A DNA stretch of 37,281 bases from Planctomycetota bacterium (GTDB lineage: Bacteria; Planctomycetota; UBA8108; UBA1146). Numbering within the stretch: the first letter of the stretch is position 1; every line of letters begins with the position of its first letter. Below are positions 1 through 37,281 of the stretch, piece after piece. Made by a program: the position numbers and the translations under genes. The stretch spans positions 1 through 37,281 of the forward strand of contig JAPKAM010000015.1 of NCBI GenBank assembly GCA_028825265.1. The letters run 5' to 3'. The notes beneath the pieces were generated by a model that was given only the letters and a program-made list of their open reading frames with translations, was not told where the DNA came from and ran no database searches.

Positions 1-2
1 CC

Positions 3-452
3 TTCATCCCTACCGGCATCCCTACCTTTTCGCCTAGCTTACTGCCTGGCTTCTTTAGTAAGGCATGTTACGGATCGTTCGTCATTGCCAGCGGAGTCGA
101 TACCGAACTTCTCTCCTTCCTGACCTTCGCAGCGGTCACGGTCATCGTGGGAGTGGTTCTTCTGCTGCTCTCTGAATTGCTAGGACCCCGAAGAAAAGAT
201 CCACAGAAGGAGAGTGTCTACGAGTGCGGAGTTCCGCTCCTCGATGACGCACGCGAACCTTTCACCGTAAAATTTTATCTGGTCGCCATCTTGTTCATCT
301 TGTTCGACATCGAGACCGTGTTCTTGCTCCCCTATGCCGTGGTCTACAAACAACTAGGGATCGTCGGCCTGATCGAGATGGGAGCATTTCTTTTCGTGCT
401 CACCGGAGGTTTGATTTACCTCTGGAAGAGAGGAGCTCTCGAATGGGACTAG
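3..452 (+). CDS. nuoA: NADH-quinone oxidoreductase subunit A, 5' end unresolved
   Basis: Small membrane subunit of respiratory complex I, next to the quinone site. The frame carries the family signature [15 protein letters not shown], followed by two hydrophobic helices and a C-terminal KRGALEWD. The first transmembrane helix begins near base 108 ([21 protein letters not shown]). The first ATG/GTG/TTG in frame is GTG at 147, which would cut that helix in half. The frame is open to the left edge without a stop, so the true start is either outside the window or a rare codon such as ATT at 84. The stop overlaps the nuoB start by 10 bases, as expected for the first gene of a nuo operon. Family identity is firm; the start is not. 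Confidence 0.9.
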
Positions 453-934
453 AAAGTCTGATCGGTGGCGAGGGATTTCTCACCACCACTGTCAACAGTA
501 TCGTCAACTGGGGACGCAAGAACGCACTCTGGCCAATGCCTTTCGGGACTGCGTGCTGCGCCATCGAGATGATGGCCACCTTTTCCGGTCGCTATGACAT
601 CTCGCGTTTCGGCGCCGAGGTCGTGCGATTCAGTCCACGCCAGGCGGACCTGCTCATCGTCAGCGGCCGGATCTCTCTCAAGATGATGCCGGTACTTCAG
701 AAGATTTACCGACAGATGCCAGAGCCGAAGTGGGTCATCTCGATGGGAGCCTGTGCATCCTGTGGCGGTGTTTTCGACACCTACACGCTGATTCAGGGGG
801 TCGATCAGTTCATGCCTGTTGACGTTTACGTTCCCGGCTGTCCGCCACGTCCCGAATCCCTACTCGATGCATTAGCCGAGATTCAGAAAATCGTCGGCGA
901 GGATCGATTTGACTCCGGAAAGCATGGCAGTTGA
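443..934 (+). CDS. nuoB: NADH-quinone oxidoreductase subunit B (cluster N2)
   Basis: Peripheral-arm subunit that holds the terminal [4Fe-4S] cluster N2, which passes electrons to quinone. The expected ligands are visible: the tandem Cys38-Cys39 in GTACCAIEM, Cys104 in MGACASCGG and Cys133 in VPGCPPRPE. At 163 residues it is a normal bacterial NuoB. The ATG at 443 lies inside the end of nuoA, and the stop at 932-934 overlaps the probable nuoC start, which suggests translational coupling. Confidence 0.97.
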
Positions 935-1544
935 TATGGCCGATACCTATTCCCCCTGCGATGCACTTCCTGCGCCCCTTCGCTCCCAAGTGATCGATCA
1001 GATCGTCCACCAGGGTCAACTGGCGCTCCACTGCACTAGCGCCGATCAACGACCGATGCTAGAGCACTTCAAGACTCAGCAAGGTTACGACTTCCTGGTC
1101 GACGTCACGGCCATCGACCACTTGGGCATGGATCGAACCGAACGCTTCGAGGTGGTTTACGTGCTTCGCAGGACGAGAGAGAACTCCCATCAATTCAGAC
1201 TGCATGTCTGGCTCAGCGAAGACTCCCCAAACCTTCCCACGGTGTTCGACCTGTGGGATTCGGCTCGCTGGGGTGAACGAGAAACTCATGACATGTTTGG
1301 AATTGTGTTCGACGGAAATCCAGACCTGAGACGGCTACTGATGCCGGAGGATTACCCCGGTTTCCCCTTGCTCAAGGACTACCCCTTGCGCGGAATGGGA
1401 GAACGACGCCAGTTCCCAAATGTGGTTCCTCGCGGCGACCAGATCGTCGAAGAAGAACCGGGGGACTACCCCACCAGTATCGGCAGAGGGATGCACACTC
1501 CGGAGTACACTGAGGAGGTCCGTCGTGACTCCAAACCAAGATAA
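924..1544 (+). CDS. nuoC: NADH-quinone oxidoreductase subunit C (30 kDa)
   Basis: Peripheral-arm subunit that packs against NuoD and has no cofactor. The family signature is seen as [10 protein letters not shown], then [24 protein letters not shown] near the C terminus. The chosen ATG at 924 has GGAAAG just upstream and overlaps nuoB by 11 bases. TTG at 909 and ATG at 936 are alternatives. The product is about 206 residues, ordinary for a stand-alone NuoC rather than a NuoCD fusion. The end overlaps the nuoD start by 20 bases. Confidence 0.95.
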
Positions 1545-2841
1545 CCCCGCCCGGGACACCCCGGTCCCATCCGCCAAGACTCTCGAGAAGGAACTGAAAC
1601 AGGGCTGGAAGTCACACCAAGAGGGAGTTCGTCCTTCGCAGGTGACCGAAATTGAAGATGAAGACGGCAGCGGCCGACTCGTCATGAACTTTGGCCCGCA
1701 GCATCCAGCCACCCATGGAACCCTGAGAAGCATCTTCACACTCGAAGGGGAAACCATCGTCGAAGCCGATGTTGAAATTGGTTTCCTTCACACCGGTTTC
1801 GAGAAGCTCGGCGAAAACATGACCTATCAGCAATGGGTCACCGTTTCCGACCGAATGAACTACCTCTCTGCCATCAATAACAATGTTGGATACTCGGTAG
1901 CGGTCGAACAGTTACTCGGAATCGATGTCCCCCCTCGTTGTGCAGCGCTTCGTGTCATCATGTGCGAATTGTCACGCATCGCTGACCATATACTCTGTGT
2001 CGGACTCCAGGGGATGGATCTTGGAGCCTTCAGTGTGATGCTGTGGGCTTTTGAGAAACGCGAGTTGGTCTATGACATCATCGAAGCGGTTTGCGGAGCC
2101 AGGCTGACCACTTCGTGGACTCGAGTCGGCGGGATCATGCGGGACGTGCCCGAGTTCTTCCCCGACCTGGTCTACTCTTTCCTCGATGAATTTCCGCCGC
2201 TGATCGATGAGATTCACCTGATGCTCCTCAACAATCGAATTTTTGTTGATCGGGTTACGGATATTGGTGTGCTCACCGAAGATCAGGCCAGGTCCTGGGG
2301 AATTTCGGGGCCGATCGGAAGAGCCAGTGGACTCGATGCAGATGTACGTCGCGATCAACCCTATCTCGGTTACGACCAGTACGATTTCAAGGTGCCTGTC
2401 CAGACGGAAGGGGATTCCTTCGCCCGCTACATGCAGCGGATGGAAGAGATTGAACAATCTCTCGAAATCATCCGCCAGGCGATGGCGACGCTACCTTCCG
2501 GCCCAGTGGTGCATGATGATTTCAAGACCAGTTTGCCGACTAAGGATGCGGTTCATAACGACATGGAATCGCTGATTCACCACTTCAAATTGGTCATGCT
2601 GGGACATGGAATCAAGCCTTCCGCTGGATCTTCCATCTACAGTGCCACCGAAGCTCCCTGTGGTGAACTCGGATTCTTCATCGCTTCCGACGGATCCGAC
2701 ACCGCTTACAGACTGCGGATTCGACCCCCTTCTTTCTACAACTATGCGATTTTCCCGCGCCTCGTCGAGGGCGGAATGATTTCCGATGCCGTGGCAGTGC
2801 TCTCTAGTTTCCACGTCATCGCCGGCGAGCTGGACAGGTAG
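1525..2841 (+). CDS. nuoD: NADH-quinone oxidoreductase subunit D (49 kDa)
   Basis: Peripheral-arm subunit related to the large subunit of NiFe hydrogenases. With NuoB it forms the quinone-binding cavity. The diagnostic NFGPQHPATHGTLR is followed by IGFLHTGFEKLGE, then the GRASGLDADVRRD segment and a C terminus ending in AGELDR. The GTG start at 1525 is chosen because a strong GAGGAGG lies 6 bases upstream at 1512-1518. The frame stays open further upstream, but that part falls inside nuoC and does not resemble the family. About 438 residues, with an N-terminal tail of some 45 residues before the conserved core. Confidence 0.96.
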   Translation: MTPNQDNPARDTPVPSAKTLEKELKQGWKSHQEGVRPSQVTEIEDEDGSGRLVMNFGPQHPATHGTLRSIFTLEGETIVEADVEIGFLHTGFEKLGENMTYQQWVTVSDRMNYLSAINNNVGYSVAVEQLLGIDVPPRCAALRVIMCELSRIADHILCVGLQGMDLGAFSVMLWAFEKRELVYDIIEAVCGARLTTSWTRVGGIMRDVPEFFPDLVYSFLDEFPPLIDEIHLMLLNNRIFVDRVTDIGVLTEDQARSWGISGPIGRASGLDADVRRDQPYLGYDQYDFKVPVQTEGDSFARYMQRMEEIEQSLEIIRQAMATLPSGPVVHDDFKTSLPTKDAVHNDMESLIHHFKLVMLGHGIKPSAGSSIYSATEAPCGELGFFIASDGSDTAYRLRIRPPSFYNYAIFPRLVEGGMISDAVAVLSSFHVIAGELDR

Positions 2842-2848
2842 GATCGAC

Positions 2849-3355
2849 TTGGCCAATACACTTTCATTCTCCTCCGAGACCATGAAACAGTACGAGTGGT
2901 TGCTGACACGCTACCCCACTCGGCGGGCTGTATTACTCCCCACCCTGCGTCTTGCAGAGTCGGAGTTCGGTGAACTGGGAGTCCCGGAAATGCGCTTCGT
3001 GGCGGATCTGATGGAAATTCCACCAGCGTTCGTCTTCGGAGTCGTGACCTTTTACACTCACTACCGACGTGCCGGCACCGGCAAGTACAACATCCAGGTT
3101 TGCAGCACTCTCTCCTGTGCCCTCAGGGGATCCGAAGATGTGGTCTCCCGGATCACCGAACGACTCGGTATCGGTCCCGGTGAAACCACCCCATGTGGTC
3201 AATTTTCCCTGTCCAAGGTTGAATGCCTCGGATCCTGCGATACGGCTCCGATGTTGCAGTGTAACGATGATTACCACGAAGACCTCACCCTCGAAGATGT
3301 CGATCAATTGATCGAGCAACTTCGCGCCGAAGCCGATGGAGGTCAAAACGGATGA
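2849..3355 (+). CDS. nuoE: NADH-quinone oxidoreductase subunit E (24 kDa, cluster N1a)
   Basis: Soluble NADH-dehydrogenase-module subunit with the [2Fe-2S] cluster N1a. Ligands Cys85 and Cys90 (CSTLSC) and Cys126 and Cys130 (ECLGSCDTAP) fit the thioredoxin-like ferredoxin pattern. The TTG at 2849 is preferred because AGGTAGGA lies just upstream, straddling the nuoD stop. ATG at 2882 is an alternative but would remove the first helix. About 168 residues, a usual size. The last bases overlap the nuoF start as ATGA. Confidence 0.95.
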   Translation: MANTLSFSSETMKQYEWLLTRYPTRRAVLLPTLRLAESEFGELGVPEMRFVADLMEIPPAFVFGVVTFYTHYRRAGTGKYNIQVCSTLSCALRGSEDVVSRITERLGIGPGETTPCGQFSLSKVECLGSCDTAPMLQCNDDYHEDLTLEDVDQLIEQLRAEADGGQNG

Positions 3356-4665
3356 CTTTCCGAAAGATTTTCACCCAGCACATCGCCGAGGCTGACTGCC
3401 ACACCTTGGAATTCTACCAGCGCAATGGTGGCTACAAGCAAGCCAGAGAAGCGCTCAATGGACAGGATCCGGACGATCTGATCGAACAGGTCAAGGCGGC
3501 CAATCTACGTGGCCGTGGCGGTGCAGGATTCCCGACCGGCGTGAAGTGGAGTTTCGTCCCCAAATCCACCGACAAGCCCAAATACCTGGTGGTCAATGCG
3601 GACGAATCAGAACCCGGTACCTTCAAGGACCGGGTGATCATGGAGAAAAATCCTCACCTATTGCTGGAGGGGATCCTCATCTGTTGCAAGGCGGTCGCAA
3701 TCGAAACCGCTTACATCTACATTCGAGGTGAGTTCGTTTTTGCAACCCGACGACTGCAGCAAGCCATCGATGAAGCATACCAGGCAGGAATTTTCGGCAA
3801 CGACAGTCTTGGATCGGGCTTGAAGATCGATGTGACCCTTCACCGCGGAGCGGGTGCCTACATCTGCGGCGAAGAAACGGGCATGCTGACCTCTCTTGAG
3901 GGGGACCGAGGACAACCCAAGTTGAAGCCGCCGTTCCCTGCCATCGAAGGTGCATTTGGCTGCCCCACCGTGGTCAACAATGTCGAGACTCTGGCCAACC
4001 TTCCTTACATCCTCGAGATTGGAGCCGAAGCGTATCGCGCCATCGGCCCCGAGAAATGCCCCGGACCAAAACTGTTCTGCATCAGCGGACATGTCGAGAA
4101 CCCCGGCACCTTCGAACTGCCGATGGGAATCCCTCTCAGGACCCTCATCGATGATCACGCAGGAGGTGTCTGGAAGGGTCGAAAGTTGAAAGCCGTGATT
4201 CCAGGTGGTTCCTCCGCTCATGTTCTTACCGCCGATGAGTGTGGCGTGGCGATGGATATCGAGTCCCTTGCAGCAGCAGGGACGATGCTCGGGTCTGCCG
4301 GAATTATCGTGATGGATGAAACCACTTGCATGGTCGATGCCCTAGTCAACATCATGCGCTTCTACCACCACGAATCCTGTGGGCAATGTACCCCTTGCCG
4401 AGAAGGCACCGGTTGGCTTGAAAAGATTGTCCACCGGATCGCTCATGGCGAAGGTCGAATGGAAGATCTGGACCTGGTACTGGAAGTCTGCGATCGGATG
4501 GTCGGAAAAACCATCTGCGCCCTGGCTGATGCAGCAGCATTCCCAGCGCAGTCGATAGTCACCAAGTTCCAGGACGACTTTGTTGCTGCGATCCAGAATG
4601 GGGGAAGTCCGGCCTGGAAGCGGCGACACCCTTCTGCAGTGGGAGGAGCGGCGTCTCATGGCTAA
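3352..4665 (+). CDS. nuoF: NADH-quinone oxidoreductase subunit F (FMN, NADH, cluster N3)
   Basis: Binds NADH and FMN and carries [4Fe-4S] cluster N3, the entry point for electrons into complex I. The FMN loop GRGGAGFPTGVKW starts near residue 54. The NADH-site segment GAGAYICGEETGMLTSLEG is intact. The cluster ligands are Cys343, Cys346 and Cys349 (SCGQCTPCREG) and Cys389 (TICALAD). 437 residues, normal length. It starts in an ATGA overlap with nuoE, and its last codons overlap the nuoG start. Confidence 0.97.
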   Translation: MTFRKIFTQHIAEADCHTLEFYQRNGGYKQAREALNGQDPDDLIEQVKAANLRGRGGAGFPTGVKWSFVPKSTDKPKYLVVNADESEPGTFKDRVIMEKNPHLLLEGILICCKAVAIETAYIYIRGEFVFATRRLQQAIDEAYQAGIFGNDSLGSGLKIDVTLHRGAGAYICGEETGMLTSLEGDRGQPKLKPPFPAIEGAFGCPTVVNNVETLANLPYILEIGAEAYRAIGPEKCPGPKLFCISGHVENPGTFELPMGIPLRTLIDDHAGGVWKGRKLKAVIPGGSSAHVLTADECGVAMDIESLAAAGTMLGSAGIIVMDETTCMVDALVNIMRFYHHESCGQCTPCREGTGWLEKIVHRIAHGEGRMEDLDLVLEVCDRMVGKTICALADAAAFPAQSIVTKFQDDFVAAIQNGGSPAWKRRHPSAVGGAASHG

Positions 4666-6289
4666 TAACCCGACCAACGACAGCGCGGTATCGATGACCA
4701 AGTGGCAACTCAATGGCCAAGAGGTGGAGAACCACGCCGGCATGACCATCATGGAAGCGGCCAAGGAACACGGCATCGAGATCCCCTGCTTCTGCTACCA
4801 CCCGGGTCTTTCCATCGCTGGAAATTGCCGGATCTGCATGGTCGAGAGCAACCGTTCACACAAACCGGTGATCTCCTGCTCCGAGAGAATCGCAGAAGGT
4901 TTGGAGATCGAGACTGACAGCGAGGTGGCGGTCGACGCCCGTAACTCCGTCATGGAGTTCCAGTTGATCAATCACCCCCTCGATTGTCCCGTCTGCGACA
5001 AGTCTGGCGAGTGTGTCCTTCAGGACCACTCCTACGCCCACGGTCCCGACCGCAGTCGCTTTGTCGAGGACAAGAACATCCGGCACACCAAGGAGTTGGG
5101 ACCTGACATCTCGATCTGGGGAAACCGCTGCATCGTCTGTACTCGCTGCGTCCGCTTCTGCGACGAGATCAGCGGGACCAGTGAGCTTTGCATCGTCGAA
5201 AGAGGAGATCGCTCGGTCGTCGATGTGTTCCCCGAGATACCGATCGACAATCAACTGGCTGGAAACACCGTGGACATCTGTCCGGTGGGTGCCTTGATTT
5301 CACACGACTTCAAGTACGAGGCCAGAGTCTGGAATATGGACCGCATAGATTCCGTCTGTGGAGGATGTTCACGCGGCTGCAATATCGAGGTGGAGACTCT
5401 CGACGGGTTTGTCAAACGGTTAATACCCCGAGAGAATCTCGATGTGAATGACTGGTGGATGTGTGACGAAGGTCGATATGGCTGGAGACATCTCTATGCC
5501 GATGATCGCATCACTCAGGCGACCAGAGATGGTGCCGAACAAACCGATTCTGCAGCCACTGATGCTCTCGAAGAACTTCTTTCCGAGTCGGGACCGGTCG
5601 CGTTCCTGATCGATCCCTTCCTCACCTGTGAGGAACTGCACTTAGTGCAGGGGCTTGCCGCTTCCCGTCCCGGTTCCAAGGTCGGTGGATGGCTGCCAGC
5701 AGACGGAACCGCTGCCAGTTTCCCCTCAGGGTTCCAGATCAGTGCTGCCAAGTACCCCAATCGCTCGGGAGCCGAACAAGTCTTCGGCGACCAAGTGTTT
5801 GGAGACGATGCCAAGCAATTGCAAAAATCGCTGCTCAGTAATGGTTTCGACACCGTCATCGCATTCTGTGGTGGCCATCAATCGACCGGGCCAGGCGATT
5901 CCTGGACCCAGGCACTCGCCAATACCGCCACCCGCATCGTCTTCTCGGTGATGAACGGTCCGTGGCTCGAAGGGGCCTCGCTGGTGTTGCCCGCCACGGC
6001 TCCGATCGAGAAGGAAGGCACCTGGATCAATGAAGACGGGCGCCTGCAACGAACTCGATCCTGCTGGAACCCCGGGACCGACCCCTTCGCAGTTGAATTG
6101 GTCCGGCTTCAGGCTCTTCAGCATGCGCTGGGTTTGCGAGGAAGAAGTCTTTCCGCTGCCGGTGTATTCAGGGAACTGGCCGCGGCCAATACAGCCTTCT
6201 CGGGCCACAACCATAGCGATCTGGGTTCGCCGGGCTTGCTTCTATCGGAGCGTCCAGCGGCAGTCGCCTCGGATGGGGGTACCGAGTGA
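4658..6289 (+). CDS. nuoG: NADH-quinone oxidoreductase subunit G, short form
   Basis: Fe-S subunit that wires electrons from NuoF towards NuoI and NuoB. Visible ligand sets are N1b (Cys46, Cys57, Cys60, Cys74), N5 (His106, Cys110, Cys113, Cys119), N4 (Cys158, Cys161, Cys164, Cys208) and an N7-type set (Cys234, Cys237, Cys241, Cys269). The ATG at 4658 follows GGGAGGAG at 4641-4648 and lies inside the end of nuoF. At 543 residues it is much shorter than the roughly 780-900 residue Thermus and Escherichia forms. The shortfall is in the C-terminal molybdopterin-oxidoreductase-like domain. The frame ends cleanly in a GTGA overlap with nuoH, so this looks like a natural short form rather than a truncation. 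Confidence 0.95.
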   Translation: MANNPTNDSAVSMTKWQLNGQEVENHAGMTIMEAAKEHGIEIPCFCYHPGLSIAGNCRICMVESNRSHKPVISCSERIAEGLEIETDSEVAVDARNSVMEFQLINHPLDCPVCDKSGECVLQDHSYAHGPDRSRFVEDKNIRHTKELGPDISIWGNRCIVCTRCVRFCDEISGTSELCIVERGDRSVVDVFPEIPIDNQLAGNTVDICPVGALISHDFKYEARVWNMDRIDSVCGGCSRGCNIEVETLDGFVKRLIPRENLDVNDWWMCDEGRYGWRHLYADDRITQATRDGAEQTDSAATDALEELLSESGPVAFLIDPFLTCEELHLVQGLAASRPGSKVGGWLPADGTAASFPSGFQISAAKYPNRSGAEQVFGDQVFGDDAKQLQKSLLSNGFDTVIAFCGGHQSTGPGDSWTQALANTATRIVFSVMNGPWLEGASLVLPATAPIEKEGTWINEDGRLQRTRSCWNPGTDPFAVELVRLQALQHALGLRGRSLSAAGVFRELAAANTAFSGHNHSDLGSPGLLLSERPAAVASDGGTE

Positions 6290-7329
6290 CCGACCCCCTC
6301 TACTCGATTCTGATTGCAGTCATCAAGGCGGTGATCATTTTCGCGGTAATTTTGCAGATCGTGCCGCTGCTGGTGTATTTCGAGCGGAAAATCTCTGCAT
6401 GGATCCAAGATCGCATCGGTCCCAACCGGGTCGGCCCGATCGGACTTCTCCAGCCTCTGGCAGATGTCATCAAACTCGCCTTCAAGGAAGACCTCACACC
6501 ACAGGGGGCGGACAAGTGGATCTACCGACTGGCGCCAGTGCTGGTTTACGCACCTGCAGTGCTCGCCTTCACGGTGATCCCCGTGGGCATTGATTTGCAG
6601 GTGGCGTCCTTTGATGTCGGAGTCGTCTTCCTGCTGACTATCAGTGGATTCTCAGTCTATGGACTCGCTTTCGGAGGCTGGGCTTCCAACAACAAGTACT
6701 CGCTCTTGGGAGGCCTTCGCGCTTCCGCGCAGATGATCAGTTACGAGGTCGCGATGGGGCTTTCTATCATCGCCATCATGATGACGGCCGAGACGGTCGA
6801 CCTCAACGAGATCATCCGTCAGCAATGGGGATCAGGAACTCTTGGACTGCTGGAATGGAATCTTTTCAAGCAACCGATTGCCGCGGTCGTGTTCATCATC
6901 GCAGCCTTTGCTGAAACCAATCGCTTGCCCTTTGACCTGGCCGAATGTGAGGCAGAATTGATCGGCGGATTCCACACGGAATACACCGGTCTCAAGTTCG
7001 CAACCTTCTTCATGGGTGAATACGTAGCAATGATCACGATGTCGGGCTTGATGGTCACGTTGTTCCTCGGCGGCTGGAGTGTGCCCTGGGTAGAGATTCC
7101 CACCTCCCCCTCGATGGTAGATATGGCACTCAGCATCGGTTTCTTCTCGGTTAAATTGTTCGCATTGTTGTTCTTCTACATCTGGATCCGCTGGACACTG
7201 CCACGATTCCGATACGACCAGCTCATGGGTATCGGGTGGAAGGTGTTCATTCCAGTTTCACTTGTGAATCTTGGCCTCACTGCCGTCGCCGGAGTACTGG
7301 GTTGGAAATGGCTTATTCCCCTGCCTTAA
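6286..7329 (+). CDS. nuoH: NADH-quinone oxidoreductase subunit H
   Basis: Membrane-arm subunit that bridges the peripheral arm and the proton-pumping arm and forms part of the quinone tunnel. Signatures seen are ERKISAWIQDRIGPNRVGP, FAETNRLPFDLAECEAELIGGFHTEY and the C-terminal WIRWTLPRFRYDQLM. Multiple hydrophobic helices; 347 residues, normal length. The start is GTG at 6286, sharing GTGA with the nuoG stop. Confidence 0.97.
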   Translation: MTDPLYSILIAVIKAVIIFAVILQIVPLLVYFERKISAWIQDRIGPNRVGPIGLLQPLADVIKLAFKEDLTPQGADKWIYRLAPVLVYAPAVLAFTVIPVGIDLQVASFDVGVVFLLTISGFSVYGLAFGGWASNNKYSLLGGLRASAQMISYEVAMGLSIIAIMMTAETVDLNEIIRQQWGSGTLGLLEWNLFKQPIAAVVFIIAAFAETNRLPFDLAECEAELIGGFHTEYTGLKFATFFMGEYVAMITMSGLMVTLFLGGWSVPWVEIPTSPSMVDMALSIGFFSVKLFALLFFYIWIRWTLPRFRYDQLMGIGWKVFIPVSLVNLGLTAVAGVLGWKWLIPLP

Positions 7330-7352
7330 AGGGGCACTAGAACGGAGTTCTC

Positions 7353-7838
7353 ATGGCAAACCCACCGGGTGCCCGCGAGGAAAAACAGGAACGTAAGACT
7401 GCGACTACCGATCCACGGAAGAAGGCCTCCTTCACCGTGCCGGTGGCCAAGGGGTTGATCAATACGCTCAAGCACATCCTCAGAAGAGAACCCAACACCA
7501 TTCACTATCCGGATGAGAAGAGAACTCCATATCCGGGTTACCGCGGTGAGCATCGTCTCAAGAGAGACGAGCTGGGGCGTGAAAAGTGTGTGGCTTGCTT
7601 CCTGTGCTCGACGGCATGTCCGGCGCATTGCATTGAAATCGTCGCCGAAGAAGCGCCCTGGGATGACCGTGAAAAGAGACCCAGACTCTTCAACATCGAC
7701 ATGATGCGTTGCATCTACTGCGGCATGTGCGAAGAAGCGTGCCCCTGTGACGCCATCGAGTTGACACCTGTTTTCAACATTCCTTCGAGAACTCGCGCTG
7801 AAAAGATCTACGACAAGGAAAAACTCCTTTCCCTGTGA
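7353..7838 (+). CDS. nuoI: NADH-quinone oxidoreductase subunit I (clusters N6a, N6b)
   Basis: Ferredoxin-like subunit that relays electrons to NuoB. Two complete [4Fe-4S] motifs are present: Cys79, Cys82, Cys85, Cys89 (CVACFLCSTACP) and Cys120, Cys123, Cys126, Cys130 (CIYCGMCEEACP). The first 30 residues form a charged Lys/Arg/Glu tail before an amphipathic segment. 161 residues. The start ATG is at 7353, after a 23-base gap from nuoH. Confidence 0.96.
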   Translation: MANPPGAREEKQERKTATTDPRKKASFTVPVAKGLINTLKHILRREPNTIHYPDEKRTPYPGYRGEHRLKRDELGREKCVACFLCSTACPAHCIEIVAEEAPWDDREKRPRLFNIDMMRCIYCGMCEEACPCDAIELTPVFNIPSRTRAEKIYDKEKLLSL

Positions 7839-7878
7839 TCCTTCGGGATCGACGGGATCGAGTGAGGGGGACGAGCGG

Positions 7879-8472
7879 ATGAGTCCTGGTATTGAACAGC
7901 TGTTTTTTGGCATCGCAGCCGTAGTGGCGACGGTGAGCTCTATGCTCGTGGTCACCCGGCGCAATCCGATTTACTCAGCCATGTTCCTCATCGTCATGTT
8001 TGCAGCAGTGTCGGTGATCTTCATGCTGCTCGACGCAACCTTCCTGGGGTTCATGCAACTGCTGGTGTATGCAGGAGCCATCATGGTGCTCTACCTGTTC
8101 GTCATCATGTTGATCAACCCGAGAGAAGGTGATCTCCCCGAGGAGAGTGGAGCCACCGAGAAGTCCTTCGCTGCGGGTGTATCACTGCTGATCTTTTCGA
8201 TGTTGAGTTTCGCCATCTCTCATTCCAATGAGGTCGAGCGACTCTCTGCACTGGGTTCGATCCCGCTGCTTCCCGAAGTCAGTGACTCACATGGCACCAT
8301 TCGTGCCTTTGGACTGGAACTGTTTCATAACCACCTGCTGGTCTTCGAACTGACCTCGATCCTGATCCTGGTTGGAATCATCGGAGCGGTACACCTGGCT
8401 TCTCGTCGCAAGAATAATGTTCCGCACAACCTTACCAATGCAGCGGAAGGTGTGGTGAGCCAAGATGTTTAG
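7879..8472 (+). CDS. nuoJ: NADH-quinone oxidoreductase subunit J
   Basis: Membrane-arm subunit. It has five hydrophobic helices, with the family segment FLGFMQLLVYAGAIMVLYLFVIMLINPRE in the middle, which includes the pi-bulge helix region. 197 residues, somewhat longer than minimal NuoJ because of a polar C-terminal tail. It overlaps nuoK by 8 bases. Confidence 0.95.
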   Translation: MSPGIEQLFFGIAAVVATVSSMLVVTRRNPIYSAMFLIVMFAAVSVIFMLLDATFLGFMQLLVYAGAIMVLYLFVIMLINPREGDLPEESGATEKSFAAGVSLLIFSMLSFAISHSNEVERLSALGSIPLLPEVSDSHGTIRAFGLELFHNHLLVFELTSILILVGIIGAVHLASRRKNNVPHNLTNAAEGVVSQDV

Positions 8473-8785
8473 CCTCCCTACCCTTCTATACCTGAGTGCA
8501 TTTCTCTTTTCTGTTGGCATCTATGGAGTCCTGGCACGGCGTAACATCCTGGTGGTCCTGATGTCTCTCGAGCTGATGCTCAATGCCGTCAATATCGCAC
8601 TGGTTTCATTCGGTCGGGTACACGCCCTGACCGCATTTTCCGGTGAGCATGGCGGCCAAATCTTTACCCTTATGGTACTAGCAGTTGCTGCTGCAGAGGC
8701 TTCCATTGGCCTCTCCTTGCTGTTGGTGATATGGCGCCGCTGGCGATCCATCGATCTTCGCCAACTTTGCCAGTTGAACGGCTAG
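8465..8785 (+). CDS. nuoK: NADH-quinone oxidoreductase subunit K
   Basis: Small three-helix membrane subunit related to MrpC. The conserved glutamates are visible in the helix SLELMLNAVNIALV and in AAAEASIGLSLLLVI. 106 residues, close to the usual 100. It starts inside the end of nuoJ and is followed after 9 bases by nuoL. Confidence 0.95.
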   Translation: MFSLPTLLYLSAFLFSVGIYGVLARRNILVVLMSLELMLNAVNIALVSFGRVHALTAFSGEHGGQIFTLMVLAVAAAEASIGLSLLLVIWRRWRSIDLRQLCQLNG

Positions 8786-8794
8786 GGGGACCAC

Positions 8795-10774
8795 TTGGAC
8801 ATCAATCTCCTCTGGATACCTCTGCTTCCATTCCTCGGCTTCCTGATCAACGGGATGCTGGGAAGCAGACTGGGGACCAGGTCAGTGAACGCCATCGCGT
8901 GCGGTTTACCGATCTTGTCCTTCGGCCTCTCCTACGCTGCATGGAGTCGTCTTCTCTCTGAAGGTACGGAACTGCACTGGAATGGCTTCCCCTGGATCTG
9001 GATCGAGGGGTTGGTCGAGATCCCCTTTGCACTGCACTTCGACGCCATCGCGGCCGTCATGTGTATGGTGATCACCGGAGTGGGATCGCTGATCCACCTC
9101 TACTCGATCGGCTACATGAAGGGCGACCCCGGATACCACCGCTACTTCGCCTACCTCAATCTGTTCACCGCCTTCATGCTGATCCTGGTACTCGGTGACA
9201 ATCTGTTGCTGATGTTCATCGGTTGGGAAGGTGTCGGGCTCTGTTCTTACCTGTTGATAGGATTCTGGTACGAAGAGGACGCCAACTGCGCCGCCGGTAA
9301 GAAGGCCTTCATCATGAACCGGGTCGGAGATTTTGCATTCCTGCTGGGAATCTTCCTCTGCCTGGCGCACTTCGGCTCTCTCGACATGTCCACCCTCACC
9401 GATTCCGAAATGATCAAGACGCTGTCGGCCGAGACCCTCACGGTGCCTCTTCTGGGTTCGGTCAGCGTGATCTCGATGATCGTCCTGTTGCTCTTCATCG
9501 GAGCGACCGGCAAGAGTGCGCAGATTCCCCTTTATGTTTGGCTGCCGGATGCGATGGCGGGCCCGACTCCCGTATCGGCACTGATCCATGCGGCCACCAT
9601 GGTGACCTCAGGAGTGTACCTCTGCTGTCGACTGATGCCGCTGTTCGAGGCGGCACCCGCAATCCTCACCGTCATCGCAGGAATCGGCGCATGTACCGCG
9701 CTACTGGCTGCATTGATCGCCTTAGGCCAGAACGACATCAAAAAGGTATTGGCTTACTCCACGGTCAGCCAACTGGGGTACATGTTCTTTGCCATCGGAG
9801 TCGGAGCGTTCTCTGCTGCCTTTTTCCATGTGGTCACCCACGCTTTCTTCAAGGCACTGCTCTTCCTCGGATCGGGATCAGTGATCCATGCCATGCATCA
9901 CGAACAGGACATGCGGAAGATGGGCGGCTTAAGAAAGCAACTCCCCTTCACTCACCTGACCTTCCTCATCGGGACTTTGGCCATCGCCGGAGTCCCCCCG
10001 CTGGCGGGTTTCTTTTCCAAAGACGAAATTCTGTTTGCCGGTTACCAGCAGGGATTCCTCGAAGGGGTCGATTCGGCCGCTCTCTTCTGGGGTGTCTCCT
10101 TCGTGACCGCTGGAATGACGGCCTTCTACATGATTCGGTGCGTTGCGCTGACCTTCTGGGGAGAGAGTCGAGTCGACTCCAGCCTTGAGGGTAAGGTTCG
10201 TGAACCCGGAGGCTGGATCGGCTTCGCTCTGTTCATGCTCGCCATCGCCAGCATCCTAGGAGGCTTCCTCAATGTCCCGGAATTCCTCGGTGGGCACGCG
10301 ACACTGGGCCATTTCACCGGATTACACCATGCATCGAACCTACCTGAAGAGGTGGTTCACGCAGCGGAGTGGAAGAGCATGTTCCTGAGTCTGGCGGTTG
10401 CGGGTTGCGGATTACTGCTGGCCTTCTACTGCTACGGCAAGGGCCATGCCCTGCGAAAGGCCTTCACCAATAGCGGTCCAGGCAAGGTGCTCGGGCGGCT
10501 CTCCGTACGCAAGTTTTACGTCGATGAGTTCTACGCGGCGGTCTTTGTCCGTCCTCTTGAAACCATCAGTCACCTGCTCTTCATCCTGTTCGATCGGATT
10601 CTGATCGACGGCATATTGGTCACCGGTACCGCACTCATGACTCGGAGCGTTGGAAACTGGTTTCGCAAGATGCAAACCGGTTTCATTCCCGGATACCTGC
10701 TGACCTTTGGCTGCGGAGTACTACTGTTGATTTACATGATGCTGAGTCTCATCCAGCAAGGAGGGGCACAGTGA
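8795..10774 (+). CDS. nuoL: NADH-quinone oxidoreductase subunit L (antiporter-like)
   Basis: Distal proton-pumping subunit with the long lateral helix at its C terminus. Signatures seen are FIGWEGVGLCSYLLIGFW, GKSAQIPLYVWLPDAMAGPTPVSALIHAATMVTSGVYL and NDIKKVLAYSTVSQLGYMF, with the key Lys and Glu residues present. 659 residues, a normal length. The start is TTG at 8795, after the AGGGGGA just past the nuoK stop. The end shares GTGA with the nuoM start. Confidence 0.96.
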   Translation: MDINLLWIPLLPFLGFLINGMLGSRLGTRSVNAIACGLPILSFGLSYAAWSRLLSEGTELHWNGFPWIWIEGLVEIPFALHFDAIAAVMCMVITGVGSLIHLYSIGYMKGDPGYHRYFAYLNLFTAFMLILVLGDNLLLMFIGWEGVGLCSYLLIGFWYEEDANCAAGKKAFIMNRVGDFAFLLGIFLCLAHFGSLDMSTLTDSEMIKTLSAETLTVPLLGSVSVISMIVLLLFIGATGKSAQIPLYVWLPDAMAGPTPVSALIHAATMVTSGVYLCCRLMPLFEAAPAILTVIAGIGACTALLAALIALGQNDIKKVLAYSTVSQLGYMFFAIGVGAFSAAFFHVVTHAFFKALLFLGSGSVIHAMHHEQDMRKMGGLRKQLPFTHLTFLIGTLAIAGVPPLAGFFSKDEILFAGYQQGFLEGVDSAALFWGVSFVTAGMTAFYMIRCVALTFWGESRVDSSLEGKVREPGGWIGFALFMLAIASILGGFLNVPEFLGGHATLGHFTGLHHASNLPEEVVHAAEWKSMFLSLAVAGCGLLLAFYCYGKGHALRKAFTNSGPGKVLGRLSVRKFYVDEFYAAVFVRPLETISHLLFILFDRILIDGILVTGTALMTRSVGNWFRKMQTGFIPGYLLTFGCGVLLLIYMMLSLIQQGGAQ

Positions 10775-12270
10775 TCCCGGTACTGGATTCATTCAACTTG
10801 CCGATTCTCACGCTGGTGACTTTGACCCCCGCGATCGGAGCTTTGCTCCTGTCGCTGGTGGATCGCAACAACAAGGCCTTGTTCCGACAAGGCTCCTTGA
10901 TGATCAGTTTCCTGACGTTGCTCTTCTCTCTTTTGATGGTGGGCAACTTCGACAATTCGGTCGGCACCATGCAACTGGAAGAGAGCCATTCCTGGATCGA
11001 ATCGCTAGGCATCAACTATCACCTGGGAGTGGACGGTATCTCGATCCTTCTGGTGTTACTGACCTGCTTCACGATGCCCTTCGTCTTCATGAGCAGCTGG
11101 AAAGCCATCGATGACAGGGTCAAGGAGTTCCACATCGCTCTGTTGCTGTTGCAAACCGGCATGGTCGGGGCCTTTGTTTCGCTCGATCTGATCCTGTTCT
11201 ATCTCTTCTACGAAGCGATGTTGATCCCCATGTATCTCATCATCGGTATCTGGGGAGGGCGGGAACGGGTCTACGCAGCACTCAAGTTCTTCATCTACAC
11301 CATGGTCGGTAGTTTGATGATGTTCCTGGCGATCCTTTACCTCCACCAGCACGCCGGTACTTTTGATTTGCCACTGTTGCTGGAGCGATTGAGAACCACG
11401 CATCTGCTCGATACGGACCAACAGTTCTGGTTATTTTCCGCCTTCACCCTCTCCTTCGCCATCAAGGTGCCGCTCTTTCCTTTCCACACCTGGCTGCCGG
11501 ATGCCCACGTAGAGGCCCCCACCGCCGGCTCAGTGGTACTGGCTGGAGTGTTGCTCAAGATGGGGACTTACGGCTTGCTGCGCTTCTCGATCCCGCTGTT
11601 CCACGATGCGGCCTTCAACCTGCAACCCGTGATGTGCTGGCTGGCGGTGATCGGAATCATTTTTGGTGCATGCATGGCGTTGGTTCAGAATGACATCAAG
11701 AAATTGATCGCCTATTCCTCGGTCAGCCACCTAGGTTTCGTGGTGCTGGCTTGTTTCGTTCCAAATGTAGAAACCATCACCGGTGCGATCCTGCAGATGG
11801 TGAACCACGGACTCTCCACCGGAATGCTGTTCTTGATGATCGGAATCATCTACGAGCGACGGCACACCCGGGAGTTGGCCGATTATGGCGGGCTTGCAAA
11901 AGTGATCCCCCTGTACACCATCTTCTTCATGATTGCGGTTCTCTCGAGCATCGGATTACCCGGGCTCAATGGCTTCATCGGGGAGTTCCTGATCCTGTAC
12001 GGGGTTTTCAAGGTCTTCCCGCTGTGGGGAGTGCTCGCTTCCACTGGAGTGGTGCTGGGTGCCCTTTACATGCTCAACATGGTCAAGAAATTCTTATTTG
12101 GACCTCTGGTCCATGACGAGAACCGCAACGTAGCGGATCTCTCACCTCGCGAAATCCTCTACCTACTTCCCTTTGTCATAATGATGATCTGGATCGGTCT
12201 CTATCCGGCGCCTTTCATCAACATGGTGAAACCTACCCTGTCCCTATACGTCGAGATGTTGAAGAGTTAG
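10771..12270 (+). CDS. nuoM: NADH-quinone oxidoreductase subunit M (antiporter-like)
   Basis: Middle proton-pumping subunit. Signatures seen are YHLGVDGISILLVLLT, FYLFYEAMLIPMYLIIGIWGG, FHTWLPDAHVEAPTAGSVVLAGVLLKMGTYG and NDIKKLIAYSSVSHLGFVV. 499 residues, normal. It starts at GTG 10771 in a GTGA overlap with nuoL and ends 9 bases before nuoN. Confidence 0.96.
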   Translation: MIPVLDSFNLPILTLVTLTPAIGALLLSLVDRNNKALFRQGSLMISFLTLLFSLLMVGNFDNSVGTMQLEESHSWIESLGINYHLGVDGISILLVLLTCFTMPFVFMSSWKAIDDRVKEFHIALLLLQTGMVGAFVSLDLILFYLFYEAMLIPMYLIIGIWGGRERVYAALKFFIYTMVGSLMMFLAILYLHQHAGTFDLPLLLERLRTTHLLDTDQQFWLFSAFTLSFAIKVPLFPFHTWLPDAHVEAPTAGSVVLAGVLLKMGTYGLLRFSIPLFHDAAFNLQPVMCWLAVIGIIFGACMALVQNDIKKLIAYSSVSHLGFVVLACFVPNVETITGAILQMVNHGLSTGMLFLMIGIIYERRHTRELADYGGLAKVIPLYTIFFMIAVLSSIGLPGLNGFIGEFLILYGVFKVFPLWGVLASTGVVLGALYMLNMVKKFLFGPLVHDENRNVADLSPREILYLLPFVIMMIWIGLYPAPFINMVKPTLSLYVEMLKS

Positions 12271-12279
12271 GAGCCGTCG

Positions 12280-13749
12280 ATGGAACTCACCATCTCCCGA
12301 GCTGAGATCCTCGCCATACTTCCGGCTGGAATCCTGTTCATCACCGGTCTGGTGCAGCTCTTCGCTGACCTGGGACGATCCGCAGAAAACAAGCGTTCGG
12401 AGAAGACTCACTTGGCGATGATCGGTGTTACCGGTTTCTTGCTCGCCTTCGCAGCGCTATTTGTCCAGGGCACCGGTGCTTCCACCGGCCCCCTTTACGC
12501 AGGAGCGATGACCGATGATCTGTTCGGCCGTATGGGTGCCGGAGTGGTCATCATGACTGGACTCTTCAGCACCCTGATGTCAGGCAGTTATCTCGCCAGC
12601 AGGGGCAGTAACAGTGCGGAGTTCACCGCCCTGATCAGTTTCGGTGCGGGAGCCATGGCGCTCCTCTGTCAGGCGACCAACCTGGTCTCCATCTTTATCG
12701 CCATCGAAACGCTTTCACTGGCAGTCTATGTCATGGCTGGTTACTTCCAGAATCAACGATCCGCCAGCGAAGGAGCCTTCAAGTACTTTGTCCTGGGAGC
12801 CTTCTCAAGTGGATTCCTGCTGCTGGGAATGGCCTTCATCTACGGCGCCACGGGTGGCTCGCTATCGCTGGCAGACATCGCGGCATCCGATGGTCAGCAA
12901 GACTCCCTATTCAGCGTCGGGACCCTGTTGGTGCTGATCGGATTCGCCTTCAAGGTCGGTGCGGTTCCTTTCCACACATGGGTCCCGGATGTCTACCAGG
13001 GGGCTCCTACGGTGGCGGTGGGTTGGATGGCCGTGGCAGTCAAGGCTTCCAGCCTCTTTTGCCTTTGCCGTTTTCTTCTCTTTACCGGCGGGAGCCATCA
13101 TCTGGCCCAATTGCTGGCCGCCATTTCAGTGGTCACAATGCTGCTTGGGAATCTCGCTGCCCTCAATCAGCAGAGTTTGAAACGAATGATGGCTTATTCT
13201 GGAATTGCTCACACGGGCTACCTGCTGATTCCACTGGTGATCGCACTGTCAGGAGAAGGAGCGTCTGCCGGTGCCAGTATTCCCTTCTACATGTTCGCCT
13301 ACGCTGCCACCACCCTGGCCGCATTTGGGGTCTTGGCAGCCATCAGCGTAGGATCCGATCGAGATCAGATTCACGACCTCGATGGACTCTCCAGGAGCCG
13401 CCCATTGCTGGCTCTCGGTTTCTCCGTGGCGCTGATCTCCCTGGCTGGAATCCCCCTGACGGCGGGATTCATCGGGAAGTTGTTAATCCTCAGCAATGCG
13501 GTTCAACATGGATACTTGCTGCTGGCTCTGGTCGGAATCATCGCATCTCTGATCAGCGTCTACTTTTATCTGAGGCCCGTCGTCTCGATGTGGTTCCGGG
13601 AGCCGAAATCATCCTTTGAACTGGTCCCTGCCTCCTGGGGTATCACCTTCACGGTGGCGGTTTGTGGGATCGCCACCATCGCCCTCGGGCTCTTTCCCGG
13701 CTGGCTCATCGATCTGTCGAAGCGCTCGGTCGAGGCGATTCTTGGCTGA
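12280..13749 (+). CDS. nuoN: NADH-quinone oxidoreductase subunit N (antiporter-like)
   Basis: Third antiporter-like subunit and last gene of the nuo operon. Signatures seen are IAIETLSLAVYVMAGY, AFKVGAVPFHTWVPDVYQGAPT and LKRMMAYSGIAHTGYLL. 489 residues, normal. No convincing terminator follows: the 121 bases to the next gene hold no strong stem with a T-run, so read-through into the L,D-transpeptidase gene is possible. Confidence 0.96.
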   Translation: MELTISRAEILAILPAGILFITGLVQLFADLGRSAENKRSEKTHLAMIGVTGFLLAFAALFVQGTGASTGPLYAGAMTDDLFGRMGAGVVIMTGLFSTLMSGSYLASRGSNSAEFTALISFGAGAMALLCQATNLVSIFIAIETLSLAVYVMAGYFQNQRSASEGAFKYFVLGAFSSGFLLLGMAFIYGATGGSLSLADIAASDGQQDSLFSVGTLLVLIGFAFKVGAVPFHTWVPDVYQGAPTVAVGWMAVAVKASSLFCLCRFLLFTGGSHHLAQLLAAISVVTMLLGNLAALNQQSLKRMMAYSGIAHTGYLLIPLVIALSGEGASAGASIPFYMFAYAATTLAAFGVLAAISVGSDRDQIHDLDGLSRSRPLLALGFSVALISLAGIPLTAGFIGKLLILSNAVQHGYLLLALVGIIASLISVYFYLRPVVSMWFREPKSSFELVPASWGITFTVAVCGIATIALGLFPGWLIDLSKRSVEAILG

Positions 13750-13870
13750 GCTCCTGTGGACTGGTAACGACCACGACCGCCGCTAGAATGACCGACGGTG
13801 TGCTTCCCTGCAGGGCAGAAAGTTCACACGGAAACACCGATTCACCAGGCTCGGGAACCGAGGGGAAATC

Positions 13871-15070
13871 ATGCGTAGAGGATTTATACTGCTCATCGTC
13901 ATTGCAGCAGGTTGGTGGGGAATCACCCGCTGGTACAGCGTCGACAGAGGATACGAATCGACATCCACTCCCAGCACCACTGAGACCACCGAAGATTCAA
14001 CGGTCGCTAATGGTGGTGACGCTAGCCCCGAGGATCCGAATAGTGATCGTCCATCCACCGCTAAGGATGTCGGTTACCAGGGGATCCACGCCGAACTGAT
14101 CGAACAACTTCGAGGACAACTCGATGTCGATGCGCATGAGGGCACCCGGATCCGACTAGCACAAACTCTCCTGGCATCTGAACACCCTCGCTTCATCGGC
14201 GAAGCGTTCGGCATCTTGAATCAAATTGAAAAATCTGGCGGGGAACTTTCGGCCACTGCTCGAGCACTCTTACTGCGACAGACGACCGGTACAGACCAGA
14301 TCCGCATCGCCCAACAAGTGGTCTCCGAAGGTTCGAAGGTGGCCGGCTACGGATTGGCGTGCTTGGTGATGGCCGATTCGATCGGTTTCGAGACCAACGC
14401 CACTGCGGTGAAGAGTTGGGAGTATCTTTCCGATGCCTACAGCAGCTCCGATGAGATCGAATGGCGCGCTCCCATACGACAGAAGCTTCGCGACCTGGTC
14501 GATTTCTGGGTACTCTCGAGGCGACCCTTCAGCGAGGCGGGCATCGCCACCGTGGTCAATGGAGATTCCCTCTCCGCAATCTCCAAACGCTGCAATGTGT
14601 CCGTTGATTCGTTGAGATTCTTGAATCAACTGAAATCAGATGTCATTCATCCGGGTCAGAAATTGAAGTTCCTTTCCGGAACCATCACGGTCGATATCGA
14701 TAAGAGTGACTACTGGCTCGATGTTTTCCTCGATGGCCGTTGGATCCAAGGATTCCCCATCGGCCATGGCAAAGATGACTGCACCCCCGTCGGCGCCTTC
14801 AAGGTGGACTTGGTACAGAAGGAACCGATGTGGCAGCCTCGCGATGGCCGCGCCCCCATTGCCTACGGCGTCAAGGGTAACCCTCTCGGTGAGAGATGGA
14901 TTGGGTTTGAGGATAAACCTTCAATCGCAGGGATCGGCATCCACGGCACCAGCGAACCGGAAAGTATCGGATCGATGGAGTCGGAAGGATGTATCCGTCT
15001 TCGCAACGATGATGTGGTGCTGGTTTATCCATGGATGCGGGTCGGCTCCCAGGTGAGAATTCGCGACTGA
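13871..15070 (+). CDS. LysM-domain L,D-transpeptidase (YkuD family)
   Basis: Envelope enzyme expected to cross-link peptidoglycan stems or attach proteins to them. Residues 5-19 form a hydrophobic N-terminal anchor, and residues 30-65 are a Ser/Thr-rich linker. A helical middle (70-220) is followed by a LysM-like motif at about 226-268. The YkuD catalytic domain follows, with His358 (GIHGTSE) and Cys374 (SEGCIRLRNDDV) fitting the HxG...SxGCxR active site. The ATG has GAGGGGA a few bases upstream. 399 residues. It shows that the organism probably makes peptidoglycan. The N-terminal helical part is not recognised. Confidence 0.88.
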   Translation: MRRGFILLIVIAAGWWGITRWYSVDRGYESTSTPSTTETTEDSTVANGGDASPEDPNSDRPSTAKDVGYQGIHAELIEQLRGQLDVDAHEGTRIRLAQTLLASEHPRFIGEAFGILNQIEKSGGELSATARALLLRQTTGTDQIRIAQQVVSEGSKVAGYGLACLVMADSIGFETNATAVKSWEYLSDAYSSSDEIEWRAPIRQKLRDLVDFWVLSRRPFSEAGIATVVNGDSLSAISKRCNVSVDSLRFLNQLKSDVIHPGQKLKFLSGTITVDIDKSDYWLDVFLDGRWIQGFPIGHGKDDCTPVGAFKVDLVQKEPMWQPRDGRAPIAYGVKGNPLGERWIGFEDKPSIAGIGIHGTSEPESIGSMESEGCIRLRNDDVVLVYPWMRVGSQVRIRD

Positions 15071-15102
15071 TACCGCGTCACTGTAATACCGCGTCACTGT
15101 AA
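15071..15102. repeat. 16-bp exact tandem duplication
   Basis: TACCGCGTCACTGTAA occurs twice back to back, at 15071-15086 and 15087-15102, directly after the stop of the L,D-transpeptidase gene and before the convergent pheT end. A partial third copy (TAGTACCGCAGCAG) may follow. Not coding. There is no stem-loop and T-run, so it does not look like a terminator. Confidence 0.9.
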
Positions 15103-15123
15103 GCGTAGTACCGCAGCAGCCTC

Positions 15124-17184
15124 TCAGGTGCGCAGCTGCGCCTCGAATCGATTCTCGAGTCGCTGCATCAGACCACCGATCGCCACGTCAACTTCCTCAT
15201 GGGTCAGGGTTCGATCTGGAGCCCGAAAGGCGACTGAGAATGTGACGCTTTTTTGCCCCTTGGCCACCTGCTTGCCTCGATAGACATCGAGGAAATTAAG
15301 TGCTTCGAAATTGGCCATCTCCGCTGCGTCCACTTCCGATGCAATGTCACGCCACAACACCGAGTCTTCAATCACGATATTGAGATCCCGGCGCACCCCC
15401 GGCTGGCGTGAAAACTCACGGTAACGGTGTTCCACCTCGCTATGACCGATCAGTGTGCCCAGATCGAGTTCCCCGCACCACGAATCGCCGCTGACTCCGT
15501 CCAGCGAAACGGACCCGACCAGTCCGAGACGTTCGCCGGAATGATCGAGAGACGCGCAACTTCCCACCCCTAGGCCACAAGGCGTGGAGATCGGATTCCA
15601 AGTGGTTGAACTACTCGACTCGGTGCCCAGTCTCAGCAGTTCCAACACCGCATCCGCGATGCCGCGCACCTGCCGGTACGCCTCCGATGGACCACTTCCA
15701 TCGGCATCGCTATGAACCCAGGCGAGGTGGATCTTTTCCACCGGACGATCGATTCCAACTCGACGGTGGAAGACTCGGGCGACCTCGAACAGCCGCACGG
15801 ATTCAACTCCATGCAGCCGATTACCACGGACACAGGAGAGTATTCCCGGCAAGAGACTGCGCCGCAGTACCCCTTCATTGGAGCGCACCGGGTTTCGAAC
15901 CACCCACGGCTCTCCGATACACCACCACTCCTCGAGGTCTCGATGATCCCCCTCCGAACCGAAGGAGAAGGTGAGGGACTCATGATGGCCGGTTCCCTCG
16001 AGCAGAGCCTTGGTCCTCTCGACCAGCAATGCTTCGCGATCTTCCGGAACGACCCGTACCTCCATCTGGCGATCTGGCACCCTGTCGAGGCCGTGGATCC
16101 GTCCCACCTCCTCGATGAGGTCGATTTCCCGGGTGCAATCAGCACGCCAGCTAGGAGGGCACCAGAGGCTTCTAGCGTCGTCCCCGCCGGAGCGTTGGAA
16201 ACCGAGGGCGCACAGCACTTGATCCAGTTCCGCGGCGGGCACCGCATCGCCCAGAATCAATTCGGTGCGATCGAGGCGAATCGGAACCTCCGCGGGTGGG
16301 TCCAGCAATCCATCACGGATCGCCTCCCAGCAACCGGAGAGAACCTTGCTGTCCGATTCTCGGCACAGCAGATGGAAAAATCTACGGGAGGCGATGTCGG
16401 CGCCATCGATATCGACGCGACGCTCGAATCGGTAAGATGAATCGCTCGCCAGTCCCAGACGTCGAGATGTATTGCGCACGGGCACCGGATCGAACCAGGC
16501 ACTCTCGAGCAGGATGCGCCGCGTCGTCGAGACGACCTCTGTTTCAGATCCTCCCATCACCCCCGCCACCGCCACCGCTCGGGAGCCATCGGCGATCACC
16601 AGATCATCCGAATCGAGGGTGTGAGTCGAGCCATCCAGCGCCGCAAAACTCTCGCCGTAACGAGCACGACGAATGATCACTTCCCCGCCGTCGAGTCGAT
16701 CCAGATCAAAGGCGTGTAAGGGTTGGCCCAGATCCATCAGAACGTAGTTGGATAGGTCGACCACCAGGTTGATCGACCTCAGGCCAATCGACTCGAGACG
16801 CTTCCGCAGCCACTGAGGACTCTCGGAGGCGTCGACATCGAAGGCGACCCGGGCGGTGTAGCGACCACAACGGTCATCGTCATCGACCTCGATGCTGCTG
16901 ATCTCATCGAGTCCCTTACCCGCAGAATCTTTTTCCACCTCGGGATAGTCGAGCCGCAGCGGCTTGAGGGGTTGGTCGAATAAACAGGCCAGTTCTCTGG
17001 CGACCCCTCGATGGCCCAGATGATCGGGCCGGTTGGATGTCACTTCCAATTCGAAGACATGGTCGTCGCCATGAACCTCGATCCCCTCACAATTGAGCCC
17101 ACACATCGTCAGTTTGTAGGCCACATCTTCGACCCGTTGATCGATATCGACATGATCCCGCAGCCAGTCGAGGGAAACCTTCAT
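15124..17184 (-). CDS. pheT: Phenylalanine--tRNA ligase beta subunit, short form
   Basis: Beta chain of the alpha2beta2 PheRS, which charges tRNA-Phe and edits mischarged Tyr. The N terminus MKVSLDWLRDHVDID and the SNRPDHLGHRGVAREL segment are clear. The C-terminal anticodon-binding domain (FDX-ACB) begins near YREFSRQPGVRRDLNIV. At 686 residues it is about 100 shorter than typical PheT. The sequence passes from GLNCEGIEVHGDD almost straight into FELEVTSNRPDHLG, so the EMAP-II/OB-type tRNA-binding domain usually found near residues 40-150 is absent. GGAG lies 7 bases before the ATG. It follows pheS after 34 bases. Confidence 0.95.
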   Translation of the reverse strand: MKVSLDWLRDHVDIDQRVEDVAYKLTMCGLNCEGIEVHGDDHVFELEVTSNRPDHLGHRGVARELACLFDQPLKPLRLDYPEVEKDSAGKGLDEISSIEVDDDDRCGRYTARVAFDVDASESPQWLRKRLESIGLRSINLVVDLSNYVLMDLGQPLHAFDLDRLDGGEVIIRRARYGESFAALDGSTHTLDSDDLVIADGSRAVAVAGVMGGSETEVVSTTRRILLESAWFDPVPVRNTSRRLGLASDSSYRFERRVDIDGADIASRRFFHLLCRESDSKVLSGCWEAIRDGLLDPPAEVPIRLDRTELILGDAVPAAELDQVLCALGFQRSGGDDARSLWCPPSWRADCTREIDLIEEVGRIHGLDRVPDRQMEVRVVPEDREALLVERTKALLEGTGHHESLTFSFGSEGDHRDLEEWWCIGEPWVVRNPVRSNEGVLRRSLLPGILSCVRGNRLHGVESVRLFEVARVFHRRVGIDRPVEKIHLAWVHSDADGSGPSEAYRQVRGIADAVLELLRLGTESSSSTTWNPISTPCGLGVGSCASLDHSGERLGLVGSVSLDGVSGDSWCGELDLGTLIGHSEVEHRYREFSRQPGVRRDLNIVIEDSVLWRDIASEVDAAEMANFEALNFLDVYRGKQVAKGQKSVTFSVAFRAPDRTLTHEEVDVAIGGLMQRLENRFEAQLRT

Positions 17185-17218
17185 CTGGACACTCCACTAT
17201 CAAAGGGGGGTTCAACCA

Positions 17219-18223
17219 TCAGGAAAACTGCTGGAGGAACCTGACATCATTCTCGTAGAGGTAACGAATATCGGGAATATTGAAGGAAGCCATGGTGACC
17301 CGTTCAATCCCCAGCCCGAAAGCGAATCCAGTCCACCGTTCCGGGTCGATCCCCACTGATTGGAGTACGTTTGGATCGACCATCCCGCACCCTCCCATCT
17401 CCATCCAGCCACCACGCCAGTATAGATCCACTTCTGCGCTCGGCTCGGTGAAGGGGAAGAAGGAAGGTCTCAATCGAAGTTTCATTGCGTCGTCTTGCAA
17501 CAGCTGCTGAAAGAAGGTCAACAAGGTCGCCTTGAGATGACCGAAGGTCATCCCCTCGTCCACCACCAATCCCTCGAGTTGATTGAACATGTAGGAGTGA
17601 GTGGCATCGACTGTATCGGGCCGAAACACCTTACCTGGAGCGATGATCCGCAAGGGAGGAGGCGTACTCTCCATCACCCGAACCTGCACCGTCGAAGTTT
17701 GGCTGCGCATCAGCAGGTCATCTTCGAGGTAGAAGTTTTCGGCCGGATCCCGTGCGATGTGATCGACCGGGATGTTGAGTCCAGTGAAGTTATGCCACTC
17801 GTCCTCGACCTCCGGACCATCGACGACCTGGAAACCTAGATTCCCAAAGATCCGAATCATCCGAGATGCGACCTGATGGACAGGATGGCGGCTGCCTCGC
17901 TGAGGCATTTGGCCCGGAAGGGTGACATCGGTGGCGCGTCGCGCCGCCGTAGGAGCCGCCTTCGATCCACTGCCCAATCGACCCTTGGCCTCTTCGAGAG
18001 CGGTTCCGACTCGTTCCTTGACGACATTGACCCGTGCACCAAAGGAGGCGCGTTGCTCTGGAGGGAGGGCTCCCAGTGAGCGGAGAACCTGCTTCAGGGT
18101 GCCCTTTTTACCCAGAATCCCGACACGAACCGATTCCAAACTGGAGCCATCTGAGGCCTGCTCGATCGCCTGTAATGCGTCCGCCTCGATGCGATCTAGA
18201 TCCACCTGGGATCCCTCGCTCAT
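17219..18223 (-). CDS. pheS: Phenylalanine--tRNA ligase alpha subunit
   Basis: Catalytic chain of PheRS. It has an N-terminal coiled-coil (residues 1-90) and then the class II core: HNFTGLNIPVDHIARD, the motif-2 region RIIAPGKVFRPDTVDATHSYMFNQLEGL, FRPS-like LRPSFFPFTEPSAEVD, and motif 3 GFAFGLGIERV. 334 residues, normal. The ATG shares ATGA with the rplT stop, so the two are likely translationally coupled. Confidence 0.97.
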   Translation of the reverse strand: MSEGSQVDLDRIEADALQAIEQASDGSSLESVRVGILGKKGTLKQVLRSLGALPPEQRASFGARVNVVKERVGTALEEAKGRLGSGSKAAPTAARRATDVTLPGQMPQRGSRHPVHQVASRMIRIFGNLGFQVVDGPEVEDEWHNFTGLNIPVDHIARDPAENFYLEDDLLMRSQTSTVQVRVMESTPPPLRIIAPGKVFRPDTVDATHSYMFNQLEGLVVDEGMTFGHLKATLLTFFQQLLQDDAMKLRLRPSFFPFTEPSAEVDLYWRGGWMEMGGCGMVDPNVLQSVGIDPERWTGFAFGLGIERVTMASFNIPDIRYLYENDVRFLQQFS

Positions 18224-18576
18224 GATATTGCGCCACGGGCAATTCCGACGAGTGCGACGAAGGCCTCGTGATTACGAATCGCCAGTTCGGAGATCATTTT
18301 ACGATCCAGATCGACCTTGGCGCACTTGAGTCCATGAATGAAACGGCTATAGGAGATGCCTTGCTGGCCACAAGCCGCAGAAATTCGGGTGATCCAGAGT
18401 CGACGGATCATACGCTTGCGAACCCGACGATCTCTCGTCGCATAAGCTTCGGCCCGCATGATGGTCTGCTTGGCAGTCTTGTACTGACGAGATGCAGCTC
18501 CGAAGTATCCGCGAGCTTTCTTGAGAATCCGCTTTTGTTTGCGGTGACGAGCGACGCCAAAACGTACGCGTGCCAT
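18220..18576 (-). CDS. rplT: Large ribosomal subunit protein bL20
   Basis: Assembly protein of the 50S subunit, which in several bacteria also represses its own operon by binding leader RNA. The start MARVRFGVARHRKQKRILKKARGYFG is typical, and the whole 118-residue length matches the family. AAGGGA lies upstream of the ATG. Its 197-base upstream gap contains three small hairpins that could be a regulatory leader. Confidence 0.97.
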   Translation of the reverse strand: MARVRFGVARHRKQKRILKKARGYFGAASRQYKTAKQTIMRAEAYATRDRRVRKRMIRRLWITRISAACGQQGISYSRFIHGLKCAKVDLDRKMISELAIRNHEAFVALVGIARGAIS

Positions 18577-18609
18577 CGTGGTCCCTTTCCAGTGGGCAAC
18601 TCTCGGGAG

Positions 18610-18681
18610 GAATCTTTCGATTCACTAGGAACCTTCAGGTTCGTCCACCCCGTAACTGCCGGCCGGTGCGCCCTTCGGCGC
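18610..18681 (-). promoter_or_regulatory. Putative rplT leader with three tetraloop hairpins
   Basis: Read on the minus strand, the rpmI-rplT gap holds three perfect 5-bp stems each with a 4-base loop: GCGCC-GAAG-GGCGC (18668-18681), GAACC-TGAA-GGTTC (18629-18642) and GAATC-GAAA-GATTC (18610-18623). They lie 33-105 bases upstream of the rplT start. L20-dependent leaders are known in this operon in other bacteria. The link here is inference from position and structure only. Confidence 0.45.
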
Positions 18682-18715
18682 GATTGTAATGAAAATCGCT
18701 AATCTTTACTCAGAC

Positions 18716-18746
18716 AACACTTGTAGTAGAAACACATGTAGTAGAA
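18716..18746. repeat. 15-bp near-perfect tandem duplication
   Basis: AACAC(T/A)TGTAGTAGAA occurs twice with a period of 15 bases (18716-18731 and 18731-18746) in the gap between rpmI and rplT, with one mismatch. Non-coding. It lies upstream (minus strand) of the three hairpins. Confidence 0.8.
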
Positions 18747-18773
18747 CTGTGGCGAGCCGCTGACGAAATGTGG

Positions 18774-18977
18774 CTAGCCGATTCCGAGCAACTCCCGGAT
18801 CACCTTGGCATTGCATTCGGGGACCACTTCCGCTCGACGTCCCCGACGAACTCGAGCCGCCGTCCAGGGGCCCATGCGGTGGCTCTTACCCGCTCGGTGG
18901 CGCTTGATCTTACCCGTTCCAGTCACCTTGACCCGCTTCTGCAGGCCCTTGTGCGGTTTGTGCGTCTTCCTGGCCAC
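18774..18977 (-). CDS. rpmI: Large ribosomal subunit protein bL35
   Basis: Small basic 50S protein. Residues KTHKPHKGLQKRVKVTGTGKIKRHRAGKSHRMGPW match the family core, and the product is 67 residues, close to the usual 65. The GTG at 18977 is chosen because AAAGGGG lies just upstream and the frame before it does not resemble L35. It lies 46 bases after infC. Confidence 0.95.
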   Translation of the reverse strand: MARKTHKPHKGLQKRVKVTGTGKIKRHRAGKSHRMGPWTAARVRRGRRAEVVPECNAKVIRELLGIG

Positions 18978-19023
18978 GAGGGGCCCCTTTCCAGCAGGAA
19001 TCCTTGTCAGGATTCCGTTCTTA

Positions 19024-19533
19024 TCACTTCTTCTTTGCCAGAACCATCGCCATCCGATTACGGGCTTCTTGCAACGGTTCTCGTTCCATCTTTGCCATCT
19101 CCTCGAGTTCGCCGAAGAACCGGAACAACGCCTCACGGCCCAGATCCGGATGGCGCTGTTCTCGTCCCTTGAATACCATCGTCACCAGCACCTTGTGGCC
19201 ATCTTCGAGGAAACTACGGGCTCTGCGCAACTTGACGTCGAAGTCGTGCTTCTCCGTCTTCGGCCGAAGTTTCACTTCCTTGACCTTACGAACCTTCTGG
19301 ACCTGCTTGGAACTCTTCGACTGATCATACTTGAATTTACCGAAATCCATCAACTTGCACAGAGGCGGATCCGCATTCGGGTTCATCTCGACCAGGTCGA
19401 GTTCCTTTTCCTGGGCCATCTCCAGCGCTTCATTCAACTTCACGATGCCGACCTGGCCGCCTTCGTCATCGATGAGGCGTACATCGCCCGGTGCGGGCCT
19501 GTCGATCACTCTGTACTTGGTCTTCTCGACGAT
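19024..19533 (-). CDS. infC: Translation initiation factor IF-3, AUC start
   Basis: IF-3 binds the 30S subunit and discriminates against non-canonical start codons. The N domain (VRLIDDEGGQVGIVKLNEAL, NADPPLCKLMDFGKFKYDQSK) and C domain (VKEVKLRPKTEKHDFDVKLRRARSFLEDGHKV) are complete. No ATG, GTG or TTG lies between the in-frame stop upstream and GTG at 19509, and that GTG would cut the conserved first strand. ATC at 19533 sits exactly 6 bases after a perfect AGGAGG (19540-19545) and adds VEKTKYR, which fits the family start. IF-3 genes with AUU or AUC starts are known and allow autoregulation. 169 residues. Confidence 0.93.
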   Translation of the reverse strand: MVEKTKYRVIDRPAPGDVRLIDDEGGQVGIVKLNEALEMAQEKELDLVEMNPNADPPLCKLMDFGKFKYDQSKSSKQVQKVRKVKEVKLRPKTEKHDFDVKLRRARSFLEDGHKVLVTMVFKGREQRHPDLGREALFRFFGELEEMAKMEREPLQEARNRMAMVLAKKK

Positions 19534-19539
19534 GTCGGT

Positions 19540-19545
19540 CCTCCT
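19540..19545 (-). promoter_or_regulatory. Shine-Dalgarno deciding the infC AUC start
   Basis: A perfect AGGAGG on the minus strand lies 6 bases before ATC at 19533. Spacing to GTG at 19509 would be 30 bases, far too long. This site is the main reason for calling the AUC start. Confidence 0.8.
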
Positions 19546-19784
19546 ACTCGAAATTCTTCAGTCACGAATTCGATGCCATGGTCCTCAAGGGTAGTTCGAA
19601 ACGACGAAATTCACGCCATTTTGCCCGCTGCCCAGTTGAAGCCGCGGCAGGTCGCCCAATTGCCGCCCCTGAGAACTCCGATGGATACACCGAGGAGGGG
19701 GCCGATGGCAAGCCGGAAACCCTGAATTCCGGGGTAGATGCGTAAAAAAAACGACATCTCCGACCTGCCAAGCGGGCTCACCTG

Positions 19785-21590
19785 TCAGCGGCGGTCTCCT
19801 TCTTCCCCTTCAACCGGAGTCGAAACCGCCTCCGGAGTGTCGGCGACCTTCAATCCCACCTCTTTCAGTTGCGCATCGGAGACGTGGGTCGGGGCTCCGG
19901 TCAATTGGCAGGTGCCGCGCTGCGTCTTGGGAAAGGCAATCACTTCACGGATCGACTCATCGCCGGCCAGGATCATCACCAGACGGTCGATTCCGAGGGC
20001 AATCCCACCATGGGGTGGAGCGCCGTATTTCAACGCATCGAGCAAGAAACTAAATTTGCTCTTGGCCTCATCCTGGCTCAGGCCAATCGCTTCGAAAACC
20101 CGCTCTTGCAGATCTCTCTGGTGAATCCGGATGCTGCCCCCCCCTACCTCGAATCCGTTTAACACCAGATCATAGGCCCGAGCTCGTACCTTGAGGGGAG
20201 ACGACTCGAGTTGATCCAGGTCATCGGGATGAGGAGCGGTGAAGGGGTGGTGGCAAGGGACCGGATTTCCGCTGGTCTCGTCCTCGTCGAAGAGCGGAAA
20301 TTCAGTCACCCAGCAGAACTTCAGTACGTCCGGTTTGATGTGCCCCAGTTTTTGGGCCAGTTCTTTGCGCAGGAAGGACAACGAGTTGATCACGACTCGC
20401 TTCGAACGATCGGCGACGAAACAGCACAGATCTCCTACCTGAAGGCCACTTCGCTCGACCAAGCGGGAGCCCGCGTCGCCATCGCAGAAGCGTGCCACCG
20501 GACCGGCCAGCCCATTCTCGGTACTCTTCATCCAGGCGAGTCCGCCGGCACCCTGGTTCTTGACGATCGCCTCGAGGGCTTCGATCTGTTTTCTCGGCCA
20601 CAGTCCCGCTCCGGGAACTCGCATGCCGCGAACCGCTCCGCCCGCTTCAACTGCGCCGGAGAAGACCTTGAAGCCCAGATCTGCCGCCAGATCAGACAAA
20701 TCGAAGATTTCCAGATCACTGCGTAGATCCGGAGCATCACTCGAGTAACGCAGTAGCGCATCGTCGTAGGAGATTCGCAGGAAGGGAGTTTCGACCTCTT
20801 GCCCGGTCAGCGATTTCACCACGTGAGCCATCAGCCCCTCGATGACCTCGATGACATCATCTTCCTCAACACAGGCCATCTCGAGATCGAGTTGGGTGAA
20901 TTCAGGTTGTCGATCGGCACGCAAGTCCTCATCACGAAAACAACGAACAATCTGCATGTATCGATCAAATCCCGCCACCATGAACAGTTGCTTGAAAATC
21001 TGTGGCGACTGTGGAAGTGCGTACAGTTGACTCGGATTCAATCGACTGGGAACCAGAAAGTCACGAGCCCCCTCAGGAGTACTCTTGGTCAACATCGGCG
21101 TCTCGAGGTCGATAAAATTCTGCTGGTGAAGGAAATTGCGCAGTTCGTGCTGAAGATCAGATCGCAACTGGAAGCGACGTTGCACCTCCGGCCTTCTCAT
21201 GTCGAGAAAGCGATACTGAAAACGCAACTCTTCGTTGACCAGGTCACCCCCGGAAAAATCGAAGGGAAGAGCAGGACAATCCCCCAGCATCTCCACTACG
21301 GTGGCCACCAGTTCGATATCACCGGTCGCGAGGCGCGGATTCTTCATCCCATCCGGACGCGATTCGATCTGTCCGGTCACCTGCAGAACCTGTTCCGAAC
21401 GCAACGACTTGAGCTCAGCAGCGTCGATGGTTTCGGGCGAAAGGGTCACCTGCGTGCGACCATAACGATCGCGCAGATCGATAAATCGCAAGCCACCGTG
21501 ATCCCTGATGGTATCGATCCAGCCGACCAGAGTGACCTCCTGGCCAACATGCTCGGCACGAAGTTCTCCGCAGGTATGGCTTCTCAACAT
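19785..21590 (-). CDS. aspS: Aspartate--tRNA ligase, bacterial type
   Basis: Class II synthetase that charges tRNA-Asp (or Asp and Asn tRNAs if non-discriminating). The N-terminal OB anticodon domain shows [23 protein letters not shown]. Motif 2 is [22 protein letters not shown], the bacterial GAD insert lies in the middle, and motif 3 is [14 protein letters not shown]. 601 residues, normal for bacterial AspRS, and all active-site motifs look intact. It lies 42 bases after the kinase gene on the same strand and 251 bases before infC. Confidence 0.97.
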
Positions 21591-21632
21591 TTCGTTTCCC
21601 TTTCTCCGTACGAGATCTACTTTCCGGTGATT

Positions 21633-24600
21633 CTACGCCAAGGTGGAGTTTCGGCCACCTTTCCCGGAAAGAGATCCACTGGCCAGATCTGACACGCCAA
21701 GAAGCGTGGCCATCTCGCTCCAGCGGATGCCCTTCGGGGCATTGGCCAGCCACCGCTCAATCTCAGCCATGGCCGCATTGCGTAACTTCTGTCCTGCATG
21801 CAAATCGCCGGCTTGTTCTCGTACCTGGGCCCACCAGAACAGTACCGAGGCATGGCCCAACCGAGTTTCAAGGCGAACCACCCGCTTCCAGGCATTCCGT
21901 GCGATCCGTTCCTTTTCCTCCAGCGATGCGGAAACACTTCTTTCCAGCGACAACCAGGTCGAGATCGGTTGTGCTCGCAATCGAAGTGCATCCAGTGCAG
22001 CGGCTTCAAGCCAATGATTGGCCTTCTCGAATTGGCGCCGCCTCATCCATATCCGTCTTCGATCCAGTGCCTTGCGTGCTCTGCGCAATCCGAAGGGTTC
22101 CGGGTCGGAACCCGGTTCTGGAATCGCCCCGGGTGCAATCCTGCGTCGCTCAGTCTGAGCCAGCGCATTCTTACCAACACGATCGAGCAAGTCGACTCGT
22201 TCTCTACGCAGTGCTCCAAGATCTCGGTCTGTACCTCGTACTCGCAATGAAGTGAGTCCACGATCGAGCAAGCTCATCGCTTCTGAAAGTTGACCCAGCG
22301 ACATCGCACAGCGGCTTTCAAGGATGATGTGCCGAGCGTGGACGTCGATCGCCTCTTGCTCGTGGGGCGCACGATGAGGAGGTGTCGCTTGTAGAATTTG
22401 ACGCGCGGTTCGTGGTCGACCAGCCGCAAGTTCCGAAGCCGCCACCAGCAGATTGCCTTCCCAGGAGACGATCCCTGCCGGTCCGTCGAGGACCAATGCC
22501 TCTTCGAGACAGCGTGAGGCTCCCTTGATCCAGCCGGCTCCCGCTTCGCAGCGAGCCAGCAAGAGTAGTGCCCGGGGTAACTGACCTCGACAATGTTTCC
22601 TGGCCTCGACCACCAGTGGCGAGATTTCCTTCAACACCAGTGCCTCTTCCCCCAGCCGCAGGGAAGCCTCGGCAGCTTCGATCGCCGCCACAACGGCGGC
22701 CTCTAATCGATGCTCCTGGCGACAGATGTGATGATGCCATCGGCTCCAGATCCGCAGTGAACGCAAATCCTCCATGGCTCTCGCTTTCAGGCATTGGGCC
22801 TCGGCGATATGACGGGAGTGAGAGGTCGCCACCGCCTCCGCAAGTATCTGCTCGGAGAGATCCAGTGCTTGCAATCGCGCTCCCCTGGCCAGGGCACTGC
22901 GGCAGCGCTCCAGTCGGACTTCGTTGATCATCTCGTCGAGGCACTCGGAGTCCTCCGGTTCAAAGGCGGGAGCGGGACCCGCGCCACGCCTGGCCAAAGT
23001 GCGGAGGATTCGTGACCTTTCGATGGCCACTCGGCTCCGCTCGCGTTTGCTCTCCAGATCATCGTTGATCGGGATGATCACTTCATCGAGCAGTGCCAAA
23101 GCCGTTCGTGGATCCCCATCTCGACGGGTGGTCTCGGCTCTGCGACGTGCCAACCGCAATGAAGCCACGCTACCGAGCTGCTGATTTCTGGCAGAGATTC
23201 TCCAGGCACGATCGCGTTGTGAAGGATGCCCCAGTTGATCTTCAACCAGACCGAGCAACTCCGCCCAACGAGCGACTGACGATTCGCAAAGCAGGTCGAC
23301 CAGTGGTCCCAGTAAATCTGAAAGGCGTGCCGCATCACGTAGAATCAGTGCCTCATCATCGAGCCAAGGCTCAAGACTACGAGCCGCCAGTTGCGGCTGC
23401 CCCGCACTCAAACGGTGATGGGCCACATCCAATCGATCGAGCCCCTCGAGTTCTGCAGCAAGTTGATGTAATGCTCTTCTCCGATCGGGATCGAGTCGCA
23501 GCAGTACCCCTTCCGACTGAAAAGGTTCCCGCCAGTGCAGGCCACCATCGATGCGAATCCAATTGTGCTGAACCAATCCAGCAGCGATCGACGGCATCGA
23601 TCCCAACGGGATGGATGCCACCTGCGCCACCGCATGACCTGCAGCCGGAGCACCGAGCACTGCCAGTGCCTCGAGCAAGGAACGATCGTCTACTGGTAAT
23701 CTCTGACACTCCTCCCCGACACGATCTCGCCAGCGATCCTCTGGATGGTCAGCGGACTGATTCCAGATCCACCGCTGGCCATCATGGCTCAGCTCCCCGC
23801 TCCGAACTCGTCCGATGAGAATTCGCTCCCAGATCGAGGGACTTCCTGCGCCCCACTGGACCAGACGCCGTTGGAGCTTGGACTCGACTCCTCCGCCGGG
23901 AAGGGCGACTTCGAGCCAGCGATCCAGGTCGATGGATGGAAGGTGATCGGTACTCACTATGGTCGGTTGGCGGTTCGCCAGTGATGAACCGACATACCCT
24001 CCGGGCATCGTTGGGCTGTCGATCCACCAGAGCAATTTGCAAGAGTTGAGCTCGCTCCACTGCAGCGCCTCGTGGAGTTCCGGATTGCCGGCCCCAGGGT
24101 CCTCGATTTTCACCACCACAGTGGTCAATCCCCTGTGAATCGATTGGGACAACTGCTGACGAAGATCGGGGTCAATGCAATTCAACTCGATCACCGGCAG
24201 CCCAGCAGTCATCAGACGGGTTCGAACTCGATTCGAGATCTTGCGACGATCTCCTTCTCGGCGATGGAGATGCACCACGGTGCCACCCTGATCACGGCGC
24301 TCTAACAATGCACCGAGCAGCAGATCTGGCAATTCAGATCCGATTCCTGGATAACTCAATTGTGCCGCGAGGGATTCGATCGATTCCGCCTGACATCCTC
24401 CCGGTTCCCCGGGAAAGGAACGCTGTAGGGTGGCCAGCACCTCACCGGCGTGGAACGGTCGATCGTCGGGTCGCTTCTCTAGCATCTTCTCGATCAGCCG
24501 CTGTGCTGGATCGGGCAATCCAGGCCTGAAATCAGCGATGGGGGTCGGTTCTTCCTGTATGTGCGCTCGCCCCAACTCGGATCGATCGACACACTGAAAT

Positions 24601-25247
24601 GGCAACTCTCCACACCACCACTGATAAAGGAGCACACCCATCGAATAGATGTCGCCGCGTGCGTCGGGGCGTTCCCCGAGCCACTGCTCCGGGGGCATCG
24701 CATGGGGCGTTCCGAGGATCTTCTCCTCGACCGGATGTCCTTCTCGTTGGCACAGACCGAAGTCGAGTAGTACCGGCTCTAGATCGGTGGACTGCCGGAT
24801 CACTTTCCTCAGCCGAACATTGTCAGCCTTGAGATCACCGTGAACCCATCCATTTCGATGCAAGAAGGCGAGCGCCTGCAGGATGGGACGAGCCATCCAC
24901 AACCACTCGGCAAACGACAATGAACCGGCGAGATCGGTGGAGACCGGGCCGCTCAGCACCTCACTACTGAACCACCGGGCTCCATCGTGGGCATCGATCC
25001 CGTAATCATGAACCGCCAGGATCGAAGGATGTCGAAGCCGGCACAGATGCTCATATTCCCGTTGATGGCGCTGACCGATGGGACCGCCCGACTCCTCGGG
25101 AGAAACTCGTTTGATCGCCACCGGCTCGCGCTGAATCGAGTCGATACAGTGCCAGACCTCCCCCATTCCTCCTCGTCCGAGAAGAGATTGAGGGATGAAA
25201 CGACCCGAGATCGGCCGCTTCTCACTGGAACAGTCCTGCTGGGCCAC
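21633..25247 (-). CDS. Ser/Thr protein kinase with degenerate STAND-like ATPase and helical-repeat tail
   Basis: Cytosolic Hanks-type kinase. The kinase domain (about 16-275) has the glycine loop GRGGMG (24-29), Lys46 in VAIKRV, HGDLKADN with Asp138 and Asn143, DFG at 162-164 and PPE at 185-187, so it looks catalytically competent. Residues 300-560 resemble the STAND ATPase modules often fused to such kinases. Where a Walker A would lie (about 327-336) there is HRREGDRRK instead of GxxGxGKS, while a Walker-B-like VVVKIED remains. Residues 570-1190 are Arg/Leu/Ala-rich helical repeats, probably TPR-like. The GTG start follows AGGAG by 4 bases. 1204 residues. The target is unknown. It lies directly upstream of aspS and may be co-transcribed with it. 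Confidence 0.85.
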   Translation of the reverse strand: MAQQDCSSEKRPISGRFIPQSLLGRGGMGEVWHCIDSIQREPVAIKRVSPEESGGPIGQRHQREYEHLCRLRHPSILAVHDYGIDAHDGARWFSSEVLSGPVSTDLAGSLSFAEWLWMARPILQALAFLHRNGWVHGDLKADNVRLRKVIRQSTDLEPVLLDFGLCQREGHPVEEKILGTPHAMPPEQWLGERPDARGDIYSMGVLLYQWWCGELPFQCVDRSELGRAHIQEEPTPIADFRPGLPDPAQRLIEKMLEKRPDDRPFHAGEVLATLQRSFPGEPGGCQAESIESLAAQLSYPGIGSELPDLLLGALLERRDQGGTVVHLHRREGDRRKISNRVRTRLMTAGLPVIELNCIDPDLRQQLSQSIHRGLTTVVVKIEDPGAGNPELHEALQWSELNSCKLLWWIDSPTMPGGYVGSSLANRQPTIVSTDHLPSIDLDRWLEVALPGGGVESKLQRRLVQWGAGSPSIWERILIGRVRSGELSHDGQRWIWNQSADHPEDRWRDRVGEECQRLPVDDRSLLEALAVLGAPAAGHAVAQVASIPLGSMPSIAAGLVQHNWIRIDGGLHWREPFQSEGVLLRLDPDRRRALHQLAAELEGLDRLDVAHHRLSAGQPQLAARSLEPWLDDEALILRDAARLSDLLGPLVDLLCESSVARWAELLGLVEDQLGHPSQRDRAWRISARNQQLGSVASLRLARRRAETTRRDGDPRTALALLDEVIIPINDDLESKRERSRVAIERSRILRTLARRGAGPAPAFEPEDSECLDEMINEVRLERCRSALARGARLQALDLSEQILAEAVATSHSRHIAEAQCLKARAMEDLRSLRIWSRWHHHICRQEHRLEAAVVAAIEAAEASLRLGEEALVLKEISPLVVEARKHCRGQLPRALLLLARCEAGAGWIKGASRCLEEALVLDGPAGIVSWEGNLLVAASELAAGRPRTARQILQATPPHRAPHEQEAIDVHARHIILESRCAMSLGQLSEAMSLLDRGLTSLRVRGTDRDLGALRRERVDLLDRVGKNALAQTERRRIAPGAIPEPGSDPEPFGLRRARKALDRRRIWMRRRQFEKANHWLEAAALDALRLRAQPISTWLSLERSVSASLEEKERIARNAWKRVVRLETRLGHASVLFWWAQVREQAGDLHAGQKLRNAAMAEIERWLANAPKGIRWSEMATLLGVSDLASGSLSGKGGRNSTLA

Positions 25248-25261
25248 GAGACTCCTGATTC

Positions 25262-25284
25262 ACGGGAGAAGGTGCTTCTCCCGT
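25262..25284. promoter_or_regulatory. Perfect 10-bp hairpin upstream of the kinase gene
   Basis: ACGGGAGAAG (25262-25271), loop GTG, CTTCTCCCGT (25275-25284) forms an uninterrupted 10-bp inverted repeat 15 bases upstream of the kinase start, just before its ribosome binding site. No T-run follows on either strand, so it is not a standard terminator. It could be an operator or an RNA hairpin controlling the kinase mRNA. Confidence 0.5.
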
Positions 25285-25334
25285 CTAATTCTACGACGAT
25301 CTGGTGAATTCGTCCGCCTGCCCGATGCCACGGG

Positions 25335-25356
25335 CGATGGGGACTCGACCCCATCG
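25335..25356. promoter_or_regulatory. Second inverted repeat in the kinase/cytochrome gap
   Basis: CGATGGGG-ACTCGA-CCCCATCG is a perfect 8-bp stem with a 6-base loop in the 208-base divergent gap. No T-run follows. A weak candidate promoter for the cytochrome gene (TGGCTT at 25375, 16 bases, TAAAAT at 25397) lies downstream. Function is unknown. Confidence 0.4.
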
Positions 25357-25455
25357 AACATCTGGCTTCTCCGGTGGCTTCTCCTGCGGTTACCGATAAA
25401 ATGGAAGCCAGTCGCTTCAGCACCTTCTCAGAAGCCCAATAGTGAGGTTCTATCG

Positions 25456-28005
25456 ATGTCCCAGCCTCCGCTCCCTCGATTCAGAATCGGACCCGCCTCA
25501 CTCAAATTCAGACCATCGCAGCGAGTCCAACGGCCCATCACTCAAGTTCCCATCGCCCAAGTTCCCATCGCCCAACCCCCCATCAGCCCACTCCCCATCG
25601 GCTGGTGGACTCGAATGATGCTCACCCTGCTGGTGCTGTTTCCGGTGCAACTGGTCGAAGGCCAGGTCTCGGGGATCGTCATCGACAGCAGCACCCAGAA
25701 TGCCATCCCCGGAGCCTTGGTGACCTGGCAAACTACACTGCAACAAACCGTCGCCGCCGCTGACGGGACCTTCATTCTGGAAGGGGTGAGCGGCACCTTG
25801 CTGGTCATCGCTGGGGCCAGTAAAGGCTACTACAACTCGACCGTTCTCGTCACCACGCCCGGCACCTCGGTGATGATTGAACTCGATCCAGTGCCAGTCG
25901 CCGACGATCCCTCGTACTCATTCGTGATTCCAGACCAGTGTTCGGTGTGTCATCCAGATCAGTACACCCAGTGGGAGCCATCCCGGATGGCGATGACCGG
26001 TCTCAACTCATGGGTCTACGACCTGTACGACGGTACCGGATCTGCCGGAGGTAGTGGCGGCTTCGTCTATACCGTTGATTCTGCTCATGCCGCGGCCGAT
26101 CCATCGGGGCACTGCGCCTCCTGCCACCAGCCAGAAGGTTGGATCGCGAACCCGTTGCAACCACTCGATCCGCTGTCAGGCCCTCTCACCGATGCCCAAC
26201 GTCGTGGTGTCTCGTGCGAAACCTGTCACAAGATCGCCTCGGTCAACGAGAGCCAGATCGACGCCACCGGATTCATCCCTGGCGCTGTGACGGTCACTCG
26301 CCCCGATACCAGCGGCCTGATTGAACAGGTGATGTACGGCTTGCTGGGGGATGTCGATTTCAATCTGGTGAACCAGATGCGAGGCAGTTACCAGCCACAA
26401 CTGGCTGCCGAAGCGTGTGCCGTGTGCCACGAGTACAACAACGATCCAGACCACGACAACGATTTCAACGAGAGCAGTAGCGTCGCCGCCCAAGAGACTT
26501 ATTCGGAGTGGAAGAACTCACCCTACGGCGACCCTCAAGATTCTCAGTATCAAAGTTGTGTGGATTGCCACATGCCACCCTTCTCCGATGTCCCGGTCGA
26601 AGCGTGCGCAGCATTGTTTCCCCCATTGCTGAGAGAGCCCAGTACCGTTCACACCCATGACATCCGCGGAACCACTGCGGAGTTTCTCGACAACGCAGTA
26701 ACGATGACTCTCTCGGCTCGACAAGTCGGAGACGAACTGGTCGTCGATGTGCAAATCGTCAATGATCAGACGGGACACTCGGTTCCGACCGGGGTGACCC
26801 TCAGAAACATGCTCCTGAAGATCGAAGCGACCGGGCCTGGAAGCCAGTCGTTGACGCAGACCTCAGGTGACACGATCCACTCCCTCGGAGGCATCGGGGA
26901 CGCCACCACTGGCCACTTCGCTGGGCTTCCCGGGAAGTTATTTGCCAAGGTCAACCAAGACACCTCCGGCAATCTAGGGGTGCTCTTCACCGAAGCCACG
27001 TCCATCGTGTTCGACACCCGCATCGCGCCGCTGGCCACCGACAATACCAGCGCAGTCTTTGACATCAGTGGAATCAACGGCGACGTCAATCTCGCAGCTC
27101 GCTTGATTTATCGAAGAGCCCCCCGCGCTCTGCTCGATGCCAAGGGCTGGATCACCGATGGACTCGGTCAGACACTCGCCGATGCTCAGGCACCCCACTT
27201 CGGGCATCTGATGGAATCGAGCGATCTGTCAGTGACCGTCTCTTCCGCGCCTCCAAGTTTCCTATTCCAACTCCCGCCGCTGGTGATCGGGAGCGAGGCC
27301 ATCGCGGAGTTTCAGATTCAGCAGGTTTCAGGGTCTCCCCTCGATTGTGGAGCCTTTGCCGTCGCCGTCGCTCATGATCCGACCCTTCTCACTCCCAACC
27401 AAGTGAGCGGATCGGCCCTGCTGACCGACCTCGACGCAGGAACCGGACCCGATTTCTTCGAGATCAGCCTGTACCCCGGTGGCTGGACCGCAGCGGTGGT
27501 CTTTGACTTCCTGCTCATCGACACATTGCAATTCACCGGTGTCTCTACGGTGCTGACCACTACCTACACCGATCTGGGGATCGACCCGACTGCGCCGCCG
27601 ACCGGAAACATCCTGACCTTTGCCGATGATCTGGGGGTCCCTCCCGTCACCAATCTGGTCTCTTCTGCGGCAGGACAGGGGTTCTTTCCCACCTTCTCCC
27701 AATCATCCGAAATCATCTTCATCGACGACCCCTCCTTCAGCCGCGGCGATTGCAATGCCGATGGGCTGATCGACATCGGCGATCCGATCTATACTCTCGG
27801 TTTCCTGTTCGGCTCGATCGGCTCATTGCCCTGTAATTCCAGTTGCGACTCCAACGATGATGCGCAGATCGATATCGCCGATCCGATTGTAATCCTCTCC
27901 TTGCTCTTCTCGGGTGGGGATCCACTGCCTCCACCAACCTTGCCGATCTGCGCTGCAGACCCGACCCCGGATGGCCTCGACTGTAACAATTACTTCTGTC
28001 CCTGA
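25456..28005 (+). CDS. Secreted pentaheme cytochrome c with regulatory-like and dockerin-like domains
   Basis: Exported multiheme protein. A hydrophobic export segment (LTLLVLFPVQLVEG) is followed by a carboxypeptidase-regulatory-like beta domain (VSGIVIDSSTQNAIPGALV). Five heme-c sites follow: CSVCH (25939), CASCH (26113), CETCH (26215), CAVCH (26416) and CVDCH (26557). A beta-rich section with TGHSVPTGVTLRN and a longer beta region come next. The C-terminal dockerin-like pair has two EF-hand-type loops (GDCNADGLIDIGDP and CDSNDDAQIDIADP). The ATG at 25456 gives 849 residues and an unusual 50-residue leader. ATG at 25615 or 25618 would place the export signal at the N terminus. It probably works in periplasmic or surface electron transfer; substrate unknown. 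Confidence 0.85.
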   Translation: MSQPPLPRFRIGPASLKFRPSQRVQRPITQVPIAQVPIAQPPISPLPIGWWTRMMLTLLVLFPVQLVEGQVSGIVIDSSTQNAIPGALVTWQTTLQQTVAAADGTFILEGVSGTLLVIAGASKGYYNSTVLVTTPGTSVMIELDPVPVADDPSYSFVIPDQCSVCHPDQYTQWEPSRMAMTGLNSWVYDLYDGTGSAGGSGGFVYTVDSAHAAADPSGHCASCHQPEGWIANPLQPLDPLSGPLTDAQRRGVSCETCHKIASVNESQIDATGFIPGAVTVTRPDTSGLIEQVMYGLLGDVDFNLVNQMRGSYQPQLAAEACAVCHEYNNDPDHDNDFNESSSVAAQETYSEWKNSPYGDPQDSQYQSCVDCHMPPFSDVPVEACAALFPPLLREPSTVHTHDIRGTTAEFLDNAVTMTLSARQVGDELVVDVQIVNDQTGHSVPTGVTLRNMLLKIEATGPGSQSLTQTSGDTIHSLGGIGDATTGHFAGLPGKLFAKVNQDTSGNLGVLFTEATSIVFDTRIAPLATDNTSAVFDISGINGDVNLAARLIYRRAPRALLDAKGWITDGLGQTLADAQAPHFGHLMESSDLSVTVSSAPPSFLFQLPPLVIGSEAIAEFQIQQVSGSPLDCGAFAVAVAHDPTLLTPNQVSGSALLTDLDAGTGPDFFEISLYPGGWTAAVVFDFLLIDTLQFTGVSTVLTTTYTDLGIDPTAPPTGNILTFADDLGVPPVTNLVSSAAGQGFFPTFSQSSEIIFIDDPSFSRGDCNADGLIDIGDPIYTLGFLFGSIGSLPCNSSCDSNDDAQIDIADPIVILSLLFSGGDPLPPPTLPICAADPTPDGLDCNNYFCP
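25543..25572 (+). repeat. 15-bp exact tandem duplication in the cytochrome leader
   Basis: CAAGTTCCCATCGCC occurs twice in a row and encodes QVPIA QVPIA, within a Pro/Ile-rich stretch that continues as AQPPISPLPIG. It lies between the two possible start codons, so it is either a repeat in an N-terminal extension or in the 5' untranslated region. Confidence 0.8.
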
Positions 28006-28937
28006 TGCGACCGCGAAACCGAAGGCTGCCCAACCCCCGTTTCGATGGTGGTCCCGGACCAGGCACGCAACAGTCGGACCGGACTCCAGCCGGTCACTTC
28101 GTGTAATCGTCGCAGATCATCCCCGTGCTGTTTCCGCTCCAGGTCCAATCGTCGCACATCTACAGCGAGTCCTACTGGAGCCGCACCCGCCAGTCCGAAA
28201 CGACTGCCGCCGACCCCCATTCCGCCACACACTTCGATGATGTCGCGAGCACAGGTCACGAGGTGCGCTCCGTCTCGAATCAACTGATGACACCCTTCAT
28301 GGCTCGCAGAATCGACCGGGCCCGGGACCGCACACACTTCGCATCCTTGGTCTAGGGCATGCTGAGCGGTGCCCATCGATCCCGATCGCCGAGTGGCCTC
28401 GATCACCACCACCGCCACGCTCCAACCACTGATCAATCGATTTCTGCGCGGGAAATGATAGGGACGGGGTGCCGTTCCCGACGGATATTCACTGATCAGG
28501 GCTCCCCCGCACGACAAGATCCGACGCGCCAGCGGACGATTGGCGGCGGGATAGATGGCCGGTAACCCATTCCCCAGTAAAGCCAGCGGTGCCGCAGCGG
28601 GTCCGCCAGTTTCTGAGCCACCGAGCAAGGCTCCGTCAAGAGCCGCCGCATCGATGCCCAGGGCCAGGCCACTAACGATACGGAATCCTCTTCTGGACAG
28701 TTCGGAAGAAATCTGAAAGGCCACCCGAAGTCCCGAGACGGTAGCTTTGCGACTGCCGACGATGGCGATGGCTGGCGCATCGTTCGGTTGACTGCCGCAA
28801 ATCCACAATTCCTGAGGCGGCTGGGCAATCCACCGCAACTGCACCGGCCAGCGGCGACAAACTGGAGTCCAGCGTCTGGGAGCCTCGATTTCCGTGGCTG
28901 CCCATCGTTCGGTGGGTACTGCGTCTGACCGCTCCAT
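27990..28937 (-). CDS. dprA: DNA-processing protein DprA
   Basis: Loads RecA on incoming single-stranded DNA during natural transformation. The Rossmann-like core is complete: VGSRKATVSG, SGLALGIDAAAL, GNGLPAIYPAAN, ISEYPSGTAPRPYHFPRRNRLISG and RSGSMGTAQHALDQGCEVCAVPG. A short C-terminal part (LHEVTGWSPVRLLRAW) may be a reduced winged helix. The ATG at 28937 is chosen because AGGAGGT lies 6 bases upstream; the frame extends 21 codons further without support. About 315 residues. Its 3' end overlaps the convergent cytochrome gene by 16 bases. Confidence 0.93.
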   Translation of the reverse strand: MERSDAVPTERWAATEIEAPRRWTPVCRRWPVQLRWIAQPPQELWICGSQPNDAPAIAIVGSRKATVSGLRVAFQISSELSRRGFRIVSGLALGIDAAALDGALLGGSETGGPAAAPLALLGNGLPAIYPAANRPLARRILSCGGALISEYPSGTAPRPYHFPRRNRLISGWSVAVVVIEATRRSGSMGTAQHALDQGCEVCAVPGPVDSASHEGCHQLIRDGAHLVTCARDIIEVCGGMGVGGSRFGLAGAAPVGLAVDVRRLDLERKQHGDDLRRLHEVTGWSPVRLLRAWSGTTIETGVGQPSVSRSHQGQK

Positions 28938-29034
28938 CTTGACCTCCTGCCGGCAAGATGGCTCGAGAGAGCGGTGGATCCACCACGATTTCCATCGCAC
29001 TGGCCGAAACCGGAATCATGGTGCACCGGTTTAT

Positions 29035-29076
29035 TTCACCGCACTGTTCTGATGTGTTTCACCGCACTGTTCTGAA
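29035..29076. repeat. 19-bp direct repeat with 4-base spacer
   Basis: TTTCACCGCACTGTTCTGA occurs exactly at 29035-29053 and 29058-29076 in the divergent gap between dprA and the Cys-rich orphan gene. The rest of this 294-base gap is AT-richer (29096-29140), as expected for a promoter region, but no clear -35/-10 pair was found. Confidence 0.85.
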
Positions 29077-29231
29077 TCAGTCGGTCTCCCTCATCTTTGC
29101 ACGAAAACTATAAACCTTTTGAAATAAGGTACTTAAGAAGATTCCGAACTGATTGGCCCGAACGATGCTCTCACTTCGATGCGGCCTGAGTGCCCGCAGT
29201 GAAAATGAACGAAACCTGTACGGAGTGACCA

Positions 29232-29765
29232 ATGCATATGACCACCGAACGTGAATACAAGAGCAGTTCCTTCCGAACCACCAAGCAGTGGGTTCACTTC
29301 AATCTTCAGCACGAGCTCGAGAACTGTCGCGGTTGTCGACAGAGCGCAAGACGCAAAAGAGACTGTGCTGATCAACCTTCGTGCGGGTTCTGCAGCGACT
29401 GCCGCGGACAGCGATCGACTCCCCTCCCGTTGCACCCGATGGTTAGAGCTCTCCTCGACGGTGAACCGATTTTGAAGGTTCGATGTGATCGTAGCGGAGG
29501 CTGGATGCACTGGAACGAAGCGTGGATTTCCAACGACTGCCTGCACATCTGCCACCGCCATGAAAAAAATCGAGATTCCGCGATGCCGTCGATCGAGCAG
29601 GCCCTCGAGTTCCTGCGGGACTCCTACCGAGGCCCTGAAGTGCACGACAAGATCAACTCGCTGGTCTCGACCGTCCCCCATCACGGATCGTCCACAGGAC
29701 CGTCCCCGCTGACTGCGGAAGCGGTTCAAATGATCGACCCGTTGGCGACTCCAATGACCTATTGA
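29232..29765 (+). CDS. Cys-rich hypothetical protein with CxxC motifs
   Basis: Not recognised. The ATG at 29232 has GGAG 6 bases upstream (29222-29225), a convincing start. 177 residues, soluble, no signal peptide. Cysteines cluster as CRGC, then RDCADQPSCGFCSDCRG, then VRCDR and DCLHICHRH, which suggests one or two structural zinc sites. The C-terminal third is polar and low in predicted structure. It is monocistronic by position, divergent from dprA. A long open frame lies antisense (29133-29729) but lacks a ribosome binding site and is judged a shadow. Confidence 0.65.
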   Translation: MHMTTEREYKSSSFRTTKQWVHFNLQHELENCRGCRQSARRKRDCADQPSCGFCSDCRGQRSTPLPLHPMVRALLDGEPILKVRCDRSGGWMHWNEAWISNDCLHICHRHEKNRDSAMPSIEQALEFLRDSYRGPEVHDKINSLVSTVPHHGSSTGPSPLTAEAVQMIDPLATPMTY

Positions 29766-29884
29766 CCTCTCTTTTTTGACCTCCGGGGCACCTCATCGCA
29801 AGTTCTCGTGCCTCCCGAGCGCACTTAGTGTATCCTCTCAACGGGCGTTGCCGCCGCCCAACAGTCCGTGAAAGGATCTCCTTC

Positions 29885-30307
29885 ATGGTTCATGCTTCTC
29901 GGGTGGCTCCCTGCCTATTTTTCTTGGCCTTGATGTCGACTTTGATCCCAACCTTGCTTTCGGTGGGACTCGGGGCTCCTCACAATTCATACGTGGATCA
30001 GTTATTCCGCGACTTCGAACGTCAACCCCTCGATGACCAGGGGCGAATCGCGCTACGAGCCTTACGCAACAGGTTTCGACAAGAGGTCATTCTGAACCCA
30101 CCCGCGAGCAAACAGGAACAGTTGCAAAGGATTGATTCAGTGCTTCTTTGTGCCTCAGGACTCCTCGATGACCGTCAATACTTCAGCGTCACCGGTAGCG
30201 TCAAATCTCCGCAACAACAGATGCGTTACGAATTGAGACAGATGCACAGAGAGATTCATCGTTTGAAGCAACTCACCCACGAGATCCAGTTGAGGGACGC
30301 GCCTTGA
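29885..30307 (+). CDS. Small exported hypothetical protein
   Basis: Not recognised. The ATG at 29885 is preceded by GAAAGGAT and opens a hydrophobic signal-like segment (ASRVAPCLFFLALMSTLIPTLLSVGLG). The mature part is about 110 residues, highly helical and rich in Gln, Arg and Leu (MRYELRQMHREIHRLKQLTHEIQ), probably a coiled coil. The stop shares TTGA with the next gene, so it is likely the first gene of a unit ending in rlmN. Confidence 0.6.
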   Translation: MVHASRVAPCLFFLALMSTLIPTLLSVGLGAPHNSYVDQLFRDFERQPLDDQGRIALRALRNRFRQEVILNPPASKQEQLQRIDSVLLCASGLLDDRQYFSVTGSVKSPQQQMRYELRQMHREIHRLKQLTHEIQLRDAP

Positions 30308-30933
30308 TCACCACGGACAGAACTCGATTGCGGAGACCAAGCCGCCCATGGTCGCTGACCATGCTAATGATCTTACCAGTTTTGGTCGGCAATGGTTGTG
30401 AAGGAACAGCCACTTCACGGCGAACCGATTCCGCGACATCTGCCGGAGTACAACGCTTGGAACAAACTCTCTGGAGTCCGACCCTCCACTGGAATGGAGT
30501 GCGATTCAGATTCGAATTGATCCCTGGACAGAAGAAGTTGGAACCGAAATTTCTCCATGATGGACCGCGCGACATCCTCAGCATCGGGGATCGACAGGTC
30601 CAACTGATCCGGACCCGCTTCAAGGTCGGAGAGAGTCTCTACAACTGGACCAAGGAGAGCGTCATTCTGATTTACCGGATCCCTGATCGACAGCGCCCCT
30701 TCTCTCGACGGCAGGGCTCCTTACAACTGACCTGGATCGGCGATGGGAAGAATCCTGTGGTCGAGGAACAGCAACAGGACGGCACCATCGTGTGGACCCT
30801 CGCCAACGCTCGAGTCACCCGCGACCCGCAAGGGACGGTGCTCTACCAAGGCCGGGGTCCAGACCTAAGCAGGAGTGGTCCGTGGAATCTCCTCATCGAT
30901 GCCAGGGGCGAACGGGTCGAGGATTCCAGATGA
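30304..30933 (+). CDS. Exported or lipoprotein-like hypothetical protein
   Basis: Not recognised. The start is TTG at 30304, overlapping the previous stop as TTGA; ATG at 30361 is an alternative. The N terminus is Arg-rich and then hydrophobic (LTMLMILPVLVGNGCEG), with a Cys that could be a weak lipobox. The rest is beta-rich. 209 residues. The stop shares ATGA with the rlmN start, indicating translational coupling. No known catalytic motif is seen. Confidence 0.6.
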   Translation: MITTDRTRLRRPSRPWSLTMLMILPVLVGNGCEGTATSRRTDSATSAGVQRLEQTLWSPTLHWNGVRFRFELIPGQKKLEPKFLHDGPRDILSIGDRQVQLIRTRFKVGESLYNWTKESVILIYRIPDRQRPFSRRQGSLQLTWIGDGKNPVVEEQQQDGTIVWTLANARVTRDPQGTVLYQGRGPDLSRSGPWNLLIDARGERVEDSR

Positions 30934-32039
30934 AGGACCTGAATCTGGATGAAGAGCATCTTTTCGATCATCCTCCGGACCAGATCGACACGCTCCTCAA
31001 GCACTGGTGCCAGCAACAGCAACAACCCGCCTTTCGAGCAAAACAGATCCGCCAGCATCTGATCGATCAACGCACCTACGATCCCTCCGAGATGACCTCG
31101 TTGCCGGCGGAACTGCGGAAGCAACTGTCAGAGGGAATCCTCCGCTCTCCACTGGCCATCGCTGACCAGTTAATATCGACCGACGGGACCATCAAGTTCC
31201 GTTTTATGCTGGAAGATGGTCTCTCCATCGAGTCCGTCTGGATTCCCACCGATGATCGAGGAACCCTTTGCCTCTCCAGCCAGGTCGGCTGCGCTGCCGG
31301 GTGCACTTTCTGTGCCACCGGAACCATGAAATTGACACGCAACCTTCACCCCCGGGAGATTGTCGCCCAGTGGTTAGCGGTGCATGCAACCACCGTGGCG
31401 CAAGGACTTTGTGGAGTCACCCAGGTCGTGTTCATGGGGATGGGAGAACCGCTCCACAATTACCCGTCCGTCTCCCGTGCCATCGACTGGTTCTCATCGG
31501 CTCAAGGATTCCAATTCAGCCCCCGCAGGATCACCGTCTCGACCGTTGGAATCGTTCCTAAGATCGAGCAACTGGTTCAGGATCACCCGCAAGTGCGCCT
31601 CGCCGTCAGCCTCCACAGTGCCATCCCGGAGACCCGCAACGCCATCGTTCCGATCAACCTTCACCACTCCATCGAGGAACTCTCCGACATGCTGGTGAAG
31701 ATTCGCGACGACTCACGTAGGATCAGTATCGAGTACGTGGTACTTCCCGGCATCAATGACGGTCCCATCGAAGCCAAGGCTCTGGCCCATTTTGCAAGCC
31801 AGTGCGGCGCTCACATCAACCTGTTGCCGTTTCATCCCTACGAGGGTGCGCTATACCCCGCCGCTGGAGCTGCGGAGGTGGGAAAGTTTCAGTCGCTGGT
31901 GCAGAAAAACTACGAGGGGTCGGTCACGGCCCGGCGCAGCCGAGGGCTCGACATCGACGGAGCCTGCGGTCAGCTAGTACTGAAGAATCTAAAGGGGCCA
32001 ACGACACCCAACGACCCCGATCCAGCGCCTCCTCAATAA
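30930..32039 (+). CDS. rlmN: Dual-specificity 23S rRNA/tRNA methyltransferase RlmN
   Basis: Radical-SAM enzyme that makes 2-methyladenosine at A2503 of 23S rRNA and at A37 of some tRNAs. The SAM-binding cysteines are Cys121, Cys125 and Cys128 (CAAGCTFC), with MGMGEPLHNY, the RITVSTVGIVPKIEQL segment and the C-terminal catalytic Cys346 in DIDGACGQL. 369 residues, normal. The ATG at 30930 overlaps the preceding stop as ATGA; longer frames upstream lie inside that gene. Confidence 0.96.
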   Translation: MKDLNLDEEHLFDHPPDQIDTLLKHWCQQQQQPAFRAKQIRQHLIDQRTYDPSEMTSLPAELRKQLSEGILRSPLAIADQLISTDGTIKFRFMLEDGLSIESVWIPTDDRGTLCLSSQVGCAAGCTFCATGTMKLTRNLHPREIVAQWLAVHATTVAQGLCGVTQVVFMGMGEPLHNYPSVSRAIDWFSSAQGFQFSPRRITVSTVGIVPKIEQLVQDHPQVRLAVSLHSAIPETRNAIVPINLHHSIEELSDMLVKIRDDSRRISIEYVVLPGINDGPIEAKALAHFASQCGAHINLLPFHPYEGALYPAAGAAEVGKFQSLVQKNYEGSVTARRSRGLDIDGACGQLVLKNLKGPTTPNDPDPAPPQ

Positions 32040-32042
32040 GAC

Positions 32043-32083
32043 AAAAAAACAGGTGAAGTCCCGCCACGCAGGACCTCACCTGT
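32043..32083 (-). terminator. Rho-independent terminator of the LeuRS-like operon
   Basis: On the minus strand a 13-bp stem with one mismatch (ACAGGTGAGGTCC / GGACTTCACCTGT) with a 9-base loop is followed directly by seven Ts. It lies 25 bases beyond the stop of the exported protein gene and just after the convergent rlmN end. Confidence 0.88.
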
Positions 32084-32107
32084 AAATTGTGTTTCCAGCG
32101 GTTGGAA

Positions 32108-33286
32108 TTAGCGTCCATCTCCCACTGGATCCGGAGTCGGAACTGGCACTGGTTTGGGAGTCGGTTTTGGAGCCGGTTTCGGCTTGGGCTTCTCCCAGAC
32201 GGGCTTCTTCGGTTTCGGCTTGGGCTTCTCCCAGACAGGCTTCTTTTCGCTATCCTCGGGAGTGGCTTCCTTGGCCGCTTCCTTGGCACGCTCCGCCTCT
32301 CGCTCACGACGGACTTCATCGAAGGAGCGACCTTCCGGACGTCCGAACTTGGTCGATGAAACCCCTGCGTTGAGAGCGATCTCGTCGTAGTTCTGTTCGA
32401 GGCTCAACTCTCCATCCTCGAAGATCTTCTTGGTGGTCGCAGTTTTGACCCAGCGAGCGCGATCGTCGCTGAATCGGATTCGGGTGTACTCGCTGAAGAA
32501 CACCTCCTTCTTGACCACAGCCGGAGCCTGCCCCTCGCTCCATGTCTTGCTCAGCAGCAATCCGTCATCGCTGGAGAAGGCATAGGTCAGCACCTGGTTG
32601 CCGGCAAACGCCTTCAACTCAACCGTCTTACACGGAGTACCGAGAACTTCTCCATCTTCCTTGAGGCTAGCGATGTAGCCGTTCTCTTCGAAGGTGATGA
32701 AGAAATCGTCGATATGCTTGTCCCAGACGAAAACGATGAGGGTCTTGCCTGCCAGCGGTGAAACCGCGCCCATGGCCTTGACCCACGCTTTTTCGCCGTC
32801 GTACACCTGAACAAAAGTGAGAGGCTCGTTATTCTTGGTCAAACCAAGACCCGGAAGCTGCCACTCTTCACGAATCATCAAGACACCTTCTCCGGTACGC
32901 TTGAGGAATCGAGCCATCTTCATGACGGTCTCGCTGGTGGGATCAATCTTCTTGTTCTTGAATCGCTCGACCCGATCCGCGATCGACAACAAGGTCTCGC
33001 GCCCACCGATGGCATCGAGGTAACGCTGGATCACCTCGAGTGCTGCCGGCTCACTGGCCGGAATGCCCGCATCACCACCGAGGATGTCATCGATCCCCCC
33101 AAGGATGTCATCGTCTTCTGCGACCGGCTCTTTCGCTTCGTCAGACTGTCCCTCTACGGGAGTCGGATCTTGAAACAAAGCAAACGCCTGGGCGTGATCA
33201 TTGGTGGCCAACGCGTTGGCCAAGACGATGACCAGTAACAACATGAGTCCGGATAGGTATTTTCCGACACTAAATCCACGCTTCAT
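32108..33286 (-). CDS. Exported LolA/MucB-like protein with Lys-Pro-rich tail
   Basis: The N-terminal signal peptide is MKRGFSVGKYLSGLMLLLVIVLANALA. An acidic linker with a small repeat (DDILGGIDDILGGD) leads to a beta-rich domain from about residue 85 to 320. Its opening (ALEVIQRYLDAIGGRETLLSI) is the pattern common in LolA/MucB-like periplasmic proteins; this assignment is by resemblance only. The C-terminal 70 residues are Glu/Lys-rich and then a Lys-Pro tail with two exact 12-residue units (KKPVWEKPKPKP), reminiscent of wall- or envelope-spanning linkers. 392 residues. The ATG overlaps the stop of the small upstream ORF as ATGA, and the intrinsic terminator follows. Confidence 0.75.
   Translation of the reverse strand: MKRGFSVGKYLSGLMLLLVIVLANALATNDHAQAFALFQDPTPVEGQSDEAKEPVAEDDDILGGIDDILGGDAGIPASEPAALEVIQRYLDAIGGRETLLSIADRVERFKNKKIDPTSETVMKMARFLKRTGEGVLMIREEWQLPGLGLTKNNEPLTFVQVYDGEKAWVKAMGAVSPLAGKTLIVFVWDKHIDDFFITFEENGYIASLKEDGEVLGTPCKTVELKAFAGNQVLTYAFSSDDGLLLSKTWSEGQAPAVVKKEVFFSEYTRIRFSDDRARWVKTATTKKIFEDGELSLEQNYDEIALNAGVSSTKFGRPEGRSFDEVRREREAERAKEAAKEATPEDSEKKPVWEKPKPKPKKPVWEKPKPKPAPKPTPKPVPVPTPDPVGDGR
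32175..32246 (-). repeat. 36-bp in-frame tandem repeat
   Basis: Two 36-bp units (32175-32210 and 32211-32246) differ by about one base and each encode KKPVWEKPKPKP in the tail of the exported protein. The length is a multiple of three, so copy-number change would keep the frame. Confidence 0.85.
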
Positions 33287-33495
33287 CTCAAGTGGTCCTT
33301 TCTGGGAATCGAACTGTTGAGCAGCTCGAACTCTAGCCCGTGATCAATCCTGTCGAGCCAACCTTGAGGCTCAGCAGGGGGAGGTCGACTCAGAGTATCC
33401 AGTGACCGACGGATTTCGGAATCGATCCCGACAGGATACTCGCGATCCAGTCTCGGGTCAAAACGACCCGGAAACGCCATTGTGGGTCTCTTCAT
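33283..33495 (-). CDS. Small hypothetical protein coupled to the exported protein gene
   Basis: Not recognised. About 70 residues, polar, Pro- and Arg-rich (RRSLDTLSRPPPAEPQGWLDRIDHGLEFELL), no membrane segment. Its stop overlaps the downstream ATG as ATGA and its start lies within the last bases of the protease gene, filling the gap between them exactly. Start candidates are GTG 33501, ATG 33495 and ATG 33483; the last has a weak GAAGAGA upstream. The coupling argues for a real gene, but length and lack of homology leave doubt. Confidence 0.45.
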   Translation of the reverse strand: MKRPTMAFPGRFDPRLDREYPVGIDSEIRRSLDTLSRPPPAEPQGWLDRIDHGLEFELLNSSIPRKDHLR

Positions 33496-34771
33496 GACCA
33501 CTGGAGGCGGGAACCGGGGTCACCATTGGATGCGGATCCATGAGATGGGCGAATCCCTCCCGCCGCAGCCACGATCGAACCGTCTGCATCGGCACAAAGA
33601 GCCCCATATGAGGGACCACCATTGGAGATCTTTTACCGTAGGTGTAAATCATGCTGCTGATCCCGACCAACTGTCCTTCATTGGCGAGGAAAATACCGCC
33701 TCCTGAATTTCCGAAGAAAGTCGGAGCGCTGACCATCCAGAAGATCTCATCTCCAACCGGCTTGTACTGAGAGGAAATCTCGCCGTAGGTCGGCAGCGGT
33801 TGGTTTCCGAGCGGACAACCCACTGCGTAAACGGTGTCAAAAACAGACAACTTCAAGCAAACAGGCTCGCTGGCGGTTTCTGCGATGTAGAGCCAAGGGG
33901 ATTTCCGATCGACTCTCACCAAGGAAAGATCGGAGCCCTTCAGGGAAGCGATCTCCACTCCGCGGAAGGCCTCACTACCGAGGCGCCCGATCTGAGGGTC
34001 GAAGAAACGAATCTCATCGACCACGACCTCATCGCTGGAGAAGTCTCTCACCTCTTCGACGACATGGTAGGCGGTCACAATCCAAGTGGCCCATAGATTG
34101 CCATCGACCGCTTCACTGCTGACCACAACACCACTACCGACCGTCCCGTTGCCCCTCAACTGCACGATCGGGTAGATCATCCGCTCGACCTTGTGCTGCT
34201 GACTGGAAACGATGGGTGGACGCGGGAGAGATTCAACAGTGGGAACCATCGATTCGATTCTGGCTTCGATCCGTGAATCCAGATCCTCGATCGTCTGGCG
34301 GGTTCGATCGATCTCGGTGCCAACCCAACGCTTCAATCCATCGCTGGAGATATTCATCTGAGCCAGGATTCGCGCCCGCTCTTCCGCCAGAATGGCGGTG
34401 GTGAAAGGAGCATTCGTGACCCTTTCGCCCGAATCACTCACCTCATCGAGAATCACCGCGTCCAGTTCATCGAAGGCGGGCATCACGGGGGAAGAAGGGG
34501 CGGAGATGGTGGGATCGAGAGCCTCGCCCATTTCTTGAGAAGCGAGGAAGGAGTCATGCCCCAGGGCGCTGACCACCTCGACGCGACCCTCTTGGTAGGC
34601 CGAAAAACCCCAGGCCCCCATCGCAGCGACACCGATCATCAGGATGCTTCGTAAATGTGCATGTAACAGCAATTTTCCCCCGTTCCGGTGCGAGACCTTC
34701 CCGCTACCGTGCGGCCCTCCGAACAGGCTGACCCACAGAGGAGAATACGATGCGATGGGAGAGACGGGCAA
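33458..34771 (-). CDS. Membrane-anchored trypsin-like serine protease
   Basis: S1/HtrA-type protease domain facing the periplasm by inference. A hydrophobic anchor (RSILMIGVAAMGAWGFSAY) is followed by an acidic linker, a predicted coiled coil (residues 140-180) and the catalytic domain. The triad is visible as His236 (TAYHVV), Asp281 (SDLSLVRVD) and Ser356 (GNSGGG), numbering from the TTG at 34771. No PDZ domain is seen. TTG at 34672, with GGGGGAAAA directly upstream, gives a shorter N terminus beginning just before the anchor and is at least as likely. It follows the LeuRS-like gene after 64 bases. The substrate is unknown. Confidence 0.82.
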   Translation of the reverse strand: MPVSPIASYSPLWVSLFGGPHGSGKVSHRNGGKLLLHAHLRSILMIGVAAMGAWGFSAYQEGRVEVVSALGHDSFLASQEMGEALDPTISAPSSPVMPAFDELDAVILDEVSDSGERVTNAPFTTAILAEERARILAQMNISSDGLKRWVGTEIDRTRQTIEDLDSRIEARIESMVPTVESLPRPPIVSSQQHKVERMIYPIVQLRGNGTVGSGVVVSSEAVDGNLWATWIVTAYHVVEEVRDFSSDEVVVDEIRFFDPQIGRLGSEAFRGVEIASLKGSDLSLVRVDRKSPWLYIAETASEPVCLKLSVFDTVYAVGCPLGNQPLPTYGEISSQYKPVGDEIFWMVSAPTFFGNSGGGIFLANEGQLVGISSMIYTYGKRSPMVVPHMGLFVPMQTVRSWLRREGFAHLMDPHPMVTPVPASSGHEETHNGVSGSF

Positions 34772-34835
34772 AGAGCCCGACGATCGGCTGGGGAGTGACA
34801 GGCCAAGAAGCGCAGAACAGCCGTGGATACGGGAT

Positions 34836-37281
34836 TTACGAGGGAGTGGAGACCGATTGAGGGTCGCCCCCTGGTGGCGAAGTGTAAATCAGTTTTAAGA
34901 GGCGATCGGGCACATGCACGACCCGATCTGCCGGGCGTCCCCCGGTCTTCTCCATCACCGTTTTCAGTTTCAACACCTGATCGATGACCAGATTCTTAGG
35001 AGCATCGAGATCGACGATGATTCGATCGACAATCTTCTCGTTGATCTGGACCGCCAGCGAGACCTGCGAAGGTTGGAGTAGTTCCTCGCTATGTTCGGGC
35101 CAAACTTCTTCATCGAGTCGATCAGTTTCTCCCAGGCCTTGCCACAATTCGTGAGCCATGTGCGGTGCAAAGGGAGCCAGCAGCACCACGAAGGTTTTGA
35201 GGGTCTGGCGATCCACCTCTTCCAGGCTGAGTTCATCGCTACGGAGTAACTTCACGAACTCCATGAAGGCGCTGACCGCCTTGTTGAGACGGAAGGTTCG
35301 AATCGAACGACTCACTCGGCGGATCAGCCGGTGCTTGGCCACCAGAACGTCACGACTGACAAATCGACCCTCCCCGACACGGGCGAGGATCGCTTCATGG
35401 GTCCGTTGAAGGAATCGTGCACAACCACGTAATCCCTCTTCATTCCATTCCGCATGGTCTTGGGCTTGGCCGAGGAACAACAGGTGGAGCCGCATCGCAT
35501 CGGCTCCATATCGTTCCAGGTGATCCTCCGCCAGTACACGTGGCCCACGATGGGCTGTCGCTGGATCGGAATCCTCAGAAACCTCCGCCGATCGAATTCT
35601 TCCTTGGTTAAACAATCGCCTGAACGGCTCTTCTCGCCGGGTGATTCCCAGTTCCTTGAGGAAATGGCTGATGAATCGCACGTAGAGCAGATGCAACTCG
35701 GCGTGCTCGATTCCGCCGACACACAGATTGACCGGGGCCCATTGCTGCACCAGTTCGGGGTCGGCAATCTGGTCCTTCAGGGTGGGATCCAGTGAACGAA
35801 GATGGGTCCAGCAGGAAGCGATCCAATCGGGCATCGTATCGGTACAGCGGCGGGCGGAAGCTCCACAGCTGGGACAGGAGGTTTCGATCCACTGCTGATA
35901 CTCTGCCAGCGGACTGACCCCCTCCTGTGCGGTTCCGATCTTGTCGATCTGAGGCAGTAACACCGGTAACTGATCCTCAGGAACCGGAACCTGGCCACAT
36001 TTCTCACACTCGATGATGGGAATCGGCTCGCCCCAGACTCGTTGACGATCGAAGGCCCAGTCATGCAACTTCCAGTCGACATGCGCTTCGACCAAATCCC
36101 GTGACTCCAGAGTGGCCTGGATCGAACGGGATGGATCTCCCCCTTCGCCCCCCCTACGACGACCCGATCGTCTTCTCCTTCGACCCTGGGAAGCACTGCC
36201 CAAAGAACGAGGCAAACCAAATTTCTTGGCAAAATCTTCATGCGCAGAATGGATCGAGGGGAGGCCAAGAATCGCACCGAAGCGAATTTCCGGAAGCACG
36301 TAACTACTGACCCAGATCGGCATCTTCTCGAGGGTCACAGGATTGAGACAATAGGCTCCGGTCGCGACTCCGTCGGATTCACCCCGAGAAGTCTCCCGAT
36401 CTCGTCGGGAAAGAGCCGCGCACTTCTCGATGTACTCGACGACATCGTCTTGCATCATCGGATCGATGATGTCCTTCAACAGCAGATGTTCGGGACAAAG
36501 AACCACGAAAGTCGCTTCGGCGAGAGCATCGATTCTCGAGGAAAAGACCTCCACCTCTTCCCAGCCATCGTGTAGTTCTGCACTGGCTTTGAGGGTTAGA
36601 CGAGTCCCCTCCCTGCGGCCGATCCAGTTGCGTTGAAGCAGTTTAGTCCGAGCGGGCCATTTCAACTGCTTGAGACCCGCGTGAAGCGATTCCGCATATT
36701 CGGTAATCGCCACCTTCCAGCCATTTTCGTAGCGGACCAGGCCCTTCTCATGCAACTTGAGGAAGATCCACTGCGACCAGCGATAGCAGTCTGGATCGGA
36801 ACTGTTCAGTTCATGATCCCAGTGAACCATCGCACCAAAGTAGTTCAACTGGTCTCGCATCTTCTCGATGCCGCGTTCGACCACCTGCTGCGGTGGAATT
36901 TGGGCGGCTCGTGCTTCCTCTTCGATGGAAAGGCCGAAGGAATCCCAGCCGATCGGTCGGAAGACATCGCGACCCCGCGCCTTCTGATAGCGCGCCACGA
37001 CATCATTGATGGCAATGCCGCGCAACTGATTCGCGCTGAAGCCATCCAGAGATGGATACGGAAACATGTCGAGACAATAGAAGGGGCGAAATCCGTCGCG
37101 GGAGTCCGCATCTTGCGGGTCGGTGTCCGCCGCAGATTCGGCGCGATCATTCTCACCACTATCCGGCGAAGAGAGATCGCCCGCCGACGAGACGTCTGCG
37201 GAAGGCTCAGCACTACTGGTATCTTCACTGGTATCTTCACTGGTATCTTCACTGGTATCTTCACTGGTATCTTCACTGGTA
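34836..37281 (-). CDS. LeuRS-like protein without synthetic motifs (5' end outside window)
   Basis: Collinear with bacterial leucyl-tRNA synthetase: FYCLDMFPYPS, GWDSFGL, YRWSQWIFLKLHEKGL, LLQRNWIGRREG, GAYCLNPVTLEKMPIW, DWAFDRQRVWGEPIP, GGIEHAELHLLYVRF, ERYGADAMRL, WNEEGLRG and the C-terminal VQINEK domain. Numbering from Met at 37067, HIGH is replaced by SANQ (11-14), KMSKS by PATAH (502-506) and the editing TTRPDT by SSRIDA (176-181). The editing AHDxRD is replaced by SIHSAH (271-276). The first zinc module is absent near residue 113-117. The second zinc set (Cys354, Cys357, Cys398, Cys401) remains. The frame runs unbroken to the right edge and upstream includes an acidic repeat, so the start is outside the window. 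It is unlikely to charge tRNA; I read it as a maintained pseudoenzyme paralogue rather than a functional leuS. Confidence 0.88.
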   Translation of the reverse strand, partial: TSEDTSEDTSEDTSEDTSEDTSSAEPSADVSSAGDLSSPDSGENDRAESAADTDPQDADSRDGFRPFYCLDMFPYPSLDGFSANQLRGIAINDVVARYQKARGRDVFRPIGWDSFGLSIEEEARAAQIPPQQVVERGIEKMRDQLNYFGAMVHWDHELNSSDPDCYRWSQWIFLKLHEKGLVRYENGWKVAITEYAESLHAGLKQLKWPARTKLLQRNWIGRREGTRLTLKASAELHDGWEEVEVFSSRIDALAEATFVVLCPEHLLLKDIIDPMMQDDVVEYIEKCAALSRRDRETSRGESDGVATGAYCLNPVTLEKMPIWVSSYVLPEIRFGAILGLPSIHSAHEDFAKKFGLPRSLGSASQGRRRRRSGRRRGGEGGDPSRSIQATLESRDLVEAHVDWKLHDWAFDRQRVWGEPIPIIECEKCGQVPVPEDQLPVLLPQIDKIGTAQEGVSPLAEYQQWIETSCPSCGASARRCTDTMPDWIASCWTHLRSLDPTLKDQIADPELVQQWAPVNLCVGGIEHAELHLLYVRFISHFLKELGITRREEPFRRLFNQGRIRSAEVSEDSDPATAHRGPRVLAEDHLERYGADAMRLHLLFLGQAQDHAEWNEEGLRGCARFLQRTHEAILARVGEGRFVSRDVLVAKHRLIRRVSRSIRTFRLNKAVSAFMEFVKLLRSDELSLEEVDRQTLKTFVVLLAPFAPHMAHELWQGLGETDRLDEEVWPEHSEELLQPSQVSLAVQINEKIVDRIIVDLDAPKNLVIDQVLKLKTVMEKTGGRPADRVVHVPDRLLKLIYTSPPGGDPQSVSTPS
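36153..36182 (-). other. Arg-rich insert in the LeuRS-like protein
   Basis: Residues 296-305 read RRRRRSGRRR, followed by GGEGGDPSRS, where normal LeuRS leaves the editing domain and returns to the catalytic core. Such a strongly basic, glycine-rich loop could bind RNA or acidic partners; this is inference. Confidence 0.8.
37215..37281 (-). repeat. 12-bp tandem repeat encoding (TSED)n, running off the edge
   Basis: ACTGGTATCTTC on the plus strand recurs with period 12 for about 5.6 exact copies and continues past the window. In the frame of the LeuRS-like protein it reads (TSED)n, followed by an acidic Ser/Asp-rich linker to FYCLDMFPYPS. It therefore sits where the N-terminal segment of LeuRS meets the first strand of the catalytic fold. 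Confidence 0.93.

Follow-up and report, generated by a model that had tools for sequence, protein, structure and literature searches.

A predicted non-catalytic relative of leucyl-tRNA synthetase, kept at what looks like the ancestral leuS locus in one class of Planctomycetota

An aminoacyl-tRNA synthetase (aaRS) is among the last genes expected to be retired in place and yet kept. The window analysed here, the whole 37,281-nucleotide stretch of planctomycete DNA (G000:C153:1-37281), raises just this prospect. At one end of it, on the minus strand, an open frame resembling leucyl-tRNA synthetase (LeuRS) runs without a stop through 814 amino acids (34836 to 37280), its 5' end open at the end of the contig, and the motifs by which a LeuRS would be recognised as an enzyme have been replaced. 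Is the product still a synthetase, where did the gene come from, and what has kept it in the genome?

The frame in the window

The kinship with LeuRS extends from end to end and is far beyond chance. The bacterial profile TIGR00396 (leuS_bact) matches the window protein with E=5.9e-176 and 587 bits, above the curated cut-off of 548, and Thermus LeuRS matches it with E 6.7e-140. Pfam recognises the CP1 editing, class I core and Anticodon_1 domains, and a score of 84 bits with the archaeal-type profile TIGR00395 (cut-off 648) marks the protein as bacterial in type. An AlphaFold2 model from a 35-row alignment, which contains working LeuRS rows and may thereby favour the LeuRS fold, has a pLDDT of 88.0 and a pTM of 0.79 and adopts the full LeuRS fold; its best match in the PDB is tRNA-bound Thermus LeuRS (2bte, TM 0.84). 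The first-pass annotation of this DNA had proposed that the fold is retained, and the comparison of predicted structures agrees. There is a practical trap in these scores, in that the window copy and several others score above the NCBI equivalog threshold and would carry the annotation leucine--tRNA ligase.

The active sites tell another story. On the minus strand, the HIGH site reads SANQ (37026 to 37037), the KMSKS site PATAH (35550 to 35564), the Thr-rich editing motif TTRPDT SSRIDA (36525 to 36542), and the editing motif AHDxRD SIHSAH (36240 to 36257); recomputation from the translation reproduced these four earlier readings and their positions exactly. Of the features of a functional LeuRS, the protein has full-length homology to TIGR00396 and lacks HIGH, KMSKS and the CP1 editing residues. 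Parts of the leucine site survive, namely GWDSFG (36933 to 36950, minus strand) with the leucine-pocket Asp (Asp80 of T. thermophilus and E. coli LeuRS), and GGIEHAELH (35691 to 35717, minus strand), the GGxEHxxxH segment of the synthetic site that is retained only in the families designated f1 and f2. Tyr507 (T. thermophilus numbering) is Thr in the window's own genus. The CP1 domain carries an Arg-rich insertion, GRRRRRSGRRR (36153 to 36185, minus strand), where model confidence is low.

The earlier reading of a LeuRS-like open frame stands. The ATG at 37067, which would give 743 residues, is not its start: it encodes the Met of MFPYPS, inside the protein, and the frame continues off the contig. 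It leaves within a perfect 12-bp tandem repeat encoding (TSED)n (37215 to 37281, minus strand; 5.6 copies, 100%), part of an acidic linker of Ser, Thr, Glu and Asp that joins the N-terminal helix to the Rossmann core. Full-length relatives have a LeuRS-type N-terminal helix (e.g. MGVDLRDLEKRWQEMW) followed by such a linker of 50-200 residues. Because the contig ends inside a perfect repeat, the assembly break that falls in the linker was probably repeat-driven, and no contig of the window genome's assembly carries the missing 5' part.

Distribution, erosion and selection

The gene for this protein, here called pseudo-LeuRS, is found in all 16 genomes of the window's family and in the one other genome of its order. 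The motif losses are not sequencing errors, because every relative in the order lacks both KMSKS and HxGH, the latter replaced by FS(V/A)(N/S)Q, the form seen in f1/f2, or by something close to it. The HIGH position is always FSVNQ or close to it (LSVNQ in G016; in G008 this region lies off the contig and is not covered), and KMSKS is always gone.

A search of the class with the window protein as query gave the impression that pseudo-LeuRS is restricted to this order. That restriction was rejected when LeuRS and C-terminal-half profiles brought out degenerate orthologues in families f3-f5, and synteny another in f6. The f3-f5 forms, found by a TIGR00396 search of the class and reading of frames, are more eroded: HIGH, KMSKS and GGxEH are gone, and the second Rossmann half contains a large acidic insert. 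When 392 genomes of the phylum were searched with a profile (A1) of the C-terminal half of both groups (f1/f2 and f3-f5), it gave 269-340 bits in 27 genomes of the class and at most 175 bits, from working LeuRS, everywhere else. In the two f6 genomes, which gave no A1 match, the gene for the cluster's protease (described below) is immediately preceded by a third and extremely eroded form; this form matches a LeuRS profile with E=5e-56 (177 bits) and a profile of the other pseudo forms with 9e-85 (272 bits).

Pseudo-LeuRS is therefore carried by 29 of 29 sampled genomes of the class, in three stages of erosion (f1/f2, f3-f5 and f6), and by 0 of the 363 genomes sampled in other classes, where the A1 profile used would miss a form like that of f6. 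All named records of the class are MAGs, and no cultured member was seen. HIGH and KMSKS are missing from all orthologues that cover those sites; had they all kept them, as the first-pass annotation pointed out, its reading would have failed. The leucine-pocket segments MFPYPS, GWDSFG and GGxEHxxxH are kept in f1/f2 and lost in f3-f6, and the zinc-1 domain is deleted in genera g1, g4 and g5.

What, then, charges tRNA-Leu? The second leuS that the earlier annotation advised looking for is present in the window genome at G000:C43:2269-4668, with intact GLHVGH, TTRPDT, GHDQRD and RKMSKR. A working leuS was found in all 16 genomes of the class that are at least 90% complete, and was not seen in G016, G017, G019, G023 and G026, assemblies that are 55-80% complete. 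A complete LeuRS elsewhere in the genome, together with the lack of both class I ATP-binding motifs in every orthologue, makes it very improbable that pseudo-LeuRS is a residual or unusual synthetase, charging tRNA-Leu or the neighbouring tRNA-Ala or making an adenylate for another purpose. In favour of such a role are the score above the equivalog cut-off, the position of the gene beside tRNA-Ala(GGC) and near tRNA-Leu(CAA), and the precedent of LeuRS-I of Sulfolobaceae, which is reported in PMC9437257 to make Leu-AMP without aminoacylation.

Selection on the gene was gauged from dN/dS across orthologues, another of the checks proposed earlier. In close species pairs with unsaturated dS, omega is 0.02-0.12 for the folded core of pseudo-LeuRS and 0.3-0.8 for its linker, and working leuS gives 0.04-0.13 in the same pairs (0.02-0.13 over all pairs). 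The core is thus on a par with the working enzyme, and a decaying copy is excluded. The contig end inside the gene at a tandem repeat, and the 5' part absent from the assembly, might still be taken as signs of decay or of an assembly or sequence artefact, but the probability of either is negligible, since 29 of 29 genomes of the class carry the gene, frames are open, omega is low and the same motif replacements recur in independent MAGs from many studies. The description of a maintained pseudoenzyme is strongly supported by the occurrence throughout the class, the low dN/dS, the intact second leuS and the full LeuRS fold of the model. Open frames without the motifs, a working synthetase in the same genome and purifying selection together fit an aaRS-like pseudoenzyme, and the gene product is, as judged from its sequence, a non-catalytic LeuRS-derived protein without class I ATP/adenylate motifs or editing residues.

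The locus and its history

The surroundings of the gene bear on its origin. Outside the class, a working leuS stands divergent beside tRNA-Ala(GGC), within ~0.8 kb, in 29 genomes from at least 8 families (f24, f25, f32, f45, f47, f59, f64 and f72); leuS and tRNA-Ala positions were compared by hand, and G286 and G189 count by C-half position plus frame length. Within the class, where tRNA genes were located with Rfam and ARAGORN, tRNA-Ala (GGC; CGC in one) lies divergently upstream of pseudo-LeuRS in 18 of 18 scanned loci of sufficient length, which span f1 to f6; a tRNA adjoins the working leuS in 0 of 18 loci. Since a genome of 2-10 Mb has just one to three tRNA-Ala matches, the two genes would hardly ever be neighbours by chance. 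Pseudo-LeuRS therefore occupies the site where the phylum's leuS often stands. In five loci of the class tRNA-Leu(CAA) is found ~5-7 kb beyond tRNA-Ala. As for a riboswitch or T-box upstream of pseudo-LeuRS, Rfam gave only tRNAs and one piece of a group II intron.

In a phylogenetic tree, a branch with support of 100 separates the pseudo forms from every working LeuRS, though branches are long and the depth of the split is uncertain. The working leuS genes do not group together: those of f1, those of f3-f5 and those of f6 are placed apart, a pattern that later import or relocation of working copies should leave. Origin as a copy of the present working leuS was rejected, both on the locus and by an AU test in which grouping pseudo-LeuRS with the order's working leuS failed (delta lnL 50.9, p-AU 0.0105). 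Derivation from the lineage's own leuS, as first suggested, thus holds insofar as the gene is at the ancestral leuS locus and fails as a sister relation to the order's present leuS. With a dead gene at the tRNA-Ala(GGC) site and a working leuS elsewhere, this looks like the ancestral leuS demoted in place. The most likely history would be that a second leuS took over and that the resident gene lost catalysis where it stood and was kept. The retirement can be traced at one locus through 29 species and three depths of decay, with a working substitute elsewhere in the genomes of good completeness, and both the replacement of an essential translation enzyme and the use of its old body become testable.

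Downstream of pseudo-LeuRS is a conserved cluster. The adjacent gene (33458 to 34771, minus strand) encodes a membrane-anchored protease that has a hydrophobic segment at its N-terminus and, in its trypsin-like domain (Trypsin_2), an invariant catalytic His236, Asp281 and Ser356; it is the next gene on the same strand in 25 of 26 f1-f5 loci (the 26th contig ends at the gene) and in both f6 loci. The third gene (32108 to 33286, minus strand), next on the same strand in 22 loci, encodes a secreted protein with a signal-like N-terminus and a beta-rich, LolA/RseB-like predicted fold (best PDB folds DUF1329, LolA and RseB; model pLDDT 72). The convergent rlmN (30924 to 32039, plus strand) closes the cluster, and the f6 loci share this order. 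A search of 199 genomes gave the secreted protein in no other class; both f6 loci have it as well. The protease family also has relatives in other classes without pseudo-LeuRS; as a marker of pseudo-LeuRS outside the class it was tried and rejected, 0 of 20 neighbourhoods holding LeuRS-like, SEC, RlmN, NfeD or FloA genes. On the opposite side, NfeD1b, NfeD and FloA are divergent in f1-f4.

The operon is suggestive of a pathway shared by pseudo-LeuRS and the downstream genes. The neighbourhood (tRNA-Ala, NfeD, FloA, rlmN and dprA) is, however, conserved as a whole, and so the operon does not prove one.

Possible function and known relatives

Where selection has settled is the best guide to what the protein might do. 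Identity among pseudo-LeuRS, set against that of working LeuRS in the same genome pairs, is 0.72 against 0.87 in the first Rossmann half (RossA), 0.56 against 0.73 in CP1, 0.63 against 0.83 in the second half (RossB), 0.56 against 0.67 in the C-terminal domain, and 0.75 against 0.73 in the helical anticodon-binding-type domain, the only one as conserved in pseudo-LeuRS as in the working enzyme. It is also the only large domain in which the pseudo subfamilies are clearly closer to each other (0.43) than to their own working LeuRS (0.34 and 0.25). Among 29 pseudo-specific sites, at least 90% conserved in the f1-f5 pseudo forms and rare in working LeuRS, 22 fall in this domain. In the window the helical and C-terminal domains (34884 to 35507, minus strand) form the most constrained part, with a signature of their own that includes the new family motif GRFVSRDVLVAKH (35331 to 35369, minus strand; G[KR][FY]VS[RL]xxLVxKH in f1-f5). 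These comparisons show that selection is now strongest on the helical domain. The helical domain of LeuRS contacts tRNA. Its net charge goes from -9 to -13 in working LeuRS to between -3 and +7 in the pseudo forms, and that of CP1 from between -11 and -20 to between -2 and +8.

We regard pseudo-LeuRS as a non-catalytic and probably tRNA- or RNA-binding regulator or scaffold, a reading to which we would give a probability of about 0.5. A second leuS would have taken over the charging of tRNA-Leu, freeing the resident synthetase from catalysis, and the freed protein would have been kept as a regulator or scaffold that binds RNA, most likely of the tRNA type. RNA would be bound on the helical domain and CP1, and the contact would be tuned by the linker or insert, both acidic and disordered. 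A tRNA sensor or scaffold, among the roles named in the first-pass annotation, is the best fit, given the shift of constraint to the helical domain; RNA binding itself we infer from just that constraint and the charge. Most of the new helical-domain motif has been lost in the very divergent f6 form, so function may differ there.

The charge could also be read in another way, since an acidic protein or a lipid would be just as good a partner for a surface that is uncharged or basic, and lost negative charge suits phospholipids or acidic partners. Pseudo-LeuRS might then be a protein-protein or membrane scaffold, an adaptor that binds no RNA and serves the module of protease and LolA-fold protein or a FloA/NfeD microdomain, with the helical domain as its dock. 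The conserved cluster with a membrane-anchored protease and a LolA/RseB-fold secreted protein, and the adjoining divergent NfeD1b-NfeD-FloA genes, would suit this account, but the LeuRS-like protein has no visible transmembrane segment, the predicted site of action of the protease and the secreted protein lies across the membrane from it, and the conserved neighbourhood includes unrelated housekeeping genes. We consider it unlikely, if the strongest of the competing accounts.

A leucine sensor, also proposed at first, would bind leucine or an analogue in the old pocket without ATP chemistry and signal to a partner. This is possible for f1/f2 only, which keep MFPYPS, GWDSFG (Asp80) and GGxEHxxxH despite the loss of HIGH and KMSKS. 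The f3-f5 and f6 forms lack the pocket segments and yet retain gene and cluster, so leucine sensing cannot be the common function; Tyr507 is, moreover, Thr in the window's genus. The proposal is improbable, well behind a scaffold. Since f3-f6 lost these segments, the class-wide function cannot rest on leucine or ATP, and most plausibly it would rest on the helical domain.

To return to the putative RNA-binding regulator, it may, more speculatively, act with the envelope protease and the LolA/RseB-fold protein encoded downstream, so that a signal from tRNA or translation would be passed on to proteolysis in the envelope. The whole account, in which the ancestral leuS was demoted in place, a later-acquired leuS charges tRNA, and the old enzyme became an RNA-binding regulator feeding such a signal into the envelope-protease operon, we hold tentatively, at rather less than even odds. 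The operon recalls the DegS/RseB envelope-stress modules in that the genes downstream of pseudo-LeuRS encode a trypsin-like protease with a membrane anchor and a secreted protein of LolA/RseB fold. This is resemblance only, as no PDZ domain was found here and neither RseA nor a sigma factor was seen alongside.

Compared with bacterial LeuRS (TIGR00396; T. thermophilus 2bte, E. coli 4aq7, A. radiobacter AgnB2 5ah5), pseudo-LeuRS has the same fold and domain order. It differs in the loss of HIGH, KMSKS and the editing residues, in the acidic linker that follows the N-terminal helix, and in a helical domain that has a new motif and is no longer acidic. The leucyl-specific domain is missing, as it is in the order's own working leuS and in AgnB2, an active LeuRS without this domain (PMC5059758).

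Second synthetases of degraded function are known in archaea. According to the review PMC9437257, LeuRS-I of Sulfolobaceae makes Leu-AMP and binds tRNA but does not charge it, LeuRS2 of Halobacteria keeps low charging activity, and both, like pseudo-LeuRS, stand beside a working LeuRS with proposed non-translational roles. Both are archaeal and have not lost catalysis as pseudo-LeuRS has; LeuRS-I is archaeal-type and keeps adenylation, whereas the window protein is of the bacterial type without HIGH and KMSKS. Demotion at an ancestral locus is not described for either in the text consulted.

HisZ, EpmA/PoxA, GluQ-RS and other bacterial aaRS paralogues likewise derive from synthetases and have new roles. 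HisZ and EpmA are of class II, however, and EpmA and GluQ-RS are truncated catalytic cores that still use an adenylate, unlike pseudo-LeuRS, which is a near-full-length class I synthetase without the ATP motifs. The first-pass annotation knew of no such bacterial family, and the literature searched, a limited collection, likewise yielded no comparable class I synthetase pseudoenzyme from a bacterium.

The nearest functional analogue is SLIMP, the insect mitochondrial SerRS paralogue, which does not aminoacylate, binds tRNA-Ser and associates with LON protease (PMC9437257). It is an aaRS paralogue that retains tRNA binding without aminoacylation, and pseudo-LeuRS, for which binding is putative, may work in a similar mode, its tRNA-binding domains being retained under constraint (helical domain 0.75 vs 0.73, C-terminal domain kept). 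SLIMP differs in being of class II, eukaryotic and a dimer with the working SerRS, whereas LeuRS is a monomer. Pseudoenzymes derived from aaRS are thus known; one that is near-full-length, class-wide and at what looks like the ancestral synthetase locus would be new, as far as the literature searched shows.

Genes of the window

The pseudo-LeuRS gene cluster includes, as its third gene, a secreted protein of LolA/RseB fold with a Lys-Pro-rich tail (window 32108-33286, minus strand), which had zero matches to Pfam or NCBIfam and was seen in the window's class only. Elsewhere in the window, pheS (17219-18223) adjoins pheT (15124-17184, minus strand). The pheT product matches TIGR00472 over positions 157-798 and is thus short of about 156 N-terminal profile positions; judged from this match, it apparently lacks the N-terminal tRNA-binding domain. 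Two further proteins are encoded, a large one of 1204 aa with a Ser/Thr kinase domain (21633-25247, minus strand) and a putative multihaem cytochrome-like protein of 936 aa (25195-28005, plus strand) with weak MtrC/Cytochrome_C554 matches.

Working LeuRS and doubtful record titles

The working synthetases of families f3-f5 (L162-L165) are about 1000 aa long, with large insertions, and that of genome G022 carries KMGKS in place of KMSKS. The class-specific pseudo-LeuRS is also present in two MAG records, L014 (QNYK01000062.1) and L015 (JAFMMO010000118.1), titled 'Bacillota' and 'Proteobacteria', respectively. In length and position they match contigs of genomes from the window's own planctomycete family (G004 and G002, respectively), and the titles look wrong.

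Neighboring tRNA genes

A divergent tRNA-Ala(GGC) gene lies upstream of pseudo-LeuRS in locus L051 (12328-12403) and in 17 further class loci (the anticodon is CGC in one). Five class loci have a tRNA-Leu(CAA) gene 5-7 kb off, beyond NfeD1b-NfeD-FloA. In L085, L240, L243, L247, L251 and other loci, tRNA-Ala(GGC) is divergent from leuS, a pairing that seems to be of long standing in the phylum Planctomycetota.
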